From Rhizobiaceae bacterium (GTDB taxonomy: Bacteria; Pseudomonadota; Alphaproteobacteria; Rhizobiales; Rhizobiaceae), in contig JAHBYV010000018.1 in the NCBI GenBank assembly GCA_019635795.1, positions 16,903 to 80,902 of the forward strand: 64,000 nt of DNA, read 5' to 3'. The position numbers and the translations under genes were made by a program. The notes under the pieces are model-generated. The model saw only the letters and a program-made list of their open reading frames with translations, did no database searches and was not told the DNA's origin. Positions 1 to 64,000 of the stretch are shown one piece after another (positions within the stretch are counted from its first letter, which is position 1; each line of letters opens with the position of its first letter).

Positions 1-13
1 GCCTGTGTGCGGT

Positions 14-238
14 TCATGTCGCCTTTCCGGAAGTTCGTCGGCGCTGTAGCATTGTGCGCAGGGCCAGGAAACGGTTGCGCGATGGGCCAGACCGTGCCCA
101 CCAGCAGGGCGCGTTGAGAATGACCCAGCTTTGCCCCAGCACGTAAAGCGGCGGCGCGATTACCCAAAGAGCTTTGATAAAGTCGGACGAAGACCTGTAG
201 GTTTGGAAGAAGTCCTGACTGATGCTGTATGTTTCCAT
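14..238 (-). CDS. Small putative membrane protein, function unknown
   Basis: I do not recognise a named family. The 74-residue product starts METYSISQDFFQTYRSSSDF and has one hydrophobic stretch (about residues 23-42, KALWVIAPPLYVLGQSWVIL), followed by an Arg-rich tail, so one inner-membrane segment with a basic cytoplasmic end is likely. The ATG at 238 was chosen because a GGGAG Shine-Dalgarno sequence lies 7 nt upstream; the open frame continues farther upstream without another convincing start. It lies downstream of the sugar dehydrogenase gene on the same strand, with a strong inverted repeat (259-302) directly before its ribosome binding site. Its reality rests on the start site and composition only. 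Confidence 0.5.
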   Translation of the reverse strand: METYSISQDFFQTYRSSSDFIKALWVIAPPLYVLGQSWVILNAPCWWARSGPSRNRFLALRTMLQRRRTSGKAT

Positions 239-258
239 TGTCCACTCCCGGATGAAGT

Positions 259-302
259 GGTCACCGAGGGGCTTCACTTGCCCCACTTCCCCTCTGGTGA
301 CC
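259..302 (-). repeat. Strong inverted repeat upstream of the small membrane gene
   Basis: GGTCACC-GAGGGG (259-271) pairs with CCCCTC-T-GGTGACC (289-302), giving a 13-bp stem with one bulged T and a 17-nt loop. In the minus-strand transcript it lies about 20 nt before the start codon of the gene ending at 14. There is no U-run, so it is not a typical terminator. It could be an RNA leader structure or an operator. Confidence 0.5.
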
Positions 303-524
303 GGGGAGTTCACAAACCGCACAAGTACGGCTGCCCCTGCCTTTAAGCGCGAACGCTTTGGACATGCGCAGGGGCCTCCCCGATCGCAAAGCGAGAGGGA
401 TAACCGTTTCCGGCCAATAATGACCATCTTGTGACAGGTTGTGACACCCGTGGGAACAGCAACTTCACTGATTCCCAAGGGTACGATATTTCATTATATG
501 CTAATAGAAAAGGGTGTGGGGTGA

Positions 525-1649
525 TCAATCTGCGCGTGTTATCCGAATAAGCGCCCCATCACTTTCGTCTGTAAGGAGAAAAATGGAGCCGTCGGGTGCA
601 ACGCCAACATCACGTATGCGCCCGAACGCATTGTCAAGAATGCGCTCTTCGCTAACGATTTCCCCGCTTTCGTCCCTGTCCAGCCTGACAAGAAGGCCGA
701 ATTTAAGCGATCCTAGCAAAAGATCGCCGCGCCACTCGGGAAATTCGTCACCGCTGTAGCTGACCAGCCCGGACGGCGCGATGGAGGGATCCCAATAATA
801 AACCGGCTGTTCGTAACCCTGAGCTTCGCTTCCTTTGCCGATCTTCGCGCCCGAATAGTCGACACCATACGAGATCACGGGCCAACCATAGTTTTTTCCG
901 GCTTCAGGCCGGTTAAGCTCATCGCCGCCCTTTGCGCCATGCTCTATGGTCAGCAAGCCGTTTGTTACAGAATCAAACGTCGCACCCTGAATGTTTCGAT
1001 GCCCCTTAGACCAGATTGAAGGGGCACCCTTTGCACCATCCTCGTATGGGTTGCCGGCAGGGATCGAACCATCTTGGTTTACCCGCAATACGGCTCCCGA
1101 TTCGTCAAACATATCCTGTGCCCGTTCTGCTTCCCCGCGGTCGCCGGTCGTCACGAAGATGCTTCCGTCCGGTGCAAGTACAATGCGCGAACCATAGTGC
1201 CTCGTGGTCTGCCCTGGCTTGCTTGAACGCAGCAAGACTTTGGGGTCTCGCAAAGCAAAGTCATTGCCTTCCTGAACAAGCGTTGCGCGAGCGAGTGCGG
1301 TTCCCGATCCGCCCTGCTGCGGTTCGGAATATGTCATGTAGACGAGGCCGGATTGTGCAAAATCCTGAGCCAGAGCCACATCAAGCAACCCGCCCTGACC
1401 GCGCGCAAAGACTTTCGGAACGTTCTTTACGGATGTCGCTTTGCCATCCTTGTCGACGATCTTCATCGAGCCTGTGCGTTCAGTGACGATCATGCGGCCA
1501 TCGGGCATGAAATCCATGCCCCAAGGGTTGCTTAATCCGGTCGCTACTATTTGCGCCGAGACGCGAACCTTTTCCGTCTGGAATTCCGTCGCTTGTGCAT
1601 TGCCTGACAACAGGAGGGCCAAGGCTGTCGCGTATGAAATCTTATGCAT
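525..1649 (-). CDS. PQQ-dependent sugar dehydrogenase (glucose/sorbosone dehydrogenase family), exported
   Basis: The 374-residue protein matches the soluble aldose sugar dehydrogenase family (YliI/Asd type, six-bladed beta-propeller), which oxidises aldose sugars in the periplasm with PQQ and calcium. A Sec signal peptide is visible (MHKISYATALALLLSGNAQA). Family landmarks follow: NPWGMDFMPDGRMIVTERTG near the start, RHYGSRIVLAPDGSIFVTTG in the middle, and the GHRNIQG and NYGWPVISYG blocks in the second half. The length is typical. The gene seems monocistronic and is divergent from greA. The real substrate and PQQ dependence are inferred from family membership only; no PQQ synthesis genes are in view. 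Confidence 0.88.
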   Translation of the reverse strand: MHKISYATALALLLSGNAQATEFQTEKVRVSAQIVATGLSNPWGMDFMPDGRMIVTERTGSMKIVDKDGKATSVKNVPKVFARGQGGLLDVALAQDFAQSGLVYMTYSEPQQGGSGTALARATLVQEGNDFALRDPKVLLRSSKPGQTTRHYGSRIVLAPDGSIFVTTGDRGEAERAQDMFDESGAVLRVNQDGSIPAGNPYEDGAKGAPSIWSKGHRNIQGATFDSVTNGLLTIEHGAKGGDELNRPEAGKNYGWPVISYGVDYSGAKIGKGSEAQGYEQPVYYWDPSIAPSGLVSYSGDEFPEWRGDLLLGSLKFGLLVRLDRDESGEIVSEERILDNAFGRIRDVGVAPDGSIFLLTDESDGALIRITRAD

Positions 1650-1889
1650 AAGGTCTCTTTACCGGTTTATTGTGTCATTGCGCAGAAAAGACGCTTGAGG
1701 AGAGGTAAAGTTCACTCAAATTGCAGTGAGCGGTGAGTATTTCAAATAGGCATGGAAATTTCGGCAGGCGCTGCTATATTTGAATCAGAGGATATGGACG
1801 TGTCCGTTGGCTGACCGCCGCCGGGCCGTTTTTATTTTGTGCTGTTGGCAGGGCTGGAGAGATTGCCCGTTCGAGGAAAGGCCGAGCGA

Positions 1890-2363
1890 ATGATCAAGGT
1901 TCCAATGACGCAGAATGGCTTTGATGCGCTGAAGGAGGAACTCCGTTGGCGCCAGCAAGAGGAGCGTCCGCGTATTATTGAAGCCATTTCAGAGGCGCGC
2001 TCGCATGGCGACCTTTCCGAAAATGCCGAATACCATTCGGCCAAGGAAGCGCAGAGCCACAATGAAGGCCGCATCCACGAACTGGAAGACCTTATCGCGC
2101 GCGCCGAGGTGATCGACGTCTCCAAGCTTTCTGGCAGCAAGGTCAAGTTTGGCGCGACCGTTGTTCTCGTCGATGAGGATTCGGAAGAAGAAAAGACCTA
2201 CCAGATCGTGGGTGATCAGGAGGCCGATGTGAAACTCGGTCGTATTTCCATTTCTTCCCCGATTGCGCGCGCGCTGATCGGCAAGGAAGTGGGCGACACG
2301 GTCGAAGTCAACGCGCCCGGTGGCGCGCGCGGATATGAGGTTCTCGAAGTCCGCTACGGCTGA
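1890..2363 (+). CDS. greA: Transcription elongation factor GreA
   Basis: GreA binds the secondary channel of RNA polymerase and stimulates cleavage of backtracked transcripts. The 157-residue protein has the N-terminal coiled coil with the signature [15 protein letters not shown], whose acidic tip residues stimulate cleavage, and the C-terminal FKBP-like domain ending in [13 protein letters not shown]. The ATG at 1890 ([18 protein letters not shown]) was preferred to an upstream in-frame start at 1839 because it gives the family length and has AGGAAAGG upstream. The mannosyltransferase gene follows after 4 nt, suggesting one transcript. The 240 bp upstream separates it from the divergent sugar dehydrogenase and should hold the promoter. 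Confidence 0.97.
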
Positions 2364-2367
2364 TTAC

Positions 2368-3465
2368 ATGGACAGCGCAAATGACGCCGGGGGCGATGAT
2401 GCTGCGGCGTCGATTGACCCCGCGCGCGTCGATGTGATCGCGCCGAATTTCAAAAAGCGGCTGTCCGGCGTTACCAGCACAATCATTCAACTCGTGCCGT
2501 TGCAGGCGCGCTCGCTCGGCATTGCTGTGTTGGGGCCGGGTTTGCCTTCATCCCTGCCACGTTTGCGCTGGTGGCAATTGCCGCGCCTGTGGTCGCGTCC
2601 GGCAAGCGGCAGGGCGCGCATCTGGCACGCGCGCCGGAATGTGGAGATGCTGGGCGGTCTGGTGCTGAAATGGCTCGGCGCGCCGCTCAAGCTGGTTTTC
2701 ACCTCTGCTTCGCAGCGCCACCACAAGAAATGGACGAAATTCCTGATCCGCCAGATGGATGCCGTTATCGCGACCAGCACGCGAACGGCGGCGTTTCTGG
2801 AAGTGCCGAACACCGTCATCATGCACGGGATCGATGTTGCCCGGTTCAGCCCTGCGGCCGACCGCGCGGGTGCCATCGAGCATGTAGGGCTGGATAGCAG
2901 CAAGCTGTATGTCGGCTGCTTTGGGCGCGTGCGGCACCAGAAAGGCACAGACCTGTTTGTCGATGCAATGATTGCGCTGTTGCCCTCAAGGCCGCAGTGG
3001 TCCGCAATTGTTGCGGGGCGCGCTACCGCCGAGCATAAGACATTTGAGCAAGCATTGAAGGAAAAGGTCGCCGCTGCGGGCTTGAGCGAGCGCATTTTGT
3101 TCGTGGGCGAACATACGAACATTCCTGACTGGTATCGCGCGCTTGCGCTGTTTGTTGCGCCCCAACGCTGGGAGGGCTTTGGTCTTACGCCGCTGGAAGC
3201 CATGGCAAGCGGCGTGCCGGTGGTTGCTACGGACGTTGGCGCGTTTCCCGAACTCGTGGTGGATCACCGCACGGGGCGAGTGATGGCGCGCGATGATTTG
3301 GCTGCAATGATTTCTGCCGCTGCTTCATTGATGGACGATCATGCCGCGCGCGAGGCTGCGGGGCAGGCGGCGCTTGCTCATGTGCGGGAAAATTTCCGGC
3401 TCGAAGGCGAGGCAGCGCGAATTAATGCCGTTTACGATCGGGTTTGGTCTGCCGCTGAACGCTAG
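2368..3465 (+). CDS. lpcC: LPS core mannosyltransferase, GT4 family (LpcC/WadC-like)
   Basis: The 365-residue glycosyltransferase belongs to the GT-B fold GT4 family. The nucleotide-sugar binding segment is clear: GCFGRVRHQKGTDLFVDAM, then EGFGLTPLEAMASGVPVVA containing the E-x7-E motif, then VGAFPELV. In rhizobia and Brucella the gene beside greA is lpcC/wadC, which adds mannose to the LPS inner core; position and sequence both fit. The start at 2368, 4 nt after the greA stop, implies translational coupling; an earlier in-frame start at 2320 inside greA is possible. The end overlaps the convergent Lrp-family gene by 4 bp. It acts at the cytoplasmic face of the inner membrane. Confidence 0.85.
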   Translation: MDSANDAGGDDAAASIDPARVDVIAPNFKKRLSGVTSTIIQLVPLQARSLGIAVLGPGLPSSLPRLRWWQLPRLWSRPASGRARIWHARRNVEMLGGLVLKWLGAPLKLVFTSASQRHHKKWTKFLIRQMDAVIATSTRTAAFLEVPNTVIMHGIDVARFSPAADRAGAIEHVGLDSSKLYVGCFGRVRHQKGTDLFVDAMIALLPSRPQWSAIVAGRATAEHKTFEQALKEKVAAAGLSERILFVGEHTNIPDWYRALALFVAPQRWEGFGLTPLEAMASGVPVVATDVGAFPELVVDHRTGRVMARDDLAAMISAAASLMDDHAAREAAGQAALAHVRENFRLEGEAARINAVYDRVWSAAER

Positions 3466-3941
3466 GCGTTCTCAATGGCAATCAAACCCTCGTCCTTAAC
3501 CTGCCTGATCGTTAGCGCGGTGCGAACCGTATCGACATTTGGTGTCGAGGTAAGCTTCTCGATCACGAAACTTTGAAAAGTAGCGAGGTCCGGCGCAACG
3601 CAGTGCAGCATGAAGTCGGATTCTCCTGAAACCATCCAGGCTTCGCGCACAATCGGCCAGGAGCGCGTGAGGTCGGCAAAAGCCTTGAGCGCTGTTTCAG
3701 AGTGGTGGTGCAGGCCAACAAGGCAGAAGGCCACAACATCCGCTCCAAGCATGGAGGCGTTGAGCAATGCCCGATAACCCTGAATTACGCCCGCTTCTTC
3801 CAGTCTTTTGACACGGCGCAGGCAGGGCGGTGCGGAAATGCCAACCCGGCGGGAAAGTTCGATGTTGGTCATGCGCCCGTCATCCTGAAGCTCCCGCAGG
3901 ATCTTCCAGTCGGTGGCGTCTAGATCCGCTTTTAGCGGCAT
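3462..3941 (-). CDS. Lrp/AsnC family transcriptional regulator
   Basis: The 159-residue protein has the AsnC-type winged helix-turn-helix at the N terminus (LDATDWKILRELQDDGRMTNIELSRRVGISAPPCLRRVKRLEEAGVI) and the C-terminal RAM effector-binding domain (about residues 70-150). These proteins assemble as octamers or dodecamers and respond to amino acids. The gene is transcribed away from trxB; the 200-bp gap between them should hold both promoters. The ligand cannot be read from the sequence. Confidence 0.93.
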   Translation of the reverse strand: MPLKADLDATDWKILRELQDDGRMTNIELSRRVGISAPPCLRRVKRLEEAGVIQGYRALLNASMLGADVVAFCLVGLHHHSETALKAFADLTRSWPIVREAWMVSGESDFMLHCVAPDLATFQSFVIEKLTSTPNVDTVRTALTIRQVKDEGLIAIENA

Positions 3942-4141
3942 GTTTTAAATCTCCGGGCGTTCGCGCAAGAATCTTTCGCTCGATCTAGACCAGATTGTCG
4001 CGCAATGGAACGGGTTCGACGCAAGCTTTCAGGGGATCATTAAAGGCAAGCCTTGCATGTGACGCATGGCTGCCCCATTTTACAGTCTCCGCACTGAAAC
4101 AGAGAATCTCGTTGGCCGGAAAGGCCGCAACAGGTGTTTCC

Positions 4142-5116
4142 ATGTCCGTCAAGCACGCGCCCGTTCTAATCATCGGTTCAGGACCGGCAGGATATACGGC
4201 TGCAATCTATGCAGCGCGTGCAATGCTCAAGCCGGTGCTGGTTGCCGGAATGCAGCAGGGCGGCCAGCTTACGATCACCACCGATGTTGAAAACTATCCC
4301 GGCTTTTCCCAGCCCGTGCAGGGACCGTGGCTGATGGACGAAATGCTGGCGCAGGCCAAGCATGTCGGCACGGAAATCGTCAATGATGTTATTACCAATG
4401 TCGATCTGGATGTGAGACCGTTTCGCCTCACAGGCGATTCCGGCACCATCTACACCTGCGATGCGCTGGTGATTGCTACCGGTGCACAGGCCAAATGGCT
4501 TGGCATTCCGGGCGAGCAGACCTTTCAGGGCTTCGGCGTATCTGCCTGCGCCACGTGCGATGGCTTTTTTTACCGCGGCAAGGACGTGGTGGTTGTCGGC
4601 GGCGGCAACACTGCCGTTGAGGAAGCGCTATACCTCTCCAATCTGGCAAAATCGGTCACGGTCGTACACCGTCGCGCGGAATTTCGCGCTGAGCGCATAT
4701 TGCAGGAGCGGCTGTTCGCCAAAGACAATGTGAATGTGATCTGGGACAGTGTGATTGACGAAATAGTCGGCACTGCGGGCAAACCTCCGCTCCCAGCCTA
4801 TGCGACCGGCGTTCGTCTCAAGAACATCTCGACTGGCGCAGTGACGGAAGTGCAAACCGATGGTGTGTTCGTGGCGATTGGCCATGCGCCTGCGGTGGAA
4901 CTGTTCGTCGGCAAGTTGAAGCAGAAGCCGAACGGGTATTTGTGGACCGCCCCGGATTCCACCCGCACAGATGTTCCGGGTGTGTTTGCGGCTGGTGATG
5001 TTACCGACGACATTTTCCGTCAGGCAGTGACTGCCGCTGGCATGGGCTGCATGGCGGCGCTTGAGGCGGAGAAATATCTGGCGAGTCTTGAAGTACAGAG
5101 AGAGGCAGCGGAGTAG
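4142..5116 (+). CDS. trxB: Thioredoxin-disulfide reductase
   Basis: TrxB uses NADPH and FAD to reduce thioredoxin. The 324-residue protein has the FAD-binding GSGPAG motif near residue 12, the redox-active CATC at residues 136-139, the NADPH-binding GGGNTAVEEALYL, and the C-terminal FAD motif FAAGDVTDDIFRQAVTAAGMG. The start at 4142 (MSVKHAPVLIIGSG) is the family start; an upstream in-frame extension to 3995 adds 49 residues with no similarity to TrxB. The AGGTG upstream is a weak ribosome binding site. lsrB follows 108 bp downstream on the same strand. In Rhizobiales the LsrB/VtlR regulator is linked to redox control, which fits this pairing. Confidence 0.96.
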   Translation: MSVKHAPVLIIGSGPAGYTAAIYAARAMLKPVLVAGMQQGGQLTITTDVENYPGFSQPVQGPWLMDEMLAQAKHVGTEIVNDVITNVDLDVRPFRLTGDSGTIYTCDALVIATGAQAKWLGIPGEQTFQGFGVSACATCDGFFYRGKDVVVVGGGNTAVEEALYLSNLAKSVTVVHRRAEFRAERILQERLFAKDNVNVIWDSVIDEIVGTAGKPPLPAYATGVRLKNISTGAVTEVQTDGVFVAIGHAPAVELFVGKLKQKPNGYLWTAPDSTRTDVPGVFAAGDVTDDIFRQAVTAAGMGCMAALEAEKYLASLEVQREAAE

Positions 5117-5224
5117 GAACCGGTTTCGCGCGTCGTAGGGTCAATCTTTGGCCAAACTATGGTGCTTGCACAGAGATATATTGTTTGAGAGGCCCAGCAA
5201 GAGGCCGTTCGACGAGGGGACGAT

Positions 5225-6118
5225 ATGGCACTTGATTGGGATAAACTGCGCGTGTTCCACGCAGCCGCTGAAGCTGGCTCGTTTACCCATGCCGCCGAGA
5301 CATTGAAGCTTTCGCAGTCGGCCATCTCGCGGCAAGTCAGTGCGCTTGAGCATGATGTGGGCGTTCCGCTTTTCAACCGCCACGCGCGCGGGTTGGTGCT
5401 CACCGAACAGGGCGAGTTGCTCTATCGCACCGCGCATGACGTGCTGATGAAGCTTGAAAGCATCAAATCACGCCTGACCGAAACTAAGGATCGGCCATCT
5501 GGCCTGTTAAAGGTCACCACGACTGTCGGCCTTGGTGCAGGCTGGCTGACGGAACGAATGCCCGAATTTCTGGAGATGTATCCTGAAATTCAGGTGCAGC
5601 TCATTTTGGCGAATGAGGAGCTGGATCTGACCATGCGGCAGGCGGATTGCGCCATTCGGCTGCGCCAACCGCAACAACCTGACCTGATCCAGCGACGGCT
5701 GTTTACCGTCCATTTTCACCTCTATGCGTCTGCGGCATACATTGCGAAGCGCGGAATGCCGGAAAGCATTGACGATTTGAAGCACCATCGCATCGTTACA
5801 TTTGGCGTGCCGGTGCCTTCGCATCTGTCTGAACTGAACTGGCTGGAAACTGTTGGCGATTTCGAAGGCCAGCGCACGGCCACATTGCAGATCAATGATG
5901 TGATTTCCATCAAGCGTGCAGTTCAGGCAGGGGCAGGGATTGCCATGCTTCCGGATTATGTGGCCAGCAGGGAAGCCGGGCTCGTGCAGGTGCTGCCGCA
6001 AACTGAGGTGCCGTCGTTCGACACATATTTCGCTTATCCTGAAGCGATGAAGAACCAGGCAAAATTACACGCATTCCGCGATTTCGTTATCAGCAAGGCA
6101 CGGAACTGGTCGTTCTGA
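5225..6118 (+). CDS. lsrB: LysR-type regulator LsrB/VtlR
   Basis: The 297-residue LysR protein begins MALDWDKLRVFHAAAEAGSF, the start of Sinorhizobium LsrB and Brucella VtlR. The winged helix-turn-helix covers about residues 1-65 (QSAISRQVSALEHDVGVPLF), and a periplasmic-binding-like effector domain fills the rest. Known orthologues act in redox and LPS gene control (LsrB) and activate AbcR sRNA and small-protein genes in Brucella (VtlR). The neighbours agree: trxB upstream and an AbcR-type sRNA gene about 220 bp downstream on the same strand. The ORF is intact and of normal length. Confidence 0.9.
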   Translation: MALDWDKLRVFHAAAEAGSFTHAAETLKLSQSAISRQVSALEHDVGVPLFNRHARGLVLTEQGELLYRTAHDVLMKLESIKSRLTETKDRPSGLLKVTTTVGLGAGWLTERMPEFLEMYPEIQVQLILANEELDLTMRQADCAIRLRQPQQPDLIQRRLFTVHFHLYASAAYIAKRGMPESIDDLKHHRIVTFGVPVPSHLSELNWLETVGDFEGQRTATLQINDVISIKRAVQAGAGIAMLPDYVASREAGLVQVLPQTEVPSFDTYFAYPEAMKNQAKLHAFRDFVISKARNWSF

Positions 6119-6334
6119 TTGCAATCAGGCGGTGTGCTGAGGGCGTGTATATTGCATTGCGCAAAATTTGTGCTTGCCTATTTGCAATGCAGCATTTTCG
6201 GGCTTTTACTAGATCGAATGGTCTGGTCCTACCGAGCGGCCACTCGATTATGCCACAGCCAAGCGGTTTTTGCATAAAAGCGATGCAAAATAGGTGCTTG
6301 TGAAATAAGCAGCAAACGCACATATATCGGTCAT

Positions 6335-6446
6335 CTCCTGAGCGCGTTCCTCCTCCCATTAGCGCTCGGTGAGTGTTCCCCTCTGGAGGTTGGCCCTAAC
6401 AGGCACTTCCAACAAACTCAGCCGGATCACTTGATCCGGCTTTTTT
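6335..6446 (+). ncRNA. abcR: AbcR (alpha-r15 family) trans-acting small RNA
   Basis: The stretch has the AbcR layout. A first hairpin, GAGCGC (6340-6345) with GCGCTC (6362-6367), presents the unpaired anti-Shine-Dalgarno stretch TTCCTCCTCCC. A middle region with TTCCCCTCTGGAGG follows, then a Rho-independent terminator. In Sinorhizobium the AbcR genes lie next to lsrB, as here. AbcR RNAs bind Hfq and repress many ABC-transporter mRNAs through CU-rich loops. The 5' end near 6335 is an estimate. Only one copy is seen, although many relatives carry two, in tandem or at separate loci. VtlR/LsrB control is expected from relatives but I did not identify an operator. Confidence 0.82.
6421..6446 (+). 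terminator. Rho-independent terminator of the AbcR sRNA
   Basis: GCCGGATC (6421-6428) pairs with GATCCGGC (6433-6440) around a 4-nt loop and is followed by TTTTTT. The stem is perfect and GC-rich. Confidence 0.93.
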
Positions 6447-6537
6447 GTTGGTCGAGTGCTCACGTTCTGGTTGTGATTGCTGATCGCGCTCTATTGGCGT
6501 GAGTTCAACTCAGAATGGCAATCAGCCGGTGGCCTGC

Positions 6538-7497
6538 TCACATATAAAGCGTTGCGGGGTCCATTCCTTTATAGAGATGGGCAACCTGCTCTCCGTAGCC
6601 GTTAAAGAGCAACGTCGGTACAATCTCGCCGGTGTGCAAAACGCGTTCCTGCGCCTGACTCCAGCGCGGATGGGGAACCTGCGGGTTCACATTGGCCCAA
6701 AAGCCGTATTCGCTCGGCTGGATCGCTTCCCAAAGGCCGACCGGTCTTTCCGCGACAAAGCTAATCTTACGGATCGACTTGATCGACTTGAAGCCATATT
6801 TCCAGGGAACGGCCAAGCGTATTGGTGCTCCGAACTGCTTTGCCAGCGGCTTGTCATATGCGCCGGTTACCAGCAGCGGCAGTTCATTCATCGCTTCGGC
6901 GATGGTCAGACCCTCCACATATGGCCAGGGATACAGGAAGTTGTTTTGTCCGGGAGCCATGTCCGGGTCCAGAAATGTTTCGAACCGCACAAATTTTGCC
7001 GATGATTGCGGCTCAACCGCTTCAACGAGCGATTTGAGTGGAAAGCCGGACCATGGGATTGTCATCGACCACGCTTCCACGCAACGATGGCGGTAAAGAC
7101 GGGTTTCCAAGGGGAATTTTCGCACCAGCTCATCGAATTCGAGTGTCATGGGTTTGGCGACCATCCCACCGATTTCGATTTGCCATGGCCGGGTCTTGAG
7201 CTGCTGCGCTTCCTGCGCAATCTCCTTATAGGTGCCGTATTCGTAAAAGTTGTTGTAGTTGGCGTTGATCTCTTCCGGGGTCAGCGAACGGTCCAGTCTA
7301 TAGGCGTCATTGGGTTTGGCGGGATAAAGGTCTGCGGTGGGGTCAGATTCCGCCAGCACCTTGCGTGGCAAAAGACCTGCGCTTGCAGCGGCAATGCCCA
7401 TGCCCGCCAAAATGGTGCGGCGGTTCAGGAAAACGGCCTCAGGTGTCGCAAGCTTCTCGTCGATCGCCCAAGCGGGACGGCGGTGAATAAAAGGCAT
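6538..7497 (-). CDS. msrP: Protein-methionine-sulfoxide reductase, molybdopterin subunit MsrP (YedY)
   Basis: MsrP repairs oxidised methionines in periplasmic proteins. The 319-residue protein has a twin-arginine signal (NRRTILAGMGIAAASAGLL, about residues 25-43) and the sulfite-oxidase-type molybdopterin domain, with the Mo-ligating cysteine in YRHRCVEAWSM (Cys139) and downstream VPWKYGFKSIKSI. The ATG at 7497 has AGGAG 7 nt upstream and is preferred to the start 12 codons earlier. The heme membrane partner MsrQ (YedZ), normally adjacent, is not next to it in either direction, so the electron donor must be encoded elsewhere or differ. Confidence 0.94.
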   Translation of the reverse strand: MPFIHRRPAWAIDEKLATPEAVFLNRRTILAGMGIAAASAGLLPRKVLAESDPTADLYPAKPNDAYRLDRSLTPEEINANYNNFYEYGTYKEIAQEAQQLKTRPWQIEIGGMVAKPMTLEFDELVRKFPLETRLYRHRCVEAWSMTIPWSGFPLKSLVEAVEPQSSAKFVRFETFLDPDMAPGQNNFLYPWPYVEGLTIAEAMNELPLLVTGAYDKPLAKQFGAPIRLAVPWKYGFKSIKSIRKISFVAERPVGLWEAIQPSEYGFWANVNPQVPHPRWSQAQERVLHTGEIVPTLLFNGYGEQVAHLYKGMDPATLYM

Positions 7498-7546
7498 GAA
7501 ACGTCTCCTTTCCCGCAATTTCGTCCCCACCATTACATTTGCTATT

Positions 7547-7587
7547 GAAAGGGCGGAAATTTGACCAAATGCGCCTTCCGCCCTTTC
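7547..7587 (-). terminator. Hairpin downstream of the EF-G-like gene
   Basis: GAAAGGGCGGAA (7547-7558) pairs perfectly with TTCCGCCCTTTC (7576-7587) around a 17-nt loop, about 20 nt past the stop codon of the EF-G-like gene. No strong T-run follows on the minus strand, so it may be a processing or partial termination structure. Confidence 0.5.
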
Positions 7588-7608
7588 ATTACCTCCCGGC
7601 CTTGCCGA

Positions 7609-9657
7609 TCAGGCCGCTTTAGGCCCGTTCAGCACGTCGTCCGCCAGCCGGCCGGTCAACTCTGCCATATGATCGAATGTTGCCCGATAGGTGGCAACGC
7701 CTGCTGTCGCGGAACGGAGCTCGATAATCAGGTCGCCAATTTCCGATTGCGGCATGGTCGCTTCAACAACATCCCATCCTGGCCAGCCTTCACGCCCATC
7801 ATAGCCCAGAATTTGGCCGCGCCGCTGGGGAACAAGTGCTGTAACCTTTGCCGTTGCCTCCGACGGCGTGAAAATTTCGACCTTCATGATCGGTTCCAGC
7901 AAAACGGGTGAGCAGGCCGCCATGCCCTCTTTCATCGCGAGCTTCGCGGCCATTTGAAACGCCATGTCTGAAGAATCGACGGTGTGGTAGGAACCATCCT
8001 GCAGATTGACGGCAATATCGACGACCGGGAAGCCGAGCGGCCCGGATTTAAGATAGTCCCGTACACCGGTTTCCACCGACGGAATATACTGGCGCGGAAC
8101 GACGCCGCCGGTAATCGTTTCCGTGAACTCAAACCCCGAGCCGCGCGGCAAAGGCTTTATATCCAGCACCACATCGCCGAACTGTCCGTGGCCACCAGAT
8201 TGCTTCTTGTGGCGCCCTCGCTGTGCGATCGATTTGCGGATCGTTTCGCGATAGGGCACCGATGGCTGGCGGCTTTCAATCGGAATCTGGTTACGATTTT
8301 CCAGCCGTTCCCGTACAACGCGCAAATGCATTTCACCGTGGCCGGAAAGAATGGTTTCGCCGGTCTCCTGATTGTGTTCGAGAGAAAGTGAAGGGTCCTC
8401 GTCCGCAAGCCGGTGAATTGCAGCCGACATCTTCACTTCGTCCTTGCGCTCTTTAGGGCGAAGGGCAAAGGCGAAAACCGGCTGGGGCGGCGAGAGTTTT
8501 ACCAGCGGTGCCATGCCTGATTTGGCTGAGGTGAGGGTTTGGCCTGTGGCTGCACTGTCCAGCTTGCCCAGCGCAACCGTATCCCCCGCCGCGGCGCTCG
8601 CAACTTTTGTCTGTGATGAGCCGAGCAGCGTGTAAATGCCTGAAACCTTTACTGATTTATCGCCGGGTAGATATAGCTCAGCGCCGTCGCTGACGCTCCC
8701 CGACAAGATTCGCGAAACCGATAGCTTCCCACCATGCGGCGTGTGGATCGTTTTCATTGTTTGCACTACCGTTCCCGCATTCTCTGGCACGCCGAGACGT
8801 CTGGCAGTAGCTGCAATGTCTGGCGCATCGTGCCGGATGGATTTGAGCAGGCGTAGCACGCCATTGCCTTTTTCGGCGGTGCCAATGAAGACGGGTGTGA
8901 TTGCCCCATCCTGCAGGTCGGCGGTAAGGTCGTCGAATATCTCGTCTTTCGGTGGCTCCTTGTCCTCAAGAAGTTGTTCCATCAGCGTGTCGTCATGGTC
9001 CGCCAGGGTTTCCAGCATGTGGAAGCGCGCTTCTACTTCCCGCGCCTTCTCGTCACCCGGAATTTCGGTGATCTCGCTTTCGGCGAACTCACGCCAGATA
9101 TAAGCACGCTCAAGGGCAAGGTCGATTGAGCCGACCACGGAGCCGTCTTTTCGCAACGGGATTTGCCGCAAAAGAAGTGGGCGCGAGCTCGCCGGTTGCA
9201 GCAATTTCAGCACATCACGTACGCCGCTTGCCGTGCGATCAATCTTGTTCAGGAACAGGATGCGCGGAACGCCAAGCTCGTCCAATCGGCGCATGACGAG
9301 CTGCAAGGCGGGGATTTTCTTTTCGTCGGCCTCAGCGACGACAACGGCAACATCGCACGCGGCCAGCACCGGATCGGCTTCATATGCGAATTCGATGGAG
9401 CCGGGACAGTCGATGAAGGTCAGGCTTTCGCCCATGAAACTTGTGGTGGCTATCGTTGCCTCAACGCTCATGGCGTGCGCCCTGGCCTCGGCGCTGGAGT
9501 CAGCGATGGTACTTCCGGACGCGACCGCGTTTTGACGCTGGATCGCACCTGTTCGGGCCAGTATAGCTTCGAGAAGGGTGGACTTTCCGCTTGCAAAGGA
9601 ACCGACAATGGCAACGCATTTCGGTCCCGTTCGCCTTCCTCCGGCGCGTTTTCCCAT
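7609..9657 (-). CDS. Elongation factor G-like translational GTPase
   Basis: The 682-residue protein has EF-G domain order: G domain with a P-loop (GSFASGKST), a G3-like segment (FIDCPGSIEF) and NKID; domain II; domain III; domain IV (VPYRETIRKSIAQRGRHKKQSGGHGQFGD); and a C-terminal domain V. It differs from canonical EF-G: the usual GHVDHGKT P-loop pattern is replaced and the switch regions diverge. It is therefore the EF-G-like paralogue common in Alphaproteobacteria, not fusA, and its role is not settled. The start at 9657 (MGKRAGGRRTGPKC) has GGAGGA upstream; the frame stays open 17 codons farther. It appears monocistronic, 151 bp from the aminotransferase gene. Confidence 0.9.
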   Translation of the reverse strand: MGKRAGGRRTGPKCVAIVGSFASGKSTLLEAILARTGAIQRQNAVASGSTIADSSAEARAHAMSVEATIATTSFMGESLTFIDCPGSIEFAYEADPVLAACDVAVVVAEADEKKIPALQLVMRRLDELGVPRILFLNKIDRTASGVRDVLKLLQPASSRPLLLRQIPLRKDGSVVGSIDLALERAYIWREFAESEITEIPGDEKAREVEARFHMLETLADHDDTLMEQLLEDKEPPKDEIFDDLTADLQDGAITPVFIGTAEKGNGVLRLLKSIRHDAPDIAATARRLGVPENAGTVVQTMKTIHTPHGGKLSVSRILSGSVSDGAELYLPGDKSVKVSGIYTLLGSSQTKVASAAAGDTVALGKLDSAATGQTLTSAKSGMAPLVKLSPPQPVFAFALRPKERKDEVKMSAAIHRLADEDPSLSLEHNQETGETILSGHGEMHLRVVRERLENRNQIPIESRQPSVPYRETIRKSIAQRGRHKKQSGGHGQFGDVVLDIKPLPRGSGFEFTETITGGVVPRQYIPSVETGVRDYLKSGPLGFPVVDIAVNLQDGSYHTVDSSDMAFQMAAKLAMKEGMAACSPVLLEPIMKVEIFTPSEATAKVTALVPQRRGQILGYDGREGWPGWDVVEATMPQSEIGDLIIELRSATAGVATYRATFDHMAELTGRLADDVLNGPKAA

Positions 9658-9808
9658 GATTGTCCTCCACTCAATCCGGTTGATGAGCGGCGGCCATATC
9701 ATGACCACTGGCCTTATGGCCGTCGCATGGCGCTGCTATTTCGCAGCAGCCATGCGCCATCGTACATCTATGGCAATGGAGGGCAAGGGGTGGGCGTGAC
9801 GCTCACGC

Positions 9809-11110
<1,302 letters not shown>

Positions 11111-11173
11111 TTAACGTGTAGTCAAAACTGTGGCGGTAGGCTGGGCGCGCGTGTTGCTACAGCGAGGATTTCA

Positions 11174-12088
11174 TTGGCGCGCAGCCTGGCCCTTTCTCAT
11201 CTGGTTCGTGCTGAGGACAGCACGTGGTTTGGCGTGTGGGGACTTTTCCACCTCCGCAGCGCATTTCAGCCAATATTTTCCTTCTCCAATGGCAAGCTTT
11301 CGATCTACGCCTTTGAAGGGTTGATACGGCCATCGCGCGACGGTGAACTGCTATCGCCAGCTGCGTTTTTCAGCACGTTTACCGCACTCGAGCGCTTTCA
11401 TGTTGAAACACTGACGCGCAACCTTCATCTGCTGAACGCCGCCCAATGCCTGAGCGAGACCAGCTCGATCTTTGTCAATTTCGATCCGGCAGTGTTTGTG
11501 GAGACGGCAATGGCAGAAACGGCGCTGCGCGACATGCGGCTGGTGCTGCATGAGGCGAAAATCGATCCGCAGCGGATCGTCTGCGAAGTCACAGAAAACC
11601 GTGTCGCTTCGGATGAAAAATTCGCCGAGCTTGTAAAAGCGCTGCGAGACCACGGCTTTCGCATTGCGGTCGATGATTATGGCGCAGATGACTCCGACAT
11701 GAGCCGCGTGCAGGAATTGTCGCCCGATATTGTGAAATTCGATGCCATCTGGATCACCCGCCTGATGGAAACCGGCGCTGGCATTGCATTATTGCGGGCA
11801 ATGGTCGGCGAATTTGAGCAGCGCGGTATCTCCACGCTGTTCGAAGGCCTGGAAGAGCCTTGGCACGTTGAGGTCGCCGCGAGCTGCGGCGTTTCGATGG
11901 TTCAGGGCTATGCACTCGGACGACCGCAAACTGTGCCTGCAAATTTTGAAACCTTCGACATGCCGGGCATCGCTGAGACGGCGGTGGAGCCTGACGTAAA
12001 TGAGGAAACAGTCGAGCATGAAAGGCTTGTCGCGGTTGGTGGCCGCGCGCGCCGCGTGTTTGGACGCCGGATTCGCAAACATCGCTGA
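11174..12088 (+). CDS. EAL-domain protein, probable c-di-GMP phosphodiesterase
   Basis: A stand-alone EAL domain of 304 residues. Catalytic-site positions look intact: EGL at 48-50 with the following IR, Asn102 (FVNFD), Glu138/141 (CEVTEN), Asp167-Asp168 (VDDYG), Lys188 (VKFD), Glu224 in loop 6 (LFEGLEE) and QGYALGRP near 244. It could therefore hydrolyse c-di-GMP to pGpG. There is no sensor or GGDEF domain and no membrane segment; the C-terminal ~45 residues are acidic then Arg-rich. A degenerate EAL-like gene follows 6 bp downstream, so the two probably form an operon. The chosen start is TTG with GAGGATTT upstream and is uncertain. Confidence 0.85.
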   Translation: MARSLALSHLVRAEDSTWFGVWGLFHLRSAFQPIFSFSNGKLSIYAFEGLIRPSRDGELLSPAAFFSTFTALERFHVETLTRNLHLLNAAQCLSETSSIFVNFDPAVFVETAMAETALRDMRLVLHEAKIDPQRIVCEVTENRVASDEKFAELVKALRDHGFRIAVDDYGADDSDMSRVQELSPDIVKFDAIWITRLMETGAGIALLRAMVGEFEQRGISTLFEGLEEPWHVEVAASCGVSMVQGYALGRPQTVPANFETFDMPGIAETAVEPDVNEETVEHERLVAVGGRARRVFGRRIRKHR

Positions 12089-12094
12089 AGACAC

Positions 12095-12862
12095 ATGGAT
12101 ACAATAATTTCGGACGAAATTGGCGTGCAATACGCCGTGATGGGCCACTACCGCCTGCACACGCTTTACAGGCAGGTCTTCGCGTCGCATGTTGCGGGTC
12201 TGTTGTCGCCGCTGGCGCTACAGGCCGAACTGGTCGTTTCGCGCGACGGAGTGCCGGTGTCAGAGCGGGTTGAGGCGGACCGTCAGATCGGGCTGCAGCT
12301 TGCCATACGAAATCTTGCGCAAAGCGATGGTGCGGAGCTCGATCTGTTTGTTGATTTGCCAGATGGGCAGGGCGCGATTGACGATCTTGCCGATGAATTG
12401 GCGGCAGCGGAACTTGAGCCTTCGCGTGTAACGGTATTTCTGGATAGTGCGGAAGAGGCGGTTGCTTTGCGGCTGCGCGAAACCGGGGTGAATCTCGGCC
12501 TTGCTGCACGGCTCAATGATGAGAAGCTGGCAGACAGCTTTGCGGCATGTGCGCCGCAAACCATCCGGATCGACGGCGATTGGTTGAGACGCGCTGCGGG
12601 CAGCCGGGAGCTTTCCGCGCTGTTGCGCCGGTTCATGGAAACCTGCCGGGATGCGCGGGCGAACGTGTTCGCAAATGACATCGGCGAGGCTTATGTGCTG
12701 ACATATGCTCTGGAACTGGGCGTCGATTTCCTGGCCGGCGAAGCGCTAAGGCCGGCACAGGCACCCGGCGCGGCAATGGATCTGGAACCGCTGGCAACGG
12801 AAGGGCTGAAAGCTGGCGCTGATAATGTCGTGCCATTTGCGCGACGCCAGAGCATAATCTGA
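12095..12862 (+). CDS. Degenerate EAL-like protein, probably non-catalytic
   Basis: The 255-residue protein follows the EAL gene after 6 bp and keeps its outline without its active site. The segment YRQVFASHVAGLLSPLALQAELVVSRDG aligns with the start of an EAL barrel, but AEL-VVSR replaces EGL-IR. Later strands are recognisable (LDLFVDLP, RVTVFLDS, VNLGLAARL, TIRIDGDWL, ANVFANDI, VDFLAGEALRPA), but the metal-binding Glu, Asp and Lys residues are missing. I infer that it modifies its EAL neighbour or binds ligand without cleavage. Homology to EAL is my reading from pattern and position. Confidence 0.65.
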   Translation: MDTIISDEIGVQYAVMGHYRLHTLYRQVFASHVAGLLSPLALQAELVVSRDGVPVSERVEADRQIGLQLAIRNLAQSDGAELDLFVDLPDGQGAIDDLADELAAAELEPSRVTVFLDSAEEAVALRLRETGVNLGLAARLNDEKLADSFAACAPQTIRIDGDWLRRAAGSRELSALLRRFMETCRDARANVFANDIGEAYVLTYALELGVDFLAGEALRPAQAPGAAMDLEPLATEGLKAGADNVVPFARRQSII

Positions 12863-12930
12863 CCTGACGGAACACTGGTGCGCCTGCCATGTTGATTGCG
12901 CAGGCGCAACACACAGGCGGAGCAGGCAGC

Positions 12931-13260
12931 ATGTATAGGCTGATAACAGGCGTGGCGCTCGGGTTGCTGCTGGCTGGCCCCGCGCACGCCATTTCCCGAT
13001 ACCAGACAATGAGCATGAGTTGTGCGCAGGTGCAGGCAGCGTTGAAACGAGACGGCGCGGCAATATTGCGTTGGCAATCGAAACGTACGCCCGGATTGCC
13101 GCTTTACGGGCGCTATGTGAGCGACCAGCGCTTTTGCGAATTCGGGCAGGTAATCGACCTCGACACTGTTCCAACGGCAGATAATCCGGCCTGCACGGTC
13201 AGGCAATGCATACAGGCTGATGTCGAGAACATGCCGCCGCTCTTGATGCCGGGCCGCTAA
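12931..13260 (+). CDS. Small secreted protein with conserved cysteines, function unknown
   Basis: A signal peptide is visible at the start (MYRLITGVALGLLLAGPAHA), giving a mature protein of about 89 residues with four cysteines (SCAQVQ, RFCEFG, PACTVRQC) that could form two disulfides in the periplasm. The ATG at 12931 has GGAG 8 nt upstream; a start 14 codons earlier would bury the signal peptide. It ends within the last codon of the convergent ogt gene. I do not recognise a characterised family. Confidence 0.8.
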   Translation: MYRLITGVALGLLLAGPAHAISRYQTMSMSCAQVQAALKRDGAAILRWQSKRTPGLPLYGRYVSDQRFCEFGQVIDLDTVPTADNPACTVRQCIQADVENMPPLLMPGR

Positions 13261-13802
13261 AACGCGAACGAAGCCTGAGCCGGGGCGGGCGGCGCGAGGC
13301 TAACGCCTTCCAGCGCGAGCAGCATTTGCTTGGTGAGCGTCCCGCCCGGTGCGGAAAACCCGCCGATTTTGCCACCTGCCGCCAGAATGCGATGGCAGGG
13401 CACGATGATTGGAACAGGGTTCGCGCCAAGGGCCTGCCCGGTTTGTTGGGCCATGCCGGGATGACCCGCGGTGGCGGCAAGTTCGCCATAGGTGGTGGTT
13501 TCGCCGAAACGCAGCTTTCTGGCCGCGGCATATATATCGCGCCGAAACGCATCAATGTCGCCGGGATCGACGAAAACCTCATCGAACTCGATCTTTTCGC
13601 CCGCCGCGTAGCGCCGCAAAAGCTCGACAACAGCCGCGACAGATTGCGGCAGGGCCGCAAAATCGACCGGCACGCCCAGCCGTTCGAGGCGCTTTTTCAC
13701 TGCCGCAGGGTCGCCTTGAGGCGTGCAAAGCCTTGTAATTGCAAGCTCTCGCCAAGCAATTCCCATCCACCCAAGCTCAGTTTCGAATATATGATGCGGC
13801 AT
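13257..13802 (-). CDS. ogt: Methylated-DNA-protein-cysteine methyltransferase (Ogt)
   Basis: Ogt repairs O6-alkylguanine and O4-alkylthymine by transferring the alkyl group to its own cysteine. The 181-residue protein has the acceptor motif IVPCHRI with Cys136, preceded by the helix-turn-helix (RFGETTTYGELAATAGHPGMAQQTGQALGANP). The start at 13802 (MPHHIFETELG) is the natural domain start with AGAGAG upstream; the longer frame to 14099 adds an unlikely, non-homologous leader. It is convergent with the small secreted gene, overlapping by 4 bp. Confidence 0.93.
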   Translation of the reverse strand: MPHHIFETELGWMGIAWRELAITRLCTPQGDPAAVKKRLERLGVPVDFAALPQSVAAVVELLRRYAAGEKIEFDEVFVDPGDIDAFRRDIYAAARKLRFGETTTYGELAATAGHPGMAQQTGQALGANPVPIIVPCHRILAAGGKIGGFSAPGGTLTKQMLLALEGVSLAPPAPAQASFAF

Positions 13803-13968
13803 TCGACTCTCTTTTGACGCGCACCGTAGCACGAGCTTCGCCAAGCACAAAACAGGAACAATTTGGTTGAGCGCGCATGAGGCAAGCAACCCCAACGGGA
13901 AAAGCGCAGCCCGATTCCTCGAATAGGTTGCCCGAGGCAATTGGGTCATGTATTTGCACGGGTGACCC

Positions 13969-14811
13969 ATGGAGCGCGACCGTTTGCAGCGAGTGCGAAA
14001 ATTCATAGTGCCGATGATGCTGGCTGCCTGTGGCGGCATAGCAGGCTGCGCGACCAGCGGCGATGGTGCCATCCTGGCGGATGCAGCCCCGACAAGCACG
14101 GTTGAGGATGTGGCATTGCCCCAGGAAGTGGCGTTGTTGCCGCAGGCTAACCCGGCATTCAGCCCGTCCGAACTTGCAGCGCGCAGTCTGGCTGCAGAGG
14201 TTGAGCAGAACGCGGCGCTGCCTTCCGCCTATTCGGGCGCAACGGTCGCGGACCAGACCGCGACATCGGCAATAGGTTCGACAACGCAAGTTTCCTATGC
14301 CAGCGCATCGGCCCCGGTGGTTCTGGCTTCCGCAAATACAAACAGCAACGATGAAGCATTGGCGCGGCGTATGCGCCCGGAGGCTGTGCATCCGCCTCAG
14401 GGCAAACTGGTGCAGGCCGGCCCGGTGGACGCGCGCAGTCCTGAACTAGAACACCTCATCAAGACTTATGCCGAACATTACGAAGTGCCGGTTTCGCTGG
14501 TGCGCCGTGTGGCAAAGCGCGAAAGCACGCTGAACCCGAAGGCCCGCAACGGTCCCTATTGGGGGCTCATGCAGATAAGCCACGCAACCGCGCGTGGCAT
14601 GGGCTACAGGGGCGAACCGTCCGGCCTTCTCGATGCTGAGACAAATCTGAAATACGCCGTGCGTTATCTACGCGGGGCGCTTCTCGTAGCCAAGGGCGAC
14701 GAAGCCACCGCCGACCGGCTTTACCAACGCGGCTATTATTACGACGCCAAGCGCATGGGCCTGCTCGAAGCCACGGGTTTAGGCCGGGATCGGACGCGCA
14801 GTAGGTTTTAG
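13969..14811 (+). CDS. Lytic transglycosylase (SLT family) lipoprotein
   Basis: The 280-residue protein has a lipoprotein signal with Cys27 in GIAGC, a long Ala/Ser/Thr-rich linker (about residues 30-150), and a C-terminal goose-lysozyme-like SLT domain. The catalytic glutamate is in VAKRESTLNP (Glu185), followed by GLMQI, the NLKYAVRYLRGAL helix and YYYDAKRMGL. It would cut peptidoglycan glycan strands from the periplasmic side. The final motif differs from most SLT domains but is common in Rhizobiales. The OLD-nuclease insertion begins about 280 bp downstream. Confidence 0.9.
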   Translation: MERDRLQRVRKFIVPMMLAACGGIAGCATSGDGAILADAAPTSTVEDVALPQEVALLPQANPAFSPSELAARSLAAEVEQNAALPSAYSGATVADQTATSAIGSTTQVSYASASAPVVLASANTNSNDEALARRMRPEAVHPPQGKLVQAGPVDARSPELEHLIKTYAEHYEVPVSLVRRVAKRESTLNPKARNGPYWGLMQISHATARGMGYRGEPSGLLDAETNLKYAVRYLRGALLVAKGDEATADRLYQRGYYYDAKRMGLLEATGLGRDRTRSRF

Positions 14812-15089
14812 TAAACCGAGGCACCTTATGTGATTAATGATGAACCTGCCACTCCTGATTTTAGTATGGAGTCGGCAGAATCTGGCACGCAACTTTGCCG
14901 TCTACTACGAGCTCCCAAATAGGAAAAAAAATTAACGCCAATTGCGCGCTGTCAAAATGCCAGGAGCTTTTGATCGTGGAATTGCTCTCAGACGTATTGC
15001 GATTAAACCTTAGGTATGTTTTTTTTGTGAGTTCGGAGATTGTTCCGGCTGCAATTCCGAAATAAATAGTAATTGTGAAAGTATATCAA
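14812..15089 (+). other. AT-rich gap before the OLD nuclease gene
   Basis: No gene is seen. Base composition changes sharply here from the GC-rich lytic transglycosylase gene to the AT-rich inserted gene, so the left edge of the insertion probably lies in this gap. I see no flanking direct repeat with the 22-bp gap at the right side (16992-17014). Confidence 0.5.
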
Positions 15090-16991
15090 ATGCAGATACA
15101 TTCGATCAGGATTGAAAATTATCGATCGATTTTAATTCTTGAGACCATTCTTGATAAAACGACGGCAATTGTTGGTGGCAACAATGCAGGAAAATCTACT
15201 GTTTTGAAGGCCATTGATCTATTCTTCTCCTCTTCGCCCAATATCTCTGTAAATGACTACTACATGCATGATACTTCGAGGACGATTTCTATCGCGATAG
15301 AATTTTATCATCTTACCCCTGCCGAAAGTGCAGAGTTCGGCCACGCGATCCACAATCACAAGTTGAAGGTTGTCCGAGAATTTGGTGGCGAAGCAGGACT
15401 TGCAGGCGAATACTCTGTTTTCGCTTATGTTAATCCCGATTTTGCAGATTTGCGCAAAGAGCGGAACGGCACAAACCGCCGAAGTATGTATGCTGCGTTG
15501 CGAAAGACTTATGACTTGCCACCAGCAAATGGAGATGAGATTGACGAAGCTCTGAGAGAATGGGAAAGGAGCAATCCAAAAAACCTAAATTATACAGTAG
15601 TTCAGAATTTCTTTGGTGCCAAGAATGTTGCTCTAGGAAAACTTACGAAGAAGACTTATGTTAGATTTGTTCCCGCAGTCAAAGATGCCTACGACGAAGT
15701 AAGTGACTCACGTAAAAGCCCGGTTGTTAATTTATTATCAGAGATTGTTAAGCAATCAATAGAAAATAGAAAGGAATATATACAATTTATTGAACGATCT
15801 AACAATGAGTTATCAGCATTAACGGATCCAAATAATATTCCGCAGCTTTCCGATTTCGGCAGTAAACTTTCTCATTCTCTGCATAGATACTATAGTGATA
15901 CGAATCTGATTGCTGGTCTTAATACGGCAAATGAAATTTCTGTCAAACTTCCAACTCCAACAGTCAACGTTCTTCACCGTGGATTGCAGCTTGATATTGG
16001 TCAGGTGGGTCACGGTTTGCAAAGAGCTATTCTATTCTCCATCATTCAGTTTTTAGCGGAGCAACAGTCCCCACAGGATGATGAGACTCAACAAGCAGAT
16101 TTTGATCAGGCGCAAAGTGATATAATTCTTCTTATAGAAGAGCCGGAAATATACCAGCATCCGATCAAGCAAATATTGTTCTATCAGGCCTTTAAGGATG
16201 TATCGGAGCATTTTAATAAACAAAATGGTATCCGAGTTCAGATAGTATATGCTACGCATTCCGAAAAGTTCATAGATATAGTTGATGTTGATAGAATTAG
16301 AGTTGTATCTAAGTGTGATGAAAACGGTGAGATCGGTACACGGTGCATGAATCTGAGTATAGATGATTTTACTCGCGACATGGCCTCCCATTTGAACGTA
16401 CAGCCGATGTCCATTAACACATTTAGAGCGGGACTCCACATTTTTAGTAGAGAGATATCTGAAGGGTTCTTTGCGGATAAGGTAATACTAGTAGAAGGCG
16501 TTTCGGATAGAGAAATACTAAAGGCGGCCTATATTCGTAGTGGTATCGATCCTCTGCGAGAAGGTGTGGCAATAATACAGTGTGATGGAAAGACGAAAAT
16601 TGATAAGCCATTACTTGCGTTCAAGAAACTCGGCATTCGCGTATATCCGGTGTTCGACAATGACCGCTTGGGCAACAATAAGGAAGGAGCCATACGGCGG
16701 AATAGATTATTGCAATCAATAGTTGGTTGCCGGTGTATCGAAGACTTCCCGGTTGTATGGAGTCCGATTTTAACCTCTATCGACGGTAATCTTGAGTGCT
16801 ATTTAAAGACAAGAATCGGCACGGAAGAATATGGACGAATTAAACAGCAAATTTGCGAACATTTTGGCGTTGGCGGAAATGAAGCATGCAAATCTCCGGC
16901 GGTGGTGTGCGGGATGCTGCAAGCGGGTATCCATAAAGGATTCACATTCCCCCTCTTTGACGAAATAATCAAGTATGTCGCGGCAATGTGA
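15090..16991 (+). CDS. OLD-family ATP-dependent endonuclease (AAA ATPase + TOPRIM), solo class 1
   Basis: The 633-residue protein has an SMC/ABC-like ATPase with Walker A GGNNAGKST (29-37), Walker B LLIEEPEIYQHP and the H-loop YATHSEKFI, then a TOPRIM nuclease domain with ILVEGVSDREIL and the acidic VFDNDR. OLD proteins cleave DNA; the P2 Old protein excludes lambda, and many homologues act in phage defence. No helicase or GajB-like partner is adjacent, as in class 1 OLD. Codon and base use is far more AT-rich than its neighbours, indicating transfer. The ATG at 15090 (MQIHSIRIENYRSI) is preferred to an in-frame GTG at 15075. It is convergent with carB. Confidence 0.87.
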   Translation: MQIHSIRIENYRSILILETILDKTTAIVGGNNAGKSTVLKAIDLFFSSSPNISVNDYYMHDTSRTISIAIEFYHLTPAESAEFGHAIHNHKLKVVREFGGEAGLAGEYSVFAYVNPDFADLRKERNGTNRRSMYAALRKTYDLPPANGDEIDEALREWERSNPKNLNYTVVQNFFGAKNVALGKLTKKTYVRFVPAVKDAYDEVSDSRKSPVVNLLSEIVKQSIENRKEYIQFIERSNNELSALTDPNNIPQLSDFGSKLSHSLHRYYSDTNLIAGLNTANEISVKLPTPTVNVLHRGLQLDIGQVGHGLQRAILFSIIQFLAEQQSPQDDETQQADFDQAQSDIILLIEEPEIYQHPIKQILFYQAFKDVSEHFNKQNGIRVQIVYATHSEKFIDIVDVDRIRVVSKCDENGEIGTRCMNLSIDDFTRDMASHLNVQPMSINTFRAGLHIFSREISEGFFADKVILVEGVSDREILKAAYIRSGIDPLREGVAIIQCDGKTKIDKPLLAFKKLGIRVYPVFDNDRLGNNKEGAIRRNRLLQSIVGCRCIEDFPVVWSPILTSIDGNLECYLKTRIGTEEYGRIKQQICEHFGVGGNEACKSPAVVCGMLQAGIHKGFTFPLFDEIIKYVAAM

Positions 16992-17014
16992 AAATGCGTA
17001 ACTGGTTGCTCACG

Positions 17015-20000
17015 TTAAAAATACTCCTGCAGTCGCCTCACCTCAAGGCTGCCCGCCTTCAATGCAGCAATTGCTTCGGCGGCGGCGGCCATGCCCGCTA
17101 AGGTTGTATAGTACGGAACCTTCTGCATCAGAGTTGCGCGGCGCAGGGACTTGGAGTCCGAAACCGCCTTCTGTCCGTCGGTCGTGTTGAACACCAGATG
17201 CACCTGACGGTTGCGGATCGCGTCCTCAATGTGCGGACGGCCTTCCAGAACCTTGTTCACCTTTTCAGCGGCCACGCCGTTTTCGGCGAGATAGCGCTGC
17301 GTGCCGCCTGTTGCCAGTATGCGGAAGCCGAGGTCGGCCAGACGCTTGATGGAAGGCAGGACGCCTTCCTTGTCTTCATCGCGCACCGACACAAACACCG
17401 TGCCCGAACGGGGCAGATCTATTCCCGCGCCGAGCTGGCTTTTGGCGAAGGCTAGTGCAAAGTCGGTGTCCAGACCCATGACCTCGCCGGTCGATTTCAT
17501 TTCCGGCCCCAGCAGCGTGTCTACACCGGGGAAGCGGGCGAATGGGAACACGGCTTCCTTCACCGCTATGTGCTTGAGCGCGGTCGCGTCCACCTTCTTT
17601 CCGTAATGCGCAAAGGCTGCGTCCAGCGATTCACCGGCCATTATCCGCGCTGCGATCTTGGCAATCGGGCGGCCTATGGCCTTGGCAACAAATGGCACCG
17701 TGCGGCTTGCGCGCGGGTTCACTTCCAGCACGTAAATCTGGCCATCCTTGATGGCGAACTGAACGTTCATCAACCCGCCGACCTTCAGCGCCAGCGCCAT
17801 TGCCTTGGCCTGCCGCTCCAACTCGGCCACCATTTCAGTGTCCAGTGTATAGGCGGGCAGGGAACACGCGGAATCGCCGGAATGGATGCCCGCTTCTTCT
17901 ATGTGCTGCATCACGCCCGCGACATAGTTCGAAGTGCCATCCGACAGGCAGTCCACATCCACCTCGATTGCGCCGGACAGATATGAGTCAAACAGCAGCG
18001 GGTTCTTGCCCAGCAGCGTGTTGATCTGGCCCGTCTTGTCGTTCGGATATTTCTGCTTGATGTCTTCCGGCACCAGCCCCGGAACCGTGTCCAGCAGATA
18101 GGTCTGCAACTGGCTCTCGTCGTGAATGATCTGCATCGCGCGGCCGCCCAGAACATAAGACGGGCGAACAACCAGCGGGAAGCCAAGCTCGCTGGCGACA
18201 GTGCGCGCCTGTTCCACCGAATAGGCAATGCCGTTTTTCGGCTGGGTCAGCCCAAGCTTGCTCAGCAGCTTCTGGAAGCGGTCGCGGTCTTCCGCAAGGT
18301 CGATCGCGTCCGGCGACGTTCCCAATATCGGAATGCCCGCCTTTTCCAGCGCATCAGCCAGTTTCAGCGGCGTCTGGCCGCCAAACTGCACGATGACGCC
18401 GTGCAACGTGCCCTTTGCCTGTTCGGCACGCAGGATTTCCAGAACATCTTCCGCCGTCAACGGCTCGAAATAGAGACGGTCTGACGTGTCATAGTCGGTT
18501 GAAACCGTTTCCGGGTTACAGTTGACCATGATCGCTTCATAGTCTGCCTCGCGCAGCGCGAAGGCTGCATGGCAGCAGCAATAATCGAACTCGATGCCCT
18601 GACCAATGCGGTTCGGACCGCCGCCGAGGATCACGACCTTCTTGCGGTCGGAAACCTGAGCCTCGTCGTCCAGCGCGCCCGCAAACGGAACCTCATAGGT
18701 CGAATACATATAGGCTGTGGGCGAGGCGAATTCTGCAGCGCATGTGTCTATGCGCTTGAACACGGGGTGGACGTCGAGCTTCTGGCGCGCGGCGCGCACC
18801 GTGTCCGCATCGCCGCCCGTGAGCGAGCCAAGGCGCGCATCGGAAAAGCCCATAGCCTTCAACATGCGCAGATTCGTGGCGTCCTGCGGCAATCCATGCT
18901 CGCGAATGCGCTCTTCCATCGCAATGATGCCGGCGATCTGTTCCAGGAACCACGGGTCGATCCGGCACATCTGATGCACGTCTTCCAGCGAGGTGCCCAT
19001 GCGTATGGCTTGCGCCACCATGCGCAGCCGGTCAGGCGTTGGCGTGCCGAGCGCGGCGCGGATCGCATTCTTGTCCTCGCCCTGTCCAAGGCCCGGAATC
19101 TCGATCTCATCAAGACCGGTCAGGCCGGTTTCCAGACCACGCAGAGCCTTCTGCAACGACTCCTGAAACGTGCGGCCAATCGCCATGACTTCGCCAACCG
19201 ACTTCATGGCAGTTGTCAGAACCGGCTCGGCTCCGGGGAATTTCTCGAATGCAAAGCGCGGGATCTTGGTGACAACATAGTCAATCGACGGCTCGAAGCT
19301 GGCAGGCGTCGCGCCCCCGGTAATGTCGTTTTCCAGCTCGTCCAGCGTATAGCCGACGGCAAGCTTCGCCGCGATCTTGGCAATGGGAAAGCCGGTGGCT
19401 TTCGATGCCAGAGCCGATGAGCGCGACACGCGCGGGTTCATCTCGATGACAACCAGACGGCCATCTGCCGGATTTACCGCGAATTGCACGTTCGAACCGC
19501 CGGTTTCAACGCCGATCTCGCGCAACACTGCAATCGAGGCGTTGCGCATGATCTGGTATTCCTTGTCCGTCAGCGTGAGGGCAGGGGCGACGGTTATGGA
19601 GTCGCCCGTGTGCACGCCCATAGGATCAATGTTCTCGATGGAGCAGACGATGATGCAGTTGTCCGCCTTGTCGCGAACAACTTCCATCTCATATTCCTTC
19701 CAGCCCAGAACGCTTTCTTCAATCAGCACTTCCGTTGTCGGCGAAGCGTCCAGCCCCGACTGCACAATGTCGAAGAATTCAGCGCGGTTATAGGCAATGC
19801 CGCCGCCTGTGCCGCCCATCGTGAAAGATGGGCGAATAATCGCGGGCAAGCCGACATGATCCAGCGCCTGCGCGGCGACGGCCATTGCGTGCCCTATGTA
19901 GCGCTGCTTGCGGTCCGTTTCGCCAAGGTTCCAGCGGGTTTCCAGCGCGTCCAGCGCAGCGTCGAGGTCTGCCGGGTTTTCGGCCTTCAGCTTGGCGCGC

Positions 20001-20494
20001 TCGGCCTCATGCATCTTGCGGTCGGCGTCTTTCACCTCTGTCGCGTTTGCCAGCATGGAGCGCGGGGTTTCCAGCCCGATCTTCGCCATCGCCTCGCGGA
20101 ACAGCGCGCGGTCTTCCGCCTTGTCAATTGCCTCGGCGTTGGCGCCGATCATTTCCACGTTGTAGCGGTCAAGCACACCCATGCGGCGCAGCGAAAGCGC
20201 GGTGTTCAGCGCGGTCTGGCCGCCCATGGTCGGCAGCAGCGCATCGGGGCGCTCGCGCGCAATGATCTTGGCAACAACTTCCGGCGTGATTGGTTCGATA
20301 TAGGTCGCATCGGCCAGTTCCGGGTCCGTCATGATCGTTGCGGGGTTGGAATTGACCAGAATGACGCGATAGCCCTCTTCGCGCAGCGCCTTGCATGCCT
20401 GCGTTCCGGAATAATCGAACTCGCAAGCCTGGCCGATAACAATCGGTCCCGCGCCGATGATCAGAATGGACTTGATGTCGGTGCGCTTTGGCAT
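17015..20494 (-). CDS. carB: Carbamoyl-phosphate synthase large subunit
   Basis: CarB makes carbamoyl phosphate for arginine and pyrimidine synthesis, using ammonia from CarA. The 1159-residue protein has two ATP-grasp halves, each opening with a Rossmann motif ([21 protein letters not shown] and [21 protein letters not shown]) and containing [11 protein letters not shown] or [10 protein letters not shown], and ends with the MGS-like allosteric domain ([16 protein letters not shown] ... [11 protein letters not shown]). It is slightly longer than E. coli CarB, as usual in Rhizobiales. carA lies 3.3 kb away on the same strand, separated by four genes, so the two are not one operon here. Confidence 0.98.
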
Positions 20495-20652
20495 TCGGTT
20501 ATCCGTTTCATGGGCTTGCGCGAAAGAACGGCGCGGGTATGGCCCGTCCGGCTCGCAAGCAATATCTACTGTCAGGCTAGACGCGGCTTATAGGGGAGGA
20601 GTCGCCGAAGGGGAAGGCCGCAAATGCGCTTTTCCGTGAATGGTTTGTCGCG

Positions 20653-21033
20653 CTATTGCGCCGCCCCTTCATTATCACCCTCTGTTGAGGGCATTTCCTC
20701 GATACCGCCGGTTGTAGCCTCGATCAAATAGCGGGCGGCGGTCCAGCCCATGATCCGGGGATCGTCAACCGATTGAACCTTGCACCAGCTAACTCCGCTC
20801 ACATCCGCGCAGCCGAGATTCAAAAAGCGCGCCCCGTTTTCGAACCGCGCTATGACAAGCCCCCCGACGGACGCGTTGGCGCGAATGTTCAACAGATCAT
20901 TCGGCGCAATGCCCGTCACTTCAACGATTGAGGAATCAGGCGCGGCAGTCTGCGCACCTGCTGACACTGTGGTCAGCAGGAGCAGTGAAAGCAGGGCCGG
21001 GAAGGCATGTGGTCTGGTCAATTTGAATCGCAC
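20653..21033 (-). CDS. Secreted bacterial SH3-domain protein
   Basis: The 126-residue protein carries a Sec signal peptide (MRFKLTRPHAFPALLSLLLLTTVSAGAQ) and one SH3_3 domain (about residues 36-105: NDLLNIRANASVGGLVIARFENGARF ... WCKVQSVDDPRIMGWTAARYL). Such domains bind cell-wall peptides or partner proteins in the periplasm. It lies between carB and mntH on the same strand with its own spacing. The tail is short and acidic. No enzyme domain is attached. Confidence 0.85.
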   Translation of the reverse strand: MRFKLTRPHAFPALLSLLLLTTVSAGAQTAAPDSSIVEVTGIAPNDLLNIRANASVGGLVIARFENGARFLNLGCADVSGVSWCKVQSVDDPRIMGWTAARYLIEATTGGIEEMPSTEGDNEGAAQ

Positions 21034-21098
21034 AACTCAGAATTGCACAGAGTTTGGCGAAACTTCCAGACCGATTTTTGGCTAAGGTCGATTGCACC

Positions 21099-22448
21099 CT
21101 ATTGAAAGAAGAAATCGAACAGCAATTTGACGTTCAACAGCGCAATGACGATGGCAATGAACATCGCAATCGCAGTTAGCCAGCGAGGCGCGACCAGTGC
21201 GCCCATTTTTGATCTTGAGGCCGTAAATAGCACCAGAGGGAATACGGCGAAGGATAGCTGAAGCGAGAGCACAACCTGCGTTAAAATTAGCAGATGCGCC
21301 GTGCCCGCATCACCATACCAGATGGTAACCCCGGCAGCCGGTACGATGGCAATGGCGCGGGTAATAAGGCGGCGCAGCCACGGCGCAAGCCGAAGGTTGA
21401 GGAAACCTTCCATGACGATCTGACCGGCGAGTGTTGCCGTAACGGTTGAGTTCAGGCCGCAGCACAGCAGGGCAATGCCGAAGAGCGCAGGGGCAATTGC
21501 GGCTCCAAGGAGTGGCGAAAGTAGCGCGTGAGCCTCACCAAGCTCGACGATTTCAGTATTGCCGGTTGTGTGGAACGCTGCGGCCGCGAGGATCAGTATC
21601 GAGGCGTTGATCAGCAGCGCAAACATGAGCGCGACGGTCGAATCGATTGTCGCAAATTTCAGCGCCTCATGTTTCTCCGCGTCCGATTTGCCGTATGCCC
21701 GCGTTTGCACAATGCCCGAATGCAGGTACAGATTGTGCGGCATTACGGTGGCGCCGAGAATGCCAAGCGCCAGATACAGCATATTCGGGTTGGTCACGAT
21801 TTCTGTCGTGGGTGCAAATCCACGGATAACATCGCCCCAGTTTGGATCGGCAAGAGCAATTTGCAGGGCGAAGCAAACCGCAATGACGCCGAGCAGAACG
21901 ATAATAAAGGCTTCGACCCATCGAAAGCCGAGCTTTTGCAGATAAAGGATCAGGAATACATCAAGCGCGGTGATGATAACGCCAATCTCAAGCGGTATGC
22001 CGAACAGGAGATTGAGGCCGATGGCCGTGCCGATGACTTCCGCAATATCGGTGGCGATGATCGCGATTTCTGCCAGTGCCCAAAGCACCATGGATACAGG
22101 CTTTGAATAGGCATCGCGGCAAGCCTGTGCCAAATCTCGACCGGAGCCTATGGCCAGACGCGCGCAAAGCGCCTGCAATATGATTGCCATGATGTTGGAA
22201 ACCAGCGCGACAACCAGCAGCGTGTAACCAAACTGTGCGCCGCCGGCGATAGACGTGGCCCAGTTGCCGGGGTCCATGTAGCCCACGGCAACCAGATAGC
22301 CGGGGCCGAAGAACGCCAGAGCGCGCTTCCAGGATGGACCACGCTTTGCGACTTTGATCGTGCCATGAACATCGGACAACGACGCACCCCCGCGAGGCCG
22401 TATCCAGCCACGAGCGTCTCCGCTTTTGGCAATCGAACCGAGATCCAT
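21099..22448 (-). CDS. mntH: Nramp-type Mn(II)/H+ symporter MntH
   Basis: MntH imports manganese across the inner membrane. The 449-residue protein has about 11 membrane segments. The Nramp motifs are visible: DPGNWATS in TM1 and [13 protein letters not shown] in TM6, which together bind the metal. The ATG at 22448 ([14 protein letters not shown]) is chosen; the frame can begin at a TTG five codons earlier. Two inverted repeats resembling manganese-responsive Mur sites lie 24-67 bp upstream, so repression by Mur with manganese is likely. In Brucella, MntH is the main Mn importer and matters for oxidative-stress survival. Confidence 0.95.
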
Positions 22449-22471
22449 GAAGCATTTCCCCAATCATGCAA

Positions 22472-22515
22472 TTGCAAATTGTTCGCAACAGTACCTTATT
22501 GCAAATGATTTGCAA
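22472..22515 (-). promoter_or_regulatory. Two Mur/Fur-type operator palindromes upstream of mntH
   Basis: TTGCAAATGATTTGCAA (22499-22515) is a perfect 8-1-8 palindrome. A second copy, TTGCAAATTGTTCGCAA (22472-22488), has two mismatches. The spacing from centre to centre is 27 bp. The sequence matches the pattern known for Mur (manganese uptake regulator) sites before mntH in Rhizobiales. The exact regulator is inferred. Confidence 0.8.
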
Positions 22516-22588
22516 GTGAAAATGGAACTGCGGGCATTAAACTTCGTTATCCGCTGCCGGCGAGAAGGTTTCGGAGCAGGAGGATTGC

Positions 22589-22777
22589 ATGAAAGAAACG
22601 AGCAAAACGCAGAGCGCCGCGGGAAAAGCGGCGGCTGAAGGGCTGAAACGCAGCGCCAGGAAAGAAGAGCGCAAGGTGGAAGCGCAGAAAGGCTCGCCGC
22701 TGAAAAAGGGCGAGGAAAGATTTGAGGAACGGTCAAAGAGTTCTGACGGAAAGAGCGCAGGCACCAAGCAGCGCTGA
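22589..22777 (+). CDS. Small, highly charged, probably disordered protein
   Basis: The 62-residue product is made almost entirely of Lys, Glu, Arg, Ser, Ala and Gly (MKETSKTQSAAGKAAAEGLK ... SAGTKQR), with no hydrophobic core, so it is expected to be disordered or to bind nucleic acid or protein. Evidence that it is real is a strong GGAGGA ribosome binding site 7 nt before the ATG and its position between mntH and the zinc peptidase with no competing frame. I do not know a function. Confidence 0.65.
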   Translation: MKETSKTQSAAGKAAAEGLKRSARKEERKVEAQKGSPLKKGEERFEERSKSSDGKSAGTKQR

Positions 22778-22871
22778 CAGGCGTAGAATATTTGTGACTT
22801 CAACTTTGGATTGAGATAACACAAGCTCCTGAAGGGACTTGTGGAACGCCGCATTTAAAGAGGGATTGCCA

Positions 22872-23780
22872 ATGCGCTGGAGAGGCCGTCGCCAGAGCGA
22901 CAATATTGAGGATGTGCGTGGTCAAGGGGGCGGGTTTGGTTTCCCCGGTGGCGGCGGTCGTGTTCGTATTCCAATTGGCGGGCGCGCCGGCGGTGGCGGT
23001 CTGTCAGGCATTATAATTCTGGTGGTTCTGTTTTTTGCCCTGCGGGCATGTGGCATTGATCCGATGCAAATCCTGACCGGGGATGGCGGATCGCTTGTGC
23101 CCAATACCCAAATAACCGAAGACCAGCAAAGCCCCGGCGCTTCAGATGAGATGAAGCAATTTGTGTCTACAGTGCTGGCTGAGACCGAAGACACATGGAA
23201 GGGCATTTTCGAGGCTGAAGGGGCAAGCTATTCCAATCCGAGGCTGGTCATGTTCAGCGGGCAGGTTCGCTCGGCGTGCGGATTTGCTTCGGCTGCCTCA
23301 GGGCCGTTTTATTGTCCGAACGACCAGAAGATCTATCTCGATACGTCCTTCTTCAATCAGCTTTCGCAGAAGTTTGGAGCATCTGGCGATTTCGCACAGG
23401 CATATGTAATCGCGCATGAGGTGGGCCACCATGTGCAGAACCTTATTGGCGTGCTGCCAAAATTCAACGAGATGCGCCAGCGTATGAGCGAGACAGAATC
23501 CAACCAGATGTCTGTTCGCGTTGAATTGCAGGCCGATTGCTTTGCTGGCGTTTGGGCGCACTACACGGCGCAGAAGGGCCTGCTGGAGCAGGGCGACCCG
23601 GAAGAAGCTCTCAACGCCGCCCGCCAGATCGGCGATGATACGCTGCAAAAGCGTATGCAGGGCTATGTCGTGCCCGAAAGCTTCAACCACGGCACTTCGC
23701 AGCAGCGGCAGACATGGTTTGCCCGCGGCTTCAAAAGCGGCAAGCTTTCAGACTGCGATACCTTTAGCGGTCCGGTTTGA
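22872..23780 (+). CDS. YpfJ-type neutral zinc metallopeptidase, membrane anchored
   Basis: The 302-residue protein has a Gly-rich N terminus, one membrane segment (GIIILVVLFFALRACGI, about residues 48-64) and a zincin domain with the HExxH site IAHEVGHHVQN, followed by a downstream Glu-containing helix (ELQADCFAGVWAHY) that would supply the third zinc ligand. This matches the YpfJ/neutral zinc metallopeptidase family (PF04228). Substrates are unknown. The start at 22872 (MRWRGRRQSDN) is the family start; the open frame extends 11 codons upstream. It is convergent with carA. Confidence 0.93.
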   Translation: MRWRGRRQSDNIEDVRGQGGGFGFPGGGGRVRIPIGGRAGGGGLSGIIILVVLFFALRACGIDPMQILTGDGGSLVPNTQITEDQQSPGASDEMKQFVSTVLAETEDTWKGIFEAEGASYSNPRLVMFSGQVRSACGFASAASGPFYCPNDQKIYLDTSFFNQLSQKFGASGDFAQAYVIAHEVGHHVQNLIGVLPKFNEMRQRMSETESNQMSVRVELQADCFAGVWAHYTAQKGLLEQGDPEEALNAARQIGDDTLQKRMQGYVVPESFNHGTSQQRQTWFARGFKSGKLSDCDTFSGPV

Positions 23781-23813
23781 ACTATCGGGAATGAGCCTGC
23801 TGGCTGGACGGGG

Positions 23814-25022
23814 TCAGGCCCGCTCAGCCAGCGCTGGTTCGCCCTTGCGTTCCTTGATAAGGTTCACGAAGCGACGGAACAGATAATGCGAATCCTGCGG
23901 CCCAGGCGATGCTTCAGGGTGATGCTGCACTGAAAATACTGGCTTGCCAGTCAGCGCCAACCCGCAATTTGATCCATCGAAGAGCGAAATGTGAGTCTCT
24001 TCAACGCCTTCCGGCAAAGACTTCGAATCTACCGCAAAGCCGTGATTCATTGATACGATCTCCACCTTGCCGGTGGTGTGGTCCTTCACCGGGTGGTTTG
24101 CACCGTGGTGGCCCTGATGCATTTTCTCTGTTTTGCCGCCAAGCGCGAGCGCGAGCATCTGGTGTCCGAGACAAATACCGAAGATCGGCAATTCCGTCTT
24201 GAGCAGCTTCTGGATTTCGGGGACAGCATATTCGCCGGTTGCTTCCGGGTCTCCGGGTCCGTTTGACAGGAAAACCCCATCCGGCTGCATGGCAAGAATA
24301 TCTTCAGCCGGTGTTTTGGCTGGAACGACCGTCACTTTTGCACCCAGGCCGGATAGAAGGCGAAGAATATTGCGCTTCACACCATAATCCACTGCCACGA
24401 CATGCATGGTTGGCGCGCTTTGCTCGCCATAGCCTTCACCCCAGACCCACGGCGTCTCGCTCCATGTGGATGTCTGGCCGGAGGTGACTTCCTTTGCGAG
24501 GTCAAGCCCGACCAGGCCGGACCAGGCAGCGGCCTTGCGCTTCAAATCCTCGATATCAAAAATGCCGTCGGGCGAATGCGCAATTGCCGCGTTTGGCGCG
24601 CCATTGCGACGAATGGCTGCTGTCAGCGCGCGCGTATCGACGCCGCTCAGGCCAATTATGCCGCGCCGCTTCAGCCACTGGTCAAAGTGCATGTGCGATC
24701 GGTAGCTTGACGGATCGGTGATTGCCGCCTTGAAAACCGCGCCTACAGCGCCAGCTCGTGCGGCAGGATGCAAGTCTTCAATATCTTCTTCGTTCGTGCC
24801 GACATTTCCGATGTGTGGAAACGTGAAGGTCACAATCTGCCCTGCGTAAGAGGGGTCAGTCAGAATCTCTTCATAGCCGGTCAGTGCCGTATTGAAGCAA
24901 ACTTCGGCAACGGTCGTGCCAGTAGCGCCGAGGCCGCGCCCTTCAATTACCGTGCCATCGGCAAGCACCAGAAGCGCGGTCGGCTTTTCAATTGTCCAGG
25001 GGGCTGTGGCCATAACATTCAA
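23814..25022 (-). CDS. carA: Carbamoyl-phosphate synthase small (glutaminase) subunit
   Basis: CarA hydrolyses glutamine and channels ammonia to CarB. The 402-residue protein has the N-terminal CarA domain (ALLVLADGTVIEGRGLGATG, YEEILTDPSYAGQIVTFT) and a C-terminal class I amidotransferase domain with the nucleophile in FGICLGHQMLALALGG and the catalytic His-Glu in VQHHPEASPGP. An internal ATG three codons in (25013) is an equally good start. It is divergent from yqeY with a 270-bp gap that should hold both promoters; I see no riboswitch or attenuator there. Confidence 0.97.
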   Translation of the reverse strand: MNVMATAPWTIEKPTALLVLADGTVIEGRGLGATGTTVAEVCFNTALTGYEEILTDPSYAGQIVTFTFPHIGNVGTNEEDIEDLHPAARAGAVGAVFKAAITDPSSYRSHMHFDQWLKRRGIIGLSGVDTRALTAAIRRNGAPNAAIAHSPDGIFDIEDLKRKAAAWSGLVGLDLAKEVTSGQTSTWSETPWVWGEGYGEQSAPTMHVVAVDYGVKRNILRLLSGLGAKVTVVPAKTPAEDILAMQPDGVFLSNGPGDPEATGEYAVPEIQKLLKTELPIFGICLGHQMLALALGGKTEKMHQGHHGANHPVKDHTTGKVEIVSMNHGFAVDSKSLPEGVEETHISLFDGSNCGLALTGKPVFSVQHHPEASPGPQDSHYLFRRFVNLIKERKGEPALAERA

Positions 25023-25290
25023 TCCCGTTCCTGCAGGGGCATCACTTGCAAGCGCACCTAACGCGCGCCATATGAGGCAACGAGAATCGTCTGGACGTTT
25101 GTCCAGGCGCGACGTTGCTCAATTCCCGCAAGGCGCGGAAAATAGGTCAAGGGCGGTTGCCGGTCAATTGCTGGCAGGTGCCTTTCCTCGATTTATTTTC
25201 TTTAATGAAAACAATTGTTTGGGAATGCGTTTCCATTGCCTTGGGTAATGTGGGCAGCTATGATTGGAAAAGTTGACAGGAGTTTTTACC

Positions 25291-25740
25291 ATGCGCGACC
25301 AGATCGCCGAGGCGCTCAAGGCCGCCCTCAAGACGCAGGACAAGCGCCGCACAGGCACGCTGCGGCTCATTCAGGCTGCTATACAGGATCGTGATATCGC
25401 CCATCGCGGCGCAGGCAAGGATCCAGTCAGCGACGAGGAAATATTGCAGATCCTGAGCAAGATGGTGAAGCAGCGCGAAGAATCGGCAAAAGCTTTCGAG
25501 GATGGCGGACGCGCGGAGCTTGCCGCTCAGGAGCGCGATGAAATTTTGATCATTCGCGATTTTATGCCGAAGCAGATGGGGGATGATGCAGTTCAGCACG
25601 CTTGCCGGCAGGTGATCGAACAAATCGGCGCCGATGGCTTGCGCGACATGGGCAAGTGCATGGCCGTGCTTCGCGAAAAATATCCCGGCCAGATGGATTT
25701 CGGAAAGGCCAGCGGCCTTGTGAAAGACATGCTCAAATGA
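25291..25740 (+). CDS. GatB/YqeY domain protein
   Basis: The 149-residue protein is a stand-alone YqeY domain, related to the tail of the GatB amidotransferase subunit. It starts MRDQIAEALKAALKTQDKRR and contains the family blocks GTLRLIQAAIQDRDIA, EEILQILSKMVKQREESAKAF and DMGKCMAVLREKYPGQMDFG. It is presumed to bind tRNA, but its role is not settled. The ATG at 25291 has ACAGGAG upstream. The gene is regularly found beside carA or dnaG/rpoD in this order. Confidence 0.93.
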   Translation: MRDQIAEALKAALKTQDKRRTGTLRLIQAAIQDRDIAHRGAGKDPVSDEEILQILSKMVKQREESAKAFEDGGRAELAAQERDEILIIRDFMPKQMGDDAVQHACRQVIEQIGADGLRDMGKCMAVLREKYPGQMDFGKASGLVKDMLK

Positions 25741-25745
25741 ATTGA

Positions 25746-25772
25746 AGGGCGGCGGTTCCCCACCGCTGCCCT
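25746..25772 (+). terminator. Terminator between yqeY and the Na/Pi transporter gene
   Basis: AGGGCGGCGGT (25746-25756) pairs with ACCGCTGCCCT (25762-25772) around a 5-nt loop with one G-U pair, and CTTTGCTT follows. It lies between convergent genes and may serve both. Confidence 0.75.
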
Positions 25773-25784
25773 CTTTGCTTCGGT

Positions 25785-27446
25785 TCAGCCAGTCTTGAGG
25801 CGTGAGCCGCCCAGCATTCCGAGTTCTTCAAGAACCGGATAGGCCATCGAGGCGAGAAGCGAATTTATCTGTTTAAGATCGTTGATCGTATCCAGATGGA
25901 TGGTGCTGGTATCGACGCTTTTTACAGTGCCTTCGCGCAGCCGTTTGAAGTGGCTGGTGTTGGCTTCCTTTTCGAGATCGCGCAGACGGTCCTTCTCCAG
26001 TACCAGCTGGCGCGCAGATTGTGCATCTCGCGAAACAAGGATGTTGAAGCCCAGGCGGGCGTTCGCCAGAACCGCAGCGTGAAAATCGCGTAGCTCTTTC
26101 CAGCCCTGTTCCGTAAATTCGAGGCCGCGATCTGCCTTTTTGCGCACATGTACCAGCATGTTGCGCACGATAATATCGCCCACCTGTTCCAGCTTCACAC
26201 ATGCGCCAAGCAGTTCTTCACAGCGAAACATTTCGTCTTGCGAAAGATTGCGCTTCATCAATTTCGCCAGATACAGCTTTATGGCCTGATGCTTGCGGTC
26301 AACGCGGTCATCCAGCGCTGCCAGCGCATTTATGGCGTTTTCATCGGGCTTTTCATACAGTTCAAAAATCCGCTGGAGCATGATCTCGACCAGTTCGCAC
26401 AGGCGCACCACTTCGCGCGTGGCATTGCCAAGCGCCTGCATCGGCGTATCCAGTGCGCCTTCGTTCAACACGCTGAGTTCAACGACGTCCGGGTCGTCTG
26501 CACCGCCCCTTACGCCTGCAGTCGCAATACGTTCGGCCAGTTTGTAAACGAGCGGGCCGACAATCATGCCCACGATCGCGAGTGCTACGTTGAAAAGAAT
26601 GTGCCAGTTCAGCATTGCCGCTGTCGGCGTTTGCCCAAGGCGTTCGAACGGCAGGTCAATCAGCAGGATTGCAATGAGGCCCACCAAAGCTCCGAAGCCC
26701 CGCATTATGAGGTTTCCAACAGGCACGATGCGAGAGCGAGGGGGAGAGGCGCGTGACAGCATGACCGCGATCACCCCACCGCCGATGTTTGCGCCCAGAA
26801 CCAGAACAACGCCAAGATCAAGCGGGATGAGCCCGCGCTGCGCCAGTGCAGCAAACAGGAGCACGGCGGCAACGCTGGAGTGAAACAGCCATGTCATTAT
26901 CGCCGCAACGATGAACGCGGTGACCGGGTCGCCCGCGAGATACTGGACGATGACCGGAAGCAATGCGCTGTCGCGCAAAGGTTCGGATGCGTCACCAATC
27001 AGTTTCAAGGACAGGATCAGCAGGCCAATGCCTATCAGGATACGACCTATCTGAAGGGGCTTGGTTTTATCAGTCGCCATGAAAAGCGCTGTGCCCGCAA
27101 CCAGACAAAGGGGCGACAGGAAGCTGAGATTGAAGCTCAGCAACTTTGCAATCAGGGCAGAGCCAACATCCGCGCCTAGCGCAGCCAGCAAGCCGGATGT
27201 GCCGCCAACAATTCCCGAGCCAACAAAAGCACCCACGATCAAGGCGACAGCAGTGGCGCTTTGCAGACATATGGCCAGCACGCCGCCCGCGCCAACGGCG
27301 AGGAGCGGATTCTTCAAAACCCCGCGAAGGCGGTGCCGCAGCAAGTCTCCATAAGCGCGCTCGACCCCGGTGCGGACCATGCGGGTGGCATAAAGCAGAA
27401 GCGCAACAGCGCCAGCGAGGTGAAGAAGAACAATCGAACCGCTCAT
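25785..27446 (-). CDS. Na/Pi-cotransporter family protein with C-terminal PhoU domain
   Basis: The 553-residue protein has about nine membrane segments in two Na/Pi-cotransporter repeats, with the QSATAVALIVGAFVGSG and LFHSSVAAVLLFAALAQRG blocks that match the QSS-type signatures of the NptA family, then a cytoplasmic PhoU-like helical region (about residues 340-545: LDDRVDRKHQAIKLYLAKLM ... DTINDLKQINSLLASMAYPVL). It may carry phosphate with sodium or protect against excess phosphate. The start at 27446 (MSGSIVLLHLAG) has GGAGAGG upstream; the frame is open 39 codons farther without homology. Confidence 0.9.
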   Translation of the reverse strand: MSGSIVLLHLAGAVALLLYATRMVRTGVERAYGDLLRHRLRGVLKNPLLAVGAGGVLAICLQSATAVALIVGAFVGSGIVGGTSGLLAALGADVGSALIAKLLSFNLSFLSPLCLVAGTALFMATDKTKPLQIGRILIGIGLLILSLKLIGDASEPLRDSALLPVIVQYLAGDPVTAFIVAAIMTWLFHSSVAAVLLFAALAQRGLIPLDLGVVLVLGANIGGGVIAVMLSRASPPRSRIVPVGNLIMRGFGALVGLIAILLIDLPFERLGQTPTAAMLNWHILFNVALAIVGMIVGPLVYKLAERIATAGVRGGADDPDVVELSVLNEGALDTPMQALGNATREVVRLCELVEIMLQRIFELYEKPDENAINALAALDDRVDRKHQAIKLYLAKLMKRNLSQDEMFRCEELLGACVKLEQVGDIIVRNMLVHVRKKADRGLEFTEQGWKELRDFHAAVLANARLGFNILVSRDAQSARQLVLEKDRLRDLEKEANTSHFKRLREGTVKSVDTSTIHLDTINDLKQINSLLASMAYPVLEELGMLGGSRLKTG

Positions 27447-27738
27447 GCCAGCCTCTCCGGTCCGGCGCTGAGCTGCATGGTAGTCGCCCGCAATTTCGCG
27501 AATATTGACATGGTTCGAATCATTCTTCCGATAGGAATAGCATTTAGCCGGATAATGTTCCAATCAGGTTAAAGCATGAATTGGGAGTAACCTTCGTATC
27601 ATTGATTTGTCTCGGTGGCGATCTCTTCAAAAGTCGCGGTAACGTCTCGTTTTAGTTACATTTTTGTAATGCTGGTGTTCAGTTTCGGTTCATGCGGCGG
27701 GTCTTATTTCGTTGGGTGTCAACAACGAGGAGACACAC

Positions 27739-28122
27739 ATGAAGCGCTATTTTATTGCTGCTCTGGCAGCCACCATCTTTGCCATGCCCGTAGCTGCGCA
27801 GGCGCACCCCGTTCAGGCTGCACCAGCGATGGAATATGTGAAGTCGAAACACAGGGGGCCTGTCGTTGAGAAAAAGGTGGAGCGCAAAGTCATTCGCAAA
27901 GACCGGATGGGCCACAAGTTTGAGCGCAAGCATGTGGTGACCAAACGGTGGATGGCGGGCAAACGCGTTCCTCACTGGCAGCGCAAGCATGTCGTTCGCG
28001 ACTATCGGCATCACGGATTGCGCCGTCCGGCGCCGGGACAGCATTGGGTCAAGGTCGATAATGACTACCTGCTCATTGCGACTGCGTCCGGCATAATAGC
28101 TAGCATCATCGCCGCGCATTAA
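27739..28122 (+). CDS. RcnB-like periplasmic protein
   Basis: The 127-residue protein has a signal peptide (MKRYFIAALAATIFAMPVAAQA), a very basic middle rich in Lys, Arg and His, and ends with the RcnB-family segment GLRRPAPGQHWVKVDNDYLLIATASGIIASII. E. coli RcnB affects Ni/Co homeostasis in the periplasm; alphaproteobacterial members are mostly uncharacterised. The ATG at 27739 is preceded by GAGGAGA. It stands just upstream of dnaG on the same strand. Confidence 0.85.
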   Translation: MKRYFIAALAATIFAMPVAAQAHPVQAAPAMEYVKSKHRGPVVEKKVERKVIRKDRMGHKFERKHVVTKRWMAGKRVPHWQRKHVVRDYRHHGLRRPAPGQHWVKVDNDYLLIATASGIIASIIAAH

Positions 28123-28182
28123 ATTTTTATTTGAAGCGAGTATTGCTTGGCGTGGCGGTGGCGAAGAGTCTAAACAGGACAT

Positions 28183-30102
28183 ATGCGCTTTCCGCCCGCC
28201 TTCCTTGATGAGATACGTGACCGCGTACCGATCTCCTCGGTAATCGGTACGCGCGTGACATGGGACAGGCGCAAAACGAATGCCGGGCGCGGAGACTGGT
28301 GGGCGTGTTGCCCGTTTCATGGCGAGAAGTCGCCCAGTTTTCACTGCGAGGACAAAAAGGGTCGCTATCACTGTTTCGGGTGTGGCGTTTCGGGCGACCA
28401 CTTCAGATTCCTGACTGAACTGGATGGCCTGAGCTTTCCTGAAGCGGTCGAAAAAGTTGCCGAGATGGCGGGTGTGCCAATGCCTGCCCGCGACGTCCAG
28501 GAAGAGCGGCGGGCGCGTGAGCGGGCAAGCCTGCACGATGTGATGGAGCTGGCGACCACGTTCTTCGAAGATAAGTTGCAATCAGCGGAAGGGGCGCGAG
28601 CACGCGCTTATTTACGCGAACGCGGGTTGCAGCCAGCCACGCAAAAAGCCTTCAGGCTAGGATTTGCCCCTGACAGCCGCAATGCGCTGAAGGAATTTCT
28701 GGCCGCGCGGGGTGTGGACAAAGACCAGATCGAAGCTTGCGGCCTTGTGCGACACGGTGACGACATTCCGGTCTCTTATGACTATTTCCGCGACCGGATC
28801 ATGTTTCCGATTCCGGACTCCCGAGGCCGGATTATCGCATTTGGCGGGCGCGCCATGTCGTCCGACGCTCTGGCGAAATATATGAATTCGCCCGAAACCG
28901 AGCTGTTTCATAAAGGCAATGTTCTCTACAACTATGCTCGCGCGCGAAAGGCGCTGCAAAAAGGCGGATCAGTCATCCAGGTTGAAGGTTACATGGATGT
29001 TATCGCCCTTGCACAGGCCGGGTTTGAAAATGCTGTTGCTCCGCTCGGGACGGCTCTGACTGAAAATCAGCTTGAACTTTTGTGGCGCATGTCGCCGGAG
29101 CCGATCTTGTGCTTCGATGGGGACAAGGCCGGGCTTAAGGCCGCCTGGCGCGCCGCAGACCTTGCGCTTCCCGTCATCCAGCCGGGGCGTTCAGTGCGGT
29201 TCGCGCTGATGCCGGAAGGGCAGGACCCGGACGATCTGGTCAAAGCAGAGGGTGCAGCGGGGTTCCGCAAGATTCTCGATGAGGCGAGGCCGCTGGCCGA
29301 TTTGCTGTGGCTTCGCGAAACATCAGGCGGCGTGTTTGACACGCCCGAACGGCGCGCGGAACTGGAAAAAACGCTTCGTGAAATTAGCGGACGAATACGT
29401 GATGAAAGCGTCCGGTTTCACTATCAGCAGGAAATGCGTGAGCGTGTACAAGCCTTCTTCGGATCAGCGCGCACGGAAAAGCGGCGAGGCGAACGCGGCG
29501 GATCTACAGGATGGAAAGGGCCGGGCGGCGTCACGCAGGCTGGACGGCTTGCCGTGTCAGAAAGTCTTGCGCGCAGCGCCTTGGTGAAGCGTTCAGGTGG
29601 CGTGATGCCATTGCGCGAGGCTGTGCTGGTGGTCACGCTGGTAAATCACCCGATGCTTGCAGAAGAATTTTTTGATGATGTGGAGCGGCTTGAACTGACC
29701 CACAAGGATTTGCGGCAAATGCGTTCCGTTTTGATCGACGTTCTGGCGCATCAGGCGGCGCATGACCGGGCTGCGGTTCTGGCGGCGATCGAGACGGCCG
29801 GGCTCGCTCCTGTTTGGGAGCGCGCCTTTGAGCATGTGCGCCGGGCCGGGCATTGGCCCGCTCTGGAGACTGCAGCAATCGACGACGCACGGCAGGCGTT
29901 CCTGCAAGGGCTGCAGCTTTTTGTCAGCGAGCGAACGCTGCAAGCTGAGTTGAAAGAGGCGGAGGCGGCGCTTGCGAGTGAACCGACCGAAGAAAACTAT
30001 CGCCATCTCGTTGAGGTGCAGGCGCAGTTTCGTGATTTGCAGGCCGCCGAGGCGCTGATCGAAGGCTTTGGTGTCCTGTCCGGCAGGGGTGGACGTAGCT
30101 GA
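28183..30102 (+). CDS. dnaG: DNA primase
   Basis: DnaG lays RNA primers for replication. The 639-residue protein has the N-terminal zinc-binding domain (CCPFHGEKSPSFHC ... YHCFGCG), the RNA-polymerase core with FPIPDSRGRIIAFGGR and the TOPRIM region (VIQVEGYMDVIALAQAGF, ILCFDGDKAGLKAA), and a C-terminal helicase-interaction domain. rpoD normally follows directly in this family of organisms; here a large low-complexity gene stands between them. The ATG at 28183 begins MRFPPAFLDEIRDRV, the family start. Confidence 0.98.
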   Translation: MRFPPAFLDEIRDRVPISSVIGTRVTWDRRKTNAGRGDWWACCPFHGEKSPSFHCEDKKGRYHCFGCGVSGDHFRFLTELDGLSFPEAVEKVAEMAGVPMPARDVQEERRARERASLHDVMELATTFFEDKLQSAEGARARAYLRERGLQPATQKAFRLGFAPDSRNALKEFLAARGVDKDQIEACGLVRHGDDIPVSYDYFRDRIMFPIPDSRGRIIAFGGRAMSSDALAKYMNSPETELFHKGNVLYNYARARKALQKGGSVIQVEGYMDVIALAQAGFENAVAPLGTALTENQLELLWRMSPEPILCFDGDKAGLKAAWRAADLALPVIQPGRSVRFALMPEGQDPDDLVKAEGAAGFRKILDEARPLADLLWLRETSGGVFDTPERRAELEKTLREISGRIRDESVRFHYQQEMRERVQAFFGSARTEKRRGERGGSTGWKGPGGVTQAGRLAVSESLARSALVKRSGGVMPLREAVLVVTLVNHPMLAEEFFDDVERLELTHKDLRQMRSVLIDVLAHQAAHDRAAVLAAIETAGLAPVWERAFEHVRRAGHWPALETAAIDDARQAFLQGLQLFVSERTLQAELKEAEAALASEPTEENYRHLVEVQAQFRDLQAAEALIEGFGVLSGRGGRS

Positions 30103-30277
30103 CCTGATTGGTTCAACGTGTTTGCCGTTCTTATTTGTGGGTAGGGAACCCGCATACCTCCAGAAATCTGTTGTAACTAAATAAATATAGTCTAATATAT
30201 CCTGATTGGATCAGTTTTTGATCTGTGGCGCAGCCATTCTTGGCTGGGCGGTCTGATGGCTGGGGTTTTAGGGTATT

Positions 30278-32107
30278 ATGACCATATCAAGCGATTTTTC
30301 GAACGTGGTTCTGAATGTTGACGACGTGTGCGCGCTTGATCGCGGTCGCGTTTCGGATACGACCGCTTTCCGGATGTTTGCCGAGGGGATTCATCTCGAT
30401 TCGCGGGTTCTGACAAACGAGCGGTGGGCACACCTTCCGGAGCTGCGAGACATTAAGGATGTATGCGGGATCGTGATGCACGAGGTTGTTCCGCTTTGTT
30501 TCGATACAGCAGTGCTCGAAAAGCAAGGTGGCCACCTGAGCGTCCGCATTACCGGTGCGGGTGATTTCACCCTTGTGGGAATGAATCGTCGTGTGGTCGT
30601 GTTGCAGGGTTTGCCTCAGGACACGGCAACGGGTCAGGACGTCATTGACCTCGAGATTGATGCGGATGTCTTTTTGTCATTTTGCAGGGGATTGGTTTTC
30701 GACGCGGCCGGGCACCTTCTGACTGAGGACGACGAAGGTGAGGATCGCGAGATTTCCAATCTGGAACTGACTTTCAACGGTATGCCTTCGGGCGGGGCTG
30801 GTGGCAGCCAGTTGTTAAGCCAAAGCTCAATGACCTCAGCCGATGCCGCACCAACCTCCGGGCTCGAATATTTCCAAAACGGAGATGAAGGGCAGGAAGT
30901 GACAAGTGCTGAGGGTTTAGAACCCCGGATAATGCTTACCTCTTATTTGCCGGGCGAAAGCGCAGACTATGCTGACGCTTCGGGTTCAGGCGCAGATCAG
31001 GCCGGATGGGCGGGTTCGGAAGATGGTGCTTCCACGTACGATCTGGCTGTCCAGAGTTCAGATTTCAGCGCTGAGGACGGTTTGTCGGACGACGGCATCA
31101 TGACCATTATGAGCGTTGACGACGGAGGATCAAATCCTGTTGACGACAACGGTGTAGCTCTTGATCCGGAAATATACACCACGACAGTTGCAGATCCTGC
31201 TCCTGATGGTGAGTTCGAGATTACCAGTGTCGCCGGTGATAGCGATGATGTGAATGGCTCTTCTGCTGTGCTGAATCCCGAAATACCTGAGGCAATTGCC
31301 GGCGACTCTGGCTCGGTTACCGTTGCTGATGCGCCTGACAATTCCGTCGGCACGGCTGATGTTAATGCGGTTCCAGATGCTCAACCCTCAACCGCTGTAG
31401 TTGATGACGGCGCAGCGGTAGAAGTTTCAGACGGTTCCAGCTCCCTGCCAGGGGATGGTGTTGCTGAGCCTGCGTCGCCTGTTTCTGTGGAAGACGTTTC
31501 CGATGTTGATGGGGGTGCTGATCTCGCCGATGGATCGGCGGAAATTCCAGTCGATACATCTGGTGAAGCAGTGGTGGATGCGCTGCCTGTAGCGCCGGTC
31601 GGCGAAGTTCCTGTCAATGGAGGTGACCATGCTCAGGCAGGAGGTGACCATGCTGTTACAGCAGGCGCTGGAAATGCAGTGAACGAGCCAGGCACGGGGG
31701 CCGATGGCGTGGCGGAGCCGGTCCTTCCGGTGGAAGAGACGCCAGCGACTGAACCAGATGCAGTTGTAAATGCTGGAAATGGTAACGAGCAACCAGTGAC
31801 TGGCGGTGATCCGGCAGTAACGCCTCCGGCCCAGGGTGGTCAAACTGGAAACAATACGAACGTTATCAATCCGGTTGAAACCGCAAATGGTTCTTCGAGC
31901 GGCACGTCCAATCCTGTCACGCCAGCAGGTGGCAATGGTGTAAATGCCGGTTATACAGGCTCTTCGTCGGGCGGTTCGCAAGCCGGTTCGGGCGAGACTG
32001 GTTCCGAATGCACCTGCACTTGCGGTAAGGATCTGCGCGAATTCTTCTCAATGATGTTCCAGGGGCACGGTGGTTCTGCCAGCAATTCAGGTTGGAATTG
32101 CGGCTGA
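30278..32107 (+). CDS. Acidic low-complexity protein with LEPR-XLL-like motif and Cys-rich tail
   Basis: The 609-residue protein has three parts. Residues 1-170 look folded, mixed in composition, and match no family I know. At 214-222, LEPRIMLTS closely fits the LEPR-XLL motif seen in large exported surface proteins. Residues 225-580 are acidic repeat-like Asp/Gly/Ser/Val/Pro sequence of the kind used in extracellular stalks. The last ~35 residues hold a cysteine cluster (ECTCTCGKDLREFFSMMFQG, final NCG). No Sec signal peptide is visible, so export by a type I or other Sec-independent route is my inference. It sits between dnaG and rpoD. A TpA-rich block (about 30176-30210) lies 70-100 bp upstream, like those before the 36-45 kb cluster. 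Confidence 0.75.
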   Translation: MTISSDFSNVVLNVDDVCALDRGRVSDTTAFRMFAEGIHLDSRVLTNERWAHLPELRDIKDVCGIVMHEVVPLCFDTAVLEKQGGHLSVRITGAGDFTLVGMNRRVVVLQGLPQDTATGQDVIDLEIDADVFLSFCRGLVFDAAGHLLTEDDEGEDREISNLELTFNGMPSGGAGGSQLLSQSSMTSADAAPTSGLEYFQNGDEGQEVTSAEGLEPRIMLTSYLPGESADYADASGSGADQAGWAGSEDGASTYDLAVQSSDFSAEDGLSDDGIMTIMSVDDGGSNPVDDNGVALDPEIYTTTVADPAPDGEFEITSVAGDSDDVNGSSAVLNPEIPEAIAGDSGSVTVADAPDNSVGTADVNAVPDAQPSTAVVDDGAAVEVSDGSSSLPGDGVAEPASPVSVEDVSDVDGGADLADGSAEIPVDTSGEAVVDALPVAPVGEVPVNGGDHAQAGGDHAVTAGAGNAVNEPGTGADGVAEPVLPVEETPATEPDAVVNAGNGNEQPVTGGDPAVTPPAQGGQTGNNTNVINPVETANGSSSGTSNPVTPAGGNGVNAGYTGSSSGGSQAGSGETGSECTCTCGKDLREFFSMMFQGHGGSASNSGWNCG

Positions 32108-32503
32108 TTTATTTTGCGAGGGGCTGTGCCAGTTCAAGCTCCGATAAATTAATGAGGGCGCGGTGCTTTGCATCGTGCCTTCTTTGCTTTTCAGAAAGGT
32201 GATTTGCATTAGCCTGATAATCAGCCAAAGGGCGCAATTGATTCGCTTTTTTAACGCGAATCATGCGAGACCGCTTGACCTTGCGCAAGAATAGCGGAAT
32301 CAGGACGATTCGAGATATGTTGAAGGGCGGCAAAGTGTGAATGACGGACCTAACGCCGCAATCTCTGGACTAAACGGCAAGTGAACCCCACATAGAAGAA
32401 AAATCAGGGCGACGCGGGCGGTTTGCCTGAACGAAGCCTGAATGCCCAGGGCTCAAGGATTGATAACGGGCTGGCCACCTGGCTGCCGCAGGAAGATTAA
32501 AGC
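32108..32503 (+). other. Gap upstream of rpoD
   Basis: No gene I can support. It should contain the rpoD promoter region. A minus-strand frame (32109-32333) has a TTG start with no ribosome binding site and is not called. Confidence 0.5.
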
Positions 32504-34528
32504 ATGGCAAATAAAGTGACCAAGGAAAAGGAAGAGGCCGAGACCGAGCGCGATGGCGCGACAGATGGTCCGTTGCTCGACCTTTCCGATGACGCTGTCA
32601 AGAAAATGATCAAGGCCGCGAAGAAACGCGGCTATGTGACAATGGACCAACTGAACGCGGTGCTGCCTTCGGAAGAAGTTTCGCCGGATCAGATTGAAGA
32701 CACCATGGCCATGCTCTCCGACATGGGGATCAATGTCGTCGAAGAGGATGAGGCGGCAGAGCAGGAAGACGGCGACGACGGTGAAGAAGAAGCGACGGAA
32801 CTCGCTGAACAAACCGGCACTGCAGTTGCGACCGTTGCCAAGAAAGAGCCGACTGATCGCACAGACGATCCGGTGCGCATGTACCTGCGTGAAATGGGCT
32901 CGGTGGAGCTTCTTTCGCGCGAGGGCGAAATCGCCATTGCAAAGCGCATCGAGGCTGGGCGCGAGACAATGATTGCCGGCCTGTGCGAAAGCCCGCTGAC
33001 CTTTCAGGCTATCATTATCTGGCGTGATGACCTGAACGAAGGCAAAGGTCTTCTGCGCGATATTATTGACCTTGAGGCCACCTATGCCGGTCCGGAGGCC
33101 AAGCAGGCGCCGATCGTCGAGCGCATCGAAGAGCTTGAAAAACCTAAGGAGCCCGTGCGGCCCGGAGGTCGCCGCGGCCGCGAAGACGAGGACGACATCA
33201 CCAATGTGGGTGGGGAAAGCCGCGTAGAGGAAGAGGACGAGGAAGAGGACGAGAGCAATCTGTCTCTCGCCGCGATGGAAGCGGAACTGCGTCCGCAAGT
33301 CATGGAGACGCTCGACCTCATTGCGGACACCTACAAGAAATTGCGCAAGTTGCAGGATCAGCAGGTCGAAAATCGCCTCGCTGCGACCGGTACGCTTTCG
33401 CCGAGCCAGGATAGGCGCGCCAAGGAACTTAAAGACAAGCTGATCAAGGCGGTGAAGTCGCTCTCGCTTAATCAGGCGCGCATCGAGTCGCTTGTAGAGC
33501 AGCTATACGACATTTCCAAGCGCCTGAATCAGAATGAAGGCAAGCTCCTGCGTCTGGCGGAGAGCTATGGCGTGAAGCGTGAAGAGTTCCTCAAGGAATA
33601 CCAGGGCTCGGAGTTTGATCCTAACTGGATGAAGGCAATCTCCAACCTTACCGGCAAGGGGTGGAAGGAATTTACCCGCGCTGAAAAGGATACAATCCGG
33701 GATATTCGGGCTGAGATTCAGAACCTTGCGACTGAAACGGCTATTTCGATCGCCGAATTCCGCAAGATCGTCAACCAGGTCCAGAAGGGCGAGCGCGAGG
33801 CTGCAATTGCCAAGAAGGAAATGGTGGAAGCCAATCTTCGTCTCGTTATTTCCATCGCCAAGAAATATACGAACCGTGGCTTGCAATTCCTTGATCTCAT
33901 TCAGGAAGGCAATATCGGCCTGATGAAGGCGGTCGATAAGTTCGAGTATCGGCGTGGATATAAATTCTCGACCTATGCGACGTGGTGGATCAGGCAAGCA
34001 ATTACGCGTTCCATCGCCGATCAGGCGCGCACTATTCGTATTCCGGTGCATATGATCGAAACGATCAACAAGATCGTGCGTACCTCGCGCCAGATGCTGC
34101 ATGAAATTGGCCGCGAACCGACGCCGGAAGAACTGGCCGAGAAGCTGGCCATGCCGCTGGAAAAAGTGCGCAAGGTGCTGAAGATCGCCAAGGAGCCAAT
34201 CTCTCTCGAAACGCCGGTCGGTGACGAAGAAGATTCACACCTCGGCGATTTCATCGAAGACAAGATGGCTATTTTGCCAATCGACGCGGCAATTCAGGCG
34301 AATTTGCGCGAAACGACCACCCGAGTGCTTGCGTCCTTGACGCCGCGCGAAGAACGCGTGCTGCGTATGCGCTTCGGCATCGGCATGAACACGGACCACA
34401 CGCTGGAAGAAGTGGGGCAGCAGTTCTCGGTTACGCGTGAACGTATTCGCCAGATTGAAGCGAAGGCACTGCGGAAGCTCAAGCATCCGAGCCGGTCGCG
34501 AAAGCTGCGGAGCTTTCTCGACAGCTAA
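32504..34528 (+). CDS. rpoD: Primary sigma factor RpoD (sigma-70)
   Basis: RpoD directs RNA polymerase to housekeeping promoters. The 674-residue protein has region 1.1 ([20 protein letters not shown]), a long acidic non-conserved insert (about 210-245, [11 protein letters not shown] ... EEDEEEDES), region 2 with [20 protein letters not shown], region 3, and region 4.2 with [20 protein letters not shown]. This layout is that of alphaproteobacterial RpoD. Start [13 protein letters not shown] follows the usual pattern. A GC-rich hairpin follows the stop. Confidence 0.98.
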
Positions 34529-34538
34529 AGAAAGGCAC

Positions 34539-34569
34539 GATGCCGGGGAGGGAGGTCGCCCCCGGCATC
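34539..34569. terminator. Hairpin between rpoD and the convergent coiled-coil gene
   Basis: GATGCCGGGG (34539-34548) pairs perfectly with CCCCGGCATC (34560-34569). No T-run follows on the plus strand; on the minus strand a pyrimidine-rich GCCTTTCTTT follows. It probably helps end transcription from both sides. Confidence 0.6.
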
Positions 34570-34586
34570 GCTCTCGGCGCTGGTGC

Positions 34587-35042
34587 TCAGGCACCACCAC
34601 TCGCCGAACGTTTTTTTCGCCGCGCCGCGATTTCCCGTGCGCGTTTCAGCTCAACAAGCTGGCGTCTTTTCCGCTGAATTGAAAAGCGGATTATTTCCAG
34701 ACGGCTTTGAAGATCAGAAATCCCAAGGTTGAGCGCGTCTTCTTCAAGGCGTTGGTCCTTGATTGCATTTTGCACATACAGGGCCATGAGATCCGATCCT
34801 GCGCGAATGGCGAGACGCGCCCTGGCTTCCAGTTCCGAAATGCGCGCGGTGCAGGCTTTCAGCTTTTTCTGTTCAAGACGCAGATTGATCTTGAGCCAGT
34901 CCAATGTCTGCTTCAGCTCCCTGCATTTTGCTCGGACATCGCGAATGTGCCGGTCAATCAGTTCAAGGGTAATCTCTCCGCTCATGGTTTCACCGACAAC
35001 ATTCGGAGCGCTTTGGCTTCTGGCTTGCATTTCAGTTGTCAT
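34587..35042 (-). CDS. Coiled-coil protein, function unknown
   Basis: The 151-residue protein is almost all helix, with heptad-like stretches from about residue 22 to 130 (ITLELIDRHIRDVRAKCREL, LEQKKLKACTARISELEARA, LQSRLEIIRFSIQRKRRQLV) and a basic C-terminal tail. It has no signal peptide or membrane segment, so it should be cytosolic and oligomeric. The ATG at 35042 (MTTEMQARSQSAP) has GGGAGTG upstream; the frame continues upstream without support. It is divergent from the tetR gene across a 450-bp gap with four operator-like palindromes. Confidence 0.75.
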   Translation of the reverse strand: MTTEMQARSQSAPNVVGETMSGEITLELIDRHIRDVRAKCRELKQTLDWLKINLRLEQKKLKACTARISELEARARLAIRAGSDLMALYVQNAIKDQRLEEDALNLGISDLQSRLEIIRFSIQRKRRQLVELKRAREIAARRKKRSASGGA

Positions 35043-35298
35043 GTCGCACTCCCGAAATGGATCGAGATCGAAGTGATATCGCCACCAGCGAGGGGGCAAT
35101 TGGCGGTCCGTACACTCGTTACATTTCTGGTATCCGCCATATTGCCCCCTCGCCGGAGCCCAAGGCCCCACGCCCTAAATCATGTTCCGCTTTCCGTTGG
35201 AGCGCCGCGTTCCGGCCGGTGCCTGCCCAATCTTCCCCGCACCGGCCAGAAGCTTCCCGCGCCCGCCGCTATTCAGACTTTTTGCCGATCCGCCACTT

Positions 35299-35428
35299 GA
35301 ACTTTGTTCATGAAGCACCATATCAGAAAATGAACGGCGTTCAAGAAAAACTTTGAACAAAGTTCAGAAAAAATCCGCCGGGCTGCAAATGTGTCTGCAT
35401 TCATGTTCATATCTCTTGAACATTGTTC
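35299..35428. promoter_or_regulatory. Four GAAC-N3-GTTC operator palindromes upstream of tetR
   Basis: The same 11-bp inverted repeat occurs four times: GAACTTTGTTC (35299-35309), GAACGGCGTTC (35332-35342), GAACAAAGTTC (35356-35366) and GAACATTGTTC (35418-35428). Three have a T/A-rich spacer. They lie 68-197 bp before the tetR start. Autoregulation by the TetR protein is the simplest reading. Confidence 0.72.
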
Positions 35429-35495
35429 ACATTTGTGCCTGAATCGTGTTTCAATGGCGTGAGTCAATGTTTGGCCTTGCCGCTGGAGGTTTTGG

Positions 35496-36125
35496 ATGGC
35501 TCTGGACAAGGATGAAGTCAGTTCGCGCGTGCTTGATATTGCTGAGGACCTGCTCAATGAGGGCGGGGCAATCAATCTCAAGGCCCGAACGATCGCCGAG
35601 AAGGCAGGAATAGCTGTCGGCACTATCTATAATTTATACGGTGACCTCGATGGCCTCCATCTGGCTGTGAACTTCAGGCTGCTTGACAGGCTGTCTGAAG
35701 CGGGAATGCGCACGATGATGCACATGCAGGCTTCGGGGGTTTCTGGCACGAAAGACCGGCTGTTGGCGTTGGCCAGAACCTATCTGGAATATGTAGCCAC
35801 TCACCCGCAAAGCTGGGCAGCTCTGCTGGCTTTCAGCCCGATGCGAATAGATATCTCGCGCCGTGAAGATTACGTAGGTCGTCTGGACGGATTGTTCGGC
35901 ATCATTACAAGGGTGCTGATGGACGATCAGAATCTTGCGCTTGATGAAGAAGAAAGCGTGCTGAATGCGCGTATCTTGTGGTCCAGCGTGCATGGCATTG
36001 TTACCAGCGGCGCAGGAAGTCGCGGTGCAAGCAATCCAGAGGTTGAGATCTGGCGGCAGATCGATCATCTGGTAACGGTCTATCTTGCGGGTCTGGAGCG
36101 TCACCCTGGTCGCTCCACGCATTGA
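35496..36125 (+). CDS. TetR family transcriptional regulator
   Basis: The 209-residue protein has the TetR N-terminal helix-turn-helix (residues ~8-58; ARTIAEKAGIAVGTIYNLYG is the recognition part) and a C-terminal ligand-binding half of the WHG type, with a Trp in HPQSWAALLAFSP. It is preceded by four matching palindromes. hlyU follows after 19 bp and may be co-transcribed. The effector is unknown. Confidence 0.92.
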   Translation: MALDKDEVSSRVLDIAEDLLNEGGAINLKARTIAEKAGIAVGTIYNLYGDLDGLHLAVNFRLLDRLSEAGMRTMMHMQASGVSGTKDRLLALARTYLEYVATHPQSWAALLAFSPMRIDISRREDYVGRLDGLFGIITRVLMDDQNLALDEEESVLNARILWSSVHGIVTSGAGSRGASNPEVEIWRQIDHLVTVYLAGLERHPGRSTH

Positions 36126-36144
36126 ACTGGGACGGGAGGTTTGA

Positions 36145-36432
36145 ATGTCATTCTTCAAAAAGTTGTTTGGCGGCAGCGGTGAGCCTGCTTCAGCCGAACC
36201 AAAGGTTGCGGGTGAGGCCGAACATCGTGGCTTCACCATCAAGGCAACGCCTTTTAAGAACGAAGGGCAATTTCAGACTTGTGGCGTTATTTCAAAGGAA
36301 GTCGATGGCGAGCTGAAAGAGCATAAGTTCATTCGTGCTGACCGCTTTGCCGGGCTGGAAGATGCCGTGCAGCTTTCGCTGAGCAAGGGCCGGCAAATCA
36401 TAGAAGAGCAGGGCGAGCACCTGTTCAAATAA
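36145..36432 (+). CDS. hlyU: HlyU-family protein
   Basis: The 95-residue protein matches the HlyU family (PF10115): MSFFKKLFGG start, AEHRGFTIKATPFKNEGQFQTCGVISKEVDG, then HKFIRADRFAGLEDAVQLSLSKGRQIIEEQG. The Vibrio HlyU named in databases is a distinct winged-helix regulator, so the functional label here is weak. A regulatory role is plausible from its tetR neighbour. A hairpin lies 15 bp after the stop. Confidence 0.85.
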   Translation: MSFFKKLFGGSGEPASAEPKVAGEAEHRGFTIKATPFKNEGQFQTCGVISKEVDGELKEHKFIRADRFAGLEDAVQLSLSKGRQIIEEQGEHLFK

Positions 36433-36447
36433 TTATCGCCGAAATGA

Positions 36448-36471
36448 GCACGCGGCAATCGCGCCGCGTGC
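36448..36471. terminator. Palindromic hairpin after hlyU and after the first Pro/Gln-rich gene
   Basis: GCACGCGGC (36448-36456) pairs with GCCGCGTGC (36463-36471). It lies between convergent genes. Its core is nearly identical to the hairpin at 39854-39879, which follows another cluster gene. Confidence 0.65.
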
Positions 36472-36557
36472 AATAGTATCTTCCATTGAGGAAATGCTGC
36501 TACGCCTGCAACAACCTCTCAGGCTTGCTCATTAGGCAAGCTTTAAATTCATACTCC

Positions 36558-37412
36558 TCAAATATACTCCTCAAAGAATAGCTTTTTGGGTTTGGTGAGA
36601 TTTGTGGGCTGGCCAGCCGGGTTCGGCTGTACCTGCACCTGGTTCGTCCGATGTGCCGGGCTGCCGCTTCCTGACCTTGCTACCTGCGGGTTGGCGGGTA
36701 CAAGAGGTTGCGTCCAAACGCGCACTTCTTCCAATTTAATAGTCGCTACGTCGGGCTGATTTCTAGCGACGTTACGACCGTTCTCGACATCAATCTGCCT
36801 TTGTATCTCAAATTGTTTGATGATCATGGACTGCGTCACGTCATCCTCGAAACTGCGGGGAGTAGGCTGTTGAAATTGCTGCCTTTCCTCGCGTGGATAG
36901 TCGAATCTTGGAGCGAGCGCGCCGTTCGCTTGATATTGGTTTGGTACGATCGGGTTAGGTCTGCCTTGCGGCATATATTGCTGTTGTCCACCCTGTGGAC
37001 GCGGCGGCAGATATTGATTCTGGCCCTGCTGCACGAATTGTTGACGCGCCGGGGGATGGTTCTGCTGTCCGTAGCCTGGCTGAACATATTGTTGACGCGC
37101 CGGGGGATAATTCTGCTGTCCGTAGCCTGGCTGCACATATTGTTGACGCGCCGGCGAATAATTCTGCTGTCCGTAGCCTGGCTGCACATATTGTTGACGC
37201 GCCGGCGAATAATTCTGCTGTCCGTACCCCTGCGGCAAATATTGTTGACGCGCCGGAGAATAATTCTGCTGGCCCTGGGGAATGTATCTTGGCTGTGGCT
37301 GCAACAAAATCACCGGCGCAGGCTGAACATTACCTACCGGTTGCACAGGTGGTTGTGGTGCCGGGCGTTTCACACCAAGCATTGCATCAACAAAGTCATC
37401 AAATCCAGGCAT
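36558..37412 (-). CDS. Pro/Gln/Tyr-rich repeat protein, cluster member 1
   Basis: A 284-residue protein of no known family. It starts MPGFDDFVDAMLGVKRPAPQ, a conserved N-terminal block shared with members 2 and 3. Residues ~45-135 are tandem 17-residue repeats of the type QQNYSPARQQYVQPGYG. The block NPIVPNQYQANGALAPRFDY is shared with member 2, and a helical segment VTQSMIIKQFEIQRQID with member 3. There is no signal peptide or membrane segment; most of the chain should be disordered. The ATG at 37412 has GAGGG 9 nt upstream; an in-frame ATG five codons earlier is less likely. The gene has its own conserved promoter region. Confidence 0.8.
   Translation of the reverse strand: MPGFDDFVDAMLGVKRPAPQPPVQPVGNVQPAPVILLQPQPRYIPQGQQNYSPARQQYLPQGYGQQNYSPARQQYVQPGYGQQNYSPARQQYVQPGYGQQNYPPARQQYVQPGYGQQNHPPARQQFVQQGQNQYLPPRPQGGQQQYMPQGRPNPIVPNQYQANGALAPRFDYPREERQQFQQPTPRSFEDDVTQSMIIKQFEIQRQIDVENGRNVARNQPDVATIKLEEVRVWTQPLVPANPQVARSGSGSPAHRTNQVQVQPNPAGQPTNLTKPKKLFFEEYI
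37040..37270 (-). repeat. 51-bp in-frame tandem repeats in cluster member 1
   Basis: Units begin with GTTGACGCGCC (plus strand) at 37040, 37091, 37142, 37193 and 37244, exactly 51 bp apart; four are full and the fifth is partial. Differences between units are small, so the array is recent. Each unit encodes 17 residues. Confidence 0.95.
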
Positions 37413-37455
37413 TTCCGTAACCCTCAAAATATCTCAATAGCTAACTACCGCTCAA

Positions 37456-37645
37456 TCCTGTAATCAGGACGCACACGGAACGTATGGGGCCATGGCGCGG
37501 AACCTTGGCCATCTTGCAAATCTAAAAATACAAAATGTATGGCAGAAAAACTGCATCCAAGCCCCCTGCTTGCAGCTGCGCCCCCGCAGACTGCGACCCC
37601 GTCATTAAATTAGCAGGTCGGAATATATCAATCAACAGGTAATTG
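37456..37645 (-). promoter_or_regulatory. Conserved upstream region, copy 1 (member 1)
   Basis: About 180 bp aligns with copies 2 and 3. Shared landmarks (plus strand) are CCATCTTGCAAAT (37508-37521), AAATGTATGGC (37533-37543), CTTGCAGCTGCG (37569-37580), and a TpA-rich end near 37605-37640 (ATTAAATTAG, GAATATATCAATCAAC). Read toward the gene, TTGGAT-N17-CATTTT could be a promoter. A hairpin TCCTG-TAAT-CAGGA (37456-37469) lies 44 nt before the ATG. Confidence 0.7.
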
Positions 37646-37691
37646 TTTCGAAGTGCACAATGTTGCGGATTTTGTTGTGCCTGAAAATGCA

Positions 37692-37721
37692 ATAGCTCGC
37701 AGCGAGTTCGCAGCGAGCTAT
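37692..37721 (-). repeat. 30-bp palindromic hairpin, copy A
   Basis: ATAGCTCGC (37692-37700) pairs with GCGAGCTAT (37713-37721), with a smaller GCG/CGC stem inside. It is identical to the copy at 38822-38851 and lies 136 bp past the stop codon of member 2. The minus strand then reads TGCATTTTC, so it could act as a weak terminator. Confidence 0.85.
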
Positions 37722-37856
37722 CAACTTTTCCGATTAAGGTCTGCGGGTAAGTACGCGCCAACTCCTTGGTCGACTCAGATTGAAATCTGGATCCGTGTGC
37801 AGCGCATTATTCGGCTACACCAGATATTCCTGCTGCACCGTCGCACGGGCTTAACT

Positions 37857-38537
37857 TCAAGCCAGGTCAAACCAAGATTGCTGGCTTGTTGCACGTGCAA
37901 TTAAGTTCGGCTGGTTGTCCATGTGCGCCATCCATCTCTGCAACAGGAGATCATTGTCGTCATTCGGGTAAGTCTGTTGCAAGGTAAGATAGGGGTGTTG
38001 CGCATGTCTGCCACTATGCTGTTGCCCTTGCGCGGCCAGAGGCTGCACTGAAACCGAGTTGTCCATGTGGTCCATCCATCTCTGCAACAGGAGATCATCC
38101 TCGTCACTCTCGTAAGTCTGTTGCAAGGTAAGATAGGGGTGTTGCGCATGTCTGCCACTATGCTGGTGCCCTTGCGCGGCCAAGGGCTGCACTGAAACCG
38201 AGTCGTTCATTTGGTCCACCCATCTCTCGTATAGGACATCGATGTTTTGATATGCTGGTGGTTGCTGAAATTGCTCCTCGCTTGGGTAGTTGAACCTGGG
38301 ATGAAGTTCGCCGTTCGCCAAATACTGGTTAGGGACTATCTGGTTTGCAGTGCGTTGCAGCAGATATTGCTGCTGGCCCTGCGGCGCAGATTGCTGGTAC
38401 ACGGGGACATAATATCCCGGCGGTGGCTGTATGCCATATGCCGCCTGCGGAACACTATTGACCACTTGCAAACGTGGTTCTGAAGCCGAACGTTGCGCGC
38501 GACCCTTTGCATCATAATAATCTTCAAATCCAGGCAT
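37857..38537 (-). CDS. Pro/Gln-rich repeat protein, cluster member 2
   Basis: A 226-residue protein with the cluster N terminus MPGFEDYYDAKGRAQRSASE, then a Pro/Tyr/Gln-rich half with NQIVPNQYLANGELHPRFNY (shared with member 1). The C-terminal half has two full 48-residue repeats and a partial one of the type LLLQRWMDHMDNSVSVQPLA ... HPYLTLQQTY, which look more structured and acidic than the rest. The ATG at 38537 has GAGAG 8 nt upstream; the frame extends 51 codons upstream into the conserved promoter region, which argues against the longer form. No signal peptide. Confidence 0.8.
   Translation of the reverse strand: MPGFEDYYDAKGRAQRSASEPRLQVVNSVPQAAYGIQPPPGYYVPVYQQSAPQGQQQYLLQRTANQIVPNQYLANGELHPRFNYPSEEQFQQPPAYQNIDVLYERWVDQMNDSVSVQPLAAQGHQHSGRHAQHPYLTLQQTYESDEDDLLLQRWMDHMDNSVSVQPLAAQGQQHSGRHAQHPYLTLQQTYPNDDNDLLLQRWMAHMDNQPNLIARATSQQSWFDLA
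37917..38240 (-). repeat. 144-bp in-frame tandem repeats in cluster member 2
   Basis: Two full units (37917-38060 and 38061-38204) and the beginning of a third (from 38205) share GT(C/T)CAT(T/G)TGGTCC-like starts and are nearly identical over most of their length. Each unit encodes 48 residues, so copy-number change keeps the frame. Confidence 0.92.
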
Positions 38538-38577
38538 TCTGGTAACTCTCAAATCTGGTATGGTTAACTGTTGTGCA

Positions 38578-38765
38578 GTCCCGAGTTCAGGACACACGGG
38601 GAGCGTGAGGTACCAAGGCGCGCCACCTTGGCCATCTTGCAAATGATAAAACCGACATAATGTATGGCGTTGTACTGCTTCCAAGCCCATGCTTGCAGCC
38701 GCGATTCAGCGAACTGCGCCCCATCATTAAATGATCATATCATAATATATATATCAATAAGGATT
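38578..38765 (-). promoter_or_regulatory. Conserved upstream region, copy 2 (member 2)
   Basis: It aligns with copies 1 and 3: CCATCTTGCAAAT (about 38632-38644), TAATGTATGGC (38658-38668), GCTTGCAGC (38691-38699), and a TpA-rich end (38720-38760, with ATATATATATCAAT). The leader hairpin GTCC-CGAGTTCA-GGAC (38578-38593) lies 41 nt before the ATG. TTGGAA-N16-CATTAT is promoter-like. Confidence 0.7.
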
Positions 38766-38821
38766 TATGCGGAATTGCGCAGATTGCGGTTACAAGATTT
38801 TTCCAGAATGCTAAAAATGCA

Positions 38822-38851
38822 ATAGCTCGCAGCGAGTTCGCAGCGAGCTAT
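38822..38851 (-). repeat. 30-bp palindromic hairpin, copy B
   Basis: Identical to the copy at 37692-37721, including the plus-strand lead-in AAAATGCA. It lies 83 bp past the stop codon of member 3. Confidence 0.85.
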
Positions 38852-38933
38852 CAAATCCTCTATCAAGGGTTGCGGCTACTCCGCAACAATTGCTCAATAT
38901 ACGCTCAGGTCAGGACGACCAAAGGCTCGGCAA

Positions 38934-39569
38934 TCAAGATCCGTAACCATCAAGTAGTGCAAGTTGGCTTTCAGTCAGATTCGCTGATGGCACAGGATGC
39001 TGTAGCTGACGTCCGACTTGCTGCGCAGCCGGGGCACGGTTCCCGTAATTCATCCATGTTGTATCAACCTGAGGATTATTCGGGCTGTGCTGTCTAAGGA
39101 TGACCATATTATTCTGACGGGGATTTTGCGAAGGTGCTGAGATCGGTAGATTAGACGGAATTCCCTGACCTTGATTGGCAATGACGTTTGGTCTGGCCTG
39201 CTGGTTCTGAATTCTAATCTGCCGCAAAATCTCTTCCTGCGTCACTCCCCGGTTATAGTCGGGATGGCCGAAATCCTGCACGGAATCGGGAGCTGGCTGA
39301 TACGCTTGCCTACGTGCACCTTGATAATTGTATCCTTGGTATTGCCCGCCGTTACCTTGATAGTAGCCCGGAGCGGGCTGGTAGGGCCGCTGTGGAACAT
39401 ATTGATATTGGGGTGCATATTGATACTGTGGTGCAATTTGCTGTTGCACCGGCAAATAATAATATGCCGGCTGAGCCTGTACTAGATGAACACCGACCGG
39501 TTGCACAGGTGCTTGAATTGGTCGGTCTATTCCCAGCAACGCATCAACAAAATCGTCAAATCCAGGCAT
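38934..39569 (-). CDS. Pro/Gln/Tyr-rich protein, cluster member 3
   Basis: A 211-residue protein starting MPGFDDFVDALLGIDRPIQA, nearly the same N terminus as member 1. The middle is rich in Tyr, Gln and Pro (QYQYAPQYQYVPQRPYQPAP, QYQGYNYQGARRQAYQPAPD). A short helical block VTQEEILRQIRIQNQQA matches VTQSMIIKQFEIQRQID in member 1. The rest is Asn/Gln/Pro-rich with no signal peptide. The tyrosine-glycine-glutamine stretches resemble prion-like or phase-separating sequence. Function unknown. Confidence 0.8.
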   Translation of the reverse strand: MPGFDDFVDALLGIDRPIQAPVQPVGVHLVQAQPAYYYLPVQQQIAPQYQYAPQYQYVPQRPYQPAPGYYQGNGGQYQGYNYQGARRQAYQPAPDSVQDFGHPDYNRGVTQEEILRQIRIQNQQARPNVIANQGQGIPSNLPISAPSQNPRQNNMVILRQHSPNNPQVDTTWMNYGNRAPAAQQVGRQLQHPVPSANLTESQLALLDGYGS

Positions 39570-39607
39570 TTTGGAACCCTTAAATCTCTTAGTTAACTAC
39601 TGTGCAG

Positions 39608-39785
39608 GCCCGAAACAGGGCGCACGCGGAACGGATGAGGCCAATTCGCTGGACCATCTTGCAAATGAAAAAATCACACAAAATGTATGGCGTGAAACTG
39701 CTTCCAAACCCCTGCTTGCAGCTGCGCCCCCGCAGACTACGGCCCCATTTTTATATTAGCATATCAGTATATATCAATCAACAAG
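39608..39785 (-). promoter_or_regulatory. Conserved upstream region, copy 3 (member 3)
   Basis: It aligns with copies 1 and 2: CCATCTTGCAAAT (39654-39666), AAATGTATGGC (39681-39691), CTGCTTGCAGCTGCG (39712-39726), and the TpA-rich end (ATATTAGCATATCAGTATAT, 39752-39771). The leader hairpin GCCC-GAAACA-GGGC (39608-39621) lies 39 nt before the ATG. TTGGAA-N16-CATTTT is promoter-like. Confidence 0.7.
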
Positions 39786-39853
39786 GGAATTGTTTGAAGT
39801 GGCCCTTTTGCTGCATTGACTTCAGTCCAATCCCAAAAGCGCGAAATGCAAGC

Positions 39854-39879
39854 GTCACGCGGCGAAAGCGCCGCGTGAC
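39854..39879 (-). repeat. Palindromic hairpin after cluster member 4
   Basis: GTCACGCGGC (39854-39863) pairs with GCCGCGTGAC (39870-39879), with one further G-C pair inside. It lies 22 bp past the stop of member 4. The core CACGCGGC...GCGCCGCGTG is shared with 36448-36471. Confidence 0.8.
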
Positions 39880-39901
39880 ATTGCCGTCGGGAGACAGGAT
39901 G

Positions 39902-40684
39902 TTATTCGAAAATAATGCTCTCTGTCATGCTGCCTGCGATCTTGCCGGGTGTGTAGATCGTGCTCGTCACCTGCTGGATAACCGCACCATTGTTTTGCGC
40001 AGGTTGGATCGCTTGATAGCGCGCAGCAGGCCGGTTGACCGTTGCGTCGTAATGATTGGTCAGTTCGCGCTTGTACGTTGCTGTCTCAACAGTCCCGTTG
40101 TCATTTGTGACGATTTTGCGCTGTTGCGTAACCACCACGTCCTTATGCTGAGCCTGTGGCTGTGGAAGCGGCACGAAAGGAGTTGTTGTGATAACCTGAG
40201 TATATTGCTGGTAAATATTCTGAACTGGTACCTGTGGCGGGCGCTGACCTGCATTTTGGAACGGCGATACCGCCCTTCCGTACTGTATACCACCATTTGC
40301 CGCAGGGTAGGTTGGCCTGCTGTCGAGCTTTGTCGGATCCGGAACTTGCGGCTTTTGTTCTATTGTCGGGTATAGCGGGGCGGTTGGGTACTCTGGGTAT
40401 AGATATGGTTCCGTATTCTGAACTGGAGGCCTTTGCGCGGCCCCTGTGCGAAGCTCATAAGGTCTGTCCTGTACGGTCTCGACGGGACGATATTCTTGCG
40501 GGTATTGCGTGTATTTAAATCCGCCTTGCAAAGCAGGGGCCTGCCCTCGCTGTGCTTCCGGGTATAGCGGGCCGGTTGGATATACAGGCATCTGCGCACC
40601 TTGTGCGGTGGTGTAGTATTGTGCCTGCTGGTTGGCGATAGGCTGCTGGTTGCCGGTCGGCTTCTGGTTTGTTGTTGGGTACAT
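39902..40684 (-). CDS. Pro/Gln/Tyr-rich protein, cluster member 4
   Basis: A 260-residue protein without the MPGF start; it begins MYPTTNQKPTGNQQPIANQQ and has several proline-tyrosine motifs (PVYPTGPLYPEA, EPYLYPEYPTAPLYPTIEQ). A more structured C-terminal region follows (KDVVVTQQRKIVTNDNGTVE, TATYKRELTNHYDATVN). Blocks such as QAPALQGGFKYTQ and PVETVQDRPY match member 5 (EVPAFQSRFIYRQ, LLADRPY). The start is unsure: an in-frame ATG eight codons earlier (40708) is possible and neither has a strong ribosome binding site. No signal peptide. Function unknown. Confidence 0.75.
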   Translation of the reverse strand: MYPTTNQKPTGNQQPIANQQAQYYTTAQGAQMPVYPTGPLYPEAQRGQAPALQGGFKYTQYPQEYRPVETVQDRPYELRTGAAQRPPVQNTEPYLYPEYPTAPLYPTIEQKPQVPDPTKLDSRPTYPAANGGIQYGRAVSPFQNAGQRPPQVPVQNIYQQYTQVITTTPFVPLPQPQAQHKDVVVTQQRKIVTNDNGTVETATYKRELTNHYDATVNRPAARYQAIQPAQNNGAVIQQVTSTIYTPGKIAGSMTESIIFE

Positions 40685-40734
40685 AGGAATAATGCGATCC
40701 TTAAGCATTTTGACATATGGAAATGTGCAGCCTA

Positions 40735-40925
40735 CCTCCCAAAGGAAAAAGTATGCACGACGAAATGGGATCGCGCGCTGTTATCCAACAGTGCACATTC
40801 ACGGTGAGCAGCAAATAATAGTTATGCAGCTTTGCCCCAAACCCATACCTTGCAGCCTGCAAATTGCAGAGTGCGACCCCCGCTTCTTATTAGTATATCT
40901 ATATATATAACTCAACTAATATTTT
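40735..40925 (-). promoter_or_regulatory. Upstream region of cluster member 4, divergent copy
   Basis: The TpA-rich end (TATTAGTATATCTATATATA, 40889-40908), followed toward the gene by CCCCC and CTTGCAGCCTGCAAATTGCAG (about 40848-40869), repeats the order seen in copies 1-3, but the part near the start codon is not conserved and no matching leader hairpin is evident. Confidence 0.5.
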
Positions 40926-41027
40926 ATATATTTCGAGATGTTATAACCAGCCATCTGATGGGCGAAAATGCATTGCCATCGGCGCATAAACCCCGATGGC
41001 AACATAAATTTTGAGTTCGTTCTTATG

Positions 41028-41675
41028 TCAGGCAGCAGCGGTGGCGAGCGGCTTTTCCGATTCGCGCTGGGCAATCGCTTCAATTTGCCCACGCGCTTTT
41101 TCAAGAGCAGCTTTGATCGCGTCCTCACCCATGCCGATTCCTTCGACCCGGATCACTTCCACGTCGGTCATTCCGTTAAAGGCGAGCACGCCCTTGAGGT
41201 AAGGAACTGCAAAATCCATGACGGAAGCGGGGCCTTCTGAATAGATGCCGCCCGATGCCAGAACGACATAAACCTTCTTGCCCTTTACCAACCCTTGCGG
41301 ACCATTCGGCCCATATGAGAAAGTGCGGCCCGAGCGGGATATGTGGTCAATCCATGACTTCAGGTTTGAAGAAATCGAGAAATTGATAAGCCCTGTGGCC
41401 AGAATGATATGGTCTGCCGCGAAAAGCTCATCGACCGCGGTGTCGGAAACGCTCACCACCTTGGCTTGAGCCGGTGTGCGTGCCTCTGCAGGTGTGTAGA
41501 TACCGGTGGCGTAGTCAGGCTCGATGTGCGGCAGGGGGCTTTTCACCAGGTCGCGCACGGTCAACTCACTTCCGGGAAGCGCGTTTTGCAGGGCACCCGC
41601 CAGTTCGTTTGCAACACGCGTTGACTGGGAAGCATCGCCGCGCGGGCTGGAAGTTACGAGAAGGATGTTGGACAT
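41028..41675 (-). CDS. azoR: FMN-dependent NADH-azoreductase (NADH:quinone oxidoreductase)
   Basis: The 215-residue protein is a flavodoxin-fold azoreductase, starting MSNILLVTSSPRGDASQSTR, with the FMN-binding phosphate loop SSPRGDASQS and the segments NFSISSNLKSWIDHISRSGRTF and LASGGIYSEG. It reduces quinones and azo compounds with NADH and is often part of electrophile responses. The LysR gene is divergent from it with a 118-bp gap, the classic arrangement for control by that regulator. Its composition is that of the host chromosome, not of the flanking low-complexity genes. Confidence 0.93.
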   Translation of the reverse strand: MSNILLVTSSPRGDASQSTRVANELAGALQNALPGSELTVRDLVKSPLPHIEPDYATGIYTPAEARTPAQAKVVSVSDTAVDELFAADHIILATGLINFSISSNLKSWIDHISRSGRTFSYGPNGPQGLVKGKKVYVVLASGGIYSEGPASVMDFAVPYLKGVLAFNGMTDVEVIRVEGIGMGEDAIKAALEKARGQIEAIAQRESEKPLATAAA

Positions 41676-41793
41676 TTTATTGCTCCGATTATTTCGCGCT
41701 GCAAGGCGCTGAATTCTGAGCAGAACATAGGGGTAGACATCGATCTAAAAAATCGGGAAAATATCTATCAATTATAACCAGAAAGTCGATAAG

Positions 41794-42741
41794 ATGCTGG
41801 CGAACCCCACAATCGATCAATTGCAGGTCTTTCTGGCAGTGGCGGAGACCGGAAGCTTTTCCGCCGCGGCCCGCCGTCTCAACCGCGCTCAATCCGTGAT
41901 CAGTTACACTATCGCGAACCTTGAGGCGCAGTTGGAAATGCCCTTGTTCTCGCGCGAAGGCACACGCGAACCGCGGTTGACGCCGGAAGGCAAGGCAATG
42001 CTGCCTGATGCCCGGCGGATGATTGGTGTGCTGAACGATATTCGTTCGCGCGCCGAAGGCATGAAACTCGGGCTGGAGTCAGAAATCTCCATCGCCGTTG
42101 ACGTATCGTTGCCTTCGCCGGCGCTTGTCGCGGTGTTGAAAGCTTTTGAGAGACAGTTTCCCGGAGTTTCGCTCAAGCTGAACGTTGGCGCGCTGGGCGT
42201 GGTTTGGGATCAGCTTTTAAACCATCATTGCGACATCGGCCTTGGTGGGCAGATGACAAGACCGGCTGATGAATTGGAAACAATCCGCATTGGCGAAGCG
42301 AGCATGATTCCTGTGGCCGCGCCATCGCACCCGCTGTCAGTTTATAAGGGCAGGGTGCCGCTTTCTGTCGTTCGCGAGAATATTCAGCTTGTTATCTCAG
42401 ATGTTTCGCGAATGACCGAAGGTAAGGATTTTGGTGTTTTTGCCTATCGTACCTGGCGCATGACCGACATGGCGACCAAGCGGGAACTTATTCTATCCGG
42501 GTTGGGCTGGGGCGGCTTACCTACGTGGATGGTGGCGGAAGATGTTGAAGCAGGAAGGCTTAAGGCACTCGACCTTGAGCCATATCCACCGCGGCCCTAT
42601 TCGCTCTTTGCCTTTCACCGCGCAGACATGATGCCTGGACCCGCCTCGACGTGGCTTATTGAGCGGTTCAAGGAAGAGTTGCCAAAAGTGTGTAGCCTTC
42701 TGCGGGGCAGGGCAAGTTCATTGGATTCACCAGAAAAATGA
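41794..42741 (+). CDS. LysR family regulator divergent to azoR
   Basis: The 315-residue protein has an N-terminal winged helix-turn-helix (IDQLQVFLAVAETGSFSAAARRLNRAQSVISYTIANLEAQL) and a substrate-binding domain ending around PYPPRPYSLFAFHRAD. It probably controls azoR in response to quinones or related oxidants; this is inferred from position. The intergenic A/T-rich stretch 41735-41785 is where an operator would lie. Its 3' end overlaps the convergent member 5 by 15 bp. Confidence 0.92.
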   Translation: MLANPTIDQLQVFLAVAETGSFSAAARRLNRAQSVISYTIANLEAQLEMPLFSREGTREPRLTPEGKAMLPDARRMIGVLNDIRSRAEGMKLGLESEISIAVDVSLPSPALVAVLKAFERQFPGVSLKLNVGALGVVWDQLLNHHCDIGLGGQMTRPADELETIRIGEASMIPVAAPSHPLSVYKGRVPLSVVRENIQLVISDVSRMTEGKDFGVFAYRTWRMTDMATKRELILSGLGWGGLPTWMVAEDVEAGRLKALDLEPYPPRPYSLFAFHRADMMPGPASTWLIERFKEELPKVCSLLRGRASSLDSPEK

Positions 42742-43344
42742 CATGAACTGGGAAACCATTCCCGAAGAGGAAGAAGAGCTGCTGATTTCAACACGTGAAT
42801 AGTGCGAGACTGATTCATGTGATGAACTGGACTCGGAAATCAGCGAGGCGTCATTTGCCTGAAGCGCTAGTTGCTGCCTGTTCGCGATATAGCGATTACG
42901 GCCCTGTTCGGGAGGGTTGTTCGCTGCATAACTGTCGGGTTCCGTCTGTATGGTTTGTTGCTTGATCAATATCATTGATCTGGCGGGCGGCTCCGGTAAC
43001 GGGTCAAAAATGCGCGGCCTTGGCCTTGCTACCACAGACTGCTGCATTTCAGGTCTGTGCGCCAAAATTTGTTGCGGTCCAACAGACCCTTTCAACCCTG
43101 ATGCGGACATCGGTACAAATCGAGATGGATACGGCCGGTCGGCCAGTAGGTTCACCTGCGGCTTCGGCTCAACCGGAACTATCTGGCGATAGATGAAGCG
43201 CGATTGAAATGCAGGCACTTCCCCCGGTTGGCCTTGCGGTATAATTGGCTGGTCTGGGAATAGTTTATGTCTGTACTCGATACGCTGAGCGCCAGATTGA
43301 GCAGAACTCTGATTGTTTGACGGTATTTTATTCGGGTATGGCAT
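42727..43344 (-). CDS. Pro/Gln-rich protein, cluster member 5, with Ser-rich tail
   Basis: A 205-residue protein starting MPYPNKIPSNNQSSAQSGAQ, related to member 4 (see FQSRFIYRQ and LLADRPYPSRF). The C terminus is a run of serines (ISSSSSSSGMVSQFMSFFW) ending in an aromatic hydrophobic tail. It has no signal peptide or clear membrane segment. The ATG is preceded by AAAGGG 9 nt upstream. It overlaps the convergent LysR gene by 15 bp. Function unknown. Confidence 0.75.
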   Translation of the reverse strand: MPYPNKIPSNNQSSAQSGAQRIEYRHKLFPDQPIIPQGQPGEVPAFQSRFIYRQIVPVEPKPQVNLLADRPYPSRFVPMSASGLKGSVGPQQILAHRPEMQQSVVARPRPRIFDPLPEPPARSMILIKQQTIQTEPDSYAANNPPEQGRNRYIANRQQLALQANDASLISESSSSHESVSHYSRVEISSSSSSSGMVSQFMSFFW

Positions 43345-43694
43345 TGTCCGAAACCCTTTAAGAAATATTACTATATTAATATATTACGCAGATGCTCGGT
43401 GTCAGAGAAATTACGTAATAAACTGTAAGTAAATTGAACTTATGCGCCCTATCGCGCCACATTCTTCGCAATTTTCATTACTTTGCCCCAAGCTCGATAT
43501 CATCAGCTCGTTGATTGAGTTGATTAAAAGTATTATATATCAAATAATATATTAGGTAATACGAATTTTAATGGATGGCTGGGATGCTGGCACAAATAAT
43601 GGAAAACGCTTCTCGGCGACATAGGAACGCGGTCGTGCAATGTAACAATCGAGCCAAGCCGAGAAGCGCTAAACATATCAGATATTAAATGTTG
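43345..43694 (-). promoter_or_regulatory. AT-rich gap between cluster members 5 and 6
   Basis: No gene. It has TpA-rich blocks (ATATTACTATATTAATATAT, 43365-43384, and ATTATATATCAAATAATATA, 43532-43551), TTTGCCCCAAG (43481-43491, GGGGCAAA toward member 5), and an inverted repeat CGCTTCTCGGC/GCCGAGAAGCG (43607-43617 and 43658-43668) about 30 nt past the member 6 stop codon. Confidence 0.55.
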
Positions 43695-44744
43695 TCAAAA
43701 AGGCATATTGGTGTTCGCAGTTGATCCTATCGGATAGTTTGCCGAAATATTTATGCTAGAATGGTGTATCTGAACATCATTTATCCCAACAACATATTGC
43801 TGCAAGTTAATATGTTGTTCTACCGGGACTGGAGCCGGCTGCTGGTTAAACTGGTTATTTTGAAGTGGAAGTTGAGGCGGAACTTGCTGTGGACCACCAT
43901 TTGGCGCCTTTTGTTGTCCCAGAAATCTCTGCGGGCGTACATTTTGTGGCGCTTCATCAAAAATTCTACGCCTTTGACGCCCTGCGGGAACTGGGTTGTT
44001 GGGCACGTTCTGTTGTTGTTCTATAACAACCCGCTCTTGAACCTGGATTTGCTGGCCATTGTTGTTCTGAACAATGACATCCGTACGCTGAACCACATTT
44101 GCAGCTGGCCGAAATTGGTTGCTATTTTGCCGGGTTAGAGTTGGTGGCCGTGGCAAATCCTGTACCTGCTCCTGCTCTATCTGTTGTGGTTTATTGTAAA
44201 TAGGCGATGCGTAAATGACGACGGATTCTTGTATATTGTTTGCACGGTATGGAACTTGTTGTGGGGCACCCTGGTATCTGGCAGGTGCGTATTGTTGTTG
44301 CGTTGTTGGCGAGTTTGCGCGGACATTATAGGGTTGATAGGGTTGCGGTGACGGCACGCGCGCCGGCGAATTGGCCACCAACGTTCCCTGCGGACCATAA
44401 ACAACCTGCTGGTAAGCTGGCGAATTAGCCCGACTTCCCTGCGGCTGAACATAAACAACGTGCTGGCGAACAGGCGAATTTGCCCCGATTATCTGCGTCT
44501 GCTGACCGTAACCATACTGCTGAAGCCTTGGTGATTCAGCGCGTACATAATATTCGGCTGGAGGGAACTGAAACTGTTGACCCTGCGGCTGCAAAACGCG
44601 CCCAGGTGATGGGGGGCGACTTCCACTTTGCAACTGAGGCAAACTTTGTTGTTGCCGGGTAAGTTGTTGTTGCCCTGCAAGTGGATTTGGCGACGGAGGC
44701 ACAACGTCACGCCTGTTTGGACGTGGAATAGGATTTTTTGCCAT
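43695..44744 (-). CDS. Pro/Gln/Asn-rich protein with ANSP repeats, cluster member 6
   Basis: A 349-residue protein starting MAKNPIPRPNRRDVVPPSPN. Residues ~85-150 are four imperfect repeats beginning (G/R/V)ANSP (GANSPVRQHVVYVQPQG, RANSPAYQQVVYGPQG, VANSPARVPSPQ, RANSPTTQQQY). Then come VVIYASPIYNKPQQ and a Gln/Asn-rich part with valine-rich strands (NVVQRTDVIVQNNNGQQIQV, ERVVIEQQQN). The C terminus (QYVVGINDVQIHHSSINISA) looks like a small folded piece. No signal peptide. Function unknown. Confidence 0.78.
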   Translation of the reverse strand: MAKNPIPRPNRRDVVPPSPNPLAGQQQLTRQQQSLPQLQSGSRPPSPGRVLQPQGQQFQFPPAEYYVRAESPRLQQYGYGQQTQIIGANSPVRQHVVYVQPQGSRANSPAYQQVVYGPQGTLVANSPARVPSPQPYQPYNVRANSPTTQQQYAPARYQGAPQQVPYRANNIQESVVIYASPIYNKPQQIEQEQVQDLPRPPTLTRQNSNQFRPAANVVQRTDVIVQNNNGQQIQVQERVVIEQQQNVPNNPVPAGRQRRRIFDEAPQNVRPQRFLGQQKAPNGGPQQVPPQLPLQNNQFNQQPAPVPVEQHINLQQYVVGINDVQIHHSSINISANYPIGSTANTNMPF

Positions 44745-45047
44745 TATATTGTCTCTAACTAGTTTTTTCTGATGGTTTATGAGTGTGGACGTTCAAGGCG
44801 AACGTGCGCATTCGGAGCCGTCAGGATTGCTCCTGAGCCGAGTATTGATTTCACATGATTTTCCCCAAAAGCCCCAATGCGGGAAGCTGAGTGTGTCAAC
44901 CTCCCGCATCTGTATAAACTAATATATTCTAATAAACATATCAATAGTCTTTATTGTGCACGCCAAGAATGCACCGCCGTTTCGGCGTGTTCGTCGAATT
45001 GTGTCAGATTGCTTGACGCGAGTAAGTCACGCTGCCAAACCGCAGCA
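44745..45047. promoter_or_regulatory. Divergent gap between cluster member 6 and the Cys-cluster gene
   Basis: The TpA-rich block TATAAACTAATATATTCTAATAAACATATC (44912-44941, two segments) and CCCCAAAAGCCCC (44864-44876, GGGGC toward member 6) match the layout of the other cluster upstream regions. The member 6 leader has no clear copy of the hairpin. Confidence 0.5.
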
Positions 45048-45494
45048 ATGACAGATCCATTCTGGAAGCAAAAAACGCTTGAAGCCATGACCTCGCAAGA
45101 ATGGGAGTCCCTGTGCGACGGTTGTGGAAAGTGCTGCCTTTCCAAACTCGAGGATGAAGACACCGGTGACATTTACTGGACTTCGGTTGGGTGCAGGTTG
45201 CTGGACAGCGGATCTTGCAGATGCCGGAACTACGAGAATCGGATGCAGATTGTGGACGACTGCGTTGGCTTGAATCCTCAAAATGTGCGCACAATCGTAT
45301 GGCTGCCGCAGACCTGCGCCTACCGTCTGGTTGCGGAGGGCAGGGAGCTTTACTGGTGGCATCCGCTCGTTTCGGGTTCGAAAGAAACGGTGCATGAAGC
45401 TGGAATATCGGTTCGCGGTCGCGTTACCGCTCTGGAGAACGAACTGGCAGATGCCGAGGATTATTTTGATCACATGCTGGATCATGATCTGTAG
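45048..45494 (+). CDS. YcgN/UPF0260 family Cys-cluster protein
   Basis: The 148-residue protein belongs to the YkgJ/YcgN Cys-cluster families: [39 protein letters not shown] and further cysteines in [26 protein letters not shown] and PQTCAYRL. The cysteines probably bind zinc or an Fe-S cluster; the function is unknown. The ATG at 45048 is the family start; the frame extends 57 codons upstream into the promoter gap. Confidence 0.9.
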
Positions 45495-45631
45495 CGTCAA
45501 TTCATATTTTTCATAATTAAATCAGATATTTAATGTGTGAACGCAAGGTGAATGATGTGTTCTGCCACCATTCAGCCGTCAGGTGCGACTAGTAAAGCCG
45601 CATAAATGAGCATTGGCGAAAGGAGCCATGG

Positions 45632-46093
45632 ATGTTCAGGACAGTTAAAGTAATGGTGGTTTCGGCGCTGCTGGGCGCAGGAGCGTTTTCGCTGGCTCCG
45701 GCAAGCGCGCACGCTGACAGCATCTATTTCTCACTTGGCGTGGGCGGACCGCGCGCAGACGTATTTGTCGATGATGGCTACCGCCGGGCAAATGAATGGC
45801 GTCGGCCCGGTTGGGATCGCCCCCCGCCTCCAGATCGCGGGTGGGGACCGCCTCCAGATCGCAGATGGGGACCGCCGCGGGATCGTTGGGGGCCGCCTCC
45901 CGGCGCATGGGAGCGCCGCGAAATGCGCGATTGCACAGCGCGCGCCGCAATACGAAAGGCTTATCGGATGGGCTTTGATCGCCCGTTCATCGCCCGTGAC
46001 AATCGCCGCATAATCGTTGTGGCTGGCCGCACGGAAAGGGGGCGCGATTGGGTGACGTTTGCTCGCGTACCCGGTTGCCCGGTGGTTCGCTAG
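45632..46093 (+). CDS. Secreted Pro/Arg/Trp-rich protein, function unknown
   Basis: The 153-residue protein has a signal peptide (MFRTVKVMVVSALLGAGAFS ... AHA), then a Pro/Arg/Trp/Gly-rich linker with short repeats (WGPPPDRRWGPPRDRWGPPP) and a C-terminal ~55-residue domain (DCTARAAIRKAYRMGFDRPF ... VTFARVPGCPVVR) with two cysteines that could pair. Similar secreted proteins occur in Rhizobiales. The ATG has AAGGAG upstream. It is convergent with the SIMPL gene. Confidence 0.82.
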   Translation: MFRTVKVMVVSALLGAGAFSLAPASAHADSIYFSLGVGGPRADVFVDDGYRRANEWRRPGWDRPPPPDRGWGPPPDRRWGPPRDRWGPPPGAWERREMRDCTARAAIRKAYRMGFDRPFIARDNRRIIVVAGRTERGRDWVTFARVPGCPVVR

Positions 46094-46111
46094 GTCGAAA
46101 CACACAAAAGC

Positions 46112-46138
46112 AAACCCCGGCCTTGGCCGGGGTTTTTG
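46112..46138. terminator. Bidirectional terminator
   Basis: AACCCCGGCC (46113-46122) pairs with GGCCGGGGTT (46125-46134), with A-rich sequence before and TTTTT after, so it can end transcripts from both convergent genes. Confidence 0.93.
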
Positions 46139-46144
46139 TTTGGC

Positions 46145-46858
46145 CTACTTGATCTCGTACGTCATGTTGACTTGTACGCGATAGGCATTTTCGCCCGCCT
46201 GTATTGGTACGCCTGCCGAATCCGCACGGAACTTTGCCTCTGCCATTGGCATTGGCTGCGCGAATCCAGTTGCTTCCGAAATCTGAAGCACTTTGCCGAG
46301 CGAAACGCCCGCTGACTGCGCCAGGATTTTTGCCTTGGCCATAGCGTCTGCCACGGCGTTCTTGCGGGCTTCTTCTTGTGCAGGCCCAGGGTTGTCGTTC
46401 GAGAACGAAATGTTGCCGCCCTGATTCACCCCAAGAGAAACTGATTTGTCGAGAATCTCGCCTGTTTTGCCAATATCTCGAATTCGCACGGACAGGGTGT
46501 TGGTCACCTGATACGCAGCGAGAACCGCTTCCTGCCTTCCATCCGGCTTTTGCGGATAGTCGTAGCGCGGATTGATCTGGATGCCGGAAGTCTGGAGGTC
46601 CTTCTCTGCGATTCCCGAAGACTTCATGGCCGCAACAACAGCAGCCATGGCGTCGTTGTTTGCGGTAAGCGCGTCCCGGGCAGTTTTTGCTTCGCGCATG
46701 ACCGCAATTGTCATGAGCGCTATATCCGGTGCCATTGTGGCTTCGCCTTCGCCAGTAACCGTGATGTGTGGCGGCAACCGATCGGCTCCGGCTGCCAAGG
46801 CCGAGGCTGAGCTTGCGAGGCTGGCTGCGAGCGCGAGGACGAGCGCTTTTTTGGTCAT
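46145..46858 (-). CDS. SIMPL-domain periplasmic protein (BP26/OMP28-like)
   Basis: The 237-residue protein has a signal peptide (MTKKALVLALAASLASSASA) and a SIMPL domain: ITVTGEGEATMAPDIALMTI, LQTSGIQINPRYDYP, DKSVSLGVNQGGNISFSNDN, GENAYRVQVNMTYEIK. The pattern closely follows Brucella BP26/OMP28, an immunodominant periplasmic protein that forms oligomeric channel-like rings. Its role is not settled. Apparently monocistronic. Confidence 0.92.
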   Translation of the reverse strand: MTKKALVLALAASLASSASALAAGADRLPPHITVTGEGEATMAPDIALMTIAVMREAKTARDALTANNDAMAAVVAAMKSSGIAEKDLQTSGIQINPRYDYPQKPDGRQEAVLAAYQVTNTLSVRIRDIGKTGEILDKSVSLGVNQGGNISFSNDNPGPAQEEARKNAVADAMAKAKILAQSAGVSLGKVLQISEATGFAQPMPMAEAKFRADSAGVPIQAGENAYRVQVNMTYEIK

Positions 46859-46986
46859 ATTAGGAATGCTCCAGATTTATTCACAACGAATATCCATCTA
46901 ATTTGAAGAATGTGAGTGGAATACGGCATTGTCTATCGTTCCCGGCTTGTATGCCGGACAAAAAGTCTCTATGGCAACCCCGCGTG

Positions 46987-47062
46987 GGGCCTGTAGCTCA
47001 ATGGTTAGAGCCGGCGGCTCATAACCGCTTGGTTGGGGGTTCGAGTCCCTCCGGGCCCACCA
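46987..47062 (+). tRNA. tRNA-Ile (CAT anticodon, lysidine-modified type)
   Basis: The cloverleaf is complete: acceptor GGGCCTG with CGGGCCC, D-arm AGCTCAATGGTTAGAGC, anticodon arm with loop CTCATAA, T-arm GGGGGTTCGAGTCCCTC, and encoded CCA. The D-arm and the CTTGGTTG variable region follow the E. coli minor tRNA-Ile(CAT), not elongator Met. The CAT anticodon requires TilS modification. The 3' end is the start of a tandem repeat. Confidence 0.9.
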
Positions 47063-47526
47063 TAAAGTCTGCAATATCAATGACTTAGTAGATATTTTGG
47101 TTGCGCGCATCGACTAACAATCGCGATGATGCAATCTGACGAAGCTGGAATCGTCTCTGTCCAAACGTTGAGCGGATTCGGCCGAAACTTCTCCGTTTTG
47201 CGACTTTTCGAAAAGTGAGCGGTAATTGCGTCGACATTTCCGAGGCTTGCAAAAACGGATTGGTTGAAGGTTTGTATGACTGTTCGCCCCACCATAAAGT
47301 CTGCAATATCAATAACTTAGTAGATATTTTGGCGATCGCATCGACTAACAATCGCGATGATGCAATCTGATGAAGCTGGAATCGTCTCTGTCCAAACGTG
47401 GGGCGGATTCGGCTGAAACTTCTCCGTTTTGCGGCTTTTCTAAAAGTGAGCAGTAATTGCGTCGACTTTTCCGAGGCTTATAAAAGCGGCTTGGTTGAAG
47501 GTTTGTATGACTGTTCCCCCCACCAT
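47056..47526 (+). repeat. Tandem ~231-bp repeats starting at the tRNA 3' end
   Basis: CCCACCAT occurs at 47056-47063 (tRNA end), 47288-47295 and 47519-47526. The two intervening units (232 and 231 bp) are about 90% alike by eye (AAAGTCTGCAATATCAA ... GGTTTGTATGACTGTT). The units have no coding potential I trust. The layout looks like accreted attachment sites or a short element duplicated at the tRNA. Confidence 0.9.
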
Positions 47527-47741
47527 CTAGTCTAGCCATTTTTGACTGTTTTCCGGCATCTGTGAATTAGTTTGTCTTTTCCGTGGCTTACGGGTCACGT
47601 GATCCAAACGGTTGGATAAGAGACGCACATTTGCCGCCCGGATCGCCTGGTTTTCGCGTATCGTCTCTGTTCGCGGTTTCTGACGCCCAAACGTTTTAAG
47701 AAGTGATGCTGCGTGCATCGCGATGATCCTGCGGTGATCTG

Positions 47742-49424
47742 TCAGAACCCGAGGAGGATTTCCTGTTCCGACCAGGATGTGGGCAACTGGCCAAGGCACA
47801 GCAGCCGCTGGGTACTGAGATCAACAGGCTGCCTGCCTGTTGCAATCGCTTCAATAATTTTGGGCGAAAGGAATGCGAATGGGAGAATGCGGCTGATCTC
47901 GGAAAGCGGGGTTCGGTGCTTCCCTGCTATCTCCGTCAGACTGTCGCAGACGCCGGAAGAAAGATCATCCAGATATGCGTGCGCGCGGGCAATCAGATAG
48001 ATGAGCGACGCGTCTGGAGACCGATGCGGTGCTGCCGATCCATTGAGAATGAGTTTTGTTTCTACTCCGCGGCGGCGCAATGATATCGGGCAGGTGATGG
48101 TTGCATGCTGCTCACCCGTATCGCCGCTGCCGTTTCGCATAGAGCCGGCCGAAACAAGTTCAGCAATCGCGCCGCGCCGAAGCCGGATTCTCAACTGCGC
48201 CGATTGCAGATCAATGCGATCGATCAGTCTGGTGATGATGGCTCGCCTCTCAATTATGGTTCGTTCATTCCAGTTCGAGGCAATCTGAACTGATCCCTCG
48301 ATAGCGTCGGGAAGACCAGCCGCAGGGATCAATCCATGAATCAGATCAGACAGTTGTGCCGGGTTGTGCAGGATTTGAATCAGGGCTGCTTCAACAACCG
48401 ATTCAAGCTCATCTGCCGGCAAACGCCAGCCATCCTTTCCATTGCGACACTTATCAACGAGGTCTTTTGAAATGTAGTACCGGTAACGCTTACCCTTCTT
48501 GTTGGCATGGACTGATCGCAACAGGCTTCCGGTTTCATCGAAGATCAGGCCAGTCAGAAGATGATTGCCGCCAACATTACTGGCACTGCGACGGGGAGGG
48601 GCCTGTTCGGCCAGCAAGCGTTGAGCCTGATCAAAGATCTCCTGATCGATGATTGGCTCGTGTTCTCCGTCGTACACCTTGTCACGATGCCGGATTTTTC
48701 CGCAGTAGATCGGGTTTGAGAGCAGATGATAGAGATTGCCCCGGCCGAACGGTTGTCCGGATCGTTGCCCAATCCCGGCTCTGCCGGTCAGACTCGAAGA
48801 GATGGCTTCGTTTGAGAGAGCACGAACGGAGCGAAGATCAAGATATCGCTTGAACAGATGCCGCACGGTTTCGGCTTCCTGATGTTCGATCAGCAGCTTT
48901 CTGTTCTCAACTTTATAGCCGAGTGGCACGACGCCTCCCATCCACATGCCTTTCTTCTTTGAAGCAGCAATCTTGTCGCGAATGCGCTCTGCTGTGACTT
49001 CGCGTTCGAACTGGGCGAAGGACAGAAGAACATTGAGCGTCAGCCTTCCCATGGAGGTGGTGGTGTTGAATTGCTGGGTGACGGAAACGAACGACACACC
49101 ATGACCGTCGAAGATTTCGACGATCTTTGAGAAGTCCATAAGCGAGCGGGTCAAGCGATCGATCTTGTAGACGACCACCACATCGACCTTGCGGTCGCGG
49201 ATATCCTGAAGCAGGCGCTGCAGGGCAGGGCGCTCCATTGTGCCTCCCGAGATGCCACCATCATCATACCGGTCTGCAATCAGGTTCCAGCCAAGCCCTG
49301 CCTGTGAGGAAATATAGGCAATGCAGGCCTCACGCTGGGCATCAAGCGAGTTGAATTCCTGGTTGAGGCCTTCATCGGTGGACTTGCGGGTATAGACCGC
49401 ACAGCGCAAGCGGGGCGATGCCAT
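47742..49424 (-). CDS. Large serine recombinase
   Basis: The 560-residue protein has a serine resolvase/invertase catalytic domain with the nucleophile in VYTRKSTDEGL (Ser15), the arginine-containing KIDRLTRSLMDF, and the E-helix region FAQFEREVTAERIRDKI, followed by the recombinase domain (GVVPLGYKVENRKLLIEHQE) and a zinc-ribbon/coiled-coil tail. Such proteins insert and excise genetic elements. The ATG at 49424 is preferred; a TTG at 49433 would overlap the upstream stop codon. It ends a three-gene set with DUF2924 and DUF3489 proteins. Confidence 0.93.
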   Translation of the reverse strand: MASPRLRCAVYTRKSTDEGLNQEFNSLDAQREACIAYISSQAGLGWNLIADRYDDGGISGGTMERPALQRLLQDIRDRKVDVVVVYKIDRLTRSLMDFSKIVEIFDGHGVSFVSVTQQFNTTTSMGRLTLNVLLSFAQFEREVTAERIRDKIAASKKKGMWMGGVVPLGYKVENRKLLIEHQEAETVRHLFKRYLDLRSVRALSNEAISSSLTGRAGIGQRSGQPFGRGNLYHLLSNPIYCGKIRHRDKVYDGEHEPIIDQEIFDQAQRLLAEQAPPRRSASNVGGNHLLTGLIFDETGSLLRSVHANKKGKRYRYYISKDLVDKCRNGKDGWRLPADELESVVEAALIQILHNPAQLSDLIHGLIPAAGLPDAIEGSVQIASNWNERTIIERRAIITRLIDRIDLQSAQLRIRLRRGAIAELVSAGSMRNGSGDTGEQHATITCPISLRRRGVETKLILNGSAAPHRSPDASLIYLIARAHAYLDDLSSGVCDSLTEIAGKHRTPLSEISRILPFAFLSPKIIEAIATGRQPVDLSTQRLLCLGQLPTSWSEQEILLGF

Positions 49425-49429
49425 TCGGC

Positions 49430-49918
49430 TCAAAGCCCGAAGAACCTTGGGCCGGACCAGCGGGCGCCGGTGATGCGCCGGGCAATCGCTGACAGGGAAC
49501 GGTAGTGCTTGCCGTCGAACAAGAAGCCATCATTGGTGACATCAACGATGTGCATGCGGCCATTCCATTCTCGCATCAACCGGGTGCCTGCGACAGGCAT
49601 CGACCTGATCGCATTTGCTTCCTGTCTGGATGGAGCACGAGGCGAAGAGCCTTCATCGCCGTCCTCCTTTGCAGATACCTTATTACCTCGAACGCCAAGC
49701 CGATTGAGCAATGACTTTCGGGTCGATGCGGAAAGTCCGCCCAAACGGCGGGCCTGCAGCTGCCAGGCAGCGGAAAGTTCGAGAAGGGGGCGCTTGATAC
49801 CTTTTGGTGGTGGTGTTCCATGTGCCTTGATCCACCGCTCGACCAGCGCGGTGCGTGAGAGGTTACCAATCAAGGCGACCTCGCGTTCCAGTTTTGCGTT
49901 GGCGTGCATAGCGATCAA
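49430..49918 (-). CDS. DUF2924 domain protein
   Basis: The 162-residue protein matches DUF2924: WIKAHGTPPPKGIKRPLLELSAAWQLQARRLGGLS, then TRLMREWNGRMHIVDVTNDGFLFDGKHYRSLSAIARRITG. The second part resembles a DNA-binding or recombination-directionality module. In Alphaproteobacteria it regularly precedes a large serine recombinase; here the spacing is 5 bp and the next gene overlaps or adjoins. Probably an accessory factor in integration, by inference. Confidence 0.88.
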   Translation of the reverse strand: MIAMHANAKLEREVALIGNLSRTALVERWIKAHGTPPPKGIKRPLLELSAAWQLQARRLGGLSASTRKSLLNRLGVRGNKVSAKEDGDEGSSPRAPSRQEANAIRSMPVAGTRLMREWNGRMHIVDVTNDGFLFDGKHYRSLSAIARRITGARWSGPRFFGL

Positions 49919-50304
49919 CCTGCTGGCGCAGAACGAACTATGCGGTAGCGTCGAGCACCGTCCTTGCCAACATCAGTCTCCAGCTTGAGGCTCAGCCTCT
50001 TGCGGACCGTGCCGGAAAGGAAACCTCGCACCGAATGGGCCTGCCAGCCGGTTACCTGCATGATCTCTTCCACAGATGTACCCTTCGTGGAACTGAGCCT
50101 CTTGAGGACAATGTCCGTCTTTGAAGGTATCACCTGCCTGCCGGAGACTTTGCCAGACTTGTGTGCCATCCCGGCAGTTGGTACGCGTGCCAGCCTCTTC
50201 TTGCTAGTATCGACCTTAGCGCTTCGATGATTACTACCGATGTCTGTAGCCGGGGCTTCAGGCGTGTCATCGATTGCAGGAACTTCGTTCTGATTGGCAA
50301 TCAT
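49915..50304 (-). CDS. DUF3489 domain protein
   Basis: The 129-residue protein has a disordered N-terminal half and a C-terminal DUF3489 winged-helix-like domain (KTDIVLKRLSSTKGTSVEEIMQVTGWQAHSVRGFLSGTVRKRL). The stop codon overlaps the DUF2924 start by 4 bp, so the two are translationally coupled. It is expected to act with the recombinase, perhaps as a regulator. Confidence 0.88.
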   Translation of the reverse strand: MIANQNEVPAIDDTPEAPATDIGSNHRSAKVDTSKKRLARVPTAGMAHKSGKVSGRQVIPSKTDIVLKRLSSTKGTSVEEIMQVTGWQAHSVRGFLSGTVRKRLSLKLETDVGKDGARRYRIVRSAPAG

Positions 50305-51038
50305 GTTTCCTCTCTCCTGTGCATGGCACCAGACAAACCGGTGCCTGTACTGGCAGGAGCCCGCTCAAAGGCGGGCGTGAGAGGATGAGTGCTGATCAGT
50401 TCAGCGCCATCACAACCAGAAACAATGCTTGCCGCGCACGAGAAGTCCAGTCGTTCCTGCGAAGCTCATCACTTTCGTCCCGGATCAGCACTTCGAAGCC
50501 TGTCGAGCAGCGCACTGCTGACCTCCTGAACCAAAGCAGCTGCCAAGAGCCGGTTTAAGGCAAGAAAGAGGCCGTTAGCGGACCGCCCGCTACTGGGAGG
50601 CGCTACCGGGTAAGCTGGCACTCTGAACCCATGCACAAGGGCAAAGCTTGCCCCGGCTGCTCACGACCCCGTTTCGGCCGTTGATCTTGGGTTGACCTCG
50701 CCCCGAAAGCCGCCATTCGTATTGCATACGGCTTGGGCTTGGGCTTGGCCGGGGCCGAACGGCGGGCTTGCGGGCGCGGGCGCGGATCGTTGTCATTCGG
50801 CATCTGGCGCAACGTTGCATCCGCATATCGTCCTCAAGAGGATTGCATCGGCTGGTTGCTTGCCCTCATGGTAATGGTCTTAGCATGCAAGTTCATCTGG
50901 GGAGCCACATCCTAGCGGGGAACTGTCGTCTTACGGTGTGCCCCAGGCGGATTGACGACACAGCTCATACGACGAGTTTGACATGAAGCGATAGCCATCG
51001 GAGTCAAGGCCAGTTAGCGGACAACGAAGGGGGACGAG
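50305..51038. other. Gap between the recombinase module and the AAA/TOPRIM gene
   Basis: No supported gene. AGTGCTGATC (about 50388-50397) and GATCAGCACT (about 50483-50492) form a 10-bp inverted repeat with an 85-bp spacer. Short open frames here have no good start sites. Confidence 0.4.
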
Positions 51039-52808
51039 ATGTGTGAGATCAAGCACGTTGAAGGGGAAGCGACGAACGCCGAGATCATGCGCCCGCGCTT
51101 GTCGTTCGAGGAGATTACGTTTTCTGACGGGACAACACTCACGCTCGATGATGATGACATTGTCGTTTTCGTGGGTCCGAACAATGCTGGAAAAAGTGCC
51201 GCACTCCGTGAACTGGAGGCTTGGGTCGCACGGTCGAATGCGGGCTTCGTGATAAAGAACGCTAAGATGCGCAAAGTCGGAACCCAAGACGATCTACGTC
51301 AGTATCTTGATGCAAAAGCGCAAAAGAGCGGAGACGCGGCCAATCTTCAGTATGGCGGTATTGGCTACAACATCCATCATTCGCACCTGAGATACTTCGA
51401 CGGCTCTAAAGACCGACACCCCGTGGCACCGTTCTTTGCGAAGCGCATAACTACTGAAGATCGCATACGGGATGCCAATGCAGCGCCCGCGCTGGCGCTC
51501 TTTCGATCCCCGCCAACGCATCCGATTCACTTGCTTTTAATGGACCCGGAGCTTGCGGATGATATGAGCGGCAAGTTCAACCATGCTTTTGGCAAAGACC
51601 TCACACCATTTCGCGCGGGTGGAAGTGAATATCCTCTCTATGTTGGTAAAAAACCTCCCGTCCCAGCAGGCAAAGACGAGCTGTCCAGAGAATTTGTGGA
51701 AGCGCTTCAGGCAACGAATGACCCTCTGCAATCTCAAGGTGATGGTATGCGTAGTTTCGCAGCCGTGATCCTACACATACTGGCGGCGAGGACGCATTCC
51801 ATCCAATTTCTTGATGAGCCCGAAGCATTCCTACATCCGCCACAGGCGCGGCTACTTGGGCAATATATCGCCGAGAACAGGCCTGGAAGTACCCAGCTCT
51901 TTATCGCGACACATAGTACTGACGTTTTAGACGGCTTGATCGAAGGCGGCTCAGACAAAGTCCGAATCGTCCGTCTTCGTCGAGAAGGCGACGTCAACCG
52001 TGTAAAAGAACTTGGCAAGGAGCAGACAAAAGTTGTTGCACGGGACACATTGGCGAGATTCTCGCGCGTCTTCGATGGCATCTTTTTCGAACATGTTGTT
52101 ATCTGCGAGGCAGACGCAGACTGTATGTTTTACCAATCTATTCTGAACCTGCCTTCCATATCGGGAGACAGGCGTCCTGACGTTCTCTTTGTCCACACGT
52201 CAGGAAAGCATCGAATGGCGAAGCTTGTCGACACGTTGCGGTCTCTCGATGTACCCGTATCCGTCATTGCCGATATTGACGTTCTCAATGATGAGAGAAC
52301 CTTCAAGAACCTCCTTGAAAAGCTCGGTGGTAACTGGGGTGACGTGAGCAACTCATGGAAAGCCGTTAACCACGCAGTTCTAAAACAGCGGCCGCCGCTA
52401 AACGCGGAGCAGGTGGCCAACATGATCGCGACCCAATTAGAAGAGGTGACGGGGACAGGCGAGTTTCCGGAGGAAAGGGAAAGGGCAATCAAGGAAGTCT
52501 TCAAGACAGTCTCGCCCTGGAGTGCCATGAAACGCAGCGGGCGTAGCGCACTCCCTGCCGGCGAGCCGATCAAGCACTTTGATTCCCTGAGCGAGAAATG
52601 CCAAGAGCATCGCCTTTGGATTGTGCCTGTCGGGGAAATCGAAGGCTTCTGCCGCAGTATCGGATCACATGGTCCTGGATTCGTTGAGAAGGTGCTCGAA
52701 GAACGAACTCTAGAAACCGACTACGAACTGCAAGATGCTCGCGACTTTATCGGCAGGATTTGGGCGAAGGCCAAATCGTCTATCTCCAGCAAGGATGTTT
52801 CCGCCTAG
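51039..52808 (+). CDS. AAA ATPase with C-terminal TOPRIM domain (OLD-like)
   Basis: The 589-residue protein has Walker A GPNNAGKS (46-53), an ABC-type signature SQGDGMRSF, Walker B IQFLDEPEAFLHPP, H-loop FIATHSTDVLDGL, and a TOPRIM-like segment VVICEADADCMFYQ with SVIADIDVLNDE. It belongs with OLD-family nucleases in a broad sense but is not a close copy of the protein at 15-17 kb; its base composition is host-like. The ATG at 51039 has GGGGGA upstream. A phage-defence role is likely but unproven. The neighbouring S8 peptidase remnant suggests that this is a defence-gene area. Confidence 0.82.
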   Translation: MCEIKHVEGEATNAEIMRPRLSFEEITFSDGTTLTLDDDDIVVFVGPNNAGKSAALRELEAWVARSNAGFVIKNAKMRKVGTQDDLRQYLDAKAQKSGDAANLQYGGIGYNIHHSHLRYFDGSKDRHPVAPFFAKRITTEDRIRDANAAPALALFRSPPTHPIHLLLMDPELADDMSGKFNHAFGKDLTPFRAGGSEYPLYVGKKPPVPAGKDELSREFVEALQATNDPLQSQGDGMRSFAAVILHILAARTHSIQFLDEPEAFLHPPQARLLGQYIAENRPGSTQLFIATHSTDVLDGLIEGGSDKVRIVRLRREGDVNRVKELGKEQTKVVARDTLARFSRVFDGIFFEHVVICEADADCMFYQSILNLPSISGDRRPDVLFVHTSGKHRMAKLVDTLRSLDVPVSVIADIDVLNDERTFKNLLEKLGGNWGDVSNSWKAVNHAVLKQRPPLNAEQVANMIATQLEEVTGTGEFPEERERAIKEVFKTVSPWSAMKRSGRSALPAGEPIKHFDSLSEKCQEHRLWIVPVGEIEGFCRSIGSHGPGFVEKVLEERTLETDYELQDARDFIGRIWAKAKSSISSKDVSA

Positions 52809-53198
52809 CCCAACACTGATGAGGCCTCAGAATGCTGAAGTCCTGAGGCTGACATCTGTTTGCGACACCTCTTCGCGCAGCGACGAAGGGTTCGACACAA
52901 AGCTGTCGGACATTGAAACCCTTCGCGTCGCACTTGTCTCGCCGCCCTCAGCGCTCGACCAAAAGGTTCAGTCCTATGGTTGGGTAATGCTCACCTACGC
53001 GCTCGCGAGCACCACCGATCAGCGCAGCGTCGTGACAGGCCTTCTTGCACCCCAACAGCCTTCTGTGCCAACGGTCTCCGAGAGGCCTTACGGCTGTCGA
53101 CGGCGGACTCTGCTATCAAGAACCGGCACCGCGGTCCTTCCGTTGTAGTGGTGGCAGAAGGTGGTGATTTCCCAGGCTTTCGTGGGAAGTAGCCCGGC
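52809..53198. other. Gap between the AAA/TOPRIM gene and the cbb3 operon
   Basis: No supported gene. A plus-strand open frame (52735-53148) lacks a ribosome binding site and reads as low-complexity mixture. Confidence 0.4.
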
Positions 53199-53333
53199 TC
53201 AGAAAACTACGAAAAGGACTGCGACTACTGCCACTGCCAACGCGATCATGCTCGGAACCATCACTGCCGCGCCAGAGCCAAACGCCAGCGCCGCCACCCA
53301 ATCGAACTTCCTGTCGGTATGCTCGCGCATCAT
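53199..53333 (-). CDS. 44-residue single-span membrane peptide
   Basis: ATG at 53333 overlaps the ccoS stop codon (ATGA), implying translational coupling. The product begins [20 protein letters not shown] and has a hydrophobic stretch over residues 22-44 (VMVPSMIALAVAVVAVLFVV) that would span the membrane once. It is the last gene of the cbb3 operon. I do not know a family; it may be a small assembly or stability subunit. Confidence 0.62.
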   Translation of the reverse strand: MMREHTDRKFDWVAALAFGSGAAVMVPSMIALAVAVVAVLFVVF

Positions 53334-53536
53334 TCACTCCGTGTCTTCGCAACGTGGGTCCGCTCGTGGGTGTTTTGATCCCCCAGCGGTGCGTCGTCTA
53401 TCTCGTGCAGCAGCACTCTCTCGGCCGCGCCGTCCAAGTCTTCAAGCTGTCCGCTTTCCATCGACCACAGGAAGGCGATGAGGCCAACCAGCCCCATTCC
53501 CAGCGCAACCGGGACCAGCCAGGACAGCAGGCTCAT
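53330..53536 (-). CDS. ccoS: cbb3-type oxidase assembly protein CcoS
   Basis: The 68-residue protein has one N-terminal membrane segment ([20 protein letters not shown]) followed by [20 protein letters not shown], the CcoS/FixS signature (W-x2-x2-GQ(F/L)(D/E)D). CcoS is needed to insert cofactors into the oxidase. It overlaps the ccoI stop by 4 bp and the following small gene by 4 bp. Confidence 0.93.
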
Positions 53537-54798
53537 GTCGCCTCCGAAAGCCGAAGCGACTTCCAGGAAGTCCTGTCGCGTGATGTCGCTCCGCCTCGGC
53601 CTGCAAGGCGCAGTGCGTTGGCGACGACCAGAACCGACGAAGTCGACATTGCCACCGCGGCAACAAGGGGGGGCACGGTGGCCACGAGCAACGTAACCAG
53701 GGCCGTGAGGGCGACGACATGGACAACAGGGGAGTAGGGCGACGCCGCCTGGTCGGCGATCTGTCGGTAGCGCGCCCTGCCGCCTTCGGCGGCTTCCATA
53801 AGCCGCATCATGTCGGAGAGATACGAATCCTTCTGCGGACGATCGACGCTGACCGTCAGAGGCCCGTCGAGATTGAGCGAACCCGACAGGATCTGCGATC
53901 CCGGAGCGACCTGTTTAGCGGCGGACTCGCCGGTCACCACCGACAGGTCGAGCGAAGCGGCGCCCGACACGACAGTTCCGTCGACGGGTATCCGCTCCCC
54001 GGCGAGAACGAGAACGGTTTCTCCGGCTTCGATCGCCGAGGTCTCGTGATATTCGCGGCCGCCGCCAGGAACGACCACCGTCGCCCCACGCGGCATCATC
54101 TTGGCAAGCGACCTGACGGCGTCGGCGAGCAGGAAGAAAAGAAGCGAGGTCACCGCGTCGAAATAGGCGTGCGGGGCTCCCTTCGCTGTGTCGTAGAGGC
54201 TCAGGACAAAAGCGAGCAGAACGCCGACGCTGATCGGCACGTCCATGTTGGTGCGCCCGGCGCGCAACGCGCTCCAAGCCGACAGAAAGAAGATGCGTCC
54301 CGAATAGGCCAGCGCGGGAAAGGCCAGCGCGGCCGAGATCAGATAGAAGGCTTGCCGCGTCTGGTCACCAGCTCCTGACCAGACCGAGACGGACAGCAGC
54401 ATGATGTTCATCGCGGCAAAGCCTGCAACGGCGGTGGCGCGCAGGAGCCGCGTCATCTCGGGGTCTCCGGAACTGTGGTCAGCCTCTGTCAGACTCGCGG
54501 CGTATCCCGCGCCGCGCAGGGCATCGATCATCGGAGGCACGCCAAATTCTTGCCGCCACTTCACCGCGACGCGCTTCGCGGTCAGGTTGACCCGTGTTGA
54601 GGCGACGCCCTCAAGTCTCGCTAGCGTTCCCTCGATGGTCCCGATGCACCCGGCGCAGTGCACTGCCGGAACCGACAAGTCGGTCTGCAACGTGCCATCG
54701 TCGAGATTGCGGCTGGCCAGAACGATCTCGCGATCATCGAGCGGGCGCGCAGGACCGATTTCGAGGCCTGCTTCGGTTCCGGGCGCGCAGCAGCTCAA
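53533..54798 (-). pseudogene. ccoI: CcoI/FixI copper P-type ATPase with internal deletion of the catalytic core
   Basis: The reading frame is open for 421 residues, against about 750 for CcoI. It keeps the metal-binding domain (HCAGC, Cys48/Cys51), the first membrane helices and the actuator domain (VVTGES, 289-292). Around residue 374 (near 53676) it jumps from [18 protein letters not shown] to [20 protein letters not shown], the C-terminal helix. The CPC copper site, the DKTGT phosphorylation site and the ATP-binding domain are all missing. Ion pumping is impossible. Start, stop and overlap with ccoS are preserved, so the deletion is in frame. Confidence 0.88.
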
Positions 54799-54801
54799 GG
54801 C

Positions 54802-55620
54802 TCATTCCTCCGGGCGCGCCATTGACTTGTAGGCATGCCATGTGGCGTGGCCGAGCAGCGGGAAGATCACGATCATGCCGACCAGCCCCGTCGCCACGCA
54901 AATGGCGTAGAGCACGAGGACCATGGCTCCCCAGGCGATCATGGTCGGCAGGTTGTTCCAGACCAGCTTCATGCTCGTGCCCATGGCGGTCAGCGCGTCG
55001 ATGCGGCGGTCGAGCAGCATGGGCACGGCGAAGACGCTGACCGAGAAGCCGAAGGCAGCGAACAGGCCGCCGATGGCCGTGCCGATGACGAGCATCGCCC
55101 AGCCGGAGGGCGTGCCAAGAAGGATGCCGACGACATGGTCGAGGCCGGGGAAGGCGGTAACCCCGAAGAAAAGCGACCAGAGCAGGACGGCGGCGCGCGT
55201 CCAGAGCAGCATCAACAGGCTGAGCAAGAGTCCGGTGAAGAACACCTGCGCGCCCGCCCGCGGCCTGACGCGCAACATCGACCCGAGCGTGATCGACCTC
55301 CCTTCCCTGATGGCGCGGCTCTTCTCGTAGAGACCGATGGCGAGGAAAGGGGCGACGATCAAGAAGCCCGCAAGCGCCGGGAACAGGATGTAATCCCGGC
55401 CGAAGCCGACGAGCGTCCAGACAAACAGCGCGGACAGCACGAACACCCCCACGCCGTAAGCCAGGCTCGACGAGGCGCCGTTCCAGAAATCGCGCCATCC
55501 GGCGGCAAGCCAGCGCCGTCCTTCGAACAGCGGCAGGTCGCGCTGAAGGGCCGGGTCGCGCGTCTCCCCGATACCAGACGTCTCGCTGAGCAGCCAGTAT
55601 CCCTTGTCGGCTTCGCCCAT
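54802..55620 (-). CDS. DUF2189 integral membrane protein
   Basis: The 272-residue protein has about six membrane segments and matches DUF2189: WLAAGWRDFWNGASSSLAYG, FLIVAPFLAIGLYEKSRAIREG, and SVFAVPMLLDRRIDALTAM. Such proteins are often found next to cbb3 oxidase genes; the role is unknown. The ATG at 55620 has GGGAGA upstream, and the longer frame is a shadow. It precedes ccoI by 3 bp. Confidence 0.9.
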   Translation of the reverse strand: MGEADKGYWLLSETSGIGETRDPALQRDLPLFEGRRWLAAGWRDFWNGASSSLAYGVGVFVLSALFVWTLVGFGRDYILFPALAGFLIVAPFLAIGLYEKSRAIREGRSITLGSMLRVRPRAGAQVFFTGLLLSLLMLLWTRAAVLLWSLFFGVTAFPGLDHVVGILLGTPSGWAMLVIGTAIGGLFAAFGFSVSVFAVPMLLDRRIDALTAMGTSMKLVWNNLPTMIAWGAMVLVLYAICVATGLVGMIVIFPLLGHATWHAYKSMARPEE

Positions 55621-55631
55621 GGTTCTCTCCC

Positions 55632-55820
55632 TCAGCAGGCCGACTTGGCGGCACGGTAGCCGCCATCGCCGTCGGCGGACTTCAGATGTTCGACGCATTC
55701 CGGCTGGGACTGGAACGCGACGTAGACGAGGTGCGCGTTCGCCCCGGCGAAGAGCAGGAGGCCGGCCGGGACGAGAACCCATGGCAGCCATCCGCCTCGG
55801 ACACGCGCGCGTCCGCTCAT
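55632..55820 (-). CDS. 62-residue single-span protein of the cbb3 operon
   Basis: The ATG at 55820 overlaps the ccoP stop (ATGA). The product, starting MSGRARVRGGWLPWVLVPAG, has a hydrophobic segment (VLVPAGLLLFAGANAHLVYV) and a short tail with two cysteines (PECVEHLK, RAAKSAC) that could face the periplasm. Similar small proteins sit in other alphaproteobacterial cbb3 operons to my recollection. It is not CcoH, which is larger. Confidence 0.72.
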   Translation of the reverse strand: MSGRARVRGGWLPWVLVPAGLLLFAGANAHLVYVAFQSQPECVEHLKSADGDGGYRAAKSAC

Positions 55821-56698
55821 GGCTGCGCCGTTCCGAGATCGTGGACGTAGACCGACAGCGTCCTGATCTCCGCCGTGGACAGCCGCTCGTCCCAGGTCGG
55901 CATGTGGCCCTGACGGCCGCCATGCACGGATGCGATGATCGTATCGAGATCGCCGCCATAGACCCAGTAGGCATCGGTCAGGTTCGGCGCGCCGACTTCC
56001 ACGTCTCCCTGCGCGCTCTCGCCGTGACAGGCGGCGCAGGTGGTGACGAATACCTCGCGGCCGGCATTGATGCGATCGAGGTTCTCCGGTGTGGAATAGT
56101 CGGGGTGCGTCAACGAATAGACGTAGGCGGCGACGCTGCGGACCTGCTCGCGGTCGAGCATCTCGTCGCGGCCAAAGGCAGGCATCTGGGCGACTCGGCT
56201 GTCTGGATGCGCGGTGTTGATGCCGACGCGCATCGTCTGCTCGATCAGTTCCGGGCCCCCACCCCACAGCCAGTCGTCGTCGGTGAGGTCGGGATAGTTG
56301 GCGCGGCCCCTGCCGTCGCGGCCGTGGCAAGCAGCGCAGTTGTCGCCGAACAGCTGCCGCCCCGTGTCGCGCACGGTCCGCATCAACGTTTCGTCGGCGA
56401 GGATCGCGTCATAGGGTTCGTTCTCCAGCCGTGTCGTCCAGGCAGATCGCTGCTGCTGGCCGTCGACGACCCGGGCCTCGACCGTCGTCTGCTGGTCTAT
56501 GCCCAGAAGCCCCTTCGTATAGGTCACGCCGATTGGCCAGGCAGGCACCATGAACCACCAGAAGATCGCCCACACGTGGGTGACGATCAGGAACATCAGC
56601 ACCCCGCGCGGAACAGGCGTGTCCAGTTCTTTGATGCCGTTCCACTCGTGGCCCGTCGTCTCGCGTCCTGTGACGGGGTCGCGTTCTACTTCCGCCAT
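55817..56698 (-). CDS. ccoP: cbb3-type cytochrome c oxidase subunit CcoP (diheme)
   Basis: The 293-residue protein has the N-terminal CcoP segment (NGIKELDTPVPRGVLMFLIV), one membrane helix, and two cytochrome c domains with CAACH heme sites (DNCAACHGRDGRGRANYPDL and TTCAACHGESAQGDVEVG). It passes electrons from cytochrome c or the bc1 complex to CcoO and CcoN. The ATG overlaps the end of ccoQ by 13 bp. Confidence 0.97.
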   Translation of the reverse strand: MAEVERDPVTGRETTGHEWNGIKELDTPVPRGVLMFLIVTHVWAIFWWFMVPAWPIGVTYTKGLLGIDQQTTVEARVVDGQQQRSAWTTRLENEPYDAILADETLMRTVRDTGRQLFGDNCAACHGRDGRGRANYPDLTDDDWLWGGGPELIEQTMRVGINTAHPDSRVAQMPAFGRDEMLDREQVRSVAAYVYSLTHPDYSTPENLDRINAGREVFVTTCAACHGESAQGDVEVGAPNLTDAYWVYGGDLDTIIASVHGGRQGHMPTWDERLSTAEIRTLSVYVHDLGTAQP

Positions 56699-56859
56699 GG
56701 CGTGTCGTCCCGTTCGAGGATGCTGTGCTTTGCCCGGTCGAACCGCTTCCTGTTTCTCGGCCAGAAGGCGTAGACGCAGACGCAGAGGAAGAAGGCCATC
56801 ATGTAGAACAGGCCCCAGCTCTTGGAGAAGGCGACGAGCGTTTCGTAATTGAAGTCCAT
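56686..56859 (-). CDS. ccoQ: cbb3-type oxidase subunit CcoQ
   Basis: The 57-residue protein starts MDFNYETLVAFSKSWGLFYM and has one membrane segment, then AFWPRNRKRFDRAKHSILER. The segment SKSWGLFYMMAFFLCVCVYAF fits CcoQ/FixQ, a small subunit that stabilises the complex. It lies 10 bp after ccoO and overlaps ccoP. Confidence 0.92.
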   Translation of the reverse strand: MDFNYETLVAFSKSWGLFYMMAFFLCVCVYAFWPRNRKRFDRAKHSILERDDTPWRK

Positions 56860-56869
56860 GCCTGCCTCC

Positions 56870-57622
56870 TCAGTCTTCCGGATCCGGTGGCTGCTCGGTC
56901 GCGGCCGTATCGCGATAGGCAGCGTCCGTCAGCCGACCCAGCACCTGAAGATAGGCTACAAGCGCGTCCATCTCGGTGACCTGCGTGGCGACGCCGTCGA
57001 AGGCGCTGATTGTGGTCTCCTCGCCGTAGCGCTCTGTCACGACGGAAGCGAAGTCGGTGTCCGGAGTTGCCTGGCCGTAAGCGTCACGCGCGGCGTTTTC
57101 CACCATCTCGTCGGTATAGGGCACGCCCAATGATCGCTGCGCCGCGAGATGCATCGGCAGGTCTTCCATCCTGAGCGGGGTGCGCCCCAGCCAGCGATAG
57201 GCTGGCATGTTGGATTCGGGAACCACGTCGCGTGGATTGTTGAGATGCGCCACGTGCCAGAAGTCCGAATACTTGCCGCCGACGCGGGCGAGGTCAGGCC
57301 CAGTCCGTTTGGAACCCCACAGCATCGGGCGGTCGTACTGCGACTCGACCGCCAGCGAATAGGGTCCGTATCGCTCGACCTCGTCGCGCAGTGTCCTGAT
57401 CATCTGGCTATGGCAGGCGTAGCAGCCCTCACGGACGTAAATGTTGCGCCCGGCCAGTTCGAGCGGCGTGTACATCCGCATGTCGGGCGCTTCCTCGACG
57501 GTCTCGTCGATCGTGAACAGCGGCGCGATCTCGACGATGCCACCGACGCTGGCCGCCGCAATGATGGCCAGAACGAAGCCGATGGCCGAACGCTCGAGCT
57601 TTCGATGGAAGAGTTCAGGCAT
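56870..57622 (-). CDS. ccoO: cbb3-type oxidase subunit CcoO (monoheme)
   Basis: The 250-residue protein has an N-terminal membrane helix and one c-type heme site (REGCYACHSQMIRTLRDE), with the CcoO patterns TPLELAGRNIYVREGCY and SKRTGPDLARVGGKY. It is the membrane-anchored cytochrome subunit. The gene begins 3 bp after ccoN. Confidence 0.97.
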   Translation of the reverse strand: MPELFHRKLERSAIGFVLAIIAAASVGGIVEIAPLFTIDETVEEAPDMRMYTPLELAGRNIYVREGCYACHSQMIRTLRDEVERYGPYSLAVESQYDRPMLWGSKRTGPDLARVGGKYSDFWHVAHLNNPRDVVPESNMPAYRWLGRTPLRMEDLPMHLAAQRSLGVPYTDEMVENAARDAYGQATPDTDFASVVTERYGEETTISAFDGVATQVTEMDALVAYLQVLGRLTDAAYRDTAATEQPPDPED

Positions 57623-57625
57623 CGG

Positions 57626-59263
57626 TCATTCTCCAGGCACGGCTGCGGGCTGGACAGGCGCGTCGGAGCGAGCGGCGGCGAGCGGGGCCGCCCTGACCGT
57701 CATCCAAATGTTGTAGCAGCCGACGATCGCGCCGATCAGGAACAGCAGGCCGCCGAAGGCGCGGGCGATGTAGTAGGGGTACATGGCGACCAGGCTGTCG
57801 ACGAAAGAATAGGCGAGCGCACCTTCCTCCGTGTACGTCCTCCACATCAGCCCCTGGATGATGCCCGAGTTCCACATCGCGAAGACGTAGATCAGGGTTC
57901 CCGCGATCGCGAGCCAGAAGTGGACCTCGACGAGTGCTGCGGAATACATGCGCTCGCGCTTCCACAGGCTCGGCACCAGCGTGTACAGCGAGCCGAAGGT
58001 GATGAGCGCCACCCAGCCGAGCGCCCCGGCATGGACGTGGCCTACGGTCCAGTCCGTGTAGTGGCTGAGCGAGTTGACGGGTCGTATCGCCATGAACGAG
58101 CCCTCGAAGGTCGAAAGCCCATAGAACACGGCCGCAGCCATCATGAAGCGCAGTGTTGCGTCGTCGCGCACCCGGTGCCAGGCGCCGTTTAGCGTCAGCA
58201 GCGCGTTGCCCGCCGACGCCCATGACGGGACGAGCAGCATCACCGAGAAGGTCATGCCCAGCGTCTGCACCCAATGCGGCAAGGCGGTGTAATGCAGGTG
58301 GTGCGAGCCCGCCCACATGTAGAAGAAGGTGATGCCCCAGAAGCTGAGGATCGACAGGCGATAGGAAAAGATCGGGCGCTGCGCCCGCACGGGCAGGTAG
58401 TAGTAGAGCATGCCGAGGAAGCCCGCCGTCAGGAAGAAGGCGACGGCGTTGTGGCCGTACCACCACTGCACCATCGCGTCCTGCACGCCCGGCCAGATGG
58501 TGTAGCTTTTGGCATGCCCCCAGGAGATCGGGACCGCCAGGTTGTTCACGATGTGCAGGATGGCAACGACTAGGATGAAGGCCATGAAGTACCAGTTTGC
58601 GACATAGATGTGCGGTTCCTTCCTCCGCGCGATCGTCGCGATGTAGAGGATGAAGTAGGTCACCCAGACGATGACTAGCCACAAGTCGGCGTACCACTCG
58701 GCCTCGGCATATTCCTTCGACTGGGTCACGCCGAGAAGGTAGCCTGACACGGCCAGCAAACAGAACAGGTTGAATCCGAGCAACACGAACCACGGACTGA
58801 CCTGTCCCGCGAGCCTCGCGCGCGAAGTCCGTTGGACGACGTGGAAGGAAGTCGCGATCAGCGCGTTCCCGCCGAAGCCGAAGATAACGCCGCTGGTATG
58901 GGTCGGACGAAGCCGCCCGAAGGAGGACCATGCCGCGTCGAAGGCGAGGTCGGGCCAAGCAAGCTGAGCCGCGACCCAGACCCCCATGAACATGCCGAAT
59001 ACGGCCCAGGCCATCGACAGAACAATACCGACCTTGATCGGATCGTCGAAGTAGGAAGCGGTCCGGTCCTCGGTCGGCTCGGGGCCGTAGAAGGAGGCCA
59101 TCACCATCCAGGCGATGCCGCCGCCGAACAGCATGACGATCACACCGTGCACGCCCAGAACGTCGGCACGCCCCATGATGGCCATCGCAACGCCAGCCAG
59201 AGTGACCGCGCCCGCCAGGATCAAGGCGTTCTGCCGTTCCGAGGAGGTAAGGTTAGCCAGCAT
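57626..59263 (-). CDS. ccoN: cbb3-type cytochrome c oxidase catalytic subunit CcoN
   Basis: The 545-residue, 12-plus-helix protein is the high-affinity oxygen-reducing subunit. Heme and copper ligand regions are present: NALIATSFHVVQRT, WWYGHNAVAFFLTAGFLGMLYYYLPV (His of the binuclear centre) and WAGSHHLHYTALPHWVQTLG, plus YTDWTVGHVHAGALGWVA near the heme pair. It starts directly after the rrf2 stop (TGAATG). Microaerobic respiration is the expected role. Confidence 0.97.
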   Translation of the reverse strand: MLANLTSSERQNALILAGAVTLAGVAMAIMGRADVLGVHGVIVMLFGGGIAWMVMASFYGPEPTEDRTASYFDDPIKVGIVLSMAWAVFGMFMGVWVAAQLAWPDLAFDAAWSSFGRLRPTHTSGVIFGFGGNALIATSFHVVQRTSRARLAGQVSPWFVLLGFNLFCLLAVSGYLLGVTQSKEYAEAEWYADLWLVIVWVTYFILYIATIARRKEPHIYVANWYFMAFILVVAILHIVNNLAVPISWGHAKSYTIWPGVQDAMVQWWYGHNAVAFFLTAGFLGMLYYYLPVRAQRPIFSYRLSILSFWGITFFYMWAGSHHLHYTALPHWVQTLGMTFSVMLLVPSWASAGNALLTLNGAWHRVRDDATLRFMMAAAVFYGLSTFEGSFMAIRPVNSLSHYTDWTVGHVHAGALGWVALITFGSLYTLVPSLWKRERMYSAALVEVHFWLAIAGTLIYVFAMWNSGIIQGLMWRTYTEEGALAYSFVDSLVAMYPYYIARAFGGLLFLIGAIVGCYNIWMTVRAAPLAAARSDAPVQPAAVPGE

Positions 59264-59740
59264 TCATTCCTCTCCTGGAGCAGGTTCCGAGGCCGCATCC
59301 TTCCCCAATGTCCTGTTCACTTCAAGTAGCTGGAGCAGTTCTTTTCTGTTTCCAGCGATTTCCGCCAGGGTCACGCCGTCGAATAAAGCGAGGAACGCTT
59401 CGAACGCCCTGCCGACAACGCCCTTCAACCTGCAGGAAGGCGTGATAGCGCATCGGCCGCCGGGGCGCATGCACTCGGTCAGGTCGAAGCCGTCTTCCAT
59501 CTGACGCACGACGTCACCCAAGACGATCTCCTCCGGCGGTAGCGCCAGCGCGATGCCACCCGTGCGACCACGCGCAGTCGTCAGATAGCCGAACCGTCCC
59601 AGCTTGAGCGCGACCTTGAGCAGGAGGTTGCGCGATATGCCGTAGTCCGTCGCGACGTCGGTGACCCGGCACGGCTTGCCGCGATGGATCGCAAGATACA
59701 GCATCCTGAGCGCGTAGTCTGTCTGAAGTGTCAGGCGCAT
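59264..59740 (-). CDS. Rrf2-family [2Fe-2S] regulator, NsrR-like
   Basis: The 158-residue protein has the Rrf2 winged-helix start MRLTLQTDYALRMLYLAIHR, VTDVATDYGISRNLLLKVAL, and ARGRTGGIALALPPEEI, plus three cysteines in TECMRPGGRCAITPSCRL (90, 97, 103), positions like those of NsrR that hold an Fe-S cluster. It likely senses NO or iron-sulfur status. The stop codon touches the ccoN start, so it is the first gene of the oxidase operon and may control it. Confidence 0.92.
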   Translation of the reverse strand: MRLTLQTDYALRMLYLAIHRGKPCRVTDVATDYGISRNLLLKVALKLGRFGYLTTARGRTGGIALALPPEEIVLGDVVRQMEDGFDLTECMRPGGRCAITPSCRLKGVVGRAFEAFLALFDGVTLAEIAGNRKELLQLLEVNRTLGKDAASEPAPGEE

Positions 59741-59978
59741 GCAGGCGATTCCCGGTTGCTAGGGCAGCAGGCCCCGATAGTAGACGAATAGGTGGCAGGA
59801 ACGCGAATGCGGTGCGACTCTTGACCCCACAGGACTCTTTCCCATCTGTCGAAGAGTGCCTTTGGCGCGATCCTGTCATCCTGCCGCACCCGCGGTCCAC
59901 GAGAGGGTGTGCGAGCGGCTGGTCGGGCAGGTGTGGGGCAGAGGCTCTTGCGGTAGGAATCATGTTCGGTCACGCAAA

Positions 59979-59997
59979 GTGGCATTTCAATTACCAC
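59979..59997 (-). promoter_or_regulatory. Candidate operator upstream of the rrf2-cbb3 operon
   Basis: GTGGCATTTCAATTACCAC is a 19-bp imperfect palindrome with two mismatched pairs. It lies about 240 bp before the rrf2 start. Its A/T-rich core resembles NsrR-like sites, but the distance is large and binding is unproven. I saw no FNR/FixK box (TTGAT-N4-ATCAA) between 59741 and 60050. Confidence 0.35.
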
Positions 59998-60048
59998 ATT
60001 TTATAAACCGTTTCCCCTGGCCGCAAGCGCGCTGACGTCGCGGCCCCG

Positions 60049-60591
60049 GTGAAACGTTGCGTACTGTCGATTTGTTTGCGCCCGCGCAAACCGGAGACCG
60101 CACAGTTGGTTCTATGGCGTTCTTTGGAGATGCTGGAAGTCAAACGACCACTGACGATGGACCCCGAGATGACCGTACTTCGGCTCCCGTTTATCTGGCC
60201 ACAAAGCCTCGTTACAGACGGAAGCTGTTCAGGGCGCGCTAGGATGACGCTTGTCTACGCGCCGCTACTCGATCCAGCCTTCGGTGCCGAGTTCGTTCGC
60301 GTCAATCTTGAGGCATCGCTGAAGCAGCGTCACGCAGAGCCCGCATCCGACAGCAGCGTTCGCTTCACGAACCAGATCGCGGCCCACTTGCCGAAGTCTA
60401 CCAATCTCGCGGTACCCGAGAAGGCCCTCATCGACCACGGCCTGAAATGGTGGCCCACCAAGCAGTATGAAAGCACTTTCGTCGAGAAAGGAAGCTCGTC
60501 GCAATGGCGGTTGGAGGTCACCAGTCTCGTTCGTGCGGAACCCCAATTCTCTGCGGAAGGAGTGCCCTTTGCGGTCCTCTTCACCCCTTGA
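60049..60591 (+). pseudogene. C-terminal remnant of an S8 (subtilase) family peptidase
   Basis: The open frame contains blocks I recall from the C-terminal region of large S8-family peptidases paired with AAA ATPases: SGRARMTLVYAPLLDPAFG followed by AEFVRVNLEASLKQR, and WRLEVTSLVRAEPQF with SAEGVPFAVLFTP. The catalytic Asp-His-Ser domain is missing, and the extreme C terminus appears cut. No ribosome binding site fits the first ATG, so this is a decayed fragment. Confidence 0.62.
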
Positions 60592-60955
60592 GGACCCGAA
60601 CGGCAGCCAGCCGGTTTTCCAAGCGATGCGGCAGTGGCTCCAAGCGAGTACTGCGATATCACAGGATGTCCGAACTGTAACGGGGCTGCGCCCACACGGA
60701 GAGTAATTGGCAAGCTTCACCTGCGGGAGATGCGCACCTCCGACTGCGCACTTGGGGCTATCGCTCGTATGCCCAGCTCAGCAACACCTTTGCATCATAG
60801 TCAGGTACGCACTCACGCGATTCGCGCATTCTCAGCGTCGGCTTTTAGAGCGGCTGCAGATGGGCTGGAACGGCTGAGATGGCGGCGCATAGCAGTCGAG
60901 CATCCGCCAATGCCGCACCGCGTGATGTTGGAGATTTGCAACTGCAGCAGACCCC
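60592..60955. other. Gap after the peptidase remnant
   Basis: I see no gene or structured element. It may be further decayed defence or element sequence. Confidence 0.35.
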
Positions 60956-61402
60956 TCACTGTCGGCGCTTGTAAGGCGCCATCGGTTCTTGTCCTCCGAT
61001 GGTGACGGTTATCTTCATATCTCCTTCGTTCAGATCGTCGCTGAGACCGTAGCGCTCAATCAGGTCGATCACCTGAGCGGTGGCCCGGTTGTCGCCTTTG
61101 ACTGCTCTGGCAACGAGCGCGCGAAACAACGCTTCGCGCTGCGCTATTGTTTTGATCTCACCTGCTTCAGAAACCCGCACTGGCGCAGAAAGAGCTGCCC
61201 GCAGCAGGGCCTTCGGAGAATGAGAGCCCTTCGGCCGTCCACGAGGATTGCCCGACTGGCCCTTCTTGAAGCGCGTCATGACTGGTGGCTTGCGATAGCC
61301 AACAGCATAAGAGGACGAATTCCTGTCAGCTTGCTTACCAGTCAACTGGTTGCTGGGATGCAGTTTGGTGTTGTCATCCTGTTTGTCCTCAGCCTGTGTC
61401 AT
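60956..61402 (-). CDS. DUF5681 domain protein
   Basis: The 148-residue protein has the DUF5681 signature RFKKGQSGNPRGRPKGS, then a helical part (KALLRAALSAPVRV, EALFRALVARAVKGDNRATAQVIDLIERYG). DUF5681 proteins are common in prophages and often follow DNA methylase genes. The start at 61402 overlaps the methylase stop (61399) by 4 bp, so the two are coupled. Confidence 0.88.
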   Translation of the reverse strand: MTQAEDKQDDNTKLHPSNQLTGKQADRNSSSYAVGYRKPPVMTRFKKGQSGNPRGRPKGSHSPKALLRAALSAPVRVSEAGEIKTIAQREALFRALVARAVKGDNRATAQVIDLIERYGLSDDLNEGDMKITVTIGGQEPMAPYKRRQ

Positions 61403-62712
61403 TCCGCGGCCTCCAAGTGAGAACAAAGGGGAGTAGCGCGTGGTACCCCGCATGCGACCAGCTCGGCTTCGTCTGCGGCATAAGCCTCCCAGCGGCGGAT
61501 GATGCGATCGCAATAGACAGGATCGAGTTCAACGAGATACCCACGCCTTCCTGTCTTGTGGGCTGCAATCAAGGTCGAGCCAGACCCTCCAAACACGTCC
61601 AGAACAATTGAGCCGCGGGCCGAGACGTCTTTAATCGCATCGGCAATCATCTGTACGGGTTTGACGGTCGGGTGGAGTTCAAGCTCTTCCATGCGCCCTG
61701 ACTTCAAGGTGTTCACACCCCTGTATTGCCACACATTGGTGCGGTAGCGGCCGTGCTGGCCGAGCTCGAAGGTGTTTATGTGAGGGGCATTTCCGAACTT
61801 GTAGGCAAAGATCAATTCGTGGCGTGAGCGGTAGAAGGTTCCCATTCCACCATTGTCCTTCACCCAGACAATGAGATTCTTCAGTTCGCAGTAAATGTCT
61901 TCGCTGGCCTGTCCCATCTCATCCATATGCCGCCAGTCCATGCAGATGAAATGGATCGAGCCATCTTGAGATACAGCTGCCATGTTCTTGAAGGCCTGAG
62001 CAAGAAATGAAGTGAACTGCGCCTTGCTCATCTCACCTGCGGCCATGGCAAACTCACGGTGCTTTATCTTGCCCGCTCCACCGACATGGCCGTTGATGGG
62101 TACGTTGTAAGGCGGATCGGTAAATACCATCGAGGCCTTTTCGCCGTTCATCAAGGCAGAGATGCAGTCCGGCTCAAGGGACGAACCACACACAAGCCGG
62201 TGTGGCCCAAGCTGCCAGATGTCACCAGGGCGCACTCGCGGCGCATCGGTGAGGCAGGGCAGGTGATCGTCCTTGGGGTCACCGGGTTCTTCCTTCGACA
62301 GGCTCTCGACCAGCCCGTCGATCTCGGCGATAGAGAAGCCGGTTACACCGATGTCGAAATCAAGATCGACGTCCAGCAGTGCCTGCAACTCCAGGGCGAG
62401 AAGTTCTTCATCCCATCCAGCATTGAGGGCAAGCTTGTTGTCAGCGATTATGTAGGCGCGCTTTTCTTGCTCGCTCATCAGATCGAGCCGTAAACATGGC
62501 ACTTCGCTCATACCAAGCTGGCGGGCTGCTTCCACGCGTCCATGACCTGCAAGGATCATGCTGGAGCTGTCGATCAGCACGGGATTGGTAAAGCCGAAGC
62601 GCCTGATGGAATCGGCAATCTGGCGCAACTGCTTTCTGGAGTGGGTGCGCGCGTTCTTTGCATAGGGTCTAAGCCCTGAAAGGCTCAGATACTCAATCTG
62701 CGATTTAGACAT
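61399..62712 (-). CDS. ParB-like N-terminal domain fused to DNA methyltransferase
   Basis: The 437-residue protein begins MSKSQIEYLSLSGLRPYAKN and has a ParB/sulfiredoxin-like nuclease domain (residues ~7-110, with SSMILAGHGRVEAARQLG), then an N6-adenine or N4-cytosine methyltransferase with catalytic TDPPYNVP and the AdoMet-binding FGGSGSTLIA. The order DPPY before FxGxG is the beta class. No cognate restriction gene is adjacent; such solitary enzymes are typical of phage and mobile elements. The ATG at 62712 has GGAG 8 nt upstream. Confidence 0.93.
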   Translation of the reverse strand: MSKSQIEYLSLSGLRPYAKNARTHSRKQLRQIADSIRRFGFTNPVLIDSSSMILAGHGRVEAARQLGMSEVPCLRLDLMSEQEKRAYIIADNKLALNAGWDEELLALELQALLDVDLDFDIGVTGFSIAEIDGLVESLSKEEPGDPKDDHLPCLTDAPRVRPGDIWQLGPHRLVCGSSLEPDCISALMNGEKASMVFTDPPYNVPINGHVGGAGKIKHREFAMAAGEMSKAQFTSFLAQAFKNMAAVSQDGSIHFICMDWRHMDEMGQASEDIYCELKNLIVWVKDNGGMGTFYRSRHELIFAYKFGNAPHINTFELGQHGRYRTNVWQYRGVNTLKSGRMEELELHPTVKPVQMIADAIKDVSARGSIVLDVFGGSGSTLIAAHKTGRRGYLVELDPVYCDRIIRRWEAYAADEAELVACGVPRATPLCSHLEAAE

Positions 62713-63284
62713 TTTTTCTGCTCCTGACTTTGAGGGCCAGGGGCTGCGAGAGCTGCGCCTGACCATCACCGCCACATACGGTTTTGGTTCGGTGGCCATC
62801 CCACGTCGTGTGGGCTGGCCGGTGCAGCTCGAGATCGCAGTTTGAAGATCTGTCGGATTTGACAGGTTCTCTTTCGGGCGAGCAATGAGAACATTGCATG
62901 AACTTAGATAAATTGCAAGTACCAAGTCGCTTCGTACGAAACCTAAATCAAAAGATCCGCTCAGCCCGCGGAAGCCGTTCCTAATTGGCGGGACGTTCAC
63001 CATCGTGGTCGGGAGCGTAGGAGCAATGCAGGTTCTTCGAGTACTTGTGTGTCGGTCCGGCAGTTGGTGCGCATCGTCTGGGTCGTGTTGACTAACCAGG
63101 CGCTACATACATGCGTCAGGCCGCAACTTAGCCCGAACGCCGTTCTGGCCACCGAGGTCAGATAGATTGCGAGGTTCGCGAATGATGACGAAACAGTTGA
63201 TCGGCATTCTGCCTAATACCCGCAGAGGCAGGTGGATGGAGATGATCATGCCACTGCATCCGCGCGGTTAGTAGCTTGGCCTTG
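62713..63284. other. Gap between the methyltransferase and the secreted protein
   Basis: No supported gene. The upstream in-frame extension of the methylase (62713-63003) has no homology to the domain and probably is not translated. Confidence 0.4.
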
Positions 63285-63815
63285 CTAACCCCGAATTCCC
63301 CCTGTCCCCTTATTGTACTGCTTCTTACCATTTTTCGGGCTTACGGCGGGATCGATTAATTTGCGCTTGGCCGTGTCCAGGATTGTGCGCCCAATTCGAT
63401 TTGATAGTGTGGGCTCAACCGGCTTTGGCTGGACGAGGCTCGGGTTTTTCGGGATGGTACCGCCAGCAATTCTGGATGCGGACCAGGAACATCTTTCTCC
63501 ATTCACCGACTGTGTGTACGTACCCGACATTGAGCCGCCGGAAATACGTCCCGTAAATGATGTCTGGTTTCCAAAGAAATTACTGGTGGCGAAAGATATG
63601 GAAGATCCACTAGCCTTGCCCGAGTGAATTTTTCCGTTGGTGACGCCCCCTGAAATGTTGCCGTTTCGATCGATGTAGATCGACAAAGACCCCGAGCCAT
63701 AGGAGCATCTGATCGACCCGCTCCAATGCCCGGTGTTATCCGCAGCATCTGCGGCCGCAATTGGCAAAAGCGCAGCGAACGCTGCAAAGCAGATACACTT
63801 TGAAATTGCCATCAT
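63285..63815 (-). CDS. Secreted Gly/Ser-rich protein, function unknown
   Basis: The 176-residue protein has a signal peptide (MMAISKCICFAAFAALLPIA) and a domain of alternating short strands (HWSGSIRCSYGSGSLSIYID, RNGNISGGVTNGKIHSG, TSFTGRISGGSMSGTYTQSV) containing two cysteines, resembling a beta-rich fold such as a lipocalin-like or beta-barrel module. The C-terminal 50 residues are basic. The ATG ATG start (63815/63812) has AGAGGGA upstream. I do not recognise a named family. Confidence 0.75.
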   Translation of the reverse strand: MMAISKCICFAAFAALLPIAAADAADNTGHWSGSIRCSYGSGSLSIYIDRNGNISGGVTNGKIHSGKASGSSISFATSNFFGNQTSFTGRISGGSMSGTYTQSVNGERCSWSASRIAGGTIPKNPSLVQPKPVEPTLSNRIGRTILDTAKRKLIDPAVSPKNGKKQYNKGTGGIRG

Positions 63816-64000
63816 CGTCCCTCTGAAACGCCCGGCTACGATAGCATTGCCATCCTTCAACGATCGGTGCAATCAGCCTGCTATCCCACGGTTAATCCCT
63901 TTGACCATTTCTTCAGCGCGGCAATGTTTCCCTGTATCGTGGTTAGCGCCTTGAGTGTGATTTCATCGAACGACTAGGCTCGAAGCAAAAGCACGTCAGT

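Follow-up and report, generated by a model that had tools for sequence, protein, structure and literature searches.

Six Pro/Gln/Tyr-rich orphan genes of a Rhizobiaceae bacterium may belong to a species-private set of co-regulated, largely disordered proteins

The window, i.e. the whole stretch of 64,000 nucleotides analysed here, carries six minus-strand open reading frames, p1 to p6, all encoding low-complexity proteins, as the original prediction described. Together with the features between them they are:

36558..37412, minus strand, p1: 284 residues, 20% Gln, 15% Pro and 6% Tyr, five repeats of 17 residues (GQQNYSPARQQYVQPGY), C-terminus KKLFFEEYI
37681..37724, minus strand, repeat beyond p2, containing the inverted repeat TAGCTCGC...GCGAGCTA (found by eye)
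37857..38537, minus strand, p2: 226 residues, start MPGFEDYYDA, a 48-residue repeat present twice plus a partial third copy, C-terminus SWFDLA
38934..39569, minus strand, p3: 211 residues, start MPGFDDFVDA
39853..39880, minus strand, terminator-like hairpin of 12 pairs after p4, of a kind that matches at chance number regionally
39902..40684, minus strand, p4: 260 residues from the likely start, a relative of p5
41028..41675, minus strand, azoR: azoreductase (Flavodoxin_2), conserved neighbour outside the set
41794..42741, plus strand, gene of a LysR regulator, conserved neighbour outside the set
42727..43344, minus strand, p5: 205 residues, motif RPRIFDPLP, C-terminus SQFMSFFW
43695..44744, minus strand, p6: 349 residues, motif RRRIFDEAP, repeats of the NSP-x-x-QQ type (by eye)

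The co-directional cluster that had been proposed keeps its common direction but not its contiguity, as azoR and the LysR gene lie between p4 and p5, and this interruption rules out a single operon for p1-p6. The gaps upstream of p1 to p6 measure 444, 396, 332, 343, 350 and 132 nt, and RBS-like sites precede at least p1, p3, p4 and p5. Two starts were improved (p1, ATG 37412 with the RBS GAGGG; p2, ATG 38537), and that of p4 is probably ATG 40684 (RBS AAGGA) rather than 40708. About 230 bp upstream are common to p1-p3, with 74-78% identity to the p3 copy; this leader was ruled out as a genome-wide element, these three copies alone being found at E <0.3. The repeat beyond p2 has a 98% copy beyond p3 (38811-38854), and both may have a terminator-like role. 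A generic terminator scan of 30000-45000 stayed near chance (20 matches, 16.7 expected), and in 28000-48000 a tRNA was the only Rfam match.

The six frames are coding. In each of the six genes the annotated frame, unlike the other five, has no internal stop and it also has the best codon score of all six frames, with a small margin in p3 and p6. The start MPGF[DE]D[FY] is indeed present in p1-p3, as are the predicted motifs common to p1 and p2 (NPIVPNQYQANG / NQIVPNQYLANG) and to p1 and p3 (VTQSMIIKQFEIQ / VTQEEILRQIRIQ). When pairwise scores of all 15 pairs were compared with 200 composition-matched shuffles, the pairs p1-p2, p1-p3, p2-p3 and p4-p5 reached z 8.0-10.3 with none of 200 shuffles as high, which supports the suggested paralogy; p1-p6 followed with z 5.5 (also 0/200), and the remaining 10 pairs were weak (z <=2.2; 5/200 shuffles for p3-p6, at least 16/200 for the others). 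The six make two subfamilies by sequence, p1-p3, perhaps with p6, and p4-p5. In conserved blocks, which were picked for their conservation, pS is 0.65 and pN 0.11 (start block of p1/p3) or 0.81 and 0.12 (p1/p2 block), i.e. synonymous positions have changed almost to saturation and the residues are retained, which looks like a signature of purifying selection. The pooled p1 repeats give pS 0.31 and pN 0.09; the aligned p2 repeat (0.09 and 0.06) is little informative. An alternative is that these are untranslated or decaying low-complexity sequences. Codon scores of p1-p6 are below those of ordinary genes and two members of the wider set described below, both from the C23 cluster, have frames that seem broken, but the purifying signature in common blocks, the RBS-like sites and the six open frames speak against decay, and we give it hardly any probability.

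As had been claimed, no recognised family contains these proteins: p1-p6 all remain below the Pfam and NCBIfam cut-offs, and the sub-threshold matches of p2 to Hox9_act (E 0.005) and TIGR02444 (E 0.017) and of p4 to NF005560 (E 0.014) look like chance. They are also absent from the relatives searched. In two other species of the genus the same locus lacks p1-p6, and the whole genomes of both genus mates gave no match to p1, p3, p4 and p6. A profile search of the genome contigs with the p1-p3 alignment returned 186 pattern matches, none of them confirmed, and a literature search for glutamine-rich, lineage-specific orphans in Hyphomicrobiales found no paper.

Within their own genome the six are not alone. 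In the part read, 29% of the 3.26-Mb genome, we list 35 orphans at nine places, mostly Cys-free and rich in Pro, Gln, Tyr and Asn; they were collected from arbitrary stretches and by following matches, with ORFs at C23, C7, C1, C27, C3 and C2. The idea of a locally expanded family therefore stands for the tandem duplicates p1-p3, but the expansion is genome-wide and p1-p6 are one outpost of the set, in which some subsets have a promoter and short modules in common across clusters. The modules found in subsets are MP(GF) starts, a [RK]xIF[DE] motif, aromatic C-terminal tails and a new W-repeat of about 65 residues. An iterated model detected this repeat in 8 of 19 proteins, with E-values that are inflated because the model was made from the very copies it was used to find; a profile search is the fairer measure, and the 11-row profile finds the repeat in 7 of 35. 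It was ruled out as a domain common to all members, p1-p6 having none, and its profile matched no solved structure (best E 0.74). The motif [RK].?[IL]F[DE] occurs six times, against a mean of 0.98 and a maximum of 5 in 500 shuffles.

The shared promoter is an AT-rich element with the layout TTG-N16/17-TAATAT, sigma-70-like in appearance. Its sites in the window, and the additional gene found with it, are:

30171..30198, plus strand, promoter element before P0007, 21.8 bits, outside the training set
30278..32107, plus strand, P0007: acidic low-complexity orphan of 609 residues between dnaG and rpoD
37607..37634, minus strand, promoter element of p1, 22.0 bits, weakly separated from block shuffles
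38729..38756, minus strand, promoter element of p2, 28.5 bits
39753..39780, minus strand, promoter element of p3, 28.3 bits
40887..40914, minus strand, candidate promoter element of p4, 22.3 bits, without support from block shuffles
43549..43576, minus strand, candidate promoter element of p5, 20.0 bits
44916..44943, minus strand, candidate promoter element of p6, 21.3 bits, weakly separated from block shuffles

The matrix was fitted on 19 upstream regions, two of which, those of q4 and r6, had scores below the level for counting. When entire clusters were left out of the fit, 16 of 19 genes identified independently of the promoter exceeded the 95th percentile of 376 control upstream regions, as did 23 of all 33 members then known (y1 and y2, found later, are outside the promoter, tail, Cys and [RK].?[IL]F[DE] counts). 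The mark was missed by q1, q4, r6, t1, t2, t5, t7, u2, v2 and v3; the strong site of u2 is 443 nt upstream, beyond the 420 nt tested, and the site of t7 precedes the gene across a stretch border. P0007, which was placed in the set by the promoter alone and had no match in the corresponding regions of two relatives, and u1/u2 were found via the promoter, and t1-t7 by following it from the end of a stretch; for all of these the promoter score has no independent weight. A matrix built on four C7/C23 sites was applied to the 19 of the 23 passing genes that lay outside its training, and 14 of them scored above 95% or more of 500 local shuffles, a strict test failed by p1, p4 and p6 (56, 222 and 46 of 500). 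At 20 bits or more there are 15 sites in 938,723 bases of this genome, all within clusters or before P0007 (two on the strand opposite the gene, one before a short unlisted ORF), against none in 440,000 bases of two relatives. On the other side, two sites of 17 bits or more lie by unrelated genes in those bases of the relatives, as do 2 of 27 matches in this genome. A generic sigma-70 scan of 30000-45000 stayed near chance (14 matches, 11.9 expected). Regulatory sites of the MucR/Ros type in Hyphomicrobiales are likewise AT-rich with many T-A steps; the element differs from them in its sigma-70-like layout.

Such a distribution could also arise if a mobile element, plasmid or phage had carried the genes as cargo and spread copies across the genome. 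Thirteen members share a contig with genes that look ParA/ParB-like by eye, the others being on chromosome contigs, and the clusters are placed between housekeeping genes, the comparison with genus mates covering the window alone. Yet no transposase or integrase was seen among the ORFs read around p1-p6, and the serine recombinase of the window is 3 kb beyond p6, past the YcgN, SIMPL and tRNA-Met genes. Neither did the members searched show relatives among mobile sequences: p1-p6 and 13 other members gave a sole PHROGs match (p2, E 0.0048 over 17 residues), p1, p6 and r4 had no relative in IMG/VR or plasmids (PLSDB), and p3 and q4 none in phages (INPHARED). We consider cargo very improbable.

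The composition of p1-p6 (Gln, Pro, Tyr and Asn, Arg over Lys, no Cys) is disorder-like, as predicted. A structure model of p1, in which pLDDT is below 50 at 245 of the 284 residues but not at the start, agrees weakly, being built from three sequences and thus weak evidence of disorder; with mean pLDDT of 42.0 and 37.4 the models were too poor for fold searches. The predicted lack of signal peptides agrees with the absence of any N-terminal or internal hydrophobic segment in p1-p6. In the whole set, 29 of 33 members are Cys-free compared with 40 of 376 control ORFs. The last four residues of these 33 are hydrophobic at 67 and aromatic at 34 of 132 positions, values unreached in 20,000 random draws, while the control ORFs have no such excess; the tails are diverse and share no common motif. 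Prion-like low-complexity domains of the FUS type consist of Tyr/Arg stickers in Gln/Pro/Asn spacers, a likeness in composition only, the set being bacterial with private repeats and tails. Accordingly one can imagine a cytosolic condensate or scaffold, in which the Y/R-rich disorder would phase-separate and aromatic tails bind a membrane or cargo shell. The composition, the missing hydrophobic N-terminus, the p1 model and tails such as FWDRFVTWLCG and NWFERVWNSIFS, which look amphipathic by eye, would all fit, but about 35 diverse proteins are many for one condensate and modules in some members point outside the cell. A condensate thus seems quite unlikely.

These modules are few. One member, v1, has a weak PPC domain (PF04151, E 0.0016, 19.7 bits against the Pfam cut-off of 25.9), the only such case among the 35, none of which passes the cut-off, with no PPC match in p1-p6; this part of v1 also aligns with two plasmid M10 metallopeptidases (E 7e-3 and 8e-3). 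The gene immediately preceding y1 encodes a PPC-like protein that is slightly under the cut-off (E 7e-5, 24.0 bits), and Ca-loop motifs occur six times in r2, r3 and y1 (shuffle mean 0.36, maximum 4). Together with Cys depletion, the lack of a Sec signal and the aromatic C-termini they would favour export. We therefore tentatively propose, somewhat short of an even chance for the reading as a whole, that the six genes belong to a regulon private to this species, with about 35 or more largely disordered orphans, exported independently of Sec, perhaps by a type I system, and acting at the surface, in a matrix or on another organism. On this reading the proteins would be unfolded when synthesised and would exit with no need of a Sec signal; the simplest route would be a type I transporter recognising the hydrophobic/aromatic C-terminal tail. 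Outside they would be disordered surface, matrix or contact proteins, whose sticky short blocks (Y/R/Q/P repeats, the W-repeat, the IF[DE] motif) may attach to one another or to a partner organism. If little apart from those blocks is constrained, the genes would be expected to diverge and duplicate quickly.

A PrtD-type T1SS transporter is encoded on C6 (713 bits, cut-off 510). It is not specific to the set, because both genus mates, whose genomes gave no p1, p3, p4 or p6 match, have one as well. It is adjoined by an ordinary RTX/BapA-type adhesin gene, likely its own substrate, and no member was recognised in the 32 kb read around it. RTX proteins carry a secretion signal of about 60 C-terminal residues, according to PMC3034196. 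With RTX or serralysin-type exoproteins containing PPC the set would share Sec-independent export, Ca-loop-like motifs in three members and one weak PPC; it differs in having no peptidase domain above cut-off and no RTX family (GGxGxDxxx nonapeptide repeats) in 35 members, and no T1SS genes seen by eye beside its genes in the clusters read.

Ehrlichia tandem repeat proteins (TRPs) are type I effectors with Gly/Asp-rich repeats and an obligately intracellular host. They are also alphaproteobacterial and disordered, with tandem repeats and short linear motifs (PMC10028187), and the 17-residue repeats of p1, the 48-residue repeats of p2 and the disorder-like composition recall them, although repeats are not in all members and Sec-free export is hypothetical here. 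The set differs in being P/Q/Y-rich, with about 35 genes and a predicted export, and no host is known. Still, it is unlikely but credible that its members are effectors sent into or onto a eukaryotic host or prey, where their short motifs would mimic host docking sites. The genome is small (3.26 Mb against 4.4 and 4.6 Mb in two genus mates) and of lower GC (0.558 over 723 kb, 0.600 over 440 kb in the mates), SP-rich repeats are seen by eye in p1 and p6, [RK].?[IL]F[DE] exceeds shuffles, and the set is private, fast-diverging and co-regulated. On the other hand, no host-type domain passes the Pfam cut-off in 35 members, and the genus mate M. denitrificans is a sludge isolate according to a reference title in PMC12700296.

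Returning to the exported regulon, a bolder and rather doubtful version is that a few modules (the MPGF start, W-repeat, IF[DE] motif and aromatic tail) gave rise to perhaps at least 40 co-regulated disordered proteins, assembling with each other outside as a new matrix or partner-contact layer that lacks a counterpart in the sequenced relatives searched. Large bacterial orphan sets are usually met gene by gene. Here composition, promoter, a new repeat and similar tails link about 35 orphans of a Mesorhizobium relative with a small genome as a single testable regulon, and the shared promoter makes the question accessible to direct test via its regulator and inducing condition. If exported, these proteins would be a new disordered extracellular repertoire in Hyphomicrobiales and a natural experiment on the origin of such a repertoire within one genus.

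The six minus-strand open reading frames p1-p6 (window positions 36558..44744) are present as originally predicted, with slight corrections of start positions, in a genome of 3,256,896 bases in 30 contigs (99.28% complete), where the window belongs to contig C10. Frame choice, ribosome-site-like sequences and pN/pS of the shared blocks show that all six are translated and that those blocks are constrained. Q makes up 10-20% and P 8-15% of the six proteins, Y makes up 6-8% of p1-p4 and is not among the eight commonest residues of p5 and p6, and all six lack cysteine. Disorder, as it had been proposed, is supported by the charge-hydropathy rule for five of the six, while p5 lies on the folded side. 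An AlphaFold model of p1, with p1 and two paralogues as input, has 245 of 284 residues at pLDDT <50 and helices at 4-12 (within the MPGFDDF start) and 195-210; because three sequences are few, the model only agrees with disorder. The suggested expanded family divides into groups: p1-p3 are paralogues that have ~230 bp of upstream DNA in common (74-78% identity to p3), p4 and p5 form a second pair, and p1 and p6 are alike beyond what composition gives.

Both genus mates (4.4 and 4.6 Mb) share with the window the gene order rpoD, TetR, HlyU, azoR, LysR, YcgN, SIMPL, and tblastn of their 20-kb regions gave no match at E 1e-3 to p1-p6 or to P0007, a 609-residue low-complexity orphan. At the position of p1-p4 one genus mate has a HlyU-azoR gap of ~100 bp, and at that of p5-p6 it has a long ORF, OmpA-like by eye, between LysR and YcgN (stretch L012, 13981-16209, minus). 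Whole-genome searches covered p1 and p4 in 151 family genomes including both genus mates (own genome only, 1/151 each) and p3 and p6 in three genus genomes (own genome only, 1/3 each). P0007 is acidic, has a short C-terminus with cysteine and is inserted between dnaG and rpoD. Elsewhere in the window (47742-50304, minus), genes for a serine recombinase, DUF2924 and DUF3489 lie near tRNA-Met (46987-47062), with two 197-bp direct repeats of 92% identity (47106-47302 and 47337-47533) preceding them; they probably belong to an integrated element of their own. Possible defence genes are two that encode AAA/OLD-like TOPRIM ATPases of the overcoming lysogenization defect type (15075-16991 and 51039-52808, plus).

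Similar orphans were found elsewhere in the genome. A second cluster, on contig C23, was met in own-genome stretches at arbitrary coordinates, some near weak matches, and the set now counts 35.

Members of the set by location
Window 36558..44744, minus: p1-p6
Window 30278-32107, plus: P0007
C23: six similar genes between asd and ffh (gene names by eye)
C23: s1
C7: r1-r6 and t1-t7, beside ParA/ParB-like genes
C1: u1-u2
C27: v1-v3
C3: x1
C2: y1-y2

Ten members were met in 39 own-genome stretches (723,342 bases; arbitrary, not random), therefore the whole genome may, by extrapolation, contain 40 or more. A composition rule (at least 200 residues, P+Q+Y+N >=0.24, Q+Y+N >=0.13, at most one Cys) selects six ORFs in these stretches, one of them (in L045) outside the set, versus none in 440,000 bases of the relatives. 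In the same amount of relatives' sequence none of the 35 has a match at E 1e-4 (tblastn, low-complexity filter on), and the PPC part of v1 matches one place in one relative's whole genome (E 3e-6). Frames of q2 and q5 (L040, 5000-6320 and 13050-13743, minus) look broken, with the MPGFDN start and WDRFVAWIS tail in adjacent frames, through sequencing error, decay or phase variation.

The C23 cluster led to a repeat of ~65 residues, W-x3-A...F.xP.F..P.p...nF..Y...A...W.G..G..FR. An iterated model places 25 copies of it in 8 of 19 proteins, and an 11-row profile finds it in 7 of the 35 members. Among 397 Hyphomicrobiales genomes (an even draw that may or may not include the genus mates) the profile matches one, the own genome, at 15 places, and it has no match among solved structures or in the 440,000 bases examined from both genus mates. 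Other features were counted in 33 members, prior to y1 and y2 and including the q5 tail cut by the broken frame, against 376 control ORFs of at least 250 codons, unread frames among them. Cysteine is absent from 29/33 members (40/376 controls) and 15/33 start with MP (27/376). The last four residues are hydrophobic in 51% versus 28% within the same proteins and 25% in controls, and aromatic in 26% versus 10% and 8%. The motif [RK].?[IL]F[DE] occurs six times, in p5, p6, r2 and r3 (shuffle mean 0.98, maximum 5 of 500).

Members also have in common a 28-base element, TTGcAtATATATTAGaATATgCTAATAT, which came from sequence upstream of 19 members (two of these regions were left out of the fit because of low scores) and lies mostly 100-360 nt 5' of the start codon. 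In 447,902 own bases it has 20 matches >=17 bits versus none in three Markov-resampled copies; 19 lie within clusters and one, new, is 5' of P0007. A degenerate pattern from five sites, that of P0007 included, is exact at all five in the own genome and nowhere in two relatives; when up to two mismatches are allowed, it occurs 7 times versus 2 and 3 (reversed pattern 0, 2 and 2), and one extra own match led to two orphans on C1. At the 95% mark of 376 controls, held-out scoring passes 16/19 independently found genes and 23/33 overall; 19 of those 23, outside training, were set against AT-preserving block shuffles and 14 pass, the failures being p1, p4, p6, q6 and t6. A scan of 938,723 own bases gives 27 matches >=17 bits, two by unrelated genes, and in 440,000 relatives' bases two, by unrelated genes, none >=20. 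In its AT-rich surroundings the element looks like a strong sigma-70-type site; promoter strength, rather than one regulator, may thus account for part of the signal. It also scores on both strands ~35 bases apart (L058 1789/1824, L087 15988/16023, L128 9426/9461, L040 8193/8228); it is therefore palindromic in part, and a dimeric regulator could use it as its operator.

Work outside the cell is suggested by cysteine depletion, the absence of a Sec-like start and tails rich in aromatic residues, by a weak PPC domain in v1 that resembles those of M10 metallopeptidases, and by Ca-loop motifs in r2, r3 and y1. Hydropathy profiles of set members lack any strong transmembrane stretch or clear Sec-type N-terminus, the highest values being 1.72 over 12 residues (t1) and 1.67 over 19 (P0007). 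A further hint is an ORF directly 5' of y1 (L128, 8326-9384, plus), whose N-terminus is PPC-like, with 24.0 bits against a cut-off of 25.9, and whose remainder carries an array of Cys-rich CGxxxS-type repeats. The own genome encodes a PrtD-type type I transporter, as do both relatives; an RTX/BapA-type adhesin adjoining its gene is likely the transporter's own substrate, and no recognised set member was found among the neighbouring genes. This adhesin (L124, 10543-13455, plus) has Big domains, BapA_N and four strong DUF285 repeats, odd here for a family described from Mycoplasma. With these extracellular hints, and a transporter that the relatives also have, the set is therefore only tentatively read as exported, disordered surface or contact proteins, somewhat short of an even chance; that its members are effectors is unlikely, and that they form condensates slightly less likely still. 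The own genome, smaller and richer in AT, would fit a host-bound life.

The export idea is in common with RTX proteins (PMC3034196), whose defining repeats were not found in the set. Nearest among known ways of working are the Ehrlichia TRPs (PMC10028187). As a protein family the set is without precedent in the collections that were searched, each for its named queries, and no family membership is claimed; private co-regulated disordered proteins, as a kind of thing, already have parallels.
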